Source: Spirochaetales bacterium
GTDB lineage: Bacteria; Spirochaetota; Spirochaetia; Sphaerochaetales; Sphaerochaetaceae
Assembly: GCA_017614375.1 (NCBI GenBank)
Contig: JAGABZ010000012.1
Coordinates: forward strand, 1 to 39,658
Reading direction: 5' to 3'
DNA length: 39,658 bases
Position numbers and translations under genes: made by a program. Shown here piece after piece: positions 1 to 39,658 of this stretch. How positions within the stretch are numbered: the first letter of the stretch is position 1; each line of letters begins with the position of its first letter. The notes below the pieces were generated by a model. That model worked only from the letters and a program-made list of their open reading frames with translations. It ran no database searches and was not told where the DNA came from.

Positions 1-639
1 GCGTTCTGCAACCTGGACGGGGACAGGGCGTGGGTCGAGGCTTTCCTGAAGTACATCTTCAGGGCGGTTCTGCGCGACCGGATGGAGGATCTGGAGTTCT
101 TCGACAAGTTCACCGAACCCGGTCTGATCGAGAAGCTTCGGAAGGTCGTCGAGACCCCGTTTGCCCATCTGACCTACACCGAGGCGGTTTCGGAACTTGA
201 AAAGGCCAAGGTCGACTTCGAGTTCAAGCCGTACTGGGGTTGCGACCTGCAGACCGAGCACGAGCGCTATCTGTCCGAGACCGTCTGCGGCGGGCCGGTG
301 GCCGTGACCGACTACCCGGAGGAAATCAAGGCCTTCTACATGAAGCAGAACGACGACGGAAAGACCGTCGCGGCGATGGACGTCATGGTTCCCAGACTGG
401 GCGAGATAGTCGGTGGCAGCGAGCGTGAGTACCGCTACGATGTTCTGCTGACAAAGATGCAGAAGCTGGGTCTCAAGCCGGAAGACTACTGGTGGTACCT
501 GGATCTGCGCCGCTTCGGATCGGTGCCCCACGCCGGTTTCGGTCTGGGTTTCGAGAGGGCGGTGATGTACGCCACCGGAATCCAGAACATCAGGGACGTC
601 ATCCCGTATCCGCGCGCAGCCGGTTCGGCGGAGTTCTGA
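1..639 (+). CDS. asnS: Asparagine--tRNA ligase, C-terminal part (5' truncated by window edge)
   Basis: The reading frame is open from base 1, so the gene begins before the window; 212 residues are visible. It is the C-terminal half of a class II aminoacyl-tRNA synthetase that charges tRNA-Asn with asparagine in the cytoplasm. The class II motif 3 is seen near the end as GFGLGFER (the ATP-binding arginine), followed by the typical AsnRS ending IRDVIPYPR...GSAEF. The central part carries the acidic and tyrosine-rich catalytic segment (EYRYD, PEDYWWYLDLRRFGSVPHAG). AspRS has a different ending, so AsnRS is the firm choice. The stop is one base before the start of the DJ-1-family gene, so the two are cotranscribed and probably translationally coupled. 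Confidence 0.93.
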   Translation, partial: AFCNLDGDRAWVEAFLKYIFRAVLRDRMEDLEFFDKFTEPGLIEKLRKVVETPFAHLTYTEAVSELEKAKVDFEFKPYWGCDLQTEHERYLSETVCGGPVAVTDYPEEIKAFYMKQNDDGKTVAAMDVMVPRLGEIVGGSEREYRYDVLLTKMQKLGLKPEDYWWYLDLRRFGSVPHAGFGLGFERAVMYATGIQNIRDVIPYPRAAGSAEF

Positions 640-640
640 T

Positions 641-1198
641 ATGAAAAAAGTCATTGTTTTTCTGGCTGAAGGTTTCGAGGAAGTCGAGGCCATGACCCCG
701 GTCGACGTTCTGCGCCGGCTGGGGGCTTCGGTCACTGTTGCCGGTGTCGGTTCGCAGACTGTCAAAGGAGCCCACGGGGTCAGCGTCATCTGTGACGAGG
801 TCGCCGGCGAATACTCCGAGCCGTTTGACTGTGTGATCTGCCCGGGCGGGATGCCCGGGGCGGTCAATCTGGCTTCGAGCTGGCCCGTGATGCAGACCCT
901 GGCCAGGACCGCCGCGGCGGGAAACCTGGTCTGCGCCATCTGCGCGGCTCCGGCCGTTGTCCTCGGGCCTGCCGGCCTGCTTGAGGGACACCAGGCGGTC
1001 TGCTATCCGGGTATGGAGGCAGCCTGTCCGGATTTCGGTTTCGACAGGGAACACCGCGTGGTCGTTTCGGGCAACCTGATCACTGCCAAAGGGCCGGGTT
1101 GTGCCGAGGAATTCGCTTTCGCAATCGGCCGGGCCCTGTTCGGCCCTGAGGCGGCGCAGAAGGCCGCGCGTGATTATCAGGCGGGGGAGAGAAAATGA
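641..1198 (+). CDS. DJ-1/PfpI family protein (DJ-1/YajL-like)
   Basis: A 185-residue single-domain protein of the DJ-1/ThiJ/PfpI superfamily. The conserved acidic residue is in the N-terminal AEGFEEVEA motif (Glu16), the PGGMPGA loop follows near residue 70, and the reactive cysteine is Cys101 in the nucleophile elbow AICAAP. Family members are described as glyoxalase/deglycase-type or redox-stress proteins; which activity applies here cannot be read from sequence. Length and motif order match bacterial DJ-1 proteins without truncation. The start is the ATG one base after the asnS stop, with GGAG inside asnS as ribosome binding site. The 3' end overlaps the next gene by ATGA, so asnS, this gene and the DUF1846 gene form a tight operon. 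Confidence 0.9.
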   Translation: MKKVIVFLAEGFEEVEAMTPVDVLRRLGASVTVAGVGSQTVKGAHGVSVICDEVAGEYSEPFDCVICPGGMPGAVNLASSWPVMQTLARTAAAGNLVCAICAAPAVVLGPAGLLEGHQAVCYPGMEAACPDFGFDREHRVVVSGNLITAKGPGCAEEFAFAIGRALFGPEAAQKAARDYQAGERK

Positions 1199-2739
1199 CA
1201 GTCAAACCGGGAGTGCCTTCGTTCATCGGCAGAATCGGATTCGACAACGAGAAGTATCTGCAGCTTCAGATGCAGATGATTCTTCAGCGGATGGAGCAGT
1301 GTGACGGCAAACTCTATCTGGAGTGCGGCGGCAAACTGCTTTTCGACATGCATGCCAGCAGGGTTCTCCCCGGTTACGACCCCAACGTCAAGATGAGGGT
1401 CTTTCAGGCTTTCAAAGACAAGCTTGACGTCATAATCTGCATCAACAGCAAGGACATCGAGCGTGGAAAGGTCCACGGTGATTTCGGCATCTCGTATGAT
1501 GTCGAGGTATTCAAGATGATCGATGACTTCGCCGCCTGGGGCATCGAGGTCCGAAGGGTCGTCATCACCAGGTTCCGCGGAGAGCCCAACTCGGTGACCC
1601 TTAAAGAAAGGCTCGAGCGCCGTGGGGTGAGCGTGTATTTCCATACTCCGATTCCGGGCTATCCGAACGATGTCGATATGATTGTCAGCGACGAGGGCTA
1701 CGGACGCAATCCGTACATCCCGACCGAGAGACCTGTGGTCATTGTCACCGCCCCCGGTCCGGGAAGCGGAAAGCTGGGAACCTGTCTGGGGCAGCTGTAC
1801 CATGACTACAAGGCCGGACGCCACAGCGGTTACTCCAAATTCGAGACCTTTCCGATCTGGAATCTGGGAATAGACCATCCGGTCAACGTCGCCTATGAGG
1901 CTGCCACGGCGGACATCGGCGATTTCAATATGATTGACCACTTCTATGTGGCTGCCACCGGACAGATCGCCGTCAACTACAACCGCGACCTGGAGGCTTA
2001 TCCTCTGCTTAGGAGAATCCTGGAAAAGATTACGGGCAAGGAAGCTGTGTTCAACAGCCCTACCGCCATGGGGGTCAACTGCTGCGGGTTCGGCATCACC
2101 GATGACGAAGTGGTCCGCTGGGCCTCGAAGCAGGAAATCATCCGCCGCTATTACCGCTGCGCCTGCGAATATGCCCAGGGGCTGGGAAGCATCGACGCCG
2201 TTCACCGCTGCAAGGAGCTGATGGAGCGTTGCGGCATCACCGTTGAGGACAGACCCGCCGTCGGTCCGGAGCGCGAGGCGCTGAAACTGGCACAGGAGCA
2301 GAACAAGGGGAACCGCGGCGTGTCCTGCGCGGCGGCAATCGAGCTTAAGAACGGACTGGTCGTGACCAGCCACAATTCTCCCCTGATGCATGCCGCAAGC
2401 GCTATGATTCTCAACGCCCTGAAGTGTCTGGCGGGAATCCCCGAGGGAATAGATCTGATTTCCTCGCAGATTATCCAGTCAATCACCGACATGAAGAGGG
2501 ACAACCTCAACGGGCGCGGGGTGTCGCTCAATCTGGACGAGACCCTCATTTGCCTGGCGATGGCGGCTACGGTCAACACCGCCGCAAAGTCCGCCCTGGA
2601 GCATCTGAGCGAGCTGCGCGGCTGCGAGTGTCATCTCAGCCATGTTCCCTCGCCGGGTGACCTTTCAGGCCTGCGGAAAATCGGGGTGAACGTCACCAGC
2701 GAGCCGCTGTACCCGTCCTCAAGTTTCAGAAACTTCTGA
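1195..2739 (+). CDS. DUF1846 family protein
   Basis: A 514-residue cytoplasmic protein recognised as a DUF1846 (PF08903) member by its N-terminus (VPSFIGRIGFDNEKYLQLQ), the Cys-rich GVNCCGFGITDDEVVRWASKQ segment and its full-length colinearity with that family. Its biochemical function is not established to my knowledge. A glycine-rich stretch near residues 185-195 (APGPGSGK) resembles a P-loop but the residue after Lys is Leu, not Ser/Thr, so a classical Walker A should not be assumed. The ATG overlaps the DJ-1 stop by four bases (ATGA). The stop abuts the convergent minus-strand gene with no intergenic space, leaving no room for a separate terminator. No signal peptide or membrane segment is visible. 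Confidence 0.88.
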   Translation: MTVKPGVPSFIGRIGFDNEKYLQLQMQMILQRMEQCDGKLYLECGGKLLFDMHASRVLPGYDPNVKMRVFQAFKDKLDVIICINSKDIERGKVHGDFGISYDVEVFKMIDDFAAWGIEVRRVVITRFRGEPNSVTLKERLERRGVSVYFHTPIPGYPNDVDMIVSDEGYGRNPYIPTERPVVIVTAPGPGSGKLGTCLGQLYHDYKAGRHSGYSKFETFPIWNLGIDHPVNVAYEAATADIGDFNMIDHFYVAATGQIAVNYNRDLEAYPLLRRILEKITGKEAVFNSPTAMGVNCCGFGITDDEVVRWASKQEIIRRYYRCACEYAQGLGSIDAVHRCKELMERCGITVEDRPAVGPEREALKLAQEQNKGNRGVSCAAAIELKNGLVVTSHNSPLMHAASAMILNALKCLAGIPEGIDLISSQIIQSITDMKRDNLNGRGVSLNLDETLICLAMAATVNTAAKSALEHLSELRGCECHLSHVPSPGDLSGLRKIGVNVTSEPLYPSSSFRNF

Positions 2740-3756
2740 TCAGGGCAGGGATTCCAGTTTCAGGGTAAACAGCCGGTCCTGGTTGACCGACAGAGTCAGT
2801 TTCAGCCGTCCTATGACAAAGGCCCGGCTGATCTGCGCGCTGAGTTTTCCTCCTGCCCAGGTCACGCGGCAGCCGGGAGTTTCAAAGCTGACCGATATAT
2901 CCCTGTCCTCAAGCACGACGCTCATCGGCCCGGCGCTCAGGCTTTGCAGGCTGTGTCTGACCAGGCTTCCCTCACTCTCCAGCGTCAGGGTATATGAGTT
3001 TCGGATTTCCATGGCACCTAAGCGGATGCCGCGTGAGATTTCCAGTTGTACCCGCTGGGTCAGGGAATAATAGGCCGGCGGGCTGAAACGGCGCAGTGTC
3101 CATGAAAGCGAGCCGCCGCCGGGGGTCAGAGTAAGGCTGGTCGTTTCTATTTCGAAGCAGTCCGGAGTGTCAGTCTGTCCGCTACCGTAGAGAAAAGGTT
3201 CGGGGCCGGGGGAGGAGAGGCTGTGCCCGAATGTCCAAAGCACGGTTCCGATTCTGACTGCTATGGTCCGGCCCCAGCCGTTGATTGAACTGAATGCCCC
3301 GGCGGCGGACACGGTTGCAGTCAGTTCCCCGCAGCCTGCTTTCATTTCCGCCATGATGCCCCAGACCGGCCTGCCTTGGGGATTCTGCCGGCGGTCGGTG
3401 ATGAAAAGCTCATTCTCCGAAGCCGTCTGCAGGCTTTGGATTACGCAGGCTCCGAGGGTCAGTCCGCGTTTTGCGGCGGTAACGGCAAAGACCGCCGGCC
3501 CGAAGCGGCCGGAAGGCCCGATCGAGGAAACCAGGGTCAGGCTTCCGGTTGACAGCTGCACCCCGCAGATTGTCCCCGCGGTGCTGCGGTGCCGGTCCAA
3601 CAGGAAGGCCAGGGAAGGGGACAGGGGGATCGACCCGGCCAGAACCGAGTCTGATTGGAAATACAACTGCGGCCCCGCAATGAACATAAATGTCGGTCCG
3701 GCGGCGCATAGAAGGGCCGGGGCCAGAAGCAACGGCAGAAGCAGACGGGCTTTCAT
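2740..3756 (-). CDS. Exported protein of unknown function
   Basis: I do not recognise this 338-residue protein. It begins with a clear Sec-type signal peptide (MKARLLLPLLLAPALLCAAG, cleavage likely after CAA or AAG) and the rest is rich in Ser, Thr, Gly and alternating hydrophobic residues with repeated beta-strand-like stretches. This would suit a periplasmic or outer-membrane-associated beta protein. No lipobox and no catalytic motif are evident. It is convergent with the DUF1846 gene (stop codons directly adjacent) and divergent from acetate kinase. No good Shine-Dalgarno precedes the ATG; instead TATATA lies four bases upstream (3761-3766), which might be a -10 element giving a leaderless or nearly leaderless mRNA. 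Coding status rests on length, signal peptide and lack of any better reading of the strand. Confidence 0.7.
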   Translation of the reverse strand: MKARLLLPLLLAPALLCAAGPTFMFIAGPQLYFQSDSVLAGSIPLSPSLAFLLDRHRSTAGTICGVQLSTGSLTLVSSIGPSGRFGPAVFAVTAAKRGLTLGACVIQSLQTASENELFITDRRQNPQGRPVWGIMAEMKAGCGELTATVSAAGAFSSINGWGRTIAVRIGTVLWTFGHSLSSPGPEPFLYGSGQTDTPDCFEIETTSLTLTPGGGSLSWTLRRFSPPAYYSLTQRVQLEISRGIRLGAMEIRNSYTLTLESEGSLVRHSLQSLSAGPMSVVLEDRDISVSFETPGCRVTWAGGKLSAQISRAFVIGRLKLTLSVNQDRLFTLKLESLP

Positions 3757-3797
3757 GCCCTATATACGTCACCGATGGGCGTTTCGCTGAGACAAAG

Positions 3798-3826
3798 TTG
3801 CAATTTTGGTTTGGGTGTGTCAAAAT
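3798..3826 (+). promoter_or_regulatory. Possible sigma70 promoter of acetate kinase
   Basis: TTGCAA at 3798-3803 and CAAAAT at 3821-3826 are separated by 17 bases (4 of 6 matches at the -10). The leader that follows carries a 12-base perfect palindrome of G and C (3834-3845), which could fold as a short hairpin in the 5' UTR ahead of the ribosome binding site. Confidence 0.35.
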
Positions 3827-3873
3827 GTTTTCCGGCCCGCGGGCCTTCTAATCAAAGATTTCGGGAGAGGAAC

Positions 3874-5205
3874 ATGGTCATTCTCACATTGAACTGCGGT
3901 AGTTCATCGGCAAAATACCAGGTCTACGACTGGGACGAAAAGGACGTTCTGGCCGTCGGCGTCGTCGAGCGCATCGGTTTGGAATACTCCACCGTCGAGC
4001 ACAAGGTCAGAGGCAAGGAGGAGTACAACGAGCGCTTCCTCTCCCCGACGCACAAAGAGGCCATCGAGAAGATCATCGGACTTATAAGCGACCCGGTGCT
4101 CGGATGTATCGACGATGTGTCGCAGATCGGAGCCGTCGGACACCGCGTGCTGCACGGCGGAGAGATTTTCAAGAAGTCTGCCCTGGTCGATGACGAGGTC
4201 GTCGAGAAGCTCAAGACCGTCATCCCCCTCGGACCGCTTCACATGCCGGCGAACATCATGGGAATCGAGGCAGCCCGAAAGGTAATGCCGAACGTCCCGC
4301 ACGCCATCGTCGTGGATACCGCCTGGCACCAGACGATGCCGCCCGAGGCCTTTATGTACGCCCTGCCTTACGAGTGGTACACCAAGTACAATGTCCGTCG
4401 CTACGGCTTCCACGGAACCAGCCACCTTTACTGCGCAAAGAGGGCCGCGGTCCTGCTGCACAAGCAAAACAAGGATACCAACGTAATCATCTGCCACATC
4501 GGAAACGGGGCTTCGACCTGCGCTGTGAAAAACGGCATCTGCGTCGACACTTCGATGGGACTTACCCCGCTTGAGGGCCTGGTGATGGGCTCCAGGAGCG
4601 GAGACATCGACCCGGCGATTGTTCCGTACATGATGAACAACCTCGGTTGCACGGCAAAGGAGATGGACACCTGGCTGAACAAAAAGAGCGGACTTATCGG
4701 TATCTGCGGGATGAGCGACAGGCGTGATGTCGAGAACGCCGCAGCCGAAGGCAACGAAAAGGCCAAACTCGGAATGATGATGGAATGCCACAGAATCCGA
4801 AAGTATATCGGTGCCTATGCCGCTGAACTGGGGAGAGTCGACGCGGTGGTGTTCACCGCCGGAGTCGGAGAGATGGGCCCGGCAATCAGGCAGGGCGCCT
4901 GCGAGGGCCTGGAAATCATGGGAATCAAGATTGACCCGCACAAGAACGCCATCTGCAAATGCCGCAACGGTGAGTTCGAGATTTCAGCCGATGATTCGCC
5001 GGTAAAGATCTACGTCATCCCGACCGACGAGGAACTGGTGATTACCGAGGACGCCTTCGCACTGATGAAAGGTGCCTACGACGTTCACACCAACTTCCAT
5101 TACTCGTTCGAGGATCCGTCGTACGTCAACAAGGGGCGTGAGCGGGGCCTGGTCGAGAACCTCAAGAAGAAGCCCGAACTTAAGTCAATACTTGTCCGTC
5201 CCTGA
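3874..5205 (+). CDS. ackA: Acetate kinase
   Basis: Cytoplasmic acetate kinase, interconverting acetyl phosphate plus ADP and acetate plus ATP, the substrate-level phosphorylation step of acetate fermentation. Signature 1 is at the N-terminus (LNCGSSSAKYQV) and signature 2 is RYGFHGTSH; the nucleotide-binding GNGAS and the catalytic GSRSGDIDP stretch are present. The start is ATG 3874, preceded by GGGAGAGG; an upstream in-frame start at 3775 would add 33 residues lacking family similarity and is rejected. At 443 residues it is about 40 longer than the E. coli enzyme (400), the excess being a C-terminal charged tail (SFEDPSYVNKGRERGLVEN and beyond). No phosphotransacetylase gene is adjacent. 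The next gene starts 11 bases downstream and is probably cotranscribed. Confidence 0.95.
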   Translation: MVILTLNCGSSSAKYQVYDWDEKDVLAVGVVERIGLEYSTVEHKVRGKEEYNERFLSPTHKEAIEKIIGLISDPVLGCIDDVSQIGAVGHRVLHGGEIFKKSALVDDEVVEKLKTVIPLGPLHMPANIMGIEAARKVMPNVPHAIVVDTAWHQTMPPEAFMYALPYEWYTKYNVRRYGFHGTSHLYCAKRAAVLLHKQNKDTNVIICHIGNGASTCAVKNGICVDTSMGLTPLEGLVMGSRSGDIDPAIVPYMMNNLGCTAKEMDTWLNKKSGLIGICGMSDRRDVENAAAEGNEKAKLGMMMECHRIRKYIGAYAAELGRVDAVVFTAGVGEMGPAIRQGACEGLEIMGIKIDPHKNAICKCRNGEFEISADDSPVKIYVIPTDEELVITEDAFALMKGAYDVHTNFHYSFEDPSYVNKGRERGLVENLKKKPELKSILVRP

Positions 5206-5216
5206 GTGAGCAGATC

Positions 5217-5963
5217 ATGGCGGGGGCGATAGGAATCATCGGCGGAGTGGGACCGATGGCCGGGCTCGATCTGGCCCGGCAGGTCTTCATGCAAACAAAG
5301 GCGACCTCCGACCAGGACCACATAGACCTGTTCCTGGTTTCATGCCCCCGTCTGATTCCCGACCGGACGGAATACCTCCTGCACGGCGGGGACGACCCCG
5401 CCCCGGGGATCGAGGCCTGTGCTCAAAGGCTGTCCGCCATGGGTGCTGCGGCAATAGGTGTGGCCTGCAACACGGCCCACAGCCCCCGCATCCTCAGCCG
5501 GGTCAGGGTTCCTTCGGGGGTGGTTCTCGTCAACATGATTGACAGCACCTGTGCCTTTATCGCAGAACACTTCGGAAAGGGAAAAATCGGAATCATAGCC
5601 ACCCTGGGAACAATCCACACGGGAATCTATGATGAGTACTTCGCCCGCTATCCGGATCTGGAACTGGTCAAGGCACCGGAGCAGACAAACCGGAGCGTCC
5701 ATGAGGCGATCTACCACAGGGAGTGGGGAATCAAGAGCACCCAACGGCCGACTCCCCAGGCTTCGGAGGCGGTAAAAGGAGCAGTCAGAGAATTGGGCCA
5801 GGCCGGATGCTCCGCGGTGATTCTGGGCTGTACCGAACTGCCGCTTGTATTTCAGGGACAGAGCAGCTTCGAGGGTATCGGCCTGATTGACCCGACCGAG
5901 GTCCTGGCGACCGAGCTTATCAGACACACGCAGCCGGATAAGCTCATCGGAATCAAGCTATGA
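5217..5963 (+). CDS. Aspartate/glutamate racemase family protein
   Basis: A 248-residue cofactor-independent racemase of the Asp/Glu/hydantoin racemase superfamily. The N-terminal IGIIGGVGPMAG motif is typical of the aspartate racemase branch. The two catalytic cysteines expected for the two-base mechanism are present: Cys84 in GVACNTAHSP and Cys205 in VILGCTELPL. The substrate is probably a dicarboxylic amino acid, but broad-specificity members exist, so no symbol is given. It would be cytoplasmic. The ATG is 11 bases after the ackA stop with only a weak ribosome binding site, suggesting coupling to ackA translation. Its stop overlaps the ATG of the following small gene (ATGA). Confidence 0.88.
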   Translation: MAGAIGIIGGVGPMAGLDLARQVFMQTKATSDQDHIDLFLVSCPRLIPDRTEYLLHGGDDPAPGIEACAQRLSAMGAAAIGVACNTAHSPRILSRVRVPSGVVLVNMIDSTCAFIAEHFGKGKIGIIATLGTIHTGIYDEYFARYPDLELVKAPEQTNRSVHEAIYHREWGIKSTQRPTPQASEAVKGAVRELGQAGCSAVILGCTELPLVFQGQSSFEGIGLIDPTEVLATELIRHTQPDKLIGIKL

Positions 5964-6274
5964 AGAAAGTCCGCATAACTGTGATGCGCATCGCCAGATA
6001 CGATGATCTGATCTCCGAATACGAAAATCCGATTGAGCATGCCTGCTTCATGCAGACCGGTCAGGTCTTTGTCGCGGACGGGTGGGTCTGCCCGGAGGGC
6101 TTCTGCCAGAGCGCCTGGGAGAGCGTCTCGCCTTTTGTGATGGCGCTGTCAAACGGGGCGGAGAACCTGTACGACGGCTGGATGAAAAACCCCCGGTCGG
6201 CAATGATTTCCTGCAACGACGGATTCCGTCCGGTCAGTTTCCTGCTGGAAGCGATGGATGAAGACGCCGGCTGA
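5960..6274 (+). CDS. TIGR04076 family protein
   Basis: A 104-residue protein matching the TIGR04076 family of small anaerobe proteins: N-terminal KVRITVMRI, a conserved Cys followed by GQVF, the PEGFCQSAW motif in the middle, and the C-terminal CNDGFRPVSFLLEA ending. The conserved cysteines (near residues 33, 47, 53 and 87) suggest metal binding or redox chemistry, but no function has been established to my knowledge. It overlaps the racemase gene by four bases and ends the ackA operon. A TTGTCA/TGACAA inverted repeat lies about 10 bases after its stop. Confidence 0.82.
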   Translation: MKKVRITVMRIARYDDLISEYENPIEHACFMQTGQVFVADGWVCPEGFCQSAWESVSPFVMALSNGAENLYDGWMKNPRSAMISCNDGFRPVSFLLEAMDEDAG

Positions 6275-6283
6275 CGGTCTGAT

Positions 6284-6323
6284 ATTGTCAGTTTTTGACA
6301 ACATCCATATCAGGTTTATCTGC
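6284..6323 (+). promoter_or_regulatory. Possible promoter or operator of the lipoprotein cluster
   Basis: A consensus -35-like TTGACA at 6295-6300 forms the right half of a short inverted repeat (TTGTCA, spacer, TGACAA). The best -10 at 16-base spacing is TATCTG (three matches), so the promoter is weakly supported; the inverted repeat over the -35 would suit a repressor site. A second candidate, TTGCTT (6343-6348) and TAAGAT (6366-6371), has 17-base spacing. Confidence 0.25.
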
Positions 6324-6390
6324 ATTTCTGATAATTTGTTAATTGCTTTGCCGCGGAAACGGGGTTAAGATTGTTTCAAAGGGGGGACCT

Positions 6391-7176
6391 ATGAAAAAGT
6401 CCGTATTCACTTTGATTCTGATTACCTTGGCCTGTCTGGCGCTGGTTTCCTGCGCTTCGGCTTCTTCGGCCAAGTCCGAGGCCGCACCTGTGACCGAAGC
6501 CACCGTCACCTCGCTTGAGGAGCTGGTCGTTGCCGCAAAGACCGTCGCAGCCAACGGCACCATCACCCTGGCCAACGATGTCACCTGGAATTCCGTATAT
6601 ACCGGTTCCGCTCCTCTGGAAGTCCGCTTCTCGAAGAAGGGAATCACCTTTGACCTCGGCGGACACACAATCGAAGGAGTCGCCACCGGAGCGCTCCGCT
6701 TCTTCGGTGACTTCACCATCCAGAACGGAAAAATCACCGGACTCGGAGACAGTTATGTCCTCCTCATCAACAGCGTCAACTCCACCTCGGGCATCGACTA
6801 CGCCGAGGCCACCAGAGAGAACCACAAGGTCAACGTGAACAACCTGACCCTGGTCGAGGGCGGAATCCGCGCCGAGCTTTCGACAATCAAGATCAACGAC
6901 TGCGACGTCCAGAACTCCGGTCAGTCCGGCAACTCCAACTGCCTGTACTTCGTCGGTTGCTGGGCTACGGTTACCGGCGGCAAGCTCAACCAGACTGCCG
7001 AGACGGTCGACACCATTTCCAGAACGAACTGCGTCTACTGCTCCGGTACCTCGACGATCCAGCTTTCCGGCATCGTTCTCGAGGGCACCAAGCGCCTGAA
7101 CGCATACAAGAACACCGTGGCCTACAAGATCACCGACTGCGGCGACTACGTGACCACTACACCTGAAGTCGTATAA
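6391..7176 (+). CDS. Lipoprotein with beta-helix-like region (cluster member 1)
   Basis: A 261-residue predicted lipoprotein. The signal peptide ends in the lipobox LVSC with acylated Cys21. After a short Ser/Ala linker comes a region of repeated short beta strands and turns (ANDVTWN..., GITFDLGGHTIEG, FTIQNGKITGLG, NVNNLTLVEGG, IKINDCDVQNSG) of the kind found in right-handed parallel beta-helix (pectate-lyase-like) folds. No catalytic residues are recognised. The strand pattern VTSLEELV...ITLANDVTW...FDLGGHTI...FTIQNG is shared with the next three proteins, so they are paralogues. The start is ATG 6391; an ORF start at 6343 would precede the signal peptide and is rejected. It is the shortest of the four, with fewer strand repeats. 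Function unknown; probably anchored in the inner or outer membrane. Confidence 0.82.
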   Translation: MKKSVFTLILITLACLALVSCASASSAKSEAAPVTEATVTSLEELVVAAKTVAANGTITLANDVTWNSVYTGSAPLEVRFSKKGITFDLGGHTIEGVATGALRFFGDFTIQNGKITGLGDSYVLLINSVNSTSGIDYAEATRENHKVNVNNLTLVEGGIRAELSTIKINDCDVQNSGQSGNSNCLYFVGCWATVTGGKLNQTAETVDTISRTNCVYCSGTSTIQLSGIVLEGTKRLNAYKNTVAYKITDCGDYVTTTPEVV

Positions 7177-7191
7177 GACAAGGAGCACATG

Positions 7192-8283
7192 ATGAAGAAA
7201 ACTATGCTGATTCTGCTTGCTGTCCTTCTGGCAGCGGCACTGATTGTCTCGTGCAAACCGGATGTTCCGGAGGGCGGAGGGGAGGAGCCCGTGGACGACG
7301 GACTGGTCCATGTCAGCACCTTCACCCAGTTCAAGAACGGCATCGAGACTGCCAAGACCAAGGAGCTGAAGACCGTCGTCCTCGACAAGGACATCACCTG
7401 GGACGCCGACTACAACAAGGATGCTGCCTTTACGCCCGATCTGACCGGTCTGACGATTGACCTCAACGGTCACAAGATCAAGGACATCATTTCCACCGCC
7501 TTCAAGCCGAGCGGAAACTCGTTCACCATCAAGAACGGCACTCTTGCCCTGATCGACAACAGCACGGCCACTTACCAGAAGGTAATCATGATCGGTTTCA
7601 GCGAAGCTCTCACAGGAAAGGATTATTCTGTTCCTGAAGAGCAGGCCAAAGCCATCACCTTTGAGGGTGTCACCTTTGAGGGAACTCCGTACCTCGGGGA
7701 CGGTGTGTTCGTATTCACCGACTGCACGGTCAGAGGACTGGCCCAGAAGAACAACAGGGGACTTGTCTGCTACTCCGGTTACGTGACACTGAACAACTCC
7801 TCCGTAATCTCACAGGCCCATACCGATGGTTCCGAGGTTGCCATTTATGTCAGAGAGACCGTTCTGAAGCTGAACAACGGCACTACGGTCACATCCGCCA
7901 ACCACGGAATCCAGGCATACAACAACAGTTCGCTGACTACCGAGGGAACCGTGACGGTGCAGTGCGCCGGAAACTTCGCGGTTTACACCAACTATGCCTC
8001 ATACACCAGAAATGACGGGATTTACCACAATGTCGTCAACATCGGTTCGGGTACTACGCTCAGGGGTTCTGTGAAGGGCGTCCTGGCGATGACTTTCGGT
8101 GACCAGTACACCATCGCCGCCGGAGCAACCCTCATCGGTCCGCAGGGAACCGCCGAGCCCAAGTATGACGCAACCAGCATCACCGGTGCCGTCGGTACTG
8201 CCAATACAAACGGCTACATCGGCTGGAGTAGCGGAAAAGGGAGCAGCGCCGGAGCCGCGACCCTGACCGACAACAGGACATAA
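7192..8283 (+). CDS. Lipoprotein with beta-helix-like region (cluster member 2)
   Basis: A 363-residue predicted lipoprotein with lipobox IVSC (Cys21) and an acidic, Gly-rich linker after it. The body repeats the family pattern: TFTQFKNGIE, VVLDKDITWDA, LTIDLNGHKI, SFTIKNGTL, then ITFEGVTFEG, FVFTDCTV and LNNGTTVTSANHGIQAY. Together these suggest a right-handed beta-helix. The C-terminal segment (EPKYDATS...NGYIGWSSGKG...LTDNR) is nearly the same as in the next gene, so the two arose by duplication. ATG 7192 is preferred over ATG 7189 because AGGAG at 7181-7185 then has a six-base spacer. It follows member 1 by 15 bases and is likely cotranscribed. No enzyme motif is seen; adhesion or glycan binding is only a guess from the fold. 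Confidence 0.82.
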   Translation: MKKTMLILLAVLLAAALIVSCKPDVPEGGGEEPVDDGLVHVSTFTQFKNGIETAKTKELKTVVLDKDITWDADYNKDAAFTPDLTGLTIDLNGHKIKDIISTAFKPSGNSFTIKNGTLALIDNSTATYQKVIMIGFSEALTGKDYSVPEEQAKAITFEGVTFEGTPYLGDGVFVFTDCTVRGLAQKNNRGLVCYSGYVTLNNSSVISQAHTDGSEVAIYVRETVLKLNNGTTVTSANHGIQAYNNSSLTTEGTVTVQCAGNFAVYTNYASYTRNDGIYHNVVNIGSGTTLRGSVKGVLAMTFGDQYTIAAGATLIGPQGTAEPKYDATSITGAVGTANTNGYIGWSSGKGSSAGAATLTDNRT

Positions 8284-8297
8284 ATTTCGTTCATGAC

Positions 8298-8321
8298 CGG
8301 AACCGGCTGCGGCCGGTTCCG
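8298..8321 (+). terminator. Strong hairpin, possible attenuator or weak terminator
   Basis: Ten-base arms (CGGAACCGGC and GCCGGTTCCG) around a TGCG loop lie just after lipoprotein member 2. The following ATTCATTTA is only a weak U-tract, so partial termination or mRNA stabilisation between members 2 and 3 is more likely than full termination. Confidence 0.5.
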
Positions 8322-8348
8322 ATTCATTTATCATCAAAGGAGAAAAAG

Positions 8349-9629
8349 ATGAAGAGAACTTTGGTATTTGTGCTCGCGATTGCCCTCATGCTGTTCGCGG
8401 CCGTCTCATGCGCACCGGAAGTTCCCCACGAGCATGAGTGGGATGCCGGTGAGGTTACCACGCCGCCGACCTGCGGAGCTCCCGGTGAGAAGACTTATCA
8501 CTGCACCGGTTGTGAAGAAACAAAGACCGAGCCCATTGCGGCCACCGGAGCGCATCAGTGGGACGCCGGCCAAGTAACGACCAATCCGACGGAGACAACG
8601 GACGGAGTAAGAACCTTCACCTGTACTGTCTGCGGCGGGCACAAGACCGAACCGGAGCCGAAACTCGCTATCTGCGTTGCCACGTTCGCTGAGTTCGAGC
8701 AGGCCTTTACCGCCATCCACGCCGAAGGTGAAACCCGGACGACTATCTACCTGACAGCCGACATCACCTGGGATGCTGAAAAGTACGACGGCAGCACGGC
8801 TGAGAAAACGTTCAGCCCCGACATGACCGGACTTACCCTCAATCTGGGCGGAAACACTATCTCGGGAATTGCAAACAAGGCTTTCGCCCCGACCGGCAAC
8901 ACGTTCACAATCAAGAACGGAAGCGTTCTGCTTGCAACCGGATTGTCAACAACCTATCTCAAAGCCATAACAGTGAATTTCTCGGAGACACTGACCTATG
9001 CTGATCACACAACCGATGCCGAACAGGCAAAGGCGGTGACCTTCGACGGAATCACAACAAACGGATGTTTGTATCTCGGCGGCGGTGTGTTCAGGATCAA
9101 GGACAGCACAATCAATTCCTATGGAACAAAGACCAGAGGTCTCTGTGCTTATTCCGCTTATGTCGATGTCACGAATTCGACAATTGTGGCGACGAACGGA
9201 GAGGTTGCGATCCACGTCAGGGATACCGTGCTGAACCTCAACAACGGAACAACAGTCACTTCACCGACTCATGGAATCCAGGCATATTACCAGAGCACGC
9301 TCACAACCACCGGCACTGTTACGATTACAGCAGCGGGAGCGGGCTATGACATCTACCTGAACTACGGCCCGAACACTGTCAACATCGGTTCCGGAACCTC
9401 CATCTCCGGGGCGACAAAGGGAGTGTTTGCCCTCACATTCGGTGATGAGGTTACGATTGCCGACGGTGCCGCAATCACCGGTCCTGCGGGAGGTGTTGAG
9501 CCTAAGTATACTGCCGCCGGTTATACTGCGGCTTCCGGAACAGCCAGTACCAACGGCTATGTCGGATGGTCGAAGGGCAACAACAATACTTCGGATACTG
9601 CCCATATCACCGACAACAGACCCCTCTGA
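8349..9629 (+). CDS. Lipoprotein with Cys-pair repeats and beta-helix-like region (cluster member 3)
   Basis: A 426-residue predicted lipoprotein (lipobox AVSC, Cys21). Residues about 27-103 form two related repeats of the type H-x-W-D-A-G-x-V-T-T...G...C-T-x-C...KTEP; each ends with a CxxC pair (CTGC, CTVC), and the first repeat has an additional Cys. This motif type is known from surface proteins of gut bacteria. The rest is a beta-helix-like region parallel to member 2: TFAEFEQAF, IYLTADITWDA, LTLNLGGNTI, TFTIKNGSV, FRIKDSTI, LNNGTTVTSPTHGIQAY, with the shared C-terminal EPKY...NGYVGWSKG...DNR. The start has an AAAGGAG site. The Cys-pair module is absent from its paralogues and looks like an insertion between lipobox and helix. 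Function unknown. Confidence 0.84.
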   Translation: MKRTLVFVLAIALMLFAAVSCAPEVPHEHEWDAGEVTTPPTCGAPGEKTYHCTGCEETKTEPIAATGAHQWDAGQVTTNPTETTDGVRTFTCTVCGGHKTEPEPKLAICVATFAEFEQAFTAIHAEGETRTTIYLTADITWDAEKYDGSTAEKTFSPDMTGLTLNLGGNTISGIANKAFAPTGNTFTIKNGSVLLATGLSTTYLKAITVNFSETLTYADHTTDAEQAKAVTFDGITTNGCLYLGGGVFRIKDSTINSYGTKTRGLCAYSAYVDVTNSTIVATNGEVAIHVRDTVLNLNNGTTVTSPTHGIQAYYQSTLTTTGTVTITAAGAGYDIYLNYGPNTVNIGSGTSISGATKGVFALTFGDEVTIADGAAITGPAGGVEPKYTAAGYTAASGTASTNGYVGWSKGNNNTSDTAHITDNRPL

Positions 9630-9648
9630 CAACTCTTATGAGGCTACG

Positions 9649-9680
9649 GAGCCAGCCGGAAACGGCTGGCTCTTTTCTTT
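9649..9680 (+). terminator. Rho-independent terminator after lipoprotein member 3
   Basis: Ten-base perfect arms (GAGCCAGCCG and CGGCTGGCTC) with a GAAA tetraloop, followed by TTTTCTTT. It closes the transcript of members 1-3 only 33 bases before the next gene, which must therefore use read-through or a promoter packed against this hairpin. Confidence 0.88.
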
Positions 9681-9689
9681 GCGGAGGTT

Positions 9690-9717
9690 TAGAATGATTG
9701 TGCGGAGGCACCGATGA
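9690..9717 (+). promoter_or_regulatory. Possible seven-codon leader ORF and/or -10 box before the metallo-beta-lactamase lipoprotein
   Basis: ATG 9694 has GGAGG at 9683-9687 and opens a seven-codon ORF (MIVRRHR) whose TGA (9715-9717) overlaps the ATG of the next gene. The same stretch holds TAGAAT at 9690-9695, the same -10 hexamer seen before the aconitase operon and valS, although no good -35 is present. The two readings are alternatives: a coupled leader peptide on a read-through transcript, or a promoter whose transcript starts near 9702 and uses the second GGAGG at 9704-9708. Confidence 0.35.
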
Positions 9718-11516
9718 AATATCTCAGAAAACTTGCCGTGCTATTTGTCGTTCTCGCGTTCCTTGCCATGGGTTGCGCCACACCGCCTGAGGCGGTCGTT
9801 GAACAGCCCCTGCCACAGGTGGAGGAAGAGCCGTATGTGGCTCCGCAGCACCACTTCTCGGTGGAGGTCGACCCGGTCTTTACCGTAAAAGAGACTACAA
9901 TCGAGGACAAGCTGATTCCGTGGAACGAGGACGCGGTTCAGAGAGCAATCTCGACCAAGTCCCTGCTGTTCTACTTCATGGCCTCCGAGGGGACACAGGT
10001 TCCGGGAGTGGGGGAGAAGATCGGTGACAGCTGTCTGATTGTCTTCCCCGACGGTACTACCATGTTGGTGGATGCCTGTCAGGAGCCGTACTATCCCCAG
10101 TTGAACGCCAACCTCAAGGCGCTGGGAATCACCCATCTGGACTACGTGCAGATCTCCCACCCGCATTCGGACCACTACATGGGATTGGTCAATCCCGAGG
10201 GGCTGACCGCGGAATTCACAATCGGAAAGGTATTCTACAACGGAATCACCAATACCGGAAACACCAGAATCCTGGACATCTGCGCCGAAAAGGGTATCCC
10301 GGTGCAGGTGCTCAAGGAAGGTGACATGATGGAAATCTGCGGAGTGACGGTTGAAATCCTCAACCCGACGGAAAGCGTTTCACAGTCGGCACTGACCTCG
10401 ACGGCTGACGTGAACAACTCCTCAATCTGCATGTTGCTGAGCTACGGCAGCAAAAAAGCCCTGTTCACCGGCGACATGTACAAAGCCGGCATGCAGGAAC
10501 TGGTCAAACGCTACGGCTCCTCCGGAATCGTTGAAAAGGGCAAACTGAACGCCGACTTTCTTAAAATCTGCCACCACGGCCACTCCGAAACCTCGATTCT
10601 CCAGTCGTTTGCCAACGCAGTCAGCCCTGAAATCGCCCTGGCTTCGTCCGGAATCGCCCTGAATGCCTCGGTCTATGAGTCCTACGCCTCCGCCGGCGCC
10701 CGTGTGCTGGGCGACTACACCGAGGGCTATATCGCCGTTTCAATCGACGGTCAGACAATCGATGTCCGGACAAGCCGGACCCGGACCACCGATTATTACG
10801 CCCGTTACGACAAATCCCCGCAGGTCGTCGGGTCCGTCGGAAAGGCTGTTGTATCGGACTACGCCACCGGAACTTTCACTGTTGTAAGCAGCGCGGTCGA
10901 ACTCAAGCAAGCCGTCCAGGCCGGTGAGAAAAACATCCGTCTTGGGGCGGACATCCCGGTAAGCGCGTTCTCGGCATCGAATTCACCTCTTGTGCTGGAT
11001 CTGACCGGAGTGGTGCTCGACATGAACGGTTTCAGCTTCACCGGGTGCGTCAGCATCGTCTCGGAGATTGTGAGCAAGGGCCAGGGCTGTGTCTGCAACC
11101 TTGTTTTCAACGGCTCGGATTTCGCCATCCTCAACGGTCATGTCAGAAAGAGCAAGGACGGTGGCTACGGCTTCCAGATCAATCCCAACTCGACCGACCC
11201 GCTTTCACGGACGAACATCGTCATCGACGGAATGACGTTCGACAACTGCGGACTGGATGTCAGGGGAAGCACAGTGACCCTGCGAAACTGCGCCATGACC
11301 CAGCCGAGGAACTGCACGGAGAACTTCTCCACGCTGATGTTTACCGATTCCTACGTTGTCATCGAGAGCGGGGACTACAGGAATATCGCTAACAACACCT
11401 ATCAGCGCTGGCTCAAGCTGGCTAACTCAAAGGCCTATATTAAAAACGGCGTCGACAGGACAGGGACAGTGCTGTACTCCGTCGAGGATTCGGTTCTGAT
11501 TCTTGAGCGCGACTGA
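9714..11516 (+). CDS. Lipoprotein with ComEC-like metallo-beta-lactamase domain fused to beta-helix-like region (cluster member 4)
   Basis: A 600-residue predicted lipoprotein (lipobox AMGC, Cys21) with a Pro/Glu-rich linker. Residues about 80-365 are a metallo-beta-lactamase-fold hydrolase of the ComEC/Rec2-like type: GDSCLIVFPDGTTMLVDA, the metal motif SHPHSDH (His149, His151, Asp153, His154), LFTGDM, and CHHGHSET near residue 285, so the metal site looks intact. Residues about 390-600 repeat the strand pattern of the preceding lipoproteins (IRLGADIPV, LDLTGVVLDMNGFSF, FAILNGHV, NIVIDGMTFDNCGLDV, VTLRNCAM). Substrate is unknown; ComEC-like members act on nucleic acids or phosphodiesters, but the surface-anchored form here may act on something else. 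The gene sits 33 bases after a terminator and five bases before the HAD gene. Confidence 0.87.
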   Translation: MKYLRKLAVLFVVLAFLAMGCATPPEAVVEQPLPQVEEEPYVAPQHHFSVEVDPVFTVKETTIEDKLIPWNEDAVQRAISTKSLLFYFMASEGTQVPGVGEKIGDSCLIVFPDGTTMLVDACQEPYYPQLNANLKALGITHLDYVQISHPHSDHYMGLVNPEGLTAEFTIGKVFYNGITNTGNTRILDICAEKGIPVQVLKEGDMMEICGVTVEILNPTESVSQSALTSTADVNNSSICMLLSYGSKKALFTGDMYKAGMQELVKRYGSSGIVEKGKLNADFLKICHHGHSETSILQSFANAVSPEIALASSGIALNASVYESYASAGARVLGDYTEGYIAVSIDGQTIDVRTSRTRTTDYYARYDKSPQVVGSVGKAVVSDYATGTFTVVSSAVELKQAVQAGEKNIRLGADIPVSAFSASNSPLVLDLTGVVLDMNGFSFTGCVSIVSEIVSKGQGCVCNLVFNGSDFAILNGHVRKSKDGGYGFQINPNSTDPLSRTNIVIDGMTFDNCGLDVRGSTVTLRNCAMTQPRNCTENFSTLMFTDSYVVIESGDYRNIANNTYQRWLKLANSKAYIKNGVDRTGTVLYSVEDSVLILERD

Positions 11517-11521
11517 GCAGT

Positions 11522-12187
11522 ATGGCCGACTCTCCGAGCGTCATCTTCGACATGGACGGGGTCATCTTCGACTCCGAACGGGCCCTGCTGGGGTGCTGGA
11601 TTGACGTGGCCGCCGAAATCGGGATTTCCGCCGAACAGCTTAAGGCAGTCCACCCCAGGTGCATAGGATGCAACCGCAACCAGGATCTGGCCACACTGGA
11701 CGGAGCTTTCGGAAAAGGGGCGGGGGAGCACATCCTGGTACGCGGCCATGACCTGATGGCCCGGCGCTATGACAACGGGCGGCTTCTGCCTGTGAAGCCG
11801 GGAGCGCGGGAGTTGCTCTCCTGGCTTAAGGCCCGCGGGATACGCATAGGGCTGGCCACATCCACCCGGAGCCAGACTGCCCGCACCGAACTGGAGTCGG
11901 CCGGACTGCTATCTTTCTTCGAATCGGTTACCGGAGGGGAATCGGTGCTGATCAGCAAGCCCGACCCGCAGATTTACCTCATCGCGTGTGATGCGCTCGG
12001 AGTCGAACCATCGCAGACATTCGCCGTCGAAGACTCGTTCAACGGTATCCGCTCTTCATATGCCGCCGGAATGCGTCCAATCATGGTTCCCGATATTCTG
12101 CAGCCGGATGAGGAAATGCGTTCAATTGCCCGGGCAATCTGCCCCGATCTGTTTGCCGTACGGGATTACCTCTCGGACAAACTCTGA
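11522..12187 (+). CDS. HAD family hydrolase (beta-phosphoglucomutase-like phosphatase)
   Basis: A 221-residue haloacid-dehalogenase-fold phosphatase with a helical cap at residues about 18-90. Motif I is FDMDGVIFDSE (nucleophile Asp10, acid/base Asp12), motif II is LATSTRS, motif III Lys is in SKPDPQIYL, and motif IV is VEDSFNGIRSSYAAGM. This is the arrangement of the beta-PGM/phosphoglycolate phosphatase branch; the substrate, probably a small sugar or metabolite phosphate, cannot be told. Cytoplasmic. The ATG follows the stop of the lipoprotein by five bases with little ribosome binding site of its own, so translation is likely coupled. It is convergent with the SGNH hydrolase gene, six bases away. 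Confidence 0.88.
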   Translation: MADSPSVIFDMDGVIFDSERALLGCWIDVAAEIGISAEQLKAVHPRCIGCNRNQDLATLDGAFGKGAGEHILVRGHDLMARRYDNGRLLPVKPGARELLSWLKARGIRIGLATSTRSQTARTELESAGLLSFFESVTGGESVLISKPDPQIYLIACDALGVEPSQTFAVEDSFNGIRSSYAAGMRPIMVPDILQPDEEMRSIARAICPDLFAVRDYLSDKL

Positions 12188-12193
12188 CCGGAT

Positions 12194-12862
12194 TCAGATG
12201 TAATTCCGCAGGGTGTCATACCAAAGGGTGTTGCCGGCGTCGGTGAAGTGCACGCCGTCCAGGCTGTATTCTGATTTGAGCGTTCCGTCGGGATTGTTCA
12301 TGAGATCTGCCATCTCAATCAATGTCATGTCGTGTTCCGCGGCCAGTTGCCGGATGATTACGTTGGCCTTTTGCATGTTGGTGTTCGCAATGTCTATGTG
12401 TCTTTTCGCCAACGTGGAGTTTTCCGTTGTAACTCCCGCTATTGTGCATATATAGACTGTAATCCCCAGATCCTCGAGCCCGCACAGCAGTTGGTCGTAG
12501 TGTGAGCGGAAAACCTCTTCCGAGAATCCTCTGTCCCAGCAGTTGTTTCCGCCTATGGCCAGAAAGCATGTCTTGATGTCCAGGGCCTTGAGCAGAGGCA
12601 GGCGCTGGATTGTCCCCTCGACTATGTCCCCGCCTACGCCGAGGTTCACCACGTCAGATTCGGCAAAAGCAGCCTCCCAATCGGCCAGAGCCACCCTGGA
12701 GTCTCCGTAAAAGGCGATTTCGTGGCTGAACGGCTCGAGTGTGGCTGCCCATTCCCGGATGTAGTAATCATTGAAAGGGCCTTTGATTTCCGCGTCCGCT
12801 TTGCAGCCGGGGATGCAGAACAGAAGCGTGAGGAGTATGACGGGCAAGGTGAATCTACGCAT
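12194..12862 (-). CDS. SGNH/GDSL-type hydrolase lipoprotein
   Basis: A 222-residue predicted lipoprotein esterase. The signal peptide ends in the lipobox IPGC (Cys20). The SGNH blocks are in order: block I GDSR with nucleophile Ser55, block II Gly in NLGVGGD (about 75-79), block III GGNN (about residues 104-107, in place of GxND) and block V DGVHFTDAG with Asp202 and His205. The catalytic triad is therefore complete. Close relatives remove acyl or acetyl groups from lipids or glycans; here it would act at the cell envelope. The gene begins two bases after the murB stop, so the two form a minus-strand operon, fitting an envelope role, although deacetylation of peptidoglycan or glycans is inference. 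Confidence 0.87.
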   Translation of the reverse strand: MRRFTLPVILLTLLFCIPGCKADAEIKGPFNDYYIREWAATLEPFSHEIAFYGDSRVALADWEAAFAESDVVNLGVGGDIVEGTIQRLPLLKALDIKTCFLAIGGNNCWDRGFSEEVFRSHYDQLLCGLEDLGITVYICTIAGVTTENSTLAKRHIDIANTNMQKANVIIRQLAAEHDMTLIEMADLMNNPDGTLKSEYSLDGVHFTDAGNTLWYDTLRNYI

Positions 12863-12864
12863 AT

Positions 12865-13740
12865 TCAGATATCAAAACCATATGTTATCACTTCGGGTTC
12901 TAGGGTTATATTGTATAATTTCAATACAGTTTCTTTACAGGTTTGGGCAACTTCGGCGATGTCTGAGGCGGTCGCGTTTCCCAGATTCACGATGATGTTG
13001 GCGTGCCTTGTGCTCACGGCGGCGTCTCCTATTCTGAAACCTTTGAGTCCGGCGCTTTCAATCAGTCTGCCGGCAAAGTCGTTTCCGGGGTTTTTGAAGA
13101 AGCTCCCCAGGGAGGGTTGCTCGTAAAGCCGGTTTTTTCTGCGGAGGGCGAGGATTTCCTTTGCTCTTTCTTCTCCTCCGGCGGACGGGGGAAACTCAAA
13201 TTCTGCGGAAACGATGATGAGATTTCTGTTCGTTCTGAAAATGCTTTCACGATAGGCAAAGCCGCACTCGGAGGCGGGGATGGACAGGGACTTGCCCGAA
13301 GAATCCATGCAGGTGACCGACTTCACGAAATCTCCGATGGCGGCCCCGAAGGCTCCGGCGTTTCCGTTCAGGGCACCGCCGACTGTACCCGGGATGCCGG
13401 ACAGAGGCGCGGGTGCGGCGGAAAAGGGGAGGGCGGCGCGAATCAGCTCCGAAAGCAGGGCTCCGGCCTGGGCTCTGAAGTACGGCGGGTCGGACAGGAT
13501 GGAGTGCATTTGCCTGAGACTCACGAACTTCGGATAGTCAGCCATGAAATCGCTCAGGAGGAGGTTTGTGCAGCCGCCGAGGACGACCGGGTCTGAAAGG
13601 GCCGGAAGCAGGCCGGCAAGTTCAGCTTCGGAGCCGGGCATGAAGCATCGGACGCTTTGGGGCCCGGCGTGGATCGGACTGAGGGCCCGCACGGCAAGGG
13701 CGCAGTTGATTTTTTCATGTGAATTGCTTATTCTATCCAC
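12865..13740 (-). CDS. murB: UDP-N-acetylenolpyruvoylglucosamine reductase
   Basis: MurB, the FAD- and NADPH-dependent enzyme that makes UDP-N-acetylmuramate in cytoplasmic peptidoglycan synthesis. Visible motifs: VVLGGCTNLLLSD and the FAD-binding IPGTVGGALNGNAGAFG; the Tyr-Arg pair in FAYRESIF; the active-site Ser in LGSFFKNP; and the late Glu in LEPEVITYG. The longest frame reaches 13884, but that would overlap cysS by 95 bases and adds non-MurB residues. I chose GTG 13740, giving 291 residues, a usual length; no clear Shine-Dalgarno supports it, so the exact start is open (the first in-frame ATG downstream lies inside the conserved domain). The N-terminal GG motif of other MurB proteins is degenerate here (SPIHAGPQS). 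Divergent from cysS, cotranscribed with the SGNH lipoprotein gene. Confidence 0.88.
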   Translation of the reverse strand: MDRISNSHEKINCALAVRALSPIHAGPQSVRCFMPGSEAELAGLLPALSDPVVLGGCTNLLLSDFMADYPKFVSLRQMHSILSDPPYFRAQAGALLSELIRAALPFSAAPAPLSGIPGTVGGALNGNAGAFGAAIGDFVKSVTCMDSSGKSLSIPASECGFAYRESIFRTNRNLIIVSAEFEFPPSAGGEERAKEILALRRKNRLYEQPSLGSFFKNPGNDFAGRLIESAGLKGFRIGDAAVSTRHANIIVNLGNATASDIAEVAQTCKETVLKLYNITLEPEVITYGFDI

Positions 13741-13789
13741 AATTACGTATTCTACGCGAAACGTTTTGCCAAGGCAACAGGAGGCAGTG

Positions 13790-15211
13790 ATGCCGATAAG
13801 ACTATACAACACAATGGGTAGAAGGACAGAGGAATTCGTACCCATCGTACCGGGGCAGGTCGGTCTATATACCTGCGGGCCCACTGTTTACGACTATGCC
13901 CATATCGGCAACCTGCGTACATACATCTTTGAGGACGTTCTCAAGAGGGTTCTGCTTCACAACGGCTACAAGGTCCGTCACGTCATGAACATAACCGACG
14001 TCGGCCATCTGACCGGGGACGGGGACGAGGGGCAGGACAAGCTGGAAAAAAAGTCCCGTGAGACTGGCAGATCCGCCTGGGACATCGCCGCCTTTTATAC
14101 CGAGGCTTTTTTCAAGGACTACGACAGCCTGAACATTATCCGGCCCGATGTCATCTGCCCGGCCACCAGGCACATAGGCGACATGATTGGCCTGATCCGG
14201 AGGCTTGAGAAGGGCGGACACACCTACATAGCCGGCGGAAACGTCTACTTTTCAATCGACACCTTCCCCGACTACGGTAAACTGGCGAACCTCAACCTGG
14301 AGTCACTTCAGAGCGGGGCCCGGATCGACATTGATTCGAACAAGCGCAATCCGAAGGACTTCGTGCTGTGGTTCACCAACAGCAAGTTCGGCAATCAGGA
14401 AATGATGTGGGATTCCCCGTGGGGACGCGGATACCCCGGATGGCACATAGAGTGCTCAGCCATGAGCATGAAGTACCTCGGCGAGCAGTTCGACATCCAC
14501 TGCGGCGGAATCGACGCCATCCCCGTCCACCACACCAACGAGATTGCCCAGAGCGAGGCTGCCACCGGCAAACAGCCCTGGGTCCGTTACTGGCTCCACG
14601 GCGAGTTCCTGCTCTCGGGCAAGGGCAGCAAGATGAGCAAGAGCTCGGGTGAGTTCCTGACCCTGCCGCTTCTGCAGTCAAAGGGGTACGACAGTCTGGA
14701 TTGGCGTTACTTCTGCCTGGGAGCCCACTACCGCAGCCAGCTCCAGTTCTCCTATCAGGCCCTGGACAGTGCCCGCGCCGCGAGGAAGTCACTCTGCGAC
14801 CGGCTGACGGCGCTCACCGCGCTTAATGACGGGCAGGTTCCTCTTAAGGCCCAGAGAGGGGAAAACAGGTGGCTGGATGATTTCGACGCGGATACCGCCT
14901 CGGATCTCAACATGCCGAAGGCGATGGCGGACCTCTGGGGTCTGCTTAAAGACGAGACTCTGACTCCGGCTCAGAAGCTCTCCGGCGTGCTGTATATGGA
15001 CGAAGTTCTCGGGCTGAAGCTTGAGGGGGCGATGAAAACTCCGCAGGCAGAACAGATCCCGCAGGAGGTTGCCGATCTGCTGCAGCAGAGGGCAGAGGCC
15101 AAGAAGAACAGGGACTGGGCCGCGGCGGACAGCGTCCGTGCCCGGATCGAGGCACTGGGTTATATCGTGAAAGATACACCCCAGGGGCCGAAATTGGAAA
15201 AAAAGGTGTAA
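13790..15211 (+). CDS. cysS: Cysteine--tRNA ligase
   Basis: A complete 473-residue class I aminoacyl-tRNA synthetase for cysteine. The N-terminal CGPTVYDYAHIGNLRT holds a zinc-ligand Cys and the HIGH-type motif (His38), GWHIECSAM carries the next conserved Cys, and KMSKS lies at residues 281-285. The C-terminal DALR-like helical domain and the AKKNRDWAAADSVRARIEALG segment are typical of CysRS. The start is ATG 13790 with AGGAGG at 13779-13784; a longer frame from 13544 only runs antisense through murB. It is divergent from murB. A small sigma factor gene begins 28 bases downstream, so the synthetase and the regulatory genes may share a transcript. Confidence 0.96.
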   Translation: MPIRLYNTMGRRTEEFVPIVPGQVGLYTCGPTVYDYAHIGNLRTYIFEDVLKRVLLHNGYKVRHVMNITDVGHLTGDGDEGQDKLEKKSRETGRSAWDIAAFYTEAFFKDYDSLNIIRPDVICPATRHIGDMIGLIRRLEKGGHTYIAGGNVYFSIDTFPDYGKLANLNLESLQSGARIDIDSNKRNPKDFVLWFTNSKFGNQEMMWDSPWGRGYPGWHIECSAMSMKYLGEQFDIHCGGIDAIPVHHTNEIAQSEAATGKQPWVRYWLHGEFLLSGKGSKMSKSSGEFLTLPLLQSKGYDSLDWRYFCLGAHYRSQLQFSYQALDSARAARKSLCDRLTALTALNDGQVPLKAQRGENRWLDDFDADTASDLNMPKAMADLWGLLKDETLTPAQKLSGVLYMDEVLGLKLEGAMKTPQAEQIPQEVADLLQQRAEAKKNRDWAAADSVRARIEALGYIVKDTPQGPKLEKKV

Positions 15212-15239
15212 CCTTTAACAGGTTGGGTTGGTTAAGCAT

Positions 15240-15758
15240 ATGGAAATGAGAAGTGGCGATGAAGCCGCGTTCAGACAGGTCTACGAACAGGTTTTCCCTG
15301 TTGTAATGAGAGTGGCATTCCACGTCACCTACAACATGGATGTTTCGGAGGACATCTGCCAGGATGCATTCATCCGGTTCTTCGACAAGAACATGGTTTT
15401 CCAGACCATGGATGACGCGAAGTTCTGGCTGATAAGGGTCACGAAAAACCTGGCCATAAACCACGTGAAGCGGAAGGCCAGGGAAGCCGCCTCGATGGAG
15501 AAACTCAAACAGGTGACTCCGACGAGCAGCTACAAGGACGGTGCTTCGGAACTTCTCTTCCAGGAAACGACCGAGAACGTCAGAAAGGCGGTCTCGCAAC
15601 TTTCCGAGAAATACAAGACCGTCATAGTCTTGAAGGAGTATGCGGGACTTGACTACCAGCAGATAGGAAAGGTCCTGAACATTTCGGAGAGCAACGTGAA
15701 GGTCCGGGTGCACAGAGCGCGGAAGGAGCTCGAGGCACTGCTGGGAATGGAGAATTGA
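15240..15758 (+). CDS. RNA polymerase ECF-type sigma factor
   Basis: A 172-residue sigma-70 family protein of the extracytoplasmic function type. Region 2 is at residues about 8-80 (DISEDICQDAFIRFF-type core seen as SEDICQDAFIRFFDK, then FWLIRVTKNLAINHVKRK), and region 4 with its helix-turn-helix is near the end (YAGLDYQQIGKVLNISESNVKVRVHRARKELE). Regions 1.1 and 3 are absent, as expected. ATG 15240 is preferred; TTG 15228 is an alternative start. A five-base inverted repeat (AACCT/AGGTT, 15210-15224) lies at the cysS stop just upstream. The next gene encodes a ZAS-type anti-sigma factor, the usual partner, so its activity is probably controlled by release from the membrane. Confidence 0.9.
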   Translation: MEMRSGDEAAFRQVYEQVFPVVMRVAFHVTYNMDVSEDICQDAFIRFFDKNMVFQTMDDAKFWLIRVTKNLAINHVKRKAREAASMEKLKQVTPTSSYKDGASELLFQETTENVRKAVSQLSEKYKTVIVLKEYAGLDYQQIGKVLNISESNVKVRVHRARKELEALLGMEN

Positions 15759-15760
15759 CT

Positions 15761-16300
15761 ATGTGCTTGGACGACCAGATACTGAACACCTACTTGGACA
15801 ATGAGCTTGCCGAACCCTGGAAAAGCCAGGTCGAGGAGCATCTGAGTTACTGCAGCGCCTGCAAGGAGCGGTTTGAACAGCTCAAGGCCCTGAAGCAGAC
15901 CCTTCAGAGCGCGGCCCTCACTGATGAGGAGATCGCCCCCAGACAGGAAAACGTTCTGCGGATGATCAGCAACACCCGCTTCAACACCAAGAGAGCCTCC
16001 TTCCTCCGCCGGCAGTTCAAAATCAGCATTCCCGCCTTTGCCACCATCGCAGCCGCCTTTGTCTTTGTTTTCGTCGGTGCGATTCTCCACATCAACAACG
16101 GGAGCGGAAACGACTTCATACCCGCCGCCATGGACAGTGCCGTGGACGAGACCAACGTCAGTCTGGTTTCGGACGCCGGTCCGGCCAAGACAATCTACGA
16201 ATACAGCCCCAGCCTTGAGGAAGTCCTGGACTACCTCGACAGCCTGGGATACACGGTCAGCGTCACCAAGAAGGGTGTCGAGCCGTTCACTTTCGACTGA
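15761..16300 (+). CDS. Anti-sigma factor with zinc-binding (ZAS) domain
   Basis: A 179-residue single-pass membrane protein. The N-terminal cytoplasmic domain holds the zinc-binding anti-sigma motif HLSYCSAC (His-x3-Cys-x2-Cys, about residues 28-35), flanked by the amphipathic helix YLDNELAEPWKSQVEEHL. A hydrophobic segment near residues 88-112 (ISIPAFATIAAAFVFVFVGAI) crosses the inner membrane, leaving a periplasmic C-terminal part of about 65 residues that ends in a short acidic/aromatic segment. It should bind and silence the sigma factor encoded immediately upstream. ATG 15761 has GGAG at 15749-15752; TTG 15755, which overlaps the sigma stop, is a poorer start. The following lipoprotein gene is probably part of the same regulon. 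Confidence 0.88.
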   Translation: MCLDDQILNTYLDNELAEPWKSQVEEHLSYCSACKERFEQLKALKQTLQSAALTDEEIAPRQENVLRMISNTRFNTKRASFLRRQFKISIPAFATIAAAFVFVFVGAILHINNGSGNDFIPAAMDSAVDETNVSLVSDAGPAKTIYEYSPSLEEVLDYLDSLGYTVSVTKKGVEPFTFD

Positions 16301-16319
16301 TTAAGCTCAGGAGTCAATC

Positions 16320-16820
16320 ATGAAAAAACTTTCGGTCCTTGCGGTTCTGGCTGCATCGGTTCTGCTGTTCGTATCCTGCGGACTGTTCGTCGCTCCGGTC
16401 GCCTATACCAGATTTGACAGCCAGACTTCCCAGTATGTCTATTATTCATCCGATGTATACGGCATCACCGAAGGCCAGATTGAGGTCTACAAGGATGCCG
16501 AGGAGTTCAACGCCCAGTTCGGTATTCCCGATCTGGAGTTCCATTTCGGAAAGTGCATGGGCGCCGATGACGTCGACGGAACCAGATACATTCTGGTCAG
16601 CCTGCGCCGGGGCTTCGAATCGGATTTCACCGTGTACGTCCTCAATGAGGTTTACAGCTCAGGCAAGCATTTCTACCTCAACGGAACGGCGCTGGTTCCG
16701 GACAGGATCGACCCCTACGATACCATAACCGCTTACACGTTCAGTAAAGTCCCGTTCAAGAGGACGAACCCGGACGGTATGCTCCATACCGACATAGTAA
16801 ACGTCCTGGAGTACAAGTGA
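16320..16820 (+). CDS. Small lipoprotein of unknown function
   Basis: A 166-residue predicted lipoprotein (lipobox FVSC, Cys20) that I do not recognise. After the acylation site it is acidic and aromatic-rich with alternating strands (YTRFDSQTSQYVYYSSDVYG, FTVYVLNEVYSSGKHFYLNG), consistent with a small beta-rich periplasmic domain; no catalytic motif. CAGGAG sits six bases before the ATG. It follows the sigma and anti-sigma genes by 19 bases and precedes a strong terminator, so it is the last gene of that operon. It could be the sensor partner or a target of the sigma factor; this is inference from position only. Confidence 0.8.
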   Translation: MKKLSVLAVLAASVLLFVSCGLFVAPVAYTRFDSQTSQYVYYSSDVYGITEGQIEVYKDAEEFNAQFGIPDLEFHFGKCMGADDVDGTRYILVSLRRGFESDFTVYVLNEVYSSGKHFYLNGTALVPDRIDPYDTITAYTFSKVPFKRTNPDGMLHTDIVNVLEYK

Positions 16821-16825
16821 CTCAG

Positions 16826-16848
16826 AGCCGGGTTCGCCCGGCTTTTTT
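16826..16848. terminator. Terminator between the sigma operon and the LysR gene
   Basis: AGCCGGG and CCCGGCT form a perfect seven-base stem with a TTCG tetraloop, followed by TTTTTT. It ends the plus-strand sigma operon. It overlaps the stop codon of the convergent LysR gene; the minus strand has no U-tract after the stem, so it acts mainly on the plus strand. Confidence 0.9.
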
Positions 16849-17785
16849 ATTGCCTGAAGGATTCAAGATTTGAGAATGTGTCCCTGACCAGCCTAAGGTA
16901 CGCCGTCGTCGTGTGCGACAGGTAACTCCCGGTTTTGTACGCGGCGACGATCGAGTGTGTCGGCGCGGCATCCAGGAGCCTGAAAAAGACCGGACGGGGG
17001 GACTGGACGACGTAACGTGCCGCCATCTCCCCTATAAAGGTAAATCCCAGGCCGTTGGCCACCAGCTGCTGGGCAGTCGGCAGGTTGTTGACCTCAAGGG
17101 CGATGTTCTTTCCCAGTCCCTTTTCCCTGAAAAGCTTTTCCGTCGTCTCGCGCAGTTTATGACCCCCGCGGAGAATGATGAATGGTTCGTCCCTCAGCTT
17201 TGAGACGGGAATTCCCGGCAAGTCGGAAAAATCCTGGTTTCCCGGGTCTGTGCCTGCGCAAAGCGGATGGTCCGGAGGAGATGCAACCAATATCCGTTCA
17301 TCACAGATGGGGACGACGGTCAGAAGTGAGGTCGATTCGGGGCGGTTCATGATCGAGAGGTCTACCAACCCCTTTTCCGTGATTTCCAGGAGCCTTTCGG
17401 TGTTCTCCTCCACGACGGATAACTCGATGTTGGGATAACGCTTTCTGAATGCGGGAATCGTCTTTGACAGGATTATCTGCCCCCTGAAGTTCGGTACCCC
17501 GATTATCAGGCGTCCGCGTTCCAGATTCGAAATGTCTTCAAGCTTGGAAAGAAGATTCCTGTTCGTCTCCAGAATGCTTCGCGCGGCCTGTACGAACTGC
17601 TCTCCGGCGTAGGTCAATGAGATTGCGGACGTGGTCCTCCGGAAAAGAAGGACCCCCAGTTGTTTCTCGAGCCCCTTGATGCTCTGGCTCAGGGCGGGCT
17701 GGGTTATGTGAAGCCGCAGGCAGGCGTTCGTGAAGCTCAGTTCTTCCGCCAGCACCACAACATAGTTCATCTGCTCAAGTGTCAC
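16847..17785 (-). CDS. LysR family transcriptional regulator
   Basis: A 312-residue LysR-type regulator. The winged helix-turn-helix is at residues 1-65 (MTLEQMNYVVVLAEELSFTNAC...ITQPALSQSIKGLEKQLGVLLFRR), followed by the linker helix and a periplasmic-binding-protein-like effector domain (RGRLIIGVPNFRGQ..., then ILRGGHKLRETTEKLF). It starts with GTG at 17785 behind a strong AGGAGG. It is divergent from the aconitase-transporter operon with 131 bases between, the classic arrangement for a LysR activator of the neighbouring operon whose co-inducer is the operon's substrate or an intermediate, here probably a tricarboxylate or unsaturated acid. The intergenic palindrome at 17821-17839 is its probable binding site. 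Confidence 0.92.
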   Translation of the reverse strand: MTLEQMNYVVVLAEELSFTNACLRLHITQPALSQSIKGLEKQLGVLLFRRTTSAISLTYAGEQFVQAARSILETNRNLLSKLEDISNLERGRLIIGVPNFRGQIILSKTIPAFRKRYPNIELSVVEENTERLLEITEKGLVDLSIMNRPESTSLLTVVPICDERILVASPPDHPLCAGTDPGNQDFSDLPGIPVSKLRDEPFIILRGGHKLRETTEKLFREKGLGKNIALEVNNLPTAQQLVANGLGFTFIGEMAARYVVQSPRPVFFRLLDAAPTHSIVAAYKTGSYLSHTTTAYLRLVRDTFSNLESFRQ

Positions 17786-17820
17786 GTTCGTCCTCCTGAT
17801 AATGATTGTAAAGGACTAGC

Positions 17821-17839
17821 TTATAAGAATCAATTATAA
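17821..17839. promoter_or_regulatory. Palindromic site, probable LysR operator
   Basis: TTATAA, seven bases, TTATAA: a dyad containing the T-N11-A spacing favoured by LysR-type regulators (ATAA-N7-TTAT). It lies between the LysR start and the -35 of the divergent operon, the usual place of the recognition site. Confidence 0.5.
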
Positions 17840-17859
17840 AACCTATCCTAAAATCGAAT

Positions 17860-17888
17860 TTGACTCCTATAAATCGGGCCTGTAGAAT
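17860..17888 (+). promoter_or_regulatory. Sigma70 promoter of the aconitase-PrpF-Tct-AtuA operon
   Basis: TTGACT (17860-17865) and TAGAAT (17883-17888) are separated by exactly 17 bases. The -35 lies 20 bases downstream of the palindrome, so a LysR protein bound there could contact RNA polymerase. Confidence 0.6.
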
Positions 17889-17916
17889 CGATTTGTAAAC
17901 GTTACAGAGGACACTG

Positions 17917-19833
17917 ATGAACATCATTCAGAAGCTTATTTCAACACACCTTGTCGAAGGACAGATGATTCCCGGAAGCGAAATCGCCGTCAGAATCGAC
18001 CAGACCCTGACCCAGGACGCCACGGGAACGATGGCTTATCTTGAGTTCGAGGCCATGAACATTCCCAAGGTAAAGACCGAACTCTCCGTGAGTTATGTTG
18101 ACCACAACACAATCCAGATAGGTTTTGAGAATGCTGACGACCACCGGTTTCTAAAGACCGTGGCTGCCAAGCACGGCATCGTATATTCCCGCCCCGGAAA
18201 CGGAATCTGCCATCAGGTACATCTGGAGCGTTTCGGTGTCCCCGGCAAGTCCCTGCTCGGTTCGGACAGCCACACCCCGACCTGCGGCGGTCTGGGAATG
18301 CTCGCAATCGGAGCCGGCGGTCTGGATATTGCCATGGCCATGGCAGGCCGGCCGTTCAGACTGAACATGCCCAAGGTGGTAAAGGTGAATCTCACCGGCA
18401 GCCTACGGGGCTGGGTGTGTGCCAAGGACATCATCCTCGAACTGCTCAGACGCCTCAGCGTCAAGGGCGGTGTGGGCAAGGCCTTTGAGTTCTCCGGCCC
18501 GGGTGTTGCCACCCTGTCCGTGCCTCAGAGAGCCACAATCACCAACATGGGCGCCGAGCTCGGTGCTACTACCTCGGTGTTTCCCAGCGACGAACAGACC
18601 CGGCTCTTTCTCAGGGCCCAGGGAAGGGAGGCGGATTACCGCCCGCTGAGCGCCGATGCCGACGCGCAGTATGACGAAGTAATCGACATCGACCTTAGCG
18701 CCCTCAATCCCGAGGTTGCCAAACCGCACCAGCCCGACCAGGTTGTTGAGGTGGAGCAGCTCAAAGGTATGAAAATCGACCAGGTATTCATAGGTTCCTG
18801 CACCAATTCCTCCTATGTGGACATGGTAAGGGTCGCGAAGATCCTCAAAGGCCATCTGGTCCATCCGGACGTCAGCCTCTCGATCGCGCCCGGTTCAAGG
18901 CAGGTTTTCGAGATGCTCGCCGCCGAGGGGTATCTGGCCGACATGATCAGCGCCGGAGCCAGAATCCTCGAGTGCGCCTGCGGACCCTGCGCCGGAAGCG
19001 GACAGGCTCCCTCGACCGGAGCCAAGTCCCTCAGGACTTCCAACCGGAACTTCCTCGGCAGGTGCGGAACGCTTGATTCCGAAGTATATCTTGCCGGCGC
19101 GGAAACCTGCGCCGCTTCCGCCATCGCCGGTTATCTGACCGACGCCGAACAGTACGCCTGCGTGCTGGACATCGAGATGCCGTCTGCCTTCCGTGTGGAC
19201 GACAGGATGATCATCACCCCGCCGGCTGATTCCTCCGATGTGACGGTTCTCAAGGGGCCGAACATCAAGTCCCTGCCCGAATTCAACGAGCTGGAGGACA
19301 GTTTCTCCGCCCCGGTTGTTATCAAGACCGGCGACAACATCAGCACCGACCACATCATCCCCGCCGGGGCAAAGGTCATCCCGCTGAGGTCGAATGTTCC
19401 CGAAATCTCAAAGTACCTGTTCTCCCGCGTCGACCCGACCTTCTATGACAGGCTCAAGGCTGCCGGAAGCGGAATCATCGTAGGCGGAGAGAACTACGGA
19501 CAGGGATCGAGCCGTGAACATGCCGCGCTGGCCCCGAAGTACATGGGTATAAAGGCGGTCCTCGTTCTTTCCTTCGCCAGAATCCACATGCAGAATCTGG
19601 TGAACTTCGGTGTCCTGCCGCTGCTGTTCGACTCGAAGGAGGACTATGAAAAGGTCAGACAGGACGATGTCCTGAGCCTGTCTGGTGTCAGAAGCGGAGT
19701 GAAGAACGGCTCCCTGACGGTAAATGACGAGACACAGGGCTTCAGTTTCACGGTGCATATGGCACTTTCCGAAAGACAGAAGCAGACAATACTTACCGGC
19801 GGACTGCTCAACGCCATGGAGGACAGGAAATGA
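17917..19833 (+). CDS. Aconitase-family hydratase
   Basis: A 638-residue iron-sulfur hydro-lyase of the aconitase superfamily, swivel domain at the C-terminus. The three cluster cysteines are present: Cys295 in IGSCTNSS, Cys355 and Cys358 in CACGPCAGSG. The substrate-binding GSDSHTPTCGG is near residues 110-120, and the active-site serine stretch QGSSREHAAL is at about 529-538. The length is that of the short bacterial aconitase type (about 640) rather than the 890-residue AcnA or AcnB. Citrate/isocitrate is the default substrate; 2-methylcitrate-type, homoaconitate-type or other 3-carboxylates are possible because it is coupled to a PrpF-type isomerase and a Tct transporter rather than to TCA-cycle genes. 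AGAGGA precedes the ATG by five bases; the next gene overlaps by ATGA. Confidence 0.9.
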   Translation: MNIIQKLISTHLVEGQMIPGSEIAVRIDQTLTQDATGTMAYLEFEAMNIPKVKTELSVSYVDHNTIQIGFENADDHRFLKTVAAKHGIVYSRPGNGICHQVHLERFGVPGKSLLGSDSHTPTCGGLGMLAIGAGGLDIAMAMAGRPFRLNMPKVVKVNLTGSLRGWVCAKDIILELLRRLSVKGGVGKAFEFSGPGVATLSVPQRATITNMGAELGATTSVFPSDEQTRLFLRAQGREADYRPLSADADAQYDEVIDIDLSALNPEVAKPHQPDQVVEVEQLKGMKIDQVFIGSCTNSSYVDMVRVAKILKGHLVHPDVSLSIAPGSRQVFEMLAAEGYLADMISAGARILECACGPCAGSGQAPSTGAKSLRTSNRNFLGRCGTLDSEVYLAGAETCAASAIAGYLTDAEQYACVLDIEMPSAFRVDDRMIITPPADSSDVTVLKGPNIKSLPEFNELEDSFSAPVVIKTGDNISTDHIIPAGAKVIPLRSNVPEISKYLFSRVDPTFYDRLKAAGSGIIVGGENYGQGSSREHAALAPKYMGIKAVLVLSFARIHMQNLVNFGVLPLLFDSKEDYEKVRQDDVLSLSGVRSGVKNGSLTVNDETQGFSFTVHMALSERQKQTILTGGLLNAMEDRK

Positions 19834-20984
19834 TTGAGATTCCCTGCACGATAATGAGAGGCGGAACCAGCAAGGGGCTGTTCTTTCTCGATTCCGATCT
19901 GCCCCGGGACAGGGAGGAGCGATACAGACTGATATCGAGGGCCTTCGGCAGCCCCGACCCTTCCGGACTTCAGATCAACGGTCTGGGCGGGACGTTGGCC
20001 AACATGAACAAACTGGCCATCATCAGCAAGCGCGAAGGTGAAAAGAACGCCGTCAACTACGATTTCGGCCAGATTGATATCTACAGCTGGATAATCGACA
20101 CAAAGGCCAACTGCGGAAACATTTCCTCCGCCGTCGGCCCGTTTGCCATCGACCACGGACTGGTTGATGAAATCACCGAGCCGATTACCCAGGTGATGAT
20201 TTACAACACGAACACCAAGAAGTTCATCCGCGCAAATGTCCCGGTAAAGGACGGAAAGACCCTCTACGAGGGAGACTTCAGAATCGCCGGGATCAACAGA
20301 CCTGGCGCCCGGATCCAGCTCGACTTCCTTGAGCCGGGCGGAGCCACCACCGGAAAGCTTCTGCCGACGGGTAACGTAATCGACAGGGTCAGGACGGTCC
20401 ATTACGGAGAGTTCGACATCTCCTGTGTCGATGCGACGAATCCGTTCGTTTTCGCCCGTGCCGGGGACCTCGGTCTGAAGGGCAACGAGTCGCCGAAGGA
20501 AATCGAGGCCATCCCCGGAATGCTGGACAAGATGCTCGAAATCCGCGAGGCCGCCGCCGTCCTGCTCGGGTTCGCCTCCACCCTGGAAGAGGCCCACAAC
20601 AAGGTCAAGGCAGTGCCCAAGTTCTGTATGGTCGCCCCTGCCCAGGATTATGTGAGCGTAGCGGACGAAAAAGTGGCCCGTGACGATGTCGATCTGCTCG
20701 TCCGGATGCTGTCGATGGGCAAGGCCTTGCCCTCCCTCGCCATCACCGGGGCAATCTGCATCGGCGTCGCGGCTAAGATCAAGGGATGTCTGGTCAACGA
20801 GGCTGCCGACCCCAGGAAGGCGGATTGTGAGCAGGTTCGTATCGGCCAGCCGGGAGGAATGCTCCCGGTGAGTGTCAAAGTGGAGCAGCTTCAGGACGGC
20901 TCGTTCCACGCGATTCAGGGATCGGTATTCCGGACAGCCAGAAGAATGATGTCCGGAACAGCGTATATACCGGAAAACGATTGA
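19830..20984 (+). CDS. PrpF-family isomerase/tautomerase
   Basis: A 384-residue protein of the PrpF family (diaminopimelate-epimerase-like fold), whose known members are 2-methylaconitate cis-trans isomerase and 4-oxalomesaconate tautomerase. The N-terminal CTIMRGGTSKGLFF, the GLGGTLANMNKLAI segment with Lys61 at the position of the active-site lysine, and NCGN with Cys95 match the family. It would move a double bond or interconvert cis and trans isomers of an aconitate-like acid. Shewanella PrpF has been shown to bind trans-aconitate, and the neighbouring hydratase needs a cis-aconitate-type substrate, so trans- to cis-aconitate isomerisation is a sensible hypothesis. It overlaps the hydratase stop by ATGA. 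Cytoplasmic. Confidence 0.88.
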   Translation: MIEIPCTIMRGGTSKGLFFLDSDLPRDREERYRLISRAFGSPDPSGLQINGLGGTLANMNKLAIISKREGEKNAVNYDFGQIDIYSWIIDTKANCGNISSAVGPFAIDHGLVDEITEPITQVMIYNTNTKKFIRANVPVKDGKTLYEGDFRIAGINRPGARIQLDFLEPGGATTGKLLPTGNVIDRVRTVHYGEFDISCVDATNPFVFARAGDLGLKGNESPKEIEAIPGMLDKMLEIREAAAVLLGFASTLEEAHNKVKAVPKFCMVAPAQDYVSVADEKVARDDVDLLVRMLSMGKALPSLAITGAICIGVAAKIKGCLVNEAADPRKADCEQVRIGQPGGMLPVSVKVEQLQDGSFHAIQGSVFRTARRMMSGTAYIPEND

Positions 20985-21010
20985 CGTCAGTCAATAAAAG
21001 GAGATTCAGA

Positions 21011-21994
21011 ATGAAAAAACTGGAAAAAGCACTTTTGATCGTGCTGGTTGTGTGTCTGGCGGTTTGTCTCGTCAGCTGCAAGAAGAAGACGGAGACCTAT
21101 CCGAACAGAGCAATCGAACTGGTCATTCCGTTCAGCGAAGGCGGAGCCAGCGACATCACCGCACGTCAGTTCGCTGTTGCTCTTGAGAAGGAACTCGGAG
21201 TTTCGATTACCTGTGTCAACAAGTCGAGCGGCGGCACCGTCGAGGGTCTTGAGTATGCATATGCCCAGGGCAACGACGGATACACCCTTTTCTGGCTGAC
21301 CAACTCGGTACCGATGAAGCAGGCCCAGAACGCCACGAAGGTCAAGTTCACCGAGTCCTTCGAGCCCCTGTTCCAGGTCTGTGCCGACCTGACCATCATC
21401 ATGGTCAAGTCCGACTCCCAGTTTAAGACCATGCAGGAACTGGTTGCCTACGCAAAGCAGCATCCGGGCGAACTGCTGATTGCCGGAACCTCTCCGGGAG
21501 GATTTGACGACTACCAGGTTACCAACGTCTGCGAAGAACTCGGAATCGAGCTGACCTATGTCCCGTATTCCGGCGGTTCCGCCGTCAAGGCCGCTGTTCT
21601 CGGAAACGAAGTCGACATCTATCAGGACAAGATCGCTTCCTGTCTGTCGCTGATCCAGTCCGGCGATGTCCGCCCGCTGGCCGTTATCGCAAAGGAACCG
21701 GTTGATTCCGTTCCCGAACTCAAGGGAGTCCCGACCCTCAGACAGCTCGGTGCCGACTTTGACGTAGGTCCGTGGAGAGGTCTGTCGGTTCGCAACGACG
21801 TCGACGCCTCCATCCTCGCCAGACTCAAGGAAGCCTGCCAGAAGGCCTATGACAGCGCCGAGTTCCAGGAATATCTGCAGAAGAACTATCTGAACATCAA
21901 CAAGATCATTCCGCAGAAAGACCTGAAGGAAAGCATCATCGCCGAGACCGCGTCCTATGTGCCGTTCTACGAGTCCAGAGGACTGATCAAGTAA
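21011..21994 (+). CDS. tctC: Tripartite tricarboxylate transporter substrate-binding protein (TctC/Bug family)
   Basis: A 327-residue periplasmic binding protein made as a lipoprotein (lipobox LVSC, Cys23). The Bug/TctC hallmarks are YPNRAIELVIPFSEGGASDITAR at the mature N-terminus, NKSSGGTVEGLEYAYAQGNDGYTL, and YVPYSGGSAVKAAVLGNEVDIYQD. Known TctC-type proteins bind citrate or related carboxylates and dicarboxylates; the ligand here is probably the substrate of the adjacent isomerase and hydratase. The real start is ATG 21011, with AGGAG at 20999-21003; an upstream frame from 20981 is rejected. TctB and TctA follow at once, making a complete transporter. Confidence 0.92.
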   Translation: MKKLEKALLIVLVVCLAVCLVSCKKKTETYPNRAIELVIPFSEGGASDITARQFAVALEKELGVSITCVNKSSGGTVEGLEYAYAQGNDGYTLFWLTNSVPMKQAQNATKVKFTESFEPLFQVCADLTIIMVKSDSQFKTMQELVAYAKQHPGELLIAGTSPGGFDDYQVTNVCEELGIELTYVPYSGGSAVKAAVLGNEVDIYQDKIASCLSLIQSGDVRPLAVIAKEPVDSVPELKGVPTLRQLGADFDVGPWRGLSVRNDVDASILARLKEACQKAYDSAEFQEYLQKNYLNINKIIPQKDLKESIIAETASYVPFYESRGLIK

Positions 21995-22004
21995 ATTAGC
22001 TGCC

Positions 22005-22514
22005 ATGGCTGTTTTTGAACTGATATTTGACTTTTGTCTTGAAGTTCTTTTGATCCTCTTGTACGGGATGTCCTACGGTTTCAACGTAGGACAGCCCACA
22101 AGGGGTGACATCCTCGGGGCCACCGGGTTCCCGAGGATCGTCATAGTAATCGCTTTCGTCCTGATTGCGTATCAGATTGTCGTTCTGCTGCTCAAGATGA
22201 GACGGGAGAAGAAGAACGCCCAGGAGAACACCGCCGCGGATGAATCCCACAAAGGCGGATATCTCAGGTTGCTGGCCTGCATCGCGCTGCTGATTGCCTA
22301 TGTGTTCCTGATGAACTACATCGGCTACGCTTTCGCGACGATGCTCTTCGTTTTCGCGTTCGGAAAAACCATCGGGTACAGGAACAATCTCAAGCTGCTG
22401 ATCTTTACGGCAGCCATCACGATAATCCTCGTCCTGGTGTTCGGAACAGTTTTCTCGATAACCCTTCCGAGAGGAAAGTGGTTCTTCAGGGAACTGAGTT
22501 TCTATTGGTATTGA
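22005..22514 (+). CDS. tctB: Tripartite tricarboxylate transporter small membrane subunit (TctB)
   Basis: A 169-residue integral membrane protein with about four hydrophobic helices (residues about 5-25, 45-65, 90-112, 120-150) and a polar cytoplasmic loop in the middle (KMRREKKNAQEN). The pattern and genetic position, between the binding protein and the large TctA subunit, identify TctB. It has no catalytic role but is needed for transporter assembly. ATG 22005 lacks a good ribosome binding site, so translation is probably coupled to tctC, which ends ten bases before. Confidence 0.85.
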   Translation: MAVFELIFDFCLEVLLILLYGMSYGFNVGQPTRGDILGATGFPRIVIVIAFVLIAYQIVVLLLKMRREKKNAQENTAADESHKGGYLRLLACIALLIAYVFLMNYIGYAFATMLFVFAFGKTIGYRNNLKLLIFTAAITIILVLVFGTVFSITLPRGKWFFRELSFYWY

Positions 22515-22524
22515 GGAGGATAAC

Positions 22525-24024
22525 GTGGACTTTTTCCTTTCTTTGTTATCCCAGGTTTTCACGCCGCTGAATCTGCTGCTTGTCGTGGCCGGTTCCGCAT
22601 GGGGACTGGTTGCCGGTTCGCTTCCGGGAGTCAGTTCGTCGATGGCGGTTATCCTGCTTCTTCCCTTTACCTACAGGCTGGGAATCATGCCCTCAATCGT
22701 CATGATGATTGCGGTCTACGTCGGCGGCAGTGCCGGCGGAAGCGTTTCGGCAATCCTGATGAAGACCCCGGGCACCCCCGAAGCTGTTGCGACTACATTC
22801 GACGGTTATCCGCTTGCCATGCAGGGAAAGAGCGGCGAAGCTCTGGGGCTGGCAATCACCGCCTCGTCGTTCGGCTCGATCTTTTCCGGAATCTGCATGA
22901 TGATATTCGCTCCGGTGCTCTCGGCGGCTGCCCTGAAGTTCCAGAGCGGAGAGTATTTTGCCCTGGCTCTGCTGGGCCTGAGTTGCGTAAGCTCAATCGG
23001 TTCCAAGCATCAGGGAAAGGCGATAATCTCGGCCCTGCTCGGGCTGCTGGTCGCCTGTGTCGGAATCGACCCGATTACCGGTGTCGAGAGATGGACCTTC
23101 AACCAGAGTGCTCTGGTCAGCGGCGTCGAGTACATCCCGGTCATCATCGGTTCGTTCGCCCTGGCGGAACTGTTCACCAGAATCCGCAGGTTCAACCCCG
23201 AGGCCACCTCCGCCGAGGCGACCAAAGTCTCGCTCAAGCTGCTTAAGTTCAAGGAGCTGTTCAAGATGTGGTTCACCTTCGTCAGAAGTGCCGTCATCGG
23301 AACGGTCATCGGAATCATGCCCGCTGCGGGTGGAACTATCGCCTCGCTCGTCGGCTACGGTGCCGCGGTCAAGTCGGACAAGAACCCCGAACGCTTCGGA
23401 ACCGGAGCTTACGAGGGAATCATTGCCCCGGAGGCCTCAAACAACGCCGCCGTAGGCGGAAGCATGGTCCCGACGCTGACTCTGGGCATCCCCGGAAGCG
23501 CCACTTCGGCCGTCATCATGACCGTCCTGACGATTCAGGGCCTGACACCCGGACCGCTTCTCATCAGGAACCAGCCTGAACTCCTGTACGGAATCTTCAT
23601 TTCGATAGTCCTGGCATCTCTGCTGCTGTTCATCGTGGGAAGATTCATCACCAAACAGTTCGCCCGTGTTCTGAAACTGCCGTATCCTCTGCTGGCAACC
23701 ACTATTTCCCTGCTGGGAGTGGTCGGTGCCTTTGCGCTGCGCGGAAGCATCTTCGATTTGAAGGTTATGCTGGTCTTCGGAGTCGTGGGCTATCTGTTCA
23801 ACCTGTTCGGCTATTCGTCGCCGGCATTCGTCCTGGCCCTGATTCTGGGCAAGCTGGCGGAAACCGGTCTGAGACAGCAGACTGTCATCGGTCACGGAAG
23901 CTTCGCCGGCCTGTTCACCCGCCCGGTTTCCTGCGTGATCATCATCGTGGCGGTTCTGGTCTTCGTGTCTCCGTTCATCAAGCCGATGCTTCAGAAACTG
24001 AAAAAGAGAGGTGAAAATGCTTAA
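22525..24024 (+). CDS. tctA: Tripartite tricarboxylate transporter permease (TctA)
   Basis: A 499-residue polytopic inner-membrane protein of the TctA family, with roughly eleven or twelve hydrophobic helices. The conserved motifs GSLPGVSSSMAVILLLPFTY, GGSAGGSVSAILMKTPGTPEAVATTFDGYP and, in the second half, APEASNNAAVGGSMVPTLTLGIPGS are present. It forms the ion-coupled channel that takes substrate from the TctC protein. It starts with GTG 22525 behind a strong GAGGAGGA. Length is normal and no truncation is seen. Its last bases overlap the start of the AtuA-family gene. Confidence 0.94.
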   Translation: MDFFLSLLSQVFTPLNLLLVVAGSAWGLVAGSLPGVSSSMAVILLLPFTYRLGIMPSIVMMIAVYVGGSAGGSVSAILMKTPGTPEAVATTFDGYPLAMQGKSGEALGLAITASSFGSIFSGICMMIFAPVLSAAALKFQSGEYFALALLGLSCVSSIGSKHQGKAIISALLGLLVACVGIDPITGVERWTFNQSALVSGVEYIPVIIGSFALAELFTRIRRFNPEATSAEATKVSLKLLKFKELFKMWFTFVRSAVIGTVIGIMPAAGGTIASLVGYGAAVKSDKNPERFGTGAYEGIIAPEASNNAAVGGSMVPTLTLGIPGSATSAVIMTVLTIQGLTPGPLLIRNQPELLYGIFISIVLASLLLFIVGRFITKQFARVLKLPYPLLATTISLLGVVGAFALRGSIFDLKVMLVFGVVGYLFNLFGYSSPAFVLALILGKLAETGLRQQTVIGHGSFAGLFTRPVSCVIIIVAVLVFVSPFIKPMLQKLKKRGENA

Positions 24025-25369
24025 ATGCAAGATTTTTGTTCCCTACGGAGCGGTCGGACTTGACTGCTCCGAGGAGGCCTTCGCCGCCGGTCTGGCGATG
24101 AAGCCTGATATCATTTCCAGCGACGCGGGCTCTACCGATTCCGGCCCCTACTATCTGGGATCCGGCAACGGAAAATACGCCACCACCGCCGTCAAGAGAG
24201 ATCTCAAGAGGATGATCCTCGGTGCCGATTCCCTCGGAATCCCGATGACGATCGGAAGCGCAGGGACATGCGGCTCGAATTTCGGTGTCGATGAGGCTGC
24301 CAGAATCTGTGAGGAAATCTGCCGGGAGAACGGCCTTCACAAGAAGATTGCCAAAATCTACGCCCAACAGGACCGTGAGCTGATTAAGAGAAAGTACCGC
24401 GAGGGAAAGGTTCACGCCCTGGAGGGAGCTCCCGAGATTTCGGAGAAGACCTTTGATGAATGCAGCACCATCGTTGCCCTTTCCGGCGCGGAGCCGTTCC
24501 AGAAGGCTCTCAGGGAAGGAGCCGATATCGTCATCTGCGGAAGAGCCACCGATACCGCGGTGATTGCGGCATATCCCCTGATGAAGGGCTGTGACGAGGC
24601 TTCGTGCTGGCACGCGGCAAAGGTCGCCGAATGCGGAGGCCTGTGCACCAGCGCCGGACTGTCCGGCTGTGCCTTTATCGAAATCGACGAGAAGGGATTC
24701 AATGTCCGTTCGGTCATGCCCGGAAGCACAGTTTCCGAGTATTCCGTGGCTGCCCACCTGCTTTACGAAAACGCCGACCCGGTATATCTGAAGGAGCCGG
24801 GAGTGTGCATCGATACGACTTCCTCGAAGTACACCGCCGTTTCGCCCACGAACGTCAGGGTTGAGGGGACCAAGGTCACCCACATGCCCTACACGATGAA
24901 GCTCGAAGGTGCCGGTCCGGTCGGTTTCCAGACAATCAGTATCGTCGGAATCAGGGACCGCAAGATCATGAAGGATCCGATGGCATGGGTCAACGCCGTC
25001 AGGCAGCAGGGAATCGCCAAGCTTGATAAGACGGGGATTCTGTCGGAGACTTACAGCCTTAACTTCAAGGTGTTCGGTTACAACGCCGTTTCCGGCATGC
25101 CGGTTCCCGAGGGTTACGTTCCCAACGAGATCGGAGTTGTGCTCACCGTCACCGCCGACACCCAGGCTCTGGCCACACAGGTCGCCAAGGCGTTCAACCC
25201 GCTTCTGCTGCACCTGAATATCTTCCCGGAGAGGCAGATGCCGTCGTTTGCGTTCATCTCTTCCCCCGCCGAAATCGAGAAGGGCAGCATCTATGAGTTC
25301 AAACTCTACCACGTCGTCTCGATCGATGATCCTTTGGAACTGGTGAAGATCAGTTTCACGGAAGTATGA
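24017..25369 (+). CDS. AtuA-family protein (acyclic terpene utilisation, DUF1446)
   Basis: A 450-residue cytoplasmic protein of the AtuA family (PF07287). Recognised from the N-terminal YGAVGLDCSEEAFAAGLAMKPDIISSDAGSTDSGP, the MTIGSAGTCGSN stretch, VICGRATDTAVIAAYPL and the conserved Cys/His-rich SCWHAAKVAECGGLCT. In Pseudomonas, atuA belongs to the citronellol/geranyl-CoA cluster, but its reaction is unknown, and relatives occur in many clusters without terpenes. Pseudomonas AtuA is longer; here the C-terminal DUF4387 part is a separate gene directly downstream. ATG 24017 with AGAGG five bases upstream is preferred to GTG 24011; either overlaps the tctA end. Its place after a Tct transporter and aconitase/PrpF pair suggests a step on a branched or tricarboxylic acid. 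Confidence 0.88.
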   Translation: MLKCKIFVPYGAVGLDCSEEAFAAGLAMKPDIISSDAGSTDSGPYYLGSGNGKYATTAVKRDLKRMILGADSLGIPMTIGSAGTCGSNFGVDEAARICEEICRENGLHKKIAKIYAQQDRELIKRKYREGKVHALEGAPEISEKTFDECSTIVALSGAEPFQKALREGADIVICGRATDTAVIAAYPLMKGCDEASCWHAAKVAECGGLCTSAGLSGCAFIEIDEKGFNVRSVMPGSTVSEYSVAAHLLYENADPVYLKEPGVCIDTTSSKYTAVSPTNVRVEGTKVTHMPYTMKLEGAGPVGFQTISIVGIRDRKIMKDPMAWVNAVRQQGIAKLDKTGILSETYSLNFKVFGYNAVSGMPVPEGYVPNEIGVVLTVTADTQALATQVAKAFNPLLLHLNIFPERQMPSFAFISSPAEIEKGSIYEFKLYHVVSIDDPLELVKISFTEV

Positions 25370-25379
25370 GGAGGAAACC

Positions 25380-25688
25380 ATGAGCAAAACCATCGAACAG
25401 ACGGTAAGGGCAATAAGAAGCAAGAACGCCGGTCCCTTCTGGGTGACGATCGATGCCTTCTGCGACAACGCTGAAGACACCGCGCTGGTCTCCGCCTCGT
25501 TCACCCGCAACAAGGCGCTGATTGCCAAGATTTTCAACGTCCGGGAGAGCCTGGTCAAGATTTTCACCCTGACCCACATCCACGTGGTTAAGGTCAGCGT
25601 TCCGAGAATCCCGATTGAAGGCGCCCGCGACGAAAAGGACATGCACGGCGGCCAACAGTATGTCTCGCTTCTGGATCTTGAGGTATAA
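25380..25688 (+). CDS. DUF4387 family protein
   Basis: A 102-residue protein of the DUF4387 family, recognised by the conserved IRSKNAGPFWVTIDAFCDN and the ending VSVPRIPIEGARDEKDMHGGQQYVSLLDLEV. DUF4387 is often the C-terminal domain of AtuA proteins or a small gene beside them, so it most likely forms a complex with the preceding gene product. Activity unknown. AGGAGG lies five bases before the ATG. The single Cys, an Asp-rich segment and the HGG near residue 90 are candidates for a binding site. Confidence 0.88.
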   Translation: MSKTIEQTVRAIRSKNAGPFWVTIDAFCDNAEDTALVSASFTRNKALIAKIFNVRESLVKIFTLTHIHVVKVSVPRIPIEGARDEKDMHGGQQYVSLLDLEV

Positions 25689-25691
25689 CCC

Positions 25692-26489
25692 ATGAAACTA
25701 ATTCAGATTGTGTTGAACCCGGCGGAATCGAAGAAACTGATTTCCGATGCCCTTTTCAGGATGGGGTGTGTCCAGAAGGCCTTCAAAAAAGGTATTCTGG
25801 CCATCCATCCGAGCAGCACCGTGTACTTTCTCTATGAGCATCTGACCGGGAGCCTGCCTTCCGAGGGCTGGATTTTCGGAATGGTCTCCAAAGACGGCCT
25901 GTGCCGCTCGAAGTACGTCGCCCAGTCCCTCGATACCGGCAAGCCCGCAAGGAAGCTCTGGGTGTTCAGAGAGGGCGTTCTGTCGGACCCCGTGCCGCTT
26001 GACGCGGTGCTTCAGGAGATGGGCCCCGGCGATGTATTCATCAAGGGGTGCAACGCAATCGACTCCTACGGCAATGCCGCGGTTCTTTCCAGTTCCCCGG
26101 ACAAGGGCGGAACAACCGGCAAGATTATCCGCGCCAAGGCTGAGAGGGGCTTTAAGTTCATCGTTCCTGCCGGAGCTGAAAAGAGCATTCCCGGCAGGCT
26201 TTCCGAGGTCTATGATTTCTGCGGCAAGGACAAAGCTGATGCCGGCGGAGGACTTGCCTGCGGGGTCTTTCCGGTGACCGGAGGTCTGGTCGTGTCCGAA
26301 ACGGACGCCATCAGAGTCCTTTTCGGAGCCGATGCAGTGGTCGGAGCCGGCGGAGGTGTATCCGGAGCTGAAGGTTCCGTCATCGTCTTCGTCAGGGCCG
26401 AGGAAGAAAAATGCGGCGAAATCCTCGATTATTTCGCCTCAATCAAGGGCGTTGAAATCCCGTATGCCGAGTATGTGACATACAACTGA
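25692..26489 (+). CDS. Protein of unknown function, last gene of the AtuA operon
   Basis: I do not recognise this 265-residue protein. It has no signal peptide or membrane helix. The N-terminal half shows LISDALFRMGCVQKAFKKGILAIHPSSTVYFLYEHL, a helix-strand pattern like the ISOCOT fold (CoA transferases, MtnA/eIF2B, LUD proteins). The middle holds MGPGDVFIKGCNAIDSYGNAAVL, which resembles the substrate loop of MtnA-type isomerases. The C-terminal part is glycine-rich (DAGGGLACGVFPVTGG, AVVGAGGGVSGAEGSV), perhaps a nucleotide- or CoA-binding region. This assignment is only a resemblance by eye. The ATG is three bases after the DUF4387 stop, so it is clearly part of the operon and probably supplies an enzymatic or accessory step to AtuA/DUF4387. 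Confidence 0.8.
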   Translation: MKLIQIVLNPAESKKLISDALFRMGCVQKAFKKGILAIHPSSTVYFLYEHLTGSLPSEGWIFGMVSKDGLCRSKYVAQSLDTGKPARKLWVFREGVLSDPVPLDAVLQEMGPGDVFIKGCNAIDSYGNAAVLSSSPDKGGTTGKIIRAKAERGFKFIVPAGAEKSIPGRLSEVYDFCGKDKADAGGGLACGVFPVTGGLVVSETDAIRVLFGADAVVGAGGGVSGAEGSVIVFVRAEEEKCGEILDYFASIKGVEIPYAEYVTYN

Positions 26490-26521
26490 TCCGCCCTGAT
26501 TCACAAGGACTCCTTTTCTTG

Positions 26522-26555
26522 CGGGAGGGACTGCTGAGGTCCCTCCCGGTTTTTT
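26522..26555 (+). terminator. Rho-independent terminator of the aconitase-AtuA operon
   Basis: Nine-base arms CGGGAGGGA and TCCCTCCCG around a nine-base loop, followed by GTTTTTT. It separates the catabolic operon from valS. Confidence 0.92.
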
Positions 26556-26565
26556 ATCCGGATTG

Positions 26566-26595
26566 TTGTCTTTAACCCCCGAAAACGGCTAGAAT
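26566..26595 (+). promoter_or_regulatory. Probable promoter of valS
   Basis: TTGTCT (26566-26571) and TAGAAT (26590-26595) with 18-base spacing, 29 bases before the valS start and just after the upstream terminator. Confidence 0.5.
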
Positions 26596-26624
26596 AGCGG
26601 TGATTTTCGTCCGGGAGGCAGGAA

Positions 26625-29285
26625 GTGAAACTTAAGGCGATCAATCTGGAAAAAGCGTACAACCCGAAGGATTTCGAGGACCGCATCTACGGGCAGTGGA
26701 AGGAGTCCGGCTCATTCCGCCCGAGCGGAGACAAGGGTGCTGCGAAGTACTCGGTCGTCATGCCGCCGCCGAATGTCACGGGGATTCTCCACATGGGGCA
26801 CGCCCTGAACAACTCGCTTCCCGATGTGCTTATCCGCTACCACCGGATGCTCGGTCATGATACCCTGTGGGTTCCCGGAACCGACCATGCCGGAATCGCC
26901 ACCCAGAACGTCGTCGAACGTTTCCTCCTGAAGGAAGGCCTGACCCGTCAGCAAATCGGCCGCGAGGCCTTTCTCAAAAGAACCTGGGAGGTCAAGGAAC
27001 GGCACCACGACATAATCGCCAGCCAGCTGGAGAAAATCGGAAGCAGCTGCGACTGGGACCATGAGCGCTTCACCATGGACGAGGGCCTGTCCCGGGCCGT
27101 GAGGGAAGCCTTTGTGACATTGTACGAGCGCGGACTGATCTACAAAGGCAACTACCTGGTCAACTACTGCCCGAAGTGCGGAACGGCGCTGGCCGATGAT
27201 GAAGTTGAATACCAGGAAATCCCGGGCAAGCTCTATGAGGTGCGTTATCCTTATTCGGACGGCTCAGGTTTCATCACCGTCGCCACCACCAGACCCGAGA
27301 CCATGTTCGGGGACGTCGCAGTTGCCGTCAACCCGGAGGACGAACGTTACAAGTCCGTTGTAGGCAAGACTTTGGACCTCCCCCTGACAGATCGCAAGAT
27401 ACCCATAATCGCCGACGGCTTCGTAGACATAGCATTCGGAACCGGAATGGTGAAAATCACTCCGGCGCACGACCCGAATGACTGGCAGTGCGGAAAGCGC
27501 CACAATCTGCCCCAGATAAACATCCTGAACCCGGACGGAACCCTCAACGACAACTGTCCTGAGAAGTACCGCAACCTGCCGGCGCTTGTTGCCCGTGAAG
27601 CGGTGGTTGCCGACCTGCTTGCTCAAGGTTATCTCATCGGAGAAAAGGAGCACAACCACGAGGTCGGACACTGCTACCGCTGTCACACCGTAATCGAGCC
27701 TTATCTTTCCGAGCAGTGGTTCGTAAAGATGGACGGCATGGCACGGAAGGCTCTGGATGCCTGGAAGAACAAGGAAGTCAACTTCTACCCCAAAAAATGG
27801 GAGAATACATACGTTCATTGGCTTGAGAACATCAAGGACTGGTGCATTTCGCGTCAGCTCTGGTGGGGCCACCGGATTCCGGTCTGGTACTGTGACAAGT
27901 GCGGAAAGATGATGGTCAAGCGCGAGGATCCAACGGTCTGTGACTGCTGCGGTTCGGACCGGATCCATCAGGAAACGGATGTTCTGGATACATGGTTCAG
28001 TTCCTGGCTCTGGCCGTTCAGCACTCTCGGATGGCCCGATAAAACGCCGGATTTCGACCGGTATTTCCCGACCGACTGTCTGATTACCGGGTACGACATC
28101 CTCTTTTTCTGGGTGTCGAGGATGATAATGGCCAGCGAGGAGTTCCTGGGAAAGAGCCCGTTCAAGGATGTATTCCTGACGGGTCTGGTGCGTGACAAGC
28201 TCGGACGCAAGATGTCAAAGAGTCTCGGTAACGGCATCGACCCCCTTGAAGTTGTGGACCGCTACGGTGCGGACGCCATGAAGTTCACCCTGGCCCACGG
28301 CTGCACCCAGGGACAGGACATGAAAATCGACATGGACTCCTTCAAGATGGGTTCAAAGTTCTGCAACAAGATCTGGAACGCAGCGAGATATCTTCTTATG
28401 AATCTTGAAGATGTCACCCTCGGTGATCCTGATTCGCTTGAACTCGGGGTCCTGGACAAGTGGATCTACAACCGGCTCAACCAGGCTGCCGCGAAGGTCG
28501 CCGAAGGGCTTGATTCCTACAAGTTCAACGAGGCCGCCCAGGCAGTCTACGAGTTCTTCTGGAATGACTTCTGCGACTGGTATGTCGAATCTTCGAAGAA
28601 GGACCTTTACAGCACCGACCAGGCGGTCAAGGACAGGGCCATGACAATCCTTCTGGATGTTTTGAAAAAGTCCCTGAGCCTGATGCATCCGTTTGTTCCG
28701 CTTGTGACGGAGGAAATCTATTCCAAACTGCCGAATACCGACACCAGCTGCATCAACAGCAGATTCCCGTCGTTCAATCCGAAGATTGATTATTCGGATG
28801 AGGAAAAAACCGTCGGAATGATGCAGGAAGCGGTCAGACTGGTTCGAAATGTCCGAAGTGACCTTCAGATTCCGCTGGAAAGGAAAATCCATGTAGTCGT
28901 CCGTCCGGATGAGGACAACGCCGCTTCGGCTTTCATGGCGGCAAACAAGGATCTTCTTTCGTCCTTCATGACTGCAGGAGAGCTGGTCATCGATACCGCA
29001 AAGAAGGCTGACATCAGTGAAGCCTTGCCGGCGGCCGGTCTGGGGATCAGTGTCTATGTCTTTGTCCGTGAAGCAGTTGATATCGAGGCAGAGATTGCAA
29101 AACTCCGGGACGAAATAGAGAAAAACCGCAAGAGTCTGGCTCAGACTATGCAGAAGCTCTCGAATGAGAACTTCATCAACCACGCGAAACCAGAAGCAGT
29201 GGAAAAGGAGCAGCAGAAGAGGGCGGAGTTTGAGGAGAAGATTGCAAAGGCAGAACACCACCTGAATCTGCTGCAATCGTTCTGA
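26625..29285 (+). CDS. valS: Valine--tRNA ligase
   Basis: A complete 886-residue class I synthetase for valine. The HIGH-type motif is HMGH at residues 56-59 after PPPNVTGIL, and KMSKS is at residues 529-533 (LGRKMSKSLGNG). The editing domain (TTRPETMFGDVAVAVNP and GTGMVKITPAHDPND), a zinc-type Cys pair region (YCPKCGTAL, YCDKCGKMM...CDCCGSD) and the C-terminal coiled coil (IEAEIAKLRDEIEKNRKS...) are all present, which distinguishes ValRS from IleRS and LeuRS. GTG 26625 with GGGAGG seven bases upstream is the start. A monocistronic arrangement is likely: terminator and promoter before, and a separate promoter after it. Confidence 0.96.
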   Translation: MKLKAINLEKAYNPKDFEDRIYGQWKESGSFRPSGDKGAAKYSVVMPPPNVTGILHMGHALNNSLPDVLIRYHRMLGHDTLWVPGTDHAGIATQNVVERFLLKEGLTRQQIGREAFLKRTWEVKERHHDIIASQLEKIGSSCDWDHERFTMDEGLSRAVREAFVTLYERGLIYKGNYLVNYCPKCGTALADDEVEYQEIPGKLYEVRYPYSDGSGFITVATTRPETMFGDVAVAVNPEDERYKSVVGKTLDLPLTDRKIPIIADGFVDIAFGTGMVKITPAHDPNDWQCGKRHNLPQINILNPDGTLNDNCPEKYRNLPALVAREAVVADLLAQGYLIGEKEHNHEVGHCYRCHTVIEPYLSEQWFVKMDGMARKALDAWKNKEVNFYPKKWENTYVHWLENIKDWCISRQLWWGHRIPVWYCDKCGKMMVKREDPTVCDCCGSDRIHQETDVLDTWFSSWLWPFSTLGWPDKTPDFDRYFPTDCLITGYDILFFWVSRMIMASEEFLGKSPFKDVFLTGLVRDKLGRKMSKSLGNGIDPLEVVDRYGADAMKFTLAHGCTQGQDMKIDMDSFKMGSKFCNKIWNAARYLLMNLEDVTLGDPDSLELGVLDKWIYNRLNQAAAKVAEGLDSYKFNEAAQAVYEFFWNDFCDWYVESSKKDLYSTDQAVKDRAMTILLDVLKKSLSLMHPFVPLVTEEIYSKLPNTDTSCINSRFPSFNPKIDYSDEEKTVGMMQEAVRLVRNVRSDLQIPLERKIHVVVRPDEDNAASAFMAANKDLLSSFMTAGELVIDTAKKADISEALPAAGLGISVYVFVREAVDIEAEIAKLRDEIEKNRKSLAQTMQKLSNENFINHAKPEAVEKEQQKRAEFEEKIAKAEHHLNLLQSF

Positions 29286-29297
29286 TTCTCTACAGGC

Positions 29298-29327
29298 TTG
29301 TGGGAATTCTTTTTGCTGTGGTATAAT
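29298..29327 (+). promoter_or_regulatory. Extended -10 promoter
   Basis: TATAAT at 29322-29327 is a perfect -10, preceded by TGG (extended -10) and, at 18-base spacing, TTGTGG (29298-29303). It lies 20 bases before the gene at 29348. Confidence 0.7.
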
Positions 29328-29347
29328 CCGGGGCAAAGGAGGGAGAA

Positions 29348-29956
29348 ATGAAAAAACGGTCTTTAGTGTCATTGCTTGTCAGTTTGTTGCCGTTCTCCCT
29401 CTTCGCAGCCGGAAATGAAGGAAGCACAGTTGCGAAAGCCGGTACAAATGCGGAAAAAACTTCCGGGTTAGGAAGTATAATCGGAGACACAATCTCCTCA
29501 ATCTGGCATAGTTTTATTGAACTCAATGTCAAAGCATGGGATTTCTGGAAGACTGCAGGGGTCCGGTTCTTCAGAGACAACTGGATTCCGGTAGCCGGTG
29601 GCATTGTGCTGGTAATTGGGATTATCATTCTGATCAAAGGAATCCTTTACAAGCCCAGATACATCCTCCAGGATGTTCCTGAAAACGCAATTCCTGTTCC
29701 CAAAAAGGTTAAAAAGGTTGTAAATGCGCAGCCGGAAAAGGTCCGCAGCGCCGATGATTCCCTTGTCGATTCGGTTAATCCCCTCAATCAGCCTCACCAT
29801 GAAGCTGATCTATATTATTCTTCTCCTTCTGATAGCCAGGAGGCCGGAATCAACATTTCTGACTATGAGGAATTGAATAAAAAGCCTGAAATTGACAAGG
29901 AAGACCTGGACTTCATCCGGAATCTTGCCAATGATTTCAATATGAAATCAAATTAA
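29348..29956 (+). CDS. Membrane protein of unknown function
   Basis: A 202-residue protein I do not recognise. It has an N-terminal signal-like segment (MKKRSLVSLLVSLLPFSLFAAG), a small polar region, then one strong transmembrane helix near residues 77-98 (WIPVAGGIVLVIGIIILIKGIL) preceded by an amphipathic Trp/Phe-rich stretch. The C-terminal 100 residues are polar, with Lys-rich (VPKKVKKVV) and then acidic sequence, probably cytoplasmic. AAAGGAGGG precedes the ATG by four bases, and an extended -10 promoter lies directly upstream. Base composition drifts toward A+T compared with valS, as in the ParA island that follows. No domain is evident. Confidence 0.75.
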   Translation: MKKRSLVSLLVSLLPFSLFAAGNEGSTVAKAGTNAEKTSGLGSIIGDTISSIWHSFIELNVKAWDFWKTAGVRFFRDNWIPVAGGIVLVIGIIILIKGILYKPRYILQDVPENAIPVPKKVKKVVNAQPEKVRSADDSLVDSVNPLNQPHHEADLYYSSPSDSQEAGINISDYEELNKKPEIDKEDLDFIRNLANDFNMKSN

Positions 29957-30042
29957 TTCAATTTACTTTCATTAAGAAAAGATATTACTATATAATCATT
30001 ATTATATAACTACGATATCGTTGCAATTATTTATGCCTATTT

Positions 30043-30146
30043 AAAACCTATAGAAAAGATGATATAAATATATTGCTATTATTTATCAAAGATATATAAA
30101 ACTAGGGTAAAAACTATAGAAAATACATCGCAAATATATTGTTACA
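30043..30146 (+). repeat. Two imperfect direct repeats upstream of parA
   Basis: Copy 1 (30043-30078) and copy 2 (30110-30146) align over about 35 bases: AAAAC(C)TATAGAAAA, 8-9 variable bases, A(T/A)ATATATTG(C/T)TA, starting 67 bases apart. AAAACTATAG recurs downstream of the cassette at 31375-31384 and, inside codons, at the 5' end of parA. Confidence 0.55.
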
Positions 30147-30165
30147 ATGAGATAATTCATTGTAA
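30142..30165. repeat. Perfect inverted repeat upstream of parA
   Basis: Nine-base arms TTACAATGA and TCATTGTAA around GATAAT, seen directly. It lies 57 bases before the -35 of parA. A dyad of this size in an AT-rich leader is a likely protein-binding site, the natural candidate ligand being the ribbon-helix-helix-like protein of the cassette. Confidence 0.65.
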
Positions 30166-30221
30166 AAGATATAAAAACCGTGTTTATTTGATTCCAAAAT
30201 TTCATCAAAACAAAAAAACAC

Positions 30222-30250
30222 TTGTATGTATTTCAAGTTATCACTATACT
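30222..30250 (+). promoter_or_regulatory. Promoter of the parA cassette
   Basis: TTGTAT (30222-30227) and TATACT (30245-30250) at 17-base spacing. The start of transcription would lie only about ten bases before the parA ATG, so the leader is very short. The -35 is enclosed in a five-base inverted repeat, ACTTG and CAAGT (30220-30238). Confidence 0.6.
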
Positions 30251-30266
30251 GTTTAATAGGTACAAT

Positions 30267-31028
30267 ATGGCTAAAACTATAGCTTTTCATCTTCAGAAAG
30301 GTGGCGTCGGAAAGACCACTATCTCCGGAACCCTTGCATGCCAGTCGGCTATGGATGGGTTCAAGACCATATTGATAGACGTCGACCCCCAGGGAAATGC
30401 TTCTTCCTGGTTCCTGAAGGATTCTCCCCGTTATGAATTTGCCGATGTGATACAGGGGAAATGCTATATAAAGGACGCGATTGTACCCGTTCCGACCGTT
30501 GAGAACCTTTTTATCCTTCCCACCTTCGGGATTAACGGCAGCCTGAAAAACTATTCCGAGACCAAACTGGCCGAGGAACCGTTTGTAATCCAGGATGCCG
30601 TGACCGAAATCAAGAAGGAGTTTCCACATATTATCCTCGACCTTTCTCCCGGTTTGGGGAGATTGGAGAGGTCTGCGCTGATTGCCAGCGACGAAGTAAT
30701 AACCCCGATGACTCCTGAGGTCTTCAGTCTTGACGGACTTGAGATTTTCATCGATGAGCTTGCCAAGATCAAAAAGAACTTCAGGGTCAATATCAAGCAT
30801 AAGAACATCATTATAAATTCTTACGATGAAAGAATCAGACAGCATCGTGAGATTTTCAGGGCCGCAAGCGAGGGAAATTTCAACATCTTCCGGATTCCCG
30901 TTGATCCGGTATTCAGAAAATCCCAGGAAGCTCAAAAGGCCCCTCAGATGTTCCGTCAGTCTGGTAGGGGACTTAAACCGAAGACGTTGGAAGCAATCAA
31001 CGAGTTGGAAAGCATTATCTGGAGATAG
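30267..31028 (+). CDS. ParA-family partition ATPase (small, type Ib-like)
   Basis: A 253-residue Walker-type ATPase of the ParA/MinD superfamily. The deviant Walker A motif KGGVGKTT is at residues 11-18 with the signature Lys before GGVGKT, the A' motif is ILIDVDPQGNASS, and the Walker B region is HIILDLSPG. There is no N-terminal DNA-binding extension, as in small plasmid ParA/ParF proteins, which leave DNA recognition to a partner. ATG 30267 is the start; a frame opening at 30222 would include the promoter and is rejected. One base separates its stop from the ATG of a ribbon-helix-helix-like protein. Plasmid or chromosome segregation is the family role, but some relatives position other cargo (chemoreceptors, carboxysomes), and none of those is nearby. 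Confidence 0.9.
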   Translation: MAKTIAFHLQKGGVGKTTISGTLACQSAMDGFKTILIDVDPQGNASSWFLKDSPRYEFADVIQGKCYIKDAIVPVPTVENLFILPTFGINGSLKNYSETKLAEEPFVIQDAVTEIKKEFPHIILDLSPGLGRLERSALIASDEVITPMTPEVFSLDGLEIFIDELAKIKKNFRVNIKHKNIIINSYDERIRQHREIFRAASEGNFNIFRIPVDPVFRKSQEAQKAPQMFRQSGRGLKPKTLEAINELESIIWR

Positions 31029-31029
31029 T

Positions 31030-31284
31030 ATGGCAATCAAGAAAGAAATCAAGGAAGACGAAATCATCGAAGAGACAAGCCTGAGTACAACAAAGGCAAA
31101 GGCCTTGTTCGGCACCAAGGGCAAAGGGAAGAATTCCGAGAACATGATTCTCACGACGTTCTCGATTGCTCCCTCGTTTAAAAAGGATCTTGAGGATCTG
31201 TTCGGGGAGATGGGGCTGCGCTGGGCTTCCGGAATCCGCTTCGCCCTGACAGAGTTCTATAAGAAGTACAGTTCCGGAAAATAA
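31030..31284 (+). CDS. Small probable ribbon-helix-helix DNA-binding partner of ParA
   Basis: An 84-residue protein. Residues 1-38 are charged and probably flexible (KEIKEDEIIEETSLSTTKAK); residues about 39-80 fit a ribbon-helix-helix fold: a strand MILTTFSI, helix SFKKDLEDLFGEMG and helix ASGIRFALTEFYKKY. This is the architecture of ParG/omega-type centromere-binding proteins: flexible N-terminal arm that stimulates the ATPase, and a C-terminal dimeric DNA-binding domain. The family assignment is from the pattern, not from a recognised sequence. GGAGA overlaps the parA stop and the ATG is one base after it, so the pair is co-translated. A terminator follows 29 bases later. Confidence 0.75.
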   Translation: MAIKKEIKEDEIIEETSLSTTKAKALFGTKGKGKNSENMILTTFSIAPSFKKDLEDLFGEMGLRWASGIRFALTEFYKKYSSGK

Positions 31285-31313
31285 ACCGGAGAATATATAT
31301 TCTATACATTTAT

Positions 31314-31347
31314 AAGAGTGGTTCCATATTGGAGCCACTCTTGTTTT
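31314..31347 (+). terminator. Terminator of the parA cassette
   Basis: AAGAGTGGTTCC and GGAGCCACTCTT pair over 12 bases (one G-U wobble) around ATATT, followed by GTTTTA. Confidence 0.8.
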
Positions 31348-31516
31348 ATGCAATAACAATAGAAAACACGTCTTAAAACTATAGGTAAAGCCTATGAGAA
31401 CTATATAAGAAACATTAAAAAGCAATTAAATAGCAACTGAATGTATAAAACCAATATAGTTACACCAAAAAATAATTAATAAATTCAATTAATACTATAT
31501 AAGATTTAAATTTTAG
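31348..31516. other. AT-rich region downstream of the parA cassette
   Basis: No gene is seen. It is as A+T-rich as the region before parA and contains another AAAACTATAG (31375-31384), whose end forms ATAGG-TAAAG-CCTAT, a short inverted repeat. It may be the other half of the partition site or an old insertion edge. Confidence 0.4.
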
Positions 31517-31999
31517 TTATTGAACTTTCTTGATGAAGATAGAGTTGAGACCGACGCCCAAAGAAAGGAGAGCAGTCACTATACATGCACTCATCAGTAT
31601 TCCCAGTGCAATAAAGAGCGCCGCCTTCTTTTTGTCCAATCCCAGTACCCAGGCGCCGAGAACTCCGGTCCATGTACCGGTAATCGGAAGCGGAATTCCG
31701 ACAAACAGCATCAAGCCGGCATAACCGAATCGGTTGAATTTTTCGCCGACCTTTTCCCTGGCCCTTCGGAGGGTCCGGTCAAACAGACGTTCGTACCACT
31801 TCATTTTCAACAACAGTCTGTTCAATGTCTCAAGGAATATCCAGCACAGGGGTATTACCAGCAGATTCGCTCCGACGGCAAGGATGAATGAGAGAAGCAG
31901 ACCGTTTCCGTTGAGGTAACAGTAGGGTAGTGCTCCCCGAAGTTCGGAAATCGGGATCAATGCGAGAATCAAGGTATTTATAAGAACCGAACTAGCCAC
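31517..31999 (-). CDS. Small multi-drug export protein family membrane protein (COG2426)
   Basis: A 160-residue membrane protein of the Sm_multidrug_ex family (PF06695, COG2426). Family hallmarks are PISELRGALPYC in the first loop and the GYAGLMLFVGIPLPITGTWTGVLGAWVLGL segment; four or so hydrophobic helices are visible. Despite the name, transport function is poorly established. GTG 31999 is the start, with AGAGG seven bases upstream inside the end of the DUF362 gene; it overlaps that gene's stop by one base. An ATG at 32041 lies upstream in frame but inside the neighbour's coding sequence and adds residues not typical of the family. Last gene of a minus-strand operon. Confidence 0.85.
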   Translation of the reverse strand: MASSVLINTLILALIPISELRGALPYCYLNGNGLLLSFILAVGANLLVIPLCWIFLETLNRLLLKMKWYERLFDRTLRRAREKVGEKFNRFGYAGLMLFVGIPLPITGTWTGVLGAWVLGLDKKKAALFIALGILMSACIVTALLSLGVGLNSIFIKKVQ

Positions 32000-33111
32000 T
32001 AATCGGACCTCTTTGGGATGCTGATTGCGTTGACAGGACACACTTCATGACAACAATAACAGCGTATGCACAGATTTATGTCTCTTTCAACCCCGGATTG
32101 CTGCATTTTGAGAGCTTTAGGTGGGCAGATGTTCACGCAGCGGCAGCATCTGATGCATTTGCTGCTGTCGAACTCGGGAGCCGGCTCTTTTTTCTGAGCT
32201 GCACGCTGAATCGAGCTTGTGAAGAAGGGAAGCACCAGAGAGCGGACGAATTTTGTCTTTTCACGGATTTCAATCAATTCGAAGCCCTTGAGTTTTTCCT
32301 TGTAAGGATCAAGGAGGGTGTATTCTGCCTGCTCGGCCAGAAGGCCCTGCTTTTTAAGCTCGGTCAGCAGCGGCAACATGTTCGGGTCGTATCCCATCAG
32401 AACTGCCTGTGCCCAGTCCACGGCAGGGCAATCAGTTGAACCTAGAATCAGGCCGGCGGGGTAGGGCGTCCCGTTGGCCGGGCCGGCTCCCTGCATTGCG
32501 ATTACTGCATCCATGAGACAGTACGAGGGCTTGGCAAAGCGGTATAAACCGCATATAAGTTTCGAGAAACTCTGCCGGGATGGGCATGATAGGTGGGTTT
32601 GACTTTTGTTCAGACCGGGAATCAATCCGAAGAGATTTTTCACTCCACCGGTTGCGTACATCAGTTGGTGTGTCTTCATCTTGGGCAGGCTGATCAGAAC
32701 ATCGGCCTTCTGCGCCCAGGAGGTGACCGGTTTTGTAATCTTCGTTCCGGGAATCTTCACGTTCAGAGTATCCTTTGTGAAATCAACCCACTGAAGTCCT
32801 TCTTCTTCACAGATTTCCCAGATTCCGCAGGCCTTTCCGCAAAAGCTCTTTGACTGCATTCCGGGTGAATCCCCGACCAATATTCGCGCGGGTTGGCGTT
32901 TTTTGAGCAGACGCACAAAGACCCTGAGAAACTCCGGGTTCGTCGTTACACAACGTTCGGGAGGCGCGTCATAGAGGACATTCGGTTTCAATAGTACGGT
33001 CTTCCCCTCAACCTCAGGGAAATCGGAAGACTCCATTACCTGTGAAATTGCTTTTTCCAAAGGTTCCGGATTATATGAATCACATCGCGTTATGGCGACC
33101 TTTACTTTCAT
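31999..33111 (-). CDS. DUF362 domain protein with C-terminal 2[4Fe-4S] ferredoxin domain
   Basis: A 370-residue cytoplasmic protein. Residues about 1-300 form a DUF362 domain (KTVLLKPNVLYDAPPERCVTTNP, ILVGDSPG, KADVLISLPKMKTHQLMYATGGVKNLFGLIPG). The C-terminus carries two 4Fe-4S cluster motifs, CIRCCRCVNICPP and CIRCYCCHEVCPV, in ferredoxin order. Such proteins are common in anaerobes and are thought to be iron-sulfur oxidoreductases or maturation factors, without a known reaction. The ATG overlaps the stop of the methyltransferase gene by ATGA, and the small membrane protein gene overlaps the other end. An anaerobic lifestyle is supported. Confidence 0.9.
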   Translation of the reverse strand: MKVKVAITRCDSYNPEPLEKAISQVMESSDFPEVEGKTVLLKPNVLYDAPPERCVTTNPEFLRVFVRLLKKRQPARILVGDSPGMQSKSFCGKACGIWEICEEEGLQWVDFTKDTLNVKIPGTKITKPVTSWAQKADVLISLPKMKTHQLMYATGGVKNLFGLIPGLNKSQTHLSCPSRQSFSKLICGLYRFAKPSYCLMDAVIAMQGAGPANGTPYPAGLILGSTDCPAVDWAQAVLMGYDPNMLPLLTELKKQGLLAEQAEYTLLDPYKEKLKGFELIEIREKTKFVRSLVLPFFTSSIQRAAQKKEPAPEFDSSKCIRCCRCVNICPPKALKMQQSGVERDINLCIRCYCCHEVCPVNAISIPKRSD

Positions 33112-33899
33112 TCTGTTCTCCTGAGCAGGCAGAAATACAACGGCCCCATGTTCTGCCCGTTGTCCGGCAGGAAAATCCTCCCGTGTCCGAGTTGTTCGGA
33201 ACCCCGGGCGTCATCATCAGCCAAAGCTATTTCGCGAACTTCGTCCGGGTGTCTGGAAATCAGTTTCTCAATGACTTCCTGGTTTTCGGCAGGGCAAATT
33301 GAACATGTGCTGTAAAGTATGTACCCTCCGGGCTTTACCGCAATCAAAGCAGAGCTGAGCATTGCGAACTGCTGGATACTCAGACGCTTGGGACGCGAAG
33401 GACTCCACTGTCTGAGTGCGACCGGATCCTTGATGACATGACGCTCGCTTGAGCAGGGCGCGTCCAGAAGCACACAGTCGTAGACACTCTGCTCATGAAG
33501 CCCCCAGCGGGTGCTGTCATGTCCGGTAATCTTCACCGTTTTCGAGAGTTCCGGGCCCAGGCATGACCCAACCACATTGTGAAGTCTGCCACGGCGGTCC
33601 GATGACCGGTCATTAGCCACGAGAAGTCCCTCGCCGTAGAGTTTCATTGCCAGAATCAGCGTCTTTCCTCCGGGCGCGGCGCACATATCCAATACGCTCT
33701 GCCCGGGGCTGACCGGAAGCAACGACGCCGCTGCGATCGAGGCGCGGTCCATGTAGTAAGGAGAGACCAGCGGGCCGTCAGGACAAACCGGAGCGGTCTC
33801 CTGACACAGAGCCTGCTTCAGGCCATCCCATCTGTGGCCGTAGACTGAACTGTAGTATTGTTCGAAAAGCTGCTCTCCCCCGGCTTTATCTCTGTGCAC
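33108..33899 (-). CDS. RsmB/NOP-family RNA 5-methylcytosine methyltransferase
   Basis: A 263-residue SAM-dependent methyltransferase. Motif I is LDMCAAPGGKT (residues 70-80), motif IV is LLDAPCSSERH with Cys149, and motif VI is ILYSTCSICPAENQEVI with Cys199, the nucleophile in m5C methyltransferases. The protein lacks the N-terminal NusB-like domain of RsmB (about 430 residues) and resembles the short bacterial or mitochondrial NSUN4-like form. The target is probably rRNA or tRNA cytosine-5. It is the first gene of the minus-strand operon with DUF362 and the membrane protein. Its start at 33899 has GCCGTGCAC context without a clear ribosome binding site, so the start is less certain. Confidence 0.85.
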   Translation of the reverse strand: MHRDKAGGEQLFEQYYSSVYGHRWDGLKQALCQETAPVCPDGPLVSPYYMDRASIAAASLLPVSPGQSVLDMCAAPGGKTLILAMKLYGEGLLVANDRSSDRRGRLHNVVGSCLGPELSKTVKITGHDSTRWGLHEQSVYDCVLLDAPCSSERHVIKDPVALRQWSPSRPKRLSIQQFAMLSSALIAVKPGGYILYSTCSICPAENQEVIEKLISRHPDEVREIALADDDARGSEQLGHGRIFLPDNGQNMGPLYFCLLRRTE

Positions 33900-33960
33900 G
33901 GAACAAATCTACCCTAAACTGCCCGCCTGTGAGAAGTATGATTTTCTGTAAGTCAAAAAG

Positions 33961-34074
33961 TTGAAAACTTTGACAATAATTTCGTTTGTTGTCGGAGGGC
34001 TCGGTCTGTTGGTCGGGGTCGTTCAGCTTCTGCTGTTGATTCTGTCATGTAAGAGCAATAAAAATCGCCACTAG
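33961..34074 (+). CDS. Possible 37-residue membrane peptide
   Basis: An ORF too short for ordinary gene finding. From TTG 33961 to TAG 34072-34074 it encodes a single hydrophobic helix with a GxxxG-like run (FVVGGLGLLVGVVQLLL) and a short basic tail (CKSNKNRH). This is the shape of type I toxin-antitoxin membrane peptides such as holin-like toxins. There is no ATG and no Shine-Dalgarno at either TTG (33961, 33970), so coding is doubtful. The minus-strand terminator at 34057-34096 overlaps its last codons, so a minus-strand RNA from the right would be antisense to its 3' end. Confidence 0.25.
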   Translation: MKTLTIISFVVGGLGLLVGVVQLLLLILSCKSNKNRH

Positions 34075-34096
34075 TCTTGCACGGCCCGTGGCGATT
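34057..34096 (-). terminator. Minus-strand terminator
   Basis: Nine-base perfect arms AATCGCCAC and GTGGCGATT around a 16-base loop. Read on the minus strand the stem is followed by TTTTATT, so it ends a transcript coming from the right (small ORF 34096-34263). Confidence 0.6.
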
Positions 34097-34263
34097 CAAT
34101 TCATAACGGCAAAAGGCAGGCTGACCGCTTCGGGCAACCATTTTTCTTTTGCATGTGCATTGTACCTCTCAAAAGGGCAGTAGTCAATCAGCACGCTGGC
34201 TGTTTGGGGAATTGCACGTTCCGGAATTCCTTGGGACGGCCGTTTTTTGAAGAACGAGGCCAT
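34096..34263 (-). CDS. Possible 55-residue protein of unknown function
   Basis: A minus-strand ORF starting MASFFKKRPSQGIPERAIPQ, preceded by GAGG six bases before the ATG, and ending at the base where the terminator hairpin begins. A longer form from 34284 adds seven residues. It is basic at the N-terminus with a central Cys-Pro-Phe, and has no recognised domain. Ribosome binding site, stop and terminator are well placed for a small gene, but composition is close to non-coding. The ribosome binding site can pair with either side of the start (see findings). It lies downstream of tRNA-Arg, beyond that gene's terminator. It might also be part of a dispersed repeat. Confidence 0.3.
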   Translation of the reverse strand: MASFFKKRPSQGIPERAIPQTASVLIDYCPFERYNAHAKEKWLPEAVSLPFAVMN

Positions 34264-34350
34264 TTTTGTCCTCGCTGCGTGCATTTTTGCAAGGACGAGG
34301 ACGCCGGAGGGAAGTCCGGCAAGCCGGGCCCAGGAGGGCCAAGGGCAATG

Positions 34351-34376
34351 AAAAAGGGCTCCGCAGAGCCCTTTTT
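34351..34376. terminator. Bidirectional terminator downstream of tRNA-Arg
   Basis: GGGCTC and GAGCCC with a CGCA loop, flanked by AAAAA and TTTTT, so a U-tract exists on both strands. It lies 18 bases downstream of tRNA-Arg on the minus strand. Confidence 0.85.
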
Positions 34377-34394
34377 CTCTTTAGTGCAATGAAT

Positions 34395-34467
<73 letters not shown>

Positions 34468-34502
34468 ATGCAGGGCAATGATAGCTAAAACGCTGAGGCT
34501 TT

Positions 34503-34949
34503 TCAAGTGCCGGGTTCTTGTTCGGGGGCCGGCTCCGAAGCGGGGGCCTCGGGGGCGGGAGCTTCTTCTGCTGGGGCGGCCTCCGGCGCGGGCTCTTCTG
34601 TTGCGGCGGGAGTCTCTTCAGGGGCCGGCTCAGGAGGCTGTGGGGCGGGATCGGTCGGGGCTTGCCCTAAATGGTGCTTGCAGCAGCATTTCTTTGCCTT
34701 GTAAGGGGGAAGCTGGGAGACTTCGGCGCTGAGAATGAACAGAAGCAGGCCGGCGAGGATGCCGGAGCAGCCGCAGATGAGGGTTCTGGTGTCACCGAGC
34801 TGTCTGACTGTGGTGTAGCGGACCGTCATGTGGCCGCGGGTTTCGGTGTGGACGACTGTGGCGCTGCAGAAACTGAGGACAATCAGCACGACTGCGCAGA
34901 CCATGACGACGATTCCTATGATGAAGCAGGCTTTTGACAACTTTTTCAT
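34503..34949 (-). CDS. Small membrane protein with Pro/Ala/Glu-rich tail
   Basis: A 148-residue protein I do not recognise. Two hydrophobic helices (residues about 7-30 and 57-76) flank an extracytoplasmic loop of about 27 residues (HTETRGHMTVRYTTVRQ). A Cys/His cluster, KKCCCKHH, follows near residue 87, and the last 55 residues are a low-complexity Pro/Ala/Glu tail, probably extended and disordered. GGAGG lies six bases before the ATG. The tail's composition also makes G/C-rich shadow ORFs on the other strand, which I discount. A 13-base palindrome (34976-34988) upstream may be an operator. Confidence 0.75.
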   Translation of the reverse strand: MKKLSKACFIIGIVVMVCAVVLIVLSFCSATVVHTETRGHMTVRYTTVRQLGDTRTLICGCSGILAGLLLFILSAEVSQLPPYKAKKCCCKHHLGQAPTDPAPQPPEPAPEETPAATEEPAPEAAPAEEAPAPEAPASEPAPEQEPGT

Positions 34950-34975
34950 GTCGTTCCTCCGTGTGGTTTTTCTGA

Positions 34976-34988
34976 GGTTAATATAACC
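34976..34988. promoter_or_regulatory. Short palindrome upstream of the small membrane protein
   Basis: GGTTA-ATA-TAACC, a perfect dyad. On the minus strand it contains TATATT, which might be a -10 box for the gene at 34503-34949. Confidence 0.3.
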
Positions 34989-35109
34989 ACGCCGGGGCCG
35001 GGAGTGAAGGGACGGGCGGACAACTCCAGTTTTCTACAAGATGCGCCGCGTGCGCGCGGGTACTGTACAGGGTATTCTCATTGAAGGCGAAATGCGGTAC
35101 CTTTCAACT

Positions 35110-35886
35110 ATGATCACCATTAACAATGTAACGAAAACTTACGGTAACCAGCCCAGTCCCGCGGTGGATAAACTCTGCCTTGAGATCGGCGAAGGTCAGA
35201 TTTTCGGATTCCTCGGCCCCAACGGCGCGGGGAAGTCGACCACGATCAAGATGATTGTCGGCATCCTGAAGCAGGACAGCGGCACGATTACGGTCGAGGG
35301 TCTGGACAATGTCAAGGACCCGGTGGCAGTCAAGTCGCTGATCGGTTTCGTGCCCGACGAGCCGAACCTTTATGAAAAGATGACGGCGGTCAAGTATCTC
35401 AATTTCGTCGCCGATATCTACGGCGTCAGCGAGGCGCAGCGCAAGGAGCGGATTGAGAAGTACGCCAAACTCTTTGAAATCGACCGCAACCTGCCTGATG
35501 AACTGTCCTCCTTCAGCCATGGTATGAAGCAGAAGATTGCCGTCATAGCCGCCATTCTCCACGATCCGAAGATCATCATCCTCGACGAGCCGATGGTCGG
35601 ACTGGATCCGCGCTCCAGCTTCATCCTGAAGGAACTGCTGTCCAAGCTGGCCAAAGAGGGAAAGACCGTGTTCTTCTCCACCCACGTGATGGAGGTTGCC
35701 GAGAGGCTCTGCGACCGGATTGCCATCATCAACAAGGGCAAGCTGGTCACCCAGGGTACCCTTGAGGAGATAAAGGCGATGAAGGGCGAGGAGAACGCCA
35801 CCCTTGAGAAACTCTTCCTGGAACTCACCGGTTCGGACGATGTGCTTACCGAAGCCGCCGAAGAGGGGAGAGAGGAGGAAATATGA
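35110..35886 (+). CDS. ABC transporter ATP-binding protein
   Basis: A 258-residue ABC-type ATPase. Walker A is GPNGAGKST (residues 36-44), the signature is LSSFSHGMKQK, Walker B is IIILDEPMVGLDP, and the switch His is in FFSTHVMEVAERLCDR. The CcmA/NatA-like family (COG1131) and the pairing with a multi-helix permease point to an export or drug/lipid/ion efflux system. ATG 35110 is chosen because the domain begins there; ATG 35092, with a nearby GAAGG, is a possible alternative adding six residues, and the longest frame (35041) is unlikely. It overlaps the permease gene by four bases. Confidence 0.92.
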   Translation: MITINNVTKTYGNQPSPAVDKLCLEIGEGQIFGFLGPNGAGKSTTIKMIVGILKQDSGTITVEGLDNVKDPVAVKSLIGFVPDEPNLYEKMTAVKYLNFVADIYGVSEAQRKERIEKYAKLFEIDRNLPDELSSFSHGMKQKIAVIAAILHDPKIIILDEPMVGLDPRSSFILKELLSKLAKEGKTVFFSTHVMEVAERLCDRIAIINKGKLVTQGTLEEIKAMKGEENATLEKLFLELTGSDDVLTEAAEEGREEEI

Positions 35887-37583
35887 GGCTGAAGTTGGTT
35901 TTCTCTCTGGTGAGGGGACTGTTCAGCGGTACCAGCCTGAAGGATCTGTTCAAGTTCGGCCAGAGTGAGGGCGATGAAAAAAAGAAAAAGCGCAGCCTCA
36001 TCCGGAAGGCCGGAGGCGGGGCGGGCAAGGTCCTGCTCTTTCTGCTGATTCTGATGGCGCTGGCGTCCTACCTGTTCATGTTCGGACTGACGTTCAACAC
36101 CTATGAGGTTCTCGGGCAGGTGCTCGGGTTCGGGCCCGGGCTGAGCCTGTCGTTCTGCTCCTTTATCTCGTTCATCATGTTGCTGGTTTTCTCCTTCATG
36201 ATGAGCATCGACATGCTTTTCAAGGGCCGGGATCTGGCAATGCTCCGCACCATGCCCCTGACCGACGCCGAAATCACCGTCTCCAGGGTGATTGCAATGT
36301 ATCTGTACATGCTTCCCCTGCATATGATCATGGCCGTTCCGGCTGTGGTTATCTATCTGCTTTACAACCCCTTCTGCGGGGCGACCATTCCGGGAATCCT
36401 GATTTCCGTGCTGGTCCTGCCGCTGGTGCCGGTCTGCCTTGCCGCGCTTCTGGGGGCTCTGACTGCCAAAATCGGCGGAAAGGGTCCGGGAAGGCTGGTG
36501 ATGCAGCTGACTCTGATAATCGTGATTGTGGTCCTGTTCTCGCTGCTGCAGATGGGCAAGCTTTCAAATCTCGATCCCACTGAGGCGGCTTCACTTGAGG
36601 AGTATTCCCAGATGGGCGGGGCGCTCGGTTTCGTGGCGTCAAACCTCGAGTCCATTCTGAGGGTGGCTCCCATGCTGAGGTGGAACGCCTCCCTGATGGG
36701 AAGCGGAGCCCTGACAGGCTCGCTGCTTGCCGTCGGGACCACGCTGGTCCTGTGTGCCCTGTGCGTGTGGGGCGTGAGCTCGATGTTCTACGGAATCTGC
36801 TCCTCGATGGAGTCCGAGGGCAAGGGCCGCAGTCACCGCGCCGCCGTCGAGCCTGTGTACCGGCGCAGCAGTCAACTTCGTGCGCTGTTGGGCCGCGAGT
36901 GGTACATCCTGCGCAGTTCCTCGTCGTTCATGATTGAAATCATCGGCGAATCGCTTGTGCCCGTGCTTATCCTGGTCATGTGGGGGGCCATGGGGATGCT
37001 CGGCCAGATGACTTCCGGGCTGGTAGGCATGCAGGGGGCACTTTATTTCCCCCTGATTGTCTGCGGAATACTGCTGCTCGTCCAGGGACTTGACATGGTC
37101 AGCGCCACCAGCGTCTCACGCCAGGGCAAGCTGTTCTACACCGACCGTGTATTCCCGGTGGATTACAGGGTCCTGATCAACGCCAAACTGCTCATGCACC
37201 TGACTCTGGCTTTCGCGCCGAACGTGCTTTACACGATAGCCGTTACGGTGTTGTTCGGACTGGGTATCTGGGACATGCTGTGGATTATCCTTGTGAACTT
37301 CATCTTTGCCGTGGGCATGTGCTATCTGGGGCTCTCGCTGGATTACACCAAGCCCAACCTGACGTGGAAGAACCCGCAGCAGGCGGTGAAGAACAACCTC
37401 AACGGGCTCAAGTCGATGGGGCTGTGCGCTGCGACGGTGCTGATCACCGGAGGAGTGTGCGTGCTGCTGATTCTTAAAGTGGATTACTGGCCCTGCTACA
37501 TCTGGGTTCCCGCCGCGCTGACGGGGATTCTGGTGCTGGCGCGCCGGTTCGCGATGAAGGCCGCTTCTGAGAGGCTTTGCTGA
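35883..37583 (+). CDS. ABC transporter permease
   Basis: A 566-residue polytopic protein, the membrane partner of the preceding ATPase. After an N-terminal cytoplasmic segment with a highly basic run (DEKKKKRSLIRK), there are about twelve hydrophobic helices in two groups, separated by a cytoplasmic region with RRSSQLRALLGREWYILRSSSSFM near residue 325. This is the double-size arrangement seen in putative ABC-2-type exporters of Firmicutes and spirochaetes. No substrate can be assigned. The start overlaps the ATPase stop (ATGA). It is followed by a GC hairpin and hflK. Confidence 0.87.
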   Translation: MRLKLVFSLVRGLFSGTSLKDLFKFGQSEGDEKKKKRSLIRKAGGGAGKVLLFLLILMALASYLFMFGLTFNTYEVLGQVLGFGPGLSLSFCSFISFIMLLVFSFMMSIDMLFKGRDLAMLRTMPLTDAEITVSRVIAMYLYMLPLHMIMAVPAVVIYLLYNPFCGATIPGILISVLVLPLVPVCLAALLGALTAKIGGKGPGRLVMQLTLIIVIVVLFSLLQMGKLSNLDPTEAASLEEYSQMGGALGFVASNLESILRVAPMLRWNASLMGSGALTGSLLAVGTTLVLCALCVWGVSSMFYGICSSMESEGKGRSHRAAVEPVYRRSSQLRALLGREWYILRSSSSFMIEIIGESLVPVLILVMWGAMGMLGQMTSGLVGMQGALYFPLIVCGILLLVQGLDMVSATSVSRQGKLFYTDRVFPVDYRVLINAKLLMHLTLAFAPNVLYTIAVTVLFGLGIWDMLWIILVNFIFAVGMCYLGLSLDYTKPNLTWKNPQQAVKNNLNGLKSMGLCAATVLITGGVCVLLILKVDYWPCYIWVPAALTGILVLARRFAMKAASERLC

Positions 37584-37596
37584 TATGAATGATTGT

Positions 37597-37614
37597 CCGC
37601 CCCTGCGGGGGCGG
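37597..37614 (+). other. GC-rich hairpin between the ABC permease and hflK genes
   Basis: CCGCCCC and GGGGCGG pair around TGCG. No U-tract follows, so it is more likely an RNA stability or processing element than a terminator, although a weak terminator effect is possible. Confidence 0.4.
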
Positions 37615-37633
37615 TGACAAAAAGGGAGGAAGA

Positions 37634-38659
37634 ATGCCTTTTGACTTTTTCCAGTCGGGACAAAACGGCGGGCCTCAGGGACCGCAGGGTCAATCCGACA
37701 GACAGACCCGCCGAAGGGGCGGGTACGGAATCAGCCCGAAGCTGATAATCGGCCTGATCATAGCCATCGTGCTGATTGTCATCATTCTGAGCAGTTTCTA
37801 CGTCGTCGACCAGACGGAGCAGGCGGTTGTCCTGCGCTGGGGCAAATATGTCAAGACCGAGGGCCCCGGCCTGCATTTCAAGCTGCCTCTGGGAATCGAC
37901 ACCAACTACAACGTTCCGACCCAGGTCATCCAGACGATGACCTTCGGATACCGGAACCCCGATTCCAACTTCAAGCTGAGCAGCAACTACTCCAACGAGA
38001 CGGTTATGCTGACCGGAGACCTGAACATCATCGAAATCGAGTGGATAGTCCAGTACAAGATCGTCGACCCGTACGCATGGCTGTTCAACGTCGGAGACAC
38101 CAGGACGACCATTTACGATGTTTCCCGCTCGATTATGAACCAGCTGGTCGGAGACCTTCCGATTCTGAGCGTCATGACCGAGGAGAGAACCTCGATCGAG
38201 GTCGAGGCCGAGGAGATGATGCAGGCGATTTTCGACCGCTACAAGCTCGGTGTCCGCGTCGTGACGGTCAAGCTCCAGAACATCGTTCCTCCGAAGGGTT
38301 CGGTTCAGGATGCTTTTGAGGACGTCAACAAGGCCATCCAGGACATGAACCGCTACATCAACGAGGGAAAGGAGAGCTACAACAGCGCCATCCCGGCGGC
38401 ACAGGGTGAGGCGAGCAAGGCCATCCTGGTTGCCCAGGGATACGCGGCAGAGCGCGTCAACCAGGCAATCGGTGACGTGGCCCGCTTCTCCGCCGTGCAG
38501 AAGGAATACGAGAATGCCAAGGAGGTGACCCGGATGAGGCTCTACATCGAGGCGTTCGAGGAAATCTTCGCCGGAAACGGCACTCCGGTGACCCTCATAG
38601 ACAAGGATCTGGAGAACTTCCTCCCGATTTCGAACATCCAGACAGGAGGCGCGAGATGA
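37634..38659 (+). CDS. hflK: FtsH protease activity modulator HflK
   Basis: A 341-residue SPFH/band-7 protein. The N-terminal 35 residues are Gln/Gly/Arg-rich and cytoplasmic, followed by a transmembrane helix (LIIGLIIAIVLIVIILSSFY, residues about 36-57), then the SPFH domain (VDQTEQAVVLRWGKYVKTEGPGLHFKLP) and a long coiled coil with the HflK-typical EASKAILVAQGYAAERVNQAIGD. With HflC it forms the periplasmic-side cage around the membrane protease FtsH. ATG 37634 with GGGAGGA three bases upstream is the start; an in-frame start at 37589 is rejected. It overlaps hflC by ATGA. Confidence 0.93.
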   Translation: MPFDFFQSGQNGGPQGPQGQSDRQTRRRGGYGISPKLIIGLIIAIVLIVIILSSFYVVDQTEQAVVLRWGKYVKTEGPGLHFKLPLGIDTNYNVPTQVIQTMTFGYRNPDSNFKLSSNYSNETVMLTGDLNIIEIEWIVQYKIVDPYAWLFNVGDTRTTIYDVSRSIMNQLVGDLPILSVMTEERTSIEVEAEEMMQAIFDRYKLGVRVVTVKLQNIVPPKGSVQDAFEDVNKAIQDMNRYINEGKESYNSAIPAAQGEASKAILVAQGYAAERVNQAIGDVARFSAVQKEYENAKEVTRMRLYIEAFEEIFAGNGTPVTLIDKDLENFLPISNIQTGGAR

Positions 38660-39633
38660 AAAAGCTTATCACCGCTCTGGTAGTTGTTGCCGTCCTGCTG
38701 ATCATCCTGCTCATCCTGGGACCGTTCTACCTGATCCAGGAAGGGGAGCAGGCCGTAATCACCCGTTTCGGACGGATAGTAGACGTCGTAACCGACGCCG
38801 GTCTGCATATCAAGGTTCCCGTGGTTGACAACGTGGTGCGCTATACCAAGAAGATCCTCAGCTGGGACGGAGAGGCACAGCGCATTCCGACCAAGGAGAA
38901 CCAGTTCATCTACGTCGACCCGACCTCCCGCTGGAGAATCGTCGACCCCGCCAAGTTCTATGAGACGGTCAACACTGTTTCCAACGCCCAGCTGAGGCTG
39001 GACGATGTGCTGGATTCGACAATCCGCACCGTCATTTCCGAAAACTACCTGAACGAGGCTGTACGCAACTCCAACCGTATCAACGAGATAACGATTGTGG
39101 AATCCTCGCTTTCCGGAGTTGAGAATCTTGAGGACGCCGAGAATCTGCGTGATCTGACAAAGACGAACACAAAGCAGGAGAAGATCACCAAGGGACGCGA
39201 GGCCCTGTCCAACATCATGCTCGACATGGGGCGGGTGCTGACTGAGGAATACGGAATCTATCTGGAGGATATCGTCATCCGCCAGATCCGCTACTCCGAT
39301 GATCTGACCAGCAGCGTCTATGAAAGGATGATCAAGGAACGTAACCAGATTGCCGAGGCCTATCGCTCATACGGACGCGGACAGCAGGCGATGTGGGAAG
39401 GAAAGACTGAGAACGAAAAGCGGACTATCCTGTCCGCCGCCTATGCCGAAAGCGAGCAGATCAAGGGTCAGGCCGATGCCGAAGCCACCAGAATCTACGC
39501 CGAGGCCTACAGCGCCGACCCGGAGTTCTTCGAATTCTGGCGTTCGCTCGAGTCTTATAAGAAAACCATGTCCGGGATGGACGCTGTCCTGTCCACCGGC
39601 ATTCCCTACTTCGACGGGGTTTACGGACTATGA
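38656..39633 (+). CDS. hflC: Protease modulator HflC
   Basis: A 325-residue SPFH protein, partner of HflK. The transmembrane helix is residues about 5-25 (LITALVVVAVLLIILLILG), then the band-7 domain (IQEGEQAVITRFGRIVDVVTDAGLHIKVP), and a coiled coil with RNQIAEAYRSYGRGQQAMWEGKTENEKRTILSAAYAESEQIKGQADAEATRIYAEAY, close to the E. coli HflC ending DPEFFEFWRSLESYK. Complete. The stop overlaps the ATG of the next, truncated gene. Confidence 0.94.
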   Translation: MKKLITALVVVAVLLIILLILGPFYLIQEGEQAVITRFGRIVDVVTDAGLHIKVPVVDNVVRYTKKILSWDGEAQRIPTKENQFIYVDPTSRWRIVDPAKFYETVNTVSNAQLRLDDVLDSTIRTVISENYLNEAVRNSNRINEITIVESSLSGVENLEDAENLRDLTKTNTKQEKITKGREALSNIMLDMGRVLTEEYGIYLEDIVIRQIRYSDDLTSSVYERMIKERNQIAEAYRSYGRGQQAMWEGKTENEKRTILSAAYAESEQIKGQADAEATRIYAEAYSADPEFFEFWRSLESYKKTMSGMDAVLSTGIPYFDGVYGL

Positions 39634-39658
39634 GAAAACTGATTACAAGCGCGTTGCC
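39630..39658 (+). CDS. Start of a further gene (3' truncated by window edge)
   Basis: ATG 39630 overlaps the hflC stop (ATGA) and the frame stays open for nine codons, MRKLITSAL, to the end of the window. The basic start followed by hydrophobic residues could be the beginning of a signal peptide. Cotranscribed with hflKC; identity cannot be judged from this much. Confidence 0.5.

Follow-up and report, generated by a model that had tools for sequence, protein, structure and literature searches.

What substrate could be served by a locus that joins an aconitase, a PrpF-superfamily isomerase and a tripartite tricarboxylate transporter to an AtuA/DUF4387 pair? We considered this question for a nine-gene locus in the window, i.e. 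the whole 39,658-nucleotide stretch of Spirochaetales DNA analysed, and propose that it directs the uptake and fermentation of a tricarboxylate, likeliest trans-aconitate but possibly also cis-aconitate or citrate, an explanation whose chances of being right or wrong we regard as evenly balanced. The locus comprises a divergent LysR gene and eight packed codirectional genes closed by a strong terminator (Table 1), and all the gene positions of a preliminary description of this DNA are borne out, as are, by Pfam profiles, its family calls (LysR, aconitase, PrpF, TctCBA, AtuA and DUF4387). The gaps across the eight plus-strand genes are, in order, -4, -4, 10, 10, -14, 10 and 3 bases, with 131 bases separating the aconitase gene from the oppositely oriented LysR gene and valS starting 135 bases downstream of the 265-aa ORF, the last gene of the operon; the GC3 of all eight ORFs (0.68-0.75) matches the expectation for coding DNA here. 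Based on this tight spacing, the flanking distances, the coding GC3 and the promoter-like and terminator-like sites, the eight genes read as one transcription unit rather than a chance array, and the uninterrupted operon described earlier is upheld by the spacing of -14 to 10 bases and the end terminator. The promoter-like site at 17860-17888 matches 10/12 and is weak by itself, as the region holds five such sites against 3.3 in shuffles; terminator-like sites are in no excess (nine against 9.6 in shuffles), but the other eight have stems of only 5 to 8 pairs. The TctC start is probably the inner ATG at 21011, upstream of a lipoprotein-like signal, and not the listed TTG.

Table 1. Features of the locus, with window coordinates, strand and supporting evidence
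Feature	Coordinates	Strand	Evidence or remarks
LysR-type regulator	16847..17785	-	PF03466 E 5.2e-39; PF00126 E 3.3e-19
Intergenic region LysR/aconitase	17786..17916		two TTATAA palindromes, 17821-17826 and 17834-17839; promoter-like site
Aconitate hydratase, PRK07229 type, 638 aa	17917..19833	+	NF005558 958.7 bits vs cut-off 612
PrpF-superfamily isomerase, 384 aa	19830..20984	+	PF04303 E 5e-112
TctC, solute receptor	20981..21994	+	PF03401 E 1.3e-30; start probably 21011
TctB, small membrane subunit	22005..22514	+	PF07331 E 2.4e-18
TctA, large membrane subunit	22525..24024	+	PF01970 E 1.7e-137
AtuA-family protein, CmlA-like, proposed large C-C lyase subunit	24011..25369	+	PF07287 E 9.9e-32
DUF4387 protein, CmlB-like, proposed small lyase subunit	25380..25688	+	PF14330 E 7.1e-23
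265-aa protein, predicted RpiA/eIF2B-like fold	25692..26489	+	predicted model pLDDT 81.9, pTM 0.86
Terminator-like site, operon end	26522..26548	+	11-pair stem, 8 G-C, then GTTTTTT

The window hydratase exceeds the family cut-off of the PRK07229 aconitate hydratases and keeps the SSREH motif together with C295, C355 and C358, which we take to be the Fe-S cysteines. Arg491 in its PLRSN motif aligns with Arg580 of pig aconitase, presumably the residue binding the third carboxylate; the homoaconitase small subunit also has Arg in this column, whereas the isopropylmalate/citramalate isomerase does not, and a tricarboxylate would therefore fit the window enzyme. Its nearest homologue seen (61%, Monoglobus) adjoins a gene annotated as an isocitrate/isopropylmalate family dehydrogenase, and it is distant from AcnD, with a TIGR02333 score of 170.3 bits, far under the cut-off of 1419.85. 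The PrpF superfamily includes the aconitate isomerases TarA and TbrA. PF04303 covers the window PrpF over its full length, its position is not settled by the PrpF tree, and its best solved relative in the PDB is a 3-methylitaconate isomerase; it scores under the profile cut-offs both for the 2-methylaconitate isomerase (TIGR02334, 297.7 bits, below 440.55) and for oxalomesaconate tautomerase. It keeps the equivalents of K73 and C107 of Shewanella PrpF, and excerpts of PMC5690661 describe the catalytic roles of these Lys and Cys residues as well as the partnership of PrpF proper with AcnD in the 2-methylcitrate cycle. In Hydrogenophaga, a PrpF occurs with tricarballylate dehydrogenase, an aconitase-superfamily dehydratase pair and TctC; the window operon has the complete transporter, TctA, TctB and TctC. 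The best reading of these sequences would also be the one envisaged in the preliminary description, in which a tricarboxylate is imported, PrpF isomerises it and the aconitase carries out the hydration, with trans-aconitate as the best candidate. TTATAA, the site recognised in Bacillus velezensis by TarR, a trans-aconitate regulator of the LysR type (PMC11495376, in excerpt), occurs at least twice per 131 bases in 0.8% of Markov sequences built from the intergenic region; it is absent from the promoter regions read in genomes G212 and G226 and in Ilyobacter, and occurs once in that of G301.

The same description held that AtuA has no known reaction, that no lyase is present and that the AtuA/DUF4387 pair performs an undescribed step. 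Both proteins, however, have homologues in the two chains of PDB 9erq and 9evf, deposited as subunits A and B of citramalate lyase (CmlAB): AtuA matches 9erq_A (E 1.3e-79; 35.0% identity over 434 columns), the DUF4387 protein matches 9erq_B (E 6.7e-11), and the predicted AtuA model superposes on 9evf_A (Z 47, 443 residues aligned, rmsd 3.2). This contradicts the first two statements, as the homology makes the pair a lyase candidate; in light of these matches and of relatives in methylaspartate-pathway operons of the phylum, the step is most likely C-C cleavage of an established kind, possibly with a new substrate. The title of 9evf, 'Citramalate lyase - ADP - pyruvate complex', points to possible involvement of an adenine nucleotide in the reaction. 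Among 49 AtuA rows, 44 columns are conserved at a level of 95% or more, and the window AtuA agrees in 43 of them, the exception being D18. Of the 31 other AtuA loci in the phylum, 10 have a gene for glutamate mutase, for methylaspartate ammonia-lyase or for both, their families having been verified, no more than 8 kb away, and a citramalate lyase is the missing step in such methylaspartate-pathway operons; the PDB chain falls in the part of the AtuA tree that holds these loci, and neither gene is among the nine of the window locus. In this tree, built by a quick method without bootstrap and with SH-aLRT supports, the window protein forms its own clade with those of G226 and G301 (100), which joins proteobacterial and actinobacterial AtuA proteins of unknown substrate (96-97), apart from the part with the PDB chain; on this phylogeny it is a separate subfamily and not an orthologue of CmlA. 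Three arginines conserved in the CmlA part and most remaining rows (R239, R307 and R393 in 9erq numbering) are replaced by S, Q and N, with Arg in no sister row, which may alter the pocket in one direction or the other. The acyclic terpene utilisation (Atu) pathway was rejected, there being no terpene-breakdown atu-family gene among the nine.

Citrate bears a carboxymethyl group where citramalate has a methyl. Citramalate lyase cleaves (S)-citramalate to pyruvate and acetate (PMC4682846, in excerpt), and we posit, with about equal weight for and against, that AtuA/DUF4387 cleaves citrate as a CmlAB-type replacement of citrate lyase. In such a pathway, the LysR protein would sense the acid, TctCBA would import the tricarboxylate, PrpF would convert trans- to cis-aconitate, the aconitase would hydrate the latter to citrate, and the two-subunit lyase would yield acetate and oxaloacetate in place of CitDEF; oxaloacetate would then give pyruvate and CO2 via oxaloacetate-decarboxylase-type enzymes encoded elsewhere in the genome. 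We infer the substrate and direction of every step, as well as the acceptance of citrate by the pair. The genome does encode an OadA-type biotin protein and two OAD-beta genes, families that also contain other biotin-dependent decarboxylases. Profile searches of this 98.39% complete genome, with 14 controls, covered citrate synthase, the isocitrate dehydrogenase family, CitF and a second aconitase. They returned no match to citrate synthase (controls positive 13/14), isocitrate/isopropylmalate dehydrogenase (14/14) or CitF, the citrate lyase alpha subunit (3/14, above cut-off in 1/14), and no aconitase-family gene beyond that of the operon; the lack of a CitF match led us to reject a classical CitDEF lyase. 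Against the proposed citrate cleavage count the separate clade and replaced arginines of the window AtuA, the PrpF scores below both profile cut-offs with 3-methylitaconate isomerase as best solved relative, and the scarcity of TTATAA in the other promoter regions read; CitDEF-like lyases in clostridia, moreover, may themselves be citramalate lyases (PMC4682846, in excerpt).

The preliminary description had also suggested a search for conserved linkage, and its outcome is mixed: the complete eight-gene set was found here only, and in no other genome examined, while sub-modules recur in a few relatives. AtuA/DUF4387 with Tct and an aconitase-family hydratase occurs in three of the 31 other AtuA loci, all of the same family, and PrpF, Tct and aconitase recur in two further genomes, G358 and G319, where the stretch read contains an RraA-like protein but lacks AtuA, so that citrate cleavage need not be the end point of this module. 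G212, of the same class, has the order LysR / PrpF-CitD-CitE-CitF-PRK11413 hydratase-CitMHS transporter, with CitD, CitE and CitF all exceeding their NCBIfam cut-offs; in the window, AtuA/DUF4387 take the position that classical citrate lyase has there. The closest AtuA/DUF4387 pair, in G226, lies beside two PRK11413-like hydratases and Tct, but an HpcH aldolase and a 2-hydroxyacid dehydrogenase are present too, as likewise in G425 and G421; the aldolase and the dehydrogenase would be superfluous for citrate cleavage alone and count against our proposal. Other pairs of the family accompany ABC transporter, ADP-ribosylglycohydrolase-like and PfkB genes, which indicates functional breadth, and further ones lie near hydantoinase-like genes, aldehyde dehydrogenases and MmgE/PrpD.

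This diversity of neighbourhoods, together with the AtuA-free modules of G358 and G319, favours a different and, in our estimate, unlikely reading, namely that AtuA/DUF4387 is no lyase but converts a 2-hydroxy or 2-oxo acid in some other way, the aconitase/PrpF products being used by an enzyme encoded elsewhere; yet the family-conserved columns are kept, the predicted model shares the citramalate lyase fold across 443 residues, and searches for citrate synthase, isocitrate dehydrogenase and CitF revealed none that would take up those products. The identities of the solved relatives, citramalate lyase for AtuA/DUF4387 and 3-methylitaconate isomerase for PrpF, would suit a C5 route in which imported itaconate or citraconate is isomerised by PrpF, hydrated to citramalate and split to acetate and pyruvate by a true citramalate lyase, the more so as a CoA-free itaconate path would need exactly three enzymes, PrpF, hydratase and lyase. 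We consider this route unlikely, since the hydratase scores high as an aconitate hydratase and keeps the Arg for a third carboxylate, the window AtuA lies outside the CmlA part of the tree with the arginines conserved there replaced, and Tct and the CitMHS-linked sister operon of G212 point to tricarboxylates.

The link of PrpF proper to AcnD and, once more, the 3-methylitaconate isomerase match would accommodate branched tricarboxylates or dimethyl acids, processed by a 2-methylcitrate/2-methylaconitate route or by the methylitaconate-dimethylmaleate path known from nicotinate fermentation; AtuA/DUF4387 would then cleave the product of hydration. This reading is improbable given the distance of the aconitase from AcnD, the PrpF score under the prpF cut-off and the lack of a match in this genome to the citrate-synthase family, of which methylcitrate synthase is a member. 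That trans-aconitate merely feeds the citric-acid cycle via cis-aconitate, as in Bacillus, with AtuA/DUF4387 an unrelated passenger, finds a parallel in the tar-like LysR-PrpF-importer arrangement, but is highly improbable in a genome of this completeness in which neither citrate synthase, an isocitrate dehydrogenase family gene nor a second aconitase was found.

The 265-aa protein has no sequence match in Pfam, NCBIfam or the PDB. Compared with the NagB/RpiA/CoA-transferase-like fold, its model gives middling matches to RpiA (7lda, E 9.3e-4, the best in Foldseek) and eIF2B (6caj_E; Z 8.8, 157 residues aligned, rmsd 4.2), and the 50 fold matches listed are eIF2B and methylthioribose-phosphate, ribose-bisphosphate and ribose-5-phosphate isomerases, which form one superfamily, or entries titled as related. 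We therefore describe it as having a predicted RpiA/eIF2B-like fold without a supported role; among the loci viewed, it adjoins AtuA in the window only.

We further suggest, with confidence falling a little short of even, that this AtuA/DUF4387 subfamily constitutes a citrate lyase class of its own, unrelated to the first, with two subunits, possibly nucleotide-using, and free of the CitDEF acyl-carrier machinery. Such an enzyme would allow an organism without a citric-acid cycle to live on trans-aconitate or citrate by means of one operon of ~9 kb, and the Tct-linked AtuA/DUF4387 of Proteobacteria would be relatives that cleave other hydroxyacids. If the machinery does cleave citrate, a textbook enzyme complex has been replaced independently, with meaning for the Tct-linked pairs of soil bacteria. 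The names 'acyclic terpene utilisation' and 'unknown function' hide an enzyme whose two components occur in several phyla; the solved citramalate lyase supplies the chemistry, and the operon lets citrate cleavage by the same machinery be tested directly.

Among known systems, CmlAB shares with the window pair the AtuA/DUF1446 and DUF4387 subunits encoded by adjacent genes, the predicted fold and the conserved columns, whereas the window pair differs in its sequence (35% identity for AtuA), separate clade, three replaced arginines, predicted substrate, citrate, and an operon without methylaspartate-pathway genes. The order of reactions proposed here, from aconitate via citrate to acetate and oxaloacetate and on to pyruvate, is that of trans-aconitate fermentation in Acidaminococcus fermentans (PMC3035267, in excerpt, citing Haertel and Buckel 1996); the genome of that organism has CitDEF, a number of genes for aconitase-like proteins and transporters, and isocitrate dehydrogenases, spread over several places, in contrast to one operon with AtuA/DUF4387 and Tct. 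In the tar system, through which Bacillus velezensis catabolises trans-aconitate, LysR is again divergently encoded and accompanied by an aconitate isomerase of the PrpF superfamily and a dedicated importer, and the shared promoter region again contains TTATAA, there as operators, but its importer is a single gene and its sink the citric-acid cycle (PMC11495376, in excerpt), whereas the window has Tct, its own aconitase and a proposed lyase, and searches for citrate synthase and isocitrate dehydrogenase gave no match. The G212 operon shares LysR, PrpF, an aconitase-family hydratase, a carboxylate transporter and a lyase, and differs in having CitDEF and a PRK11413 hydratase where the window has AtuA/DUF4387 and a PRK07229 aconitase.

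The operon is real: gene calls and family searches bear out the genes and order given in the preliminary description, with eight co-directional genes coding for an aconitase, PrpF, TctC, TctB, TctA, AtuA, DUF4387 and a 265-aa protein at successive spacings of -4, -4, 10, 10, -14, 10 and 3 bases, and a LysR gene on the opposite strand, 131 bases away. The coordinates of flanking sites and of other loci discussed here are collected in the table. Upstream of the LysR gene lies an ECF-type sigma factor gene, followed directly by a zf-HC2 (anti-sigma-like) gene. We propose that the encoded chemistry probably comprises isomerization, hydration and cleavage, in which AtuA and DUF4387 would constitute the cleaving enzyme.

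Coordinates of features in the window and in loci (L) read from genomes of relatives (G) or plasmids
Feature	Source	Position	Remark
Promoter-like site	window	17860-17888	one flank of the operon
Terminator-like site	window	26522-26548	11 pairs; other flank of the operon
Sigma factor and anti-sigma-like genes	window	15228-16300	
Locus with broken AtuA gene	L085 (G301)	9240-11137	
PrpF operon without AtuA	L138 (G358)	8161-16181	
PrpF operon without AtuA	L140 (G319)	10105-18064	
AtuA/DUF4387 with ABC transporter genes	L096 (G458)	9718-18932	
Aconitase and PrpF genes of plasmid pILYOP01	L109 (Ilyobacter polytropus)	6214-14235	
Relative of the 265-aa protein and flanking genes	L042 (G328)	7950-10473	

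With 958.7 bits, the window hydratase is well above the cut-off of 612 for aconitate hydratase; it possesses the cysteine motifs, and has an arginine aligned with Arg580 of pig aconitase and the arginine of the homoaconitase loop, a position at which isopropylmalate/citramalate isomerase lacks arginine. Its closest homologue seen (61% identity), from Monoglobus, adjoins an annotated isocitrate/isopropylmalate family dehydrogenase gene. Taken together, the score, the motifs, the arginine alignment and the Monoglobus neighbor favor a C6 tricarboxylate rather than a C5 acid as the hydratase substrate. The window PrpF keeps both catalytic residues (roles as given in PMC5690661) and scores under the cut-offs of both named PrpF subfamilies, so it can be called only an isomerase of this superfamily, to which TarA and TbrA, both proven to isomerize aconitate, belong (PMC11495376); in a PrpF tree it grouped with no known substrate. 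The most likely substrate is trans-aconitate, processed via citrate, a proposal to which we give about an even chance.

The preliminary description regarded AtuA as a protein without known reaction, acting with DUF4387 and the 265-aa protein in an undescribed step. This is not supported: AtuA (E 1.3e-79) and DUF4387 (E 6.7e-11) match the two chains contained in each of the PDB entries 9erq and 9evf, where they are named as the A and B subunits of citramalate lyase, so that the pair is related to proteins with an assigned reaction. For the window AtuA, an AlphaFold model (pLDDT 84.2, pTM 0.82) matches chain A of 9evf, an entry titled “Citramalate lyase - ADP - pyruvate complex”, along 443 residues at a Z of 47; 9evf was the sole fold match at E <= 0.001, with no clear second relative, and nearly all other matches listed are confined to about 100 residues of the C-terminal part. 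Gene context agrees with this relationship: in G167, a relative's genome, the pair comes after genes for the subunits of a class I fumarase, for a glutamate symporter, glutamate mutase and methylaspartate ammonia-lyase, and glutamate mutase or methylaspartate ammonia-lyase genes occur at most 8 kb from AtuA in 10 of 31 loci outside the window. Neighbors at these loci were identified with phmmer and a small set of references rather than by full annotation, and as several loci lie on short contigs, neighbors missing at some may have been cut off. Within the family, 22 genomes bear AtuA (wide neighborhoods of G493, G497, G500 and G503 were set aside), and the viral contigs searched contained no AtuA relative. 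The open-licence literature yielded no report on the solved citramalate lyase, though one may exist outside that coverage, and the accessible part of a paper on itaconate degradation (PMC12290011) mentions neither AtuA, CmlA nor DUF1446.

We reject filing the window pair under the name citramalate lyase, because the tree argues against orthology. In that tree (49 rows, a quick method, SH-aLRT as the only support) the PDB chain groups with Salmonella (94%) and E. coli (92% identity) proteins among the methylaspartate-linked rows, and the window AtuA forms its own clade with those of G226 (70%) and G301 (73% over 386 columns), which joins proteobacterial and actinobacterial AtuA. Three arginines conserved in the methylaspartate-linked rows and most others (R239, R307 and R393, 9erq numbering) are replaced in the window AtuA by S, Q and N, and none of its sister rows has arginine at these positions. 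Conservation reaches at least 95% of the rows in 44 columns; the window AtuA differs at just one of these, and hence looks catalytically intact. Judged by sequence, then, the pair appears to be the same kind of enzyme as the solved lyase and a different enzyme from it. In G301 the AtuA gene breaks off after about residue 385, DUF4387 was not found, and the next gene, for a 2-hydroxyacid dehydrogenase, is shortened, so that this locus looks decayed. AtuA occurs in 111 plasmid records; among 14 regions read (two lacking annotation), seven have an annotated Tct component (TctC or more), and in all of these except L057 the AtuA belongs to the sister set.

The strongest hint that AtuA/DUF4387 may be the lyase of the window operon comes by analogy, from its exchange with CitDEF. 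PrpF is present in 13 of 394 genomes of the class, the window's included, and the regions of eight others were read (G506, G492, G509 and G510 were set aside; in G586 and G601 the contig ends truncate the region). In G212 a LysR gene is divergent from PrpF-CitD-CitE-CitF-PRK11413 hydratase-CitMHS family transporter, the Cit proteins scoring 121.5 (cut-off 63.5), 448.7 (443.4) and 716.3 (501.45), respectively; a sister operon built on the same logic thus has classical citrate lyase at its end. A similar swap is seen among glutamate-fermentation clusters: those of clostridia have a CitDEF-like lyase (PMC4682846), whereas those of L036 and L053 have AtuA/DUF4387. As CitDEF-type enzymes are assigned both to citrate and to citramalate, the exchange does not discriminate between these two substrates. 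In G426, G511 and G554 a distant PrpF (33%) adjoins proteins that by eye look like RraA.

Other operons complicate this picture. A more complex AtuA-linked catabolic operon, hydratase-AtuA-DUF4387-TctC-TctB-TctA-2-hydroxyacid dehydrogenase-HpcH aldolase, is found in G425 (L088) and G421 (L089), where similarity served to label the neighbors (for TctB, size and position) and the hydratase resembles the PRK11413 type; G226 too has 2-hydroxyacid dehydrogenase and HpcH-type aldolase genes. A related pathway without AtuA is encoded in G358 as 2-hydroxyacid dehydrogenase-PrpF-TctB-TctA-TctC-RraA-like-aconitase, an order repeated (partly by eye) in G319; a PrpR_N/sigma-54 activator gene adjoins the former operon, and a similar-looking ORF is present in G319. 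Such related operons are thus more elaborate than the window's, and other acids may be their substrates. In a third context, in G458, the pair is followed by ABC transporter genes, by two genes whose products resemble ADP-ribosylglycohydrolase, and by a gene for a PfkB kinase; gene sizes are alike in L092-L095 and L097, families having been scanned in L096 only. The AtuA/DUF4387 family is therefore broad, and the substrate of any uncharacterized branch uncertain. Plasmid records hold aconitase in 48 cases and PrpF in 331, of which three regions each were read. On Ilyobacter polytropus pILYOP01, genes for an aldolase/citrate-lyase-family protein, aconitase, 2-hydroxyacid dehydrogenase and 2-hydroxycarboxylate transporter are divergent from those for PrpF and an isocitrate/isopropylmalate family dehydrogenase.

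Could the operon instead feed a citric-acid cycle? We reject this, as no such cycle is in sight: searches of the genome (1.54 Mb, 98.39% complete) found no citrate synthase and no isocitrate or isopropylmalate dehydrogenase, and the operon's aconitase is its sole aconitase-family gene. CitF was likewise not found in the genome, by a search whose controls ring in three of 14 genomes and exceed the cut-off in one. Citrate cleavage would find an outlet for oxaloacetate in the encoded OadA-type biotin protein and two OAD-beta genes.

The 265-aa protein, which had no match in family searches, was weighed as a conserved third subunit and rejected: G226 has AtuA (70% identity) and DUF4387 but gave no match for it, its family occurs, counting the window's genome, in 10 of the phylum's 392 genomes, and no AtuA lies beside relatives in the wide regions of seven of the nine other genomes, of G446 and of two named contigs (G057 and G074 were set aside; G044 is a 3.2-kb contig). 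Relatives are also present in a planctomycete and a poribacterium, and the plasmids searched had none. In G328 the relative is flanked by DUF1177 and AroM genes. The model of the window's 265-aa protein (pLDDT 81.9) resembles RpiA, eIF2B and sugar-phosphate isomerases with middling scores (Foldseek best E 9.3e-4, Z up to 8.8). Since this superfamily also takes in CoA transferases and CitF, a CoA-transferase role was weighed; the matches listed are RpiA, eIF2B and related isomerases, and we claim no role for the protein, the lack of CoA transferases among those listed itself proving nothing.

In its regulatory layout the window resembles the tar system of trans-aconitate assimilation in Bacillus velezensis (PMC11495376): both combine a LysR gene in divergent orientation with palindromes of the sequence TTATAA. 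This motif occurs seven times in the window, where 1.98 occurrences are expected; two copies fall within the 131 bases between the divergent genes, a count reached in 0.8% of Markov sequences built from that region. Neither G212 nor G226 nor Ilyobacter has the motif in the promoter region read, and G301 has it once, so the likeness is only suggestive. Overall, the operon would represent a known fermentation route whose decisive step falls to a lyase of another type, one that was solved recently.

Follow-up and report, generated by a model that had tools for sequence, protein, structure and literature searches.

A plasmid-type ParA cassette with an RHH-like partner and phased 11-bp iterons, kept on Sphaerochaetaceae chromosomes as a probable partition locus

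The cassette and its A+T-rich island

The window, by which we mean the whole stretch of 39,658 bp of DNA analysed here, carries a two-gene cassette in an A+T-rich island (29886..31572). Two A+T-rich stretches (29886-30316 and 31239-31572) flank the genes, with 24% GC in the 400 bp 5' of parA and 34% on the 3' side of the partner gene, versus approximately 57% for the window, so that the sharp A+T-rich stretch described in the first-pass annotation is borne out. The first gene, parA (30267..31028, forward strand), encodes a Walker-type partition ATPase of 253 amino acids. This is indicated by its motifs (KGGVGKTT, LIDVDPQGNAS and LDLSP), its homologues and its Pfam match (AAA_31, E=1.8e-33), and the protein has no N-terminal helix-turn-helix (HTH) domain. 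After a gap of one base from the parA stop follows the gene for an 84-residue ribbon-helix-helix (RHH)-like partner (31030..31284, forward strand), the proposed centromere-binding protein.

A promoter-like sequence, TTGTAT-17-TATACT (30222..30250, forward strand), precedes parA and is conserved in the family, with CTTGTA present 5' of parA in 23 of 39 loci. The earlier claim that the cassette has its own promoter is supported by this site, but not by a generic sigma-70 scan, which found nothing above chance and did not pick it. The terminator is borne out too: 3' of the partner gene lies a strong, intrinsic-terminator-like hairpin (31312..31344, forward strand; -23.4 kcal/mol, z=-6.3). Besides this hairpin no convincing palindrome was found at the cassette, where the first-pass annotation had listed one. 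Neither parB, dnaA nor a replication gene adjoins the cassette, as had been noted correctly, and no conserved cargo gene lies next to it. Between valS and the cassette, the window encodes a predicted secreted or membrane protein of 202 amino acids (29348-29956) without a family match, which has a relative (33%) at the equivalent place in locus L022.

The partner protein

On its own, the partner has no match in Pfam or to any other family. A profile of 38 homologues, however, matches CopG exactly over the beta-alpha-alpha stretch (E=0.04). The AlphaFold model shows the two C-terminal helices at high confidence but not the strand; in RHH proteins, the strand is completed by the dimer. Foldseek returned mostly RHH proteins, none of them significant by E-value, with MatP among the weak matches. 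Based on the profile and the predicted structure, the partner is most likely an RHH protein, as previously suggested, with good but not decisive support. Conservation is high across its C-terminal domain (ILTTFSIEPSFKKELE..F..MGLGWAAGIRFALKEF), and its N-terminus is variable apart from the two elements MA(L/I)K(K/R) and KAKxLF.

The partner matched neither the ParG nor the omega family in Pfam, NCBIfam and PDB sequences, and it had no match to SegB among PDB sequences at E≤1. The comparison with a ParF/ParG module, made in the first-pass annotation, is fair as a functional analogy, but membership by ParG sequence was not found.

Conservation in the Sphaerochaetaceae

The ParA was found with 59-84% identity in 29 of the 37 Sphaerochaetaceae genomes first searched, and the partner in 104 of 139 (a tally of 106 minus two weak, stop-containing matches). 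In the sampled loci, both genes form a tight operon within A+T-rich DNA, always with the partner downstream of parA. The deviant Walker A motif KGGVGKT is kept in 39 of 41 loci, and the remaining two are cut at contig ends. Furthermore, the flanks are common to several genera, in the overall order valS, cassette, DUF362/rsmB. The left flank is valS in one large branch, and the right flank has small-multidrug-export, DUF362 and rsmB-type genes. With dN/dS values of 0.02-0.04 for parA and 0.03-0.09 for the partner, the cassette is a vertically kept chromosomal locus under strong purifying selection in most genera of the family. It is also dispensable, because some genomes of the family lack it.

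These results bear on the two options offered before, a remnant of an integrated plasmid or a chromosomal device. A functionless remnant would agree with the deviant composition of the A+T-rich island and with the plasmid-like ParA. However, the ORFs are intact, dN/dS is low in both genes (0.02-0.09), the cassette is present family-wide, and its housekeeping flanks are shared across genera. None of the marks of such a remnant was seen: plasmid genes for replication or mobility next to the cassette, a patchy occurrence, or decay. The remnant is disfavoured and, in our judgement, highly improbable; a chromosomal device fits best among the options offered.

Two genomes of genus g13 (G014 and G030) have no ParA match and retain an RHH gene of about 64-70 amino acids. 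In this N-terminally shortened gene (L160 4120-4314; L161 about 3850-4055), the RHH domain is present and the MALKK...KAKxLF part is absent. As far as sequences can tell, this fits the N-terminus of the partner being its ParA-facing part, and it also fits the RHH domain having some use without ParA.

Spirochaete plasmid relatives

The best plasmid matches outside the family are ParA proteins of spirochaetes, encoded on pBHWA1 of Brachyspira hyodysenteriae (44% identity), on Treponema plasmids (35-38%) and on Borrelia lp17 (35%). Each of these plasmids has a small gene directly 3' of its ParA gene. A further relative (48%) comes from another spirochaete (locus L055), where an integrase and a Toprim-type gene are on the same contig. 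In the ParA tree, the cassette proteins form one group (support 96/88), which joins the pBHWA1, lp17 and L055 proteins (88/83). Soj is separate (100/100), and the Treponema plasmid ParAs are long branches of unsure placement. The partners of the cassette and of its plasmid relatives align in the RHH region (hhalign 76%). Because the nearest relatives outside the family are ParA pairs from spirochaete plasmids or mobile elements, the origin of the cassette looks plasmid-borne, in agreement with the first reading of a plasmid-style, small ParA without a DNA-binding domain.

The chromosomal Soj-ParB-parS system shares the ParA ATPase superfamily with the cassette, but has an HTH ParB and a gene location near dnaA, and the cassette has neither. 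Cassette-bearing genomes carry a separate Soj copy near dnaA, with an HTH ParB; ParB scored above the family cut-off in every genome checked, and lies near dnaA where both were mapped. A duplicate of Soj-ParB was ruled out as the identity of the cassette by the tree and by the different partner. The nine best ParA matches at class level were rejected as relatives, as they are ordinary Soj genes with adjoining ParB.

Two observations concern the plasmids themselves. On lp17 of Borreliella bavariensis (L138), the small gene after the PF32 ParA (3229-3504, the bbd22 position) encodes an RHH-like end similar to the family partner. By this similarity, it is a candidate for the lp17 ParB-equivalent, which had yet to be identified as of PMC9039534. 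On pBHWA1 (L135), several TAGTTTATTTTGTAACGTT-like direct repeats lie 5' of parA (about 2715-2880). They are unlike the iterons described below and may be iterons for replication, or the centromere of pBHWA1 itself.

Phased 11-bp iterons flanking the operon

The direct repeats noted earlier at the cassette are real, and they are best described as degenerate 11-bp iterons. Within the A+T-rich flanks of the family, AAAA spacings peak near 11, 22, 32, 43, 54 and 64 bp, a period near 10.6 bp, with a peak/trough ratio of 3.2 (7.5 in the downstream flank). A motif fit from a seven-base seed converged on a self-repeating 11-bp unit, RAAAYNATATA. Cross-validation between two sets of loci, each time with the model from one set applied to the other, gave 69 forward matches versus 3.1 in shuffles, and 39 versus 2.4. 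Matches are about threefold more frequent in the forward direction, i.e. the orientation of the operon, and those on the reverse strand are also above shuffles (72 versus 13). Forward matches reach 8.1 and 3.9 per kb at the flanks, versus 0.7 per kb in other A+T-rich stretches. With leave-one-out training, 31 of 37 loci were significant (p<0.05); by the motif model, iterons are weak or absent in L040, L041, L042, L047 and L050.

At the window locus, nine forward matches were found versus 0.43 expected from shuffles (p=0.005, leave-one-out). The locus has an upstream array (29999..30186) and a downstream array of the same orientation (31351..31502), both on the forward strand, the latter with units about 22 bp apart at 31355, 31377 and 31399. 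The window arrays are more degenerate than those of Sphaerochaeta, and a pattern search of the window's own genome found no match to the strict two-unit pattern there. In genus g3, the matches reach up to a few kb around the cassette genes. Compared with a genome background of 0.035 matches per kb (1.2 Mb sampled), the density is in the best case about 100-fold higher, and the cassette of G004 has eight matches in about 2.2 kb. Outside cassettes, the 1.2 Mb sampled held no second cluster, only scattered pattern matches. Some of these sit on a repeated element of G004 with GTATCAAAATAATATAGATATGATATAATTA (C1, about 910480, 1010509, 1112680, 1252888, 1530981, 2034899 and 3063280), which is probably a multicopy insertion element.

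A-tract phasing is general in bacterial DNA, and 11 A+T-rich stretches of two complete genomes, a small sample, gave peak/trough ratios of 1.98-2.52. The repeats could accordingly be seen as merely curved or generally phased A+T-rich DNA with no specific binding array. We regard this as unlikely, since 38 further A+T-rich stretches from these loci gave a ratio of 1.17, and the motif is locus-specific, with a defined consensus and orientation. What is new here are 11-bp iterons in helical phase, common to several genera and cross-validated. Their best reading, from sequence, is that the flanking arrays are a candidate centromere made of putative binding sites for the RHH protein.

Binding sites of this kind could also be plain operators. 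In such a case, the RHH protein would be mainly a transcription regulator, or the ParA would position a cargo other than DNA, and the locus would not be moved. RHH proteins are often repressors, the iterons abut the promoter, and the RHH domain is retained in genus g13 where no ParA was found; in other bacteria, orphan ParAs position protein clusters (PMC9178275). Nevertheless, no conserved cargo gene adjoins the cassette, its nearest relatives are plasmid pairs, and two-sided arrays, extending in some genomes up to a few kb, exceed the needs of an operator. We consider this alternative rather unlikely, though the most serious of the rivals.

The arrays bear also on plasmid incompatibility or exclusion, in which the chromosomal copy would destabilise incoming spirochaete plasmids with a related centromere. 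The plasmid origin of the cassette would suit this role, and an orphan ParA of a genomic island (ParI) interferes with the partition of IncP-7 plasmids (PMC9178275). On the other hand, the cassette has been inherited vertically for long with its own conserved arrays, and no array of the cassette type was recognised on the plasmids found: beside the ParA pairs of the plasmid relatives, no convincing 11-bp array was detected. To our knowledge, no plasmid of the family has such a centromere. A role in exclusion appears very unlikely.

Chromosomal position

Sphaerochaetaceae dif sites were located with the G024 site (C1:1487348) as seed. They resemble TATAATnTATATTCTGTnAACT, occur once in each complete genome that had a match, and share a nearly invariant core, TATTCTGTnAACT; matching sites lie in G126, G128, G144, G147, G148, G149, G018, G004 and G122. 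In G024, G004 and G122, the GC skew switches at dif. G023 has no dif match, and its terminus was taken from the skew switch alone. The genome of the window (G000), where the cassette lies on a 39.7-kb contig, has no dif match.

Where the terminus was mapped, in 11 genomes, its distance to the cassette is 164-415 kb. Measured to dif, this is 226-293 kb in eight genomes of genus g3, 165 kb in G018 and 415 kb in G122; in G023, the skew switch is about 164 kb away. The six genomes that we tabulated place it at 6.4-12.2% of the genome from the terminus and 36-40% from dnaA, transcribed from origin to terminus. Genus g3 has it on the right replichore, G122 and G023 on the left. The first-pass annotation had proposed to look at whether relatives hold the cassette at the same place or near the origin; its flanking genes are shared across genera, and in the six tabulated genomes it is far from dnaA. 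As a sign of function, the terminus-side position is suggestive only, because ±12.2% of the genome is about a quarter of the circle, and because the genomes share ancestry.

The distance from dnaA is relevant for another explanation, a control of replication or copy number rather than of segregation, as suggested for bbd21-bbd22 of lp17. Deletion of these genes changed the copy number of lp17 (PMC9039534), and the lp17 ParA belongs to the nearest plasmid group in our tree. With the cassette 36-40% of the genome away from dnaA and no replication gene nearby, a chromosomal locus offers such a control no obvious substrate, and we find it improbable.

A probable domesticated partition locus

We think it rather probable, from the sequences and by analogy with known systems, that the cassette is a domesticated partition locus, which partitions or positions its own chromosomal region. 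An ancestor of the Sphaerochaetaceae would have acquired a plasmid-type partition module on its chromosome, and the family would have retained it there as a second ParA system. In the mechanism that we infer, RHH dimers would load cooperatively onto the phased iterons at either side of the operon, and a partition complex would form on this centromere. Contact with ParA, and stimulation of its ATPase, would come from the N-terminus of the RHH protein, which is positively charged (MALKK/R...KAKxLF). Nucleoid-bound ParA-ATP would then pull or hold the complex by a diffusion-ratchet, so that the region is segregated or positioned. Binding of the RHH protein beside the promoter would in addition let the operon regulate itself. 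A more specific version, in which ParABS serves the origin and the plasmid-derived ParA-RHH-iteron machine is devoted to the terminus-side region, which it segregates or anchors, is possible but doubtful.

Plasmid systems provide the closest models. The ParF/ParG system of TP228 and the delta/omega system of pSM19035 likewise combine a small ParA without HTH, an adjoining gene for a partner (RHH in these systems, RHH-like in the cassette) and a repeat array, whose role as centromere is putative in the cassette. They differ in that the cassette is chromosomal and vertically inherited, and its partner is not recognisable as ParG or omega by sequence. On pSM19035, the RHH ParB works on repeat arrays, of which at least four contiguous repeats (heptads) are required (PMC9499535), whereas the units of the cassette are 11 bp long. 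The spirochaete plasmid pairs (pBHWA1, lp17 bbd21-bbd22 and L055) are the nearest in ParA sequence and have a small downstream partner with an RHH-like end, but reside on plasmids or mobile contigs and have no convincing 11-bp array. For lp17, bbd21-bbd22 affects plasmid copy number and a role in partition is unconfirmed (PMC9039534), which counts against the partition reading.

A chromosome can be served by a ParA-RHH pair, as archaeal SegAB illustrates (PMC9178275, PMC12284271). In the Sulfolobales, a chromosomal ParA-family ATPase and a small RHH protein with a disordered N-terminus are encoded together in a single cassette, and their binding sites are next to them (PMC9178275, PMC12284271); in our cassette the RHH fold is likely and the sites are putative. 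However, SegB sites are imperfect palindromes that are also scattered over the genome, and not phased 11-bp direct iterons at the cassette. Moreover, unlike SegAB hosts, the bacteria studied here have ParABS as well, and no homology to SegB was found. On the Borrelia chromosome, ParZ instead of ParB controls ParA (PMC9712426), which indicates that spirochaetes do swap centromere-binding partners.

Two further systems share some traits with the cassette. ParMRC of the plasmid R1 type also pairs an RHH protein with 11-bp direct repeats in helical phase, but its motor is an actin homologue and not a ParA ATPase. In E. coli, MatP is an RHH-containing DNA-binding protein tied to the terminus region, yet it has no ParA partner and acts through many dispersed matS sites.

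Implications

In the open-access literature, we found no report of such a system in Sphaerochaeta. The cassette offers a lead for those spirochaete plasmids whose ParB-equivalents are still being sought, for example lp17 of Borrelia (PMC9039534). If confirmed, the cassette would correspond in bacteria to SegAB in archaea, as a partition module from a plasmid that was made into a permanent part of the chromosome beside ParABS, and would show how partition modules become domesticated. It would further represent a second centromere, distant from oriC, that evolved naturally, and would allow direct tests of whether the terminus half of a bacterial chromosome is actively segregated.
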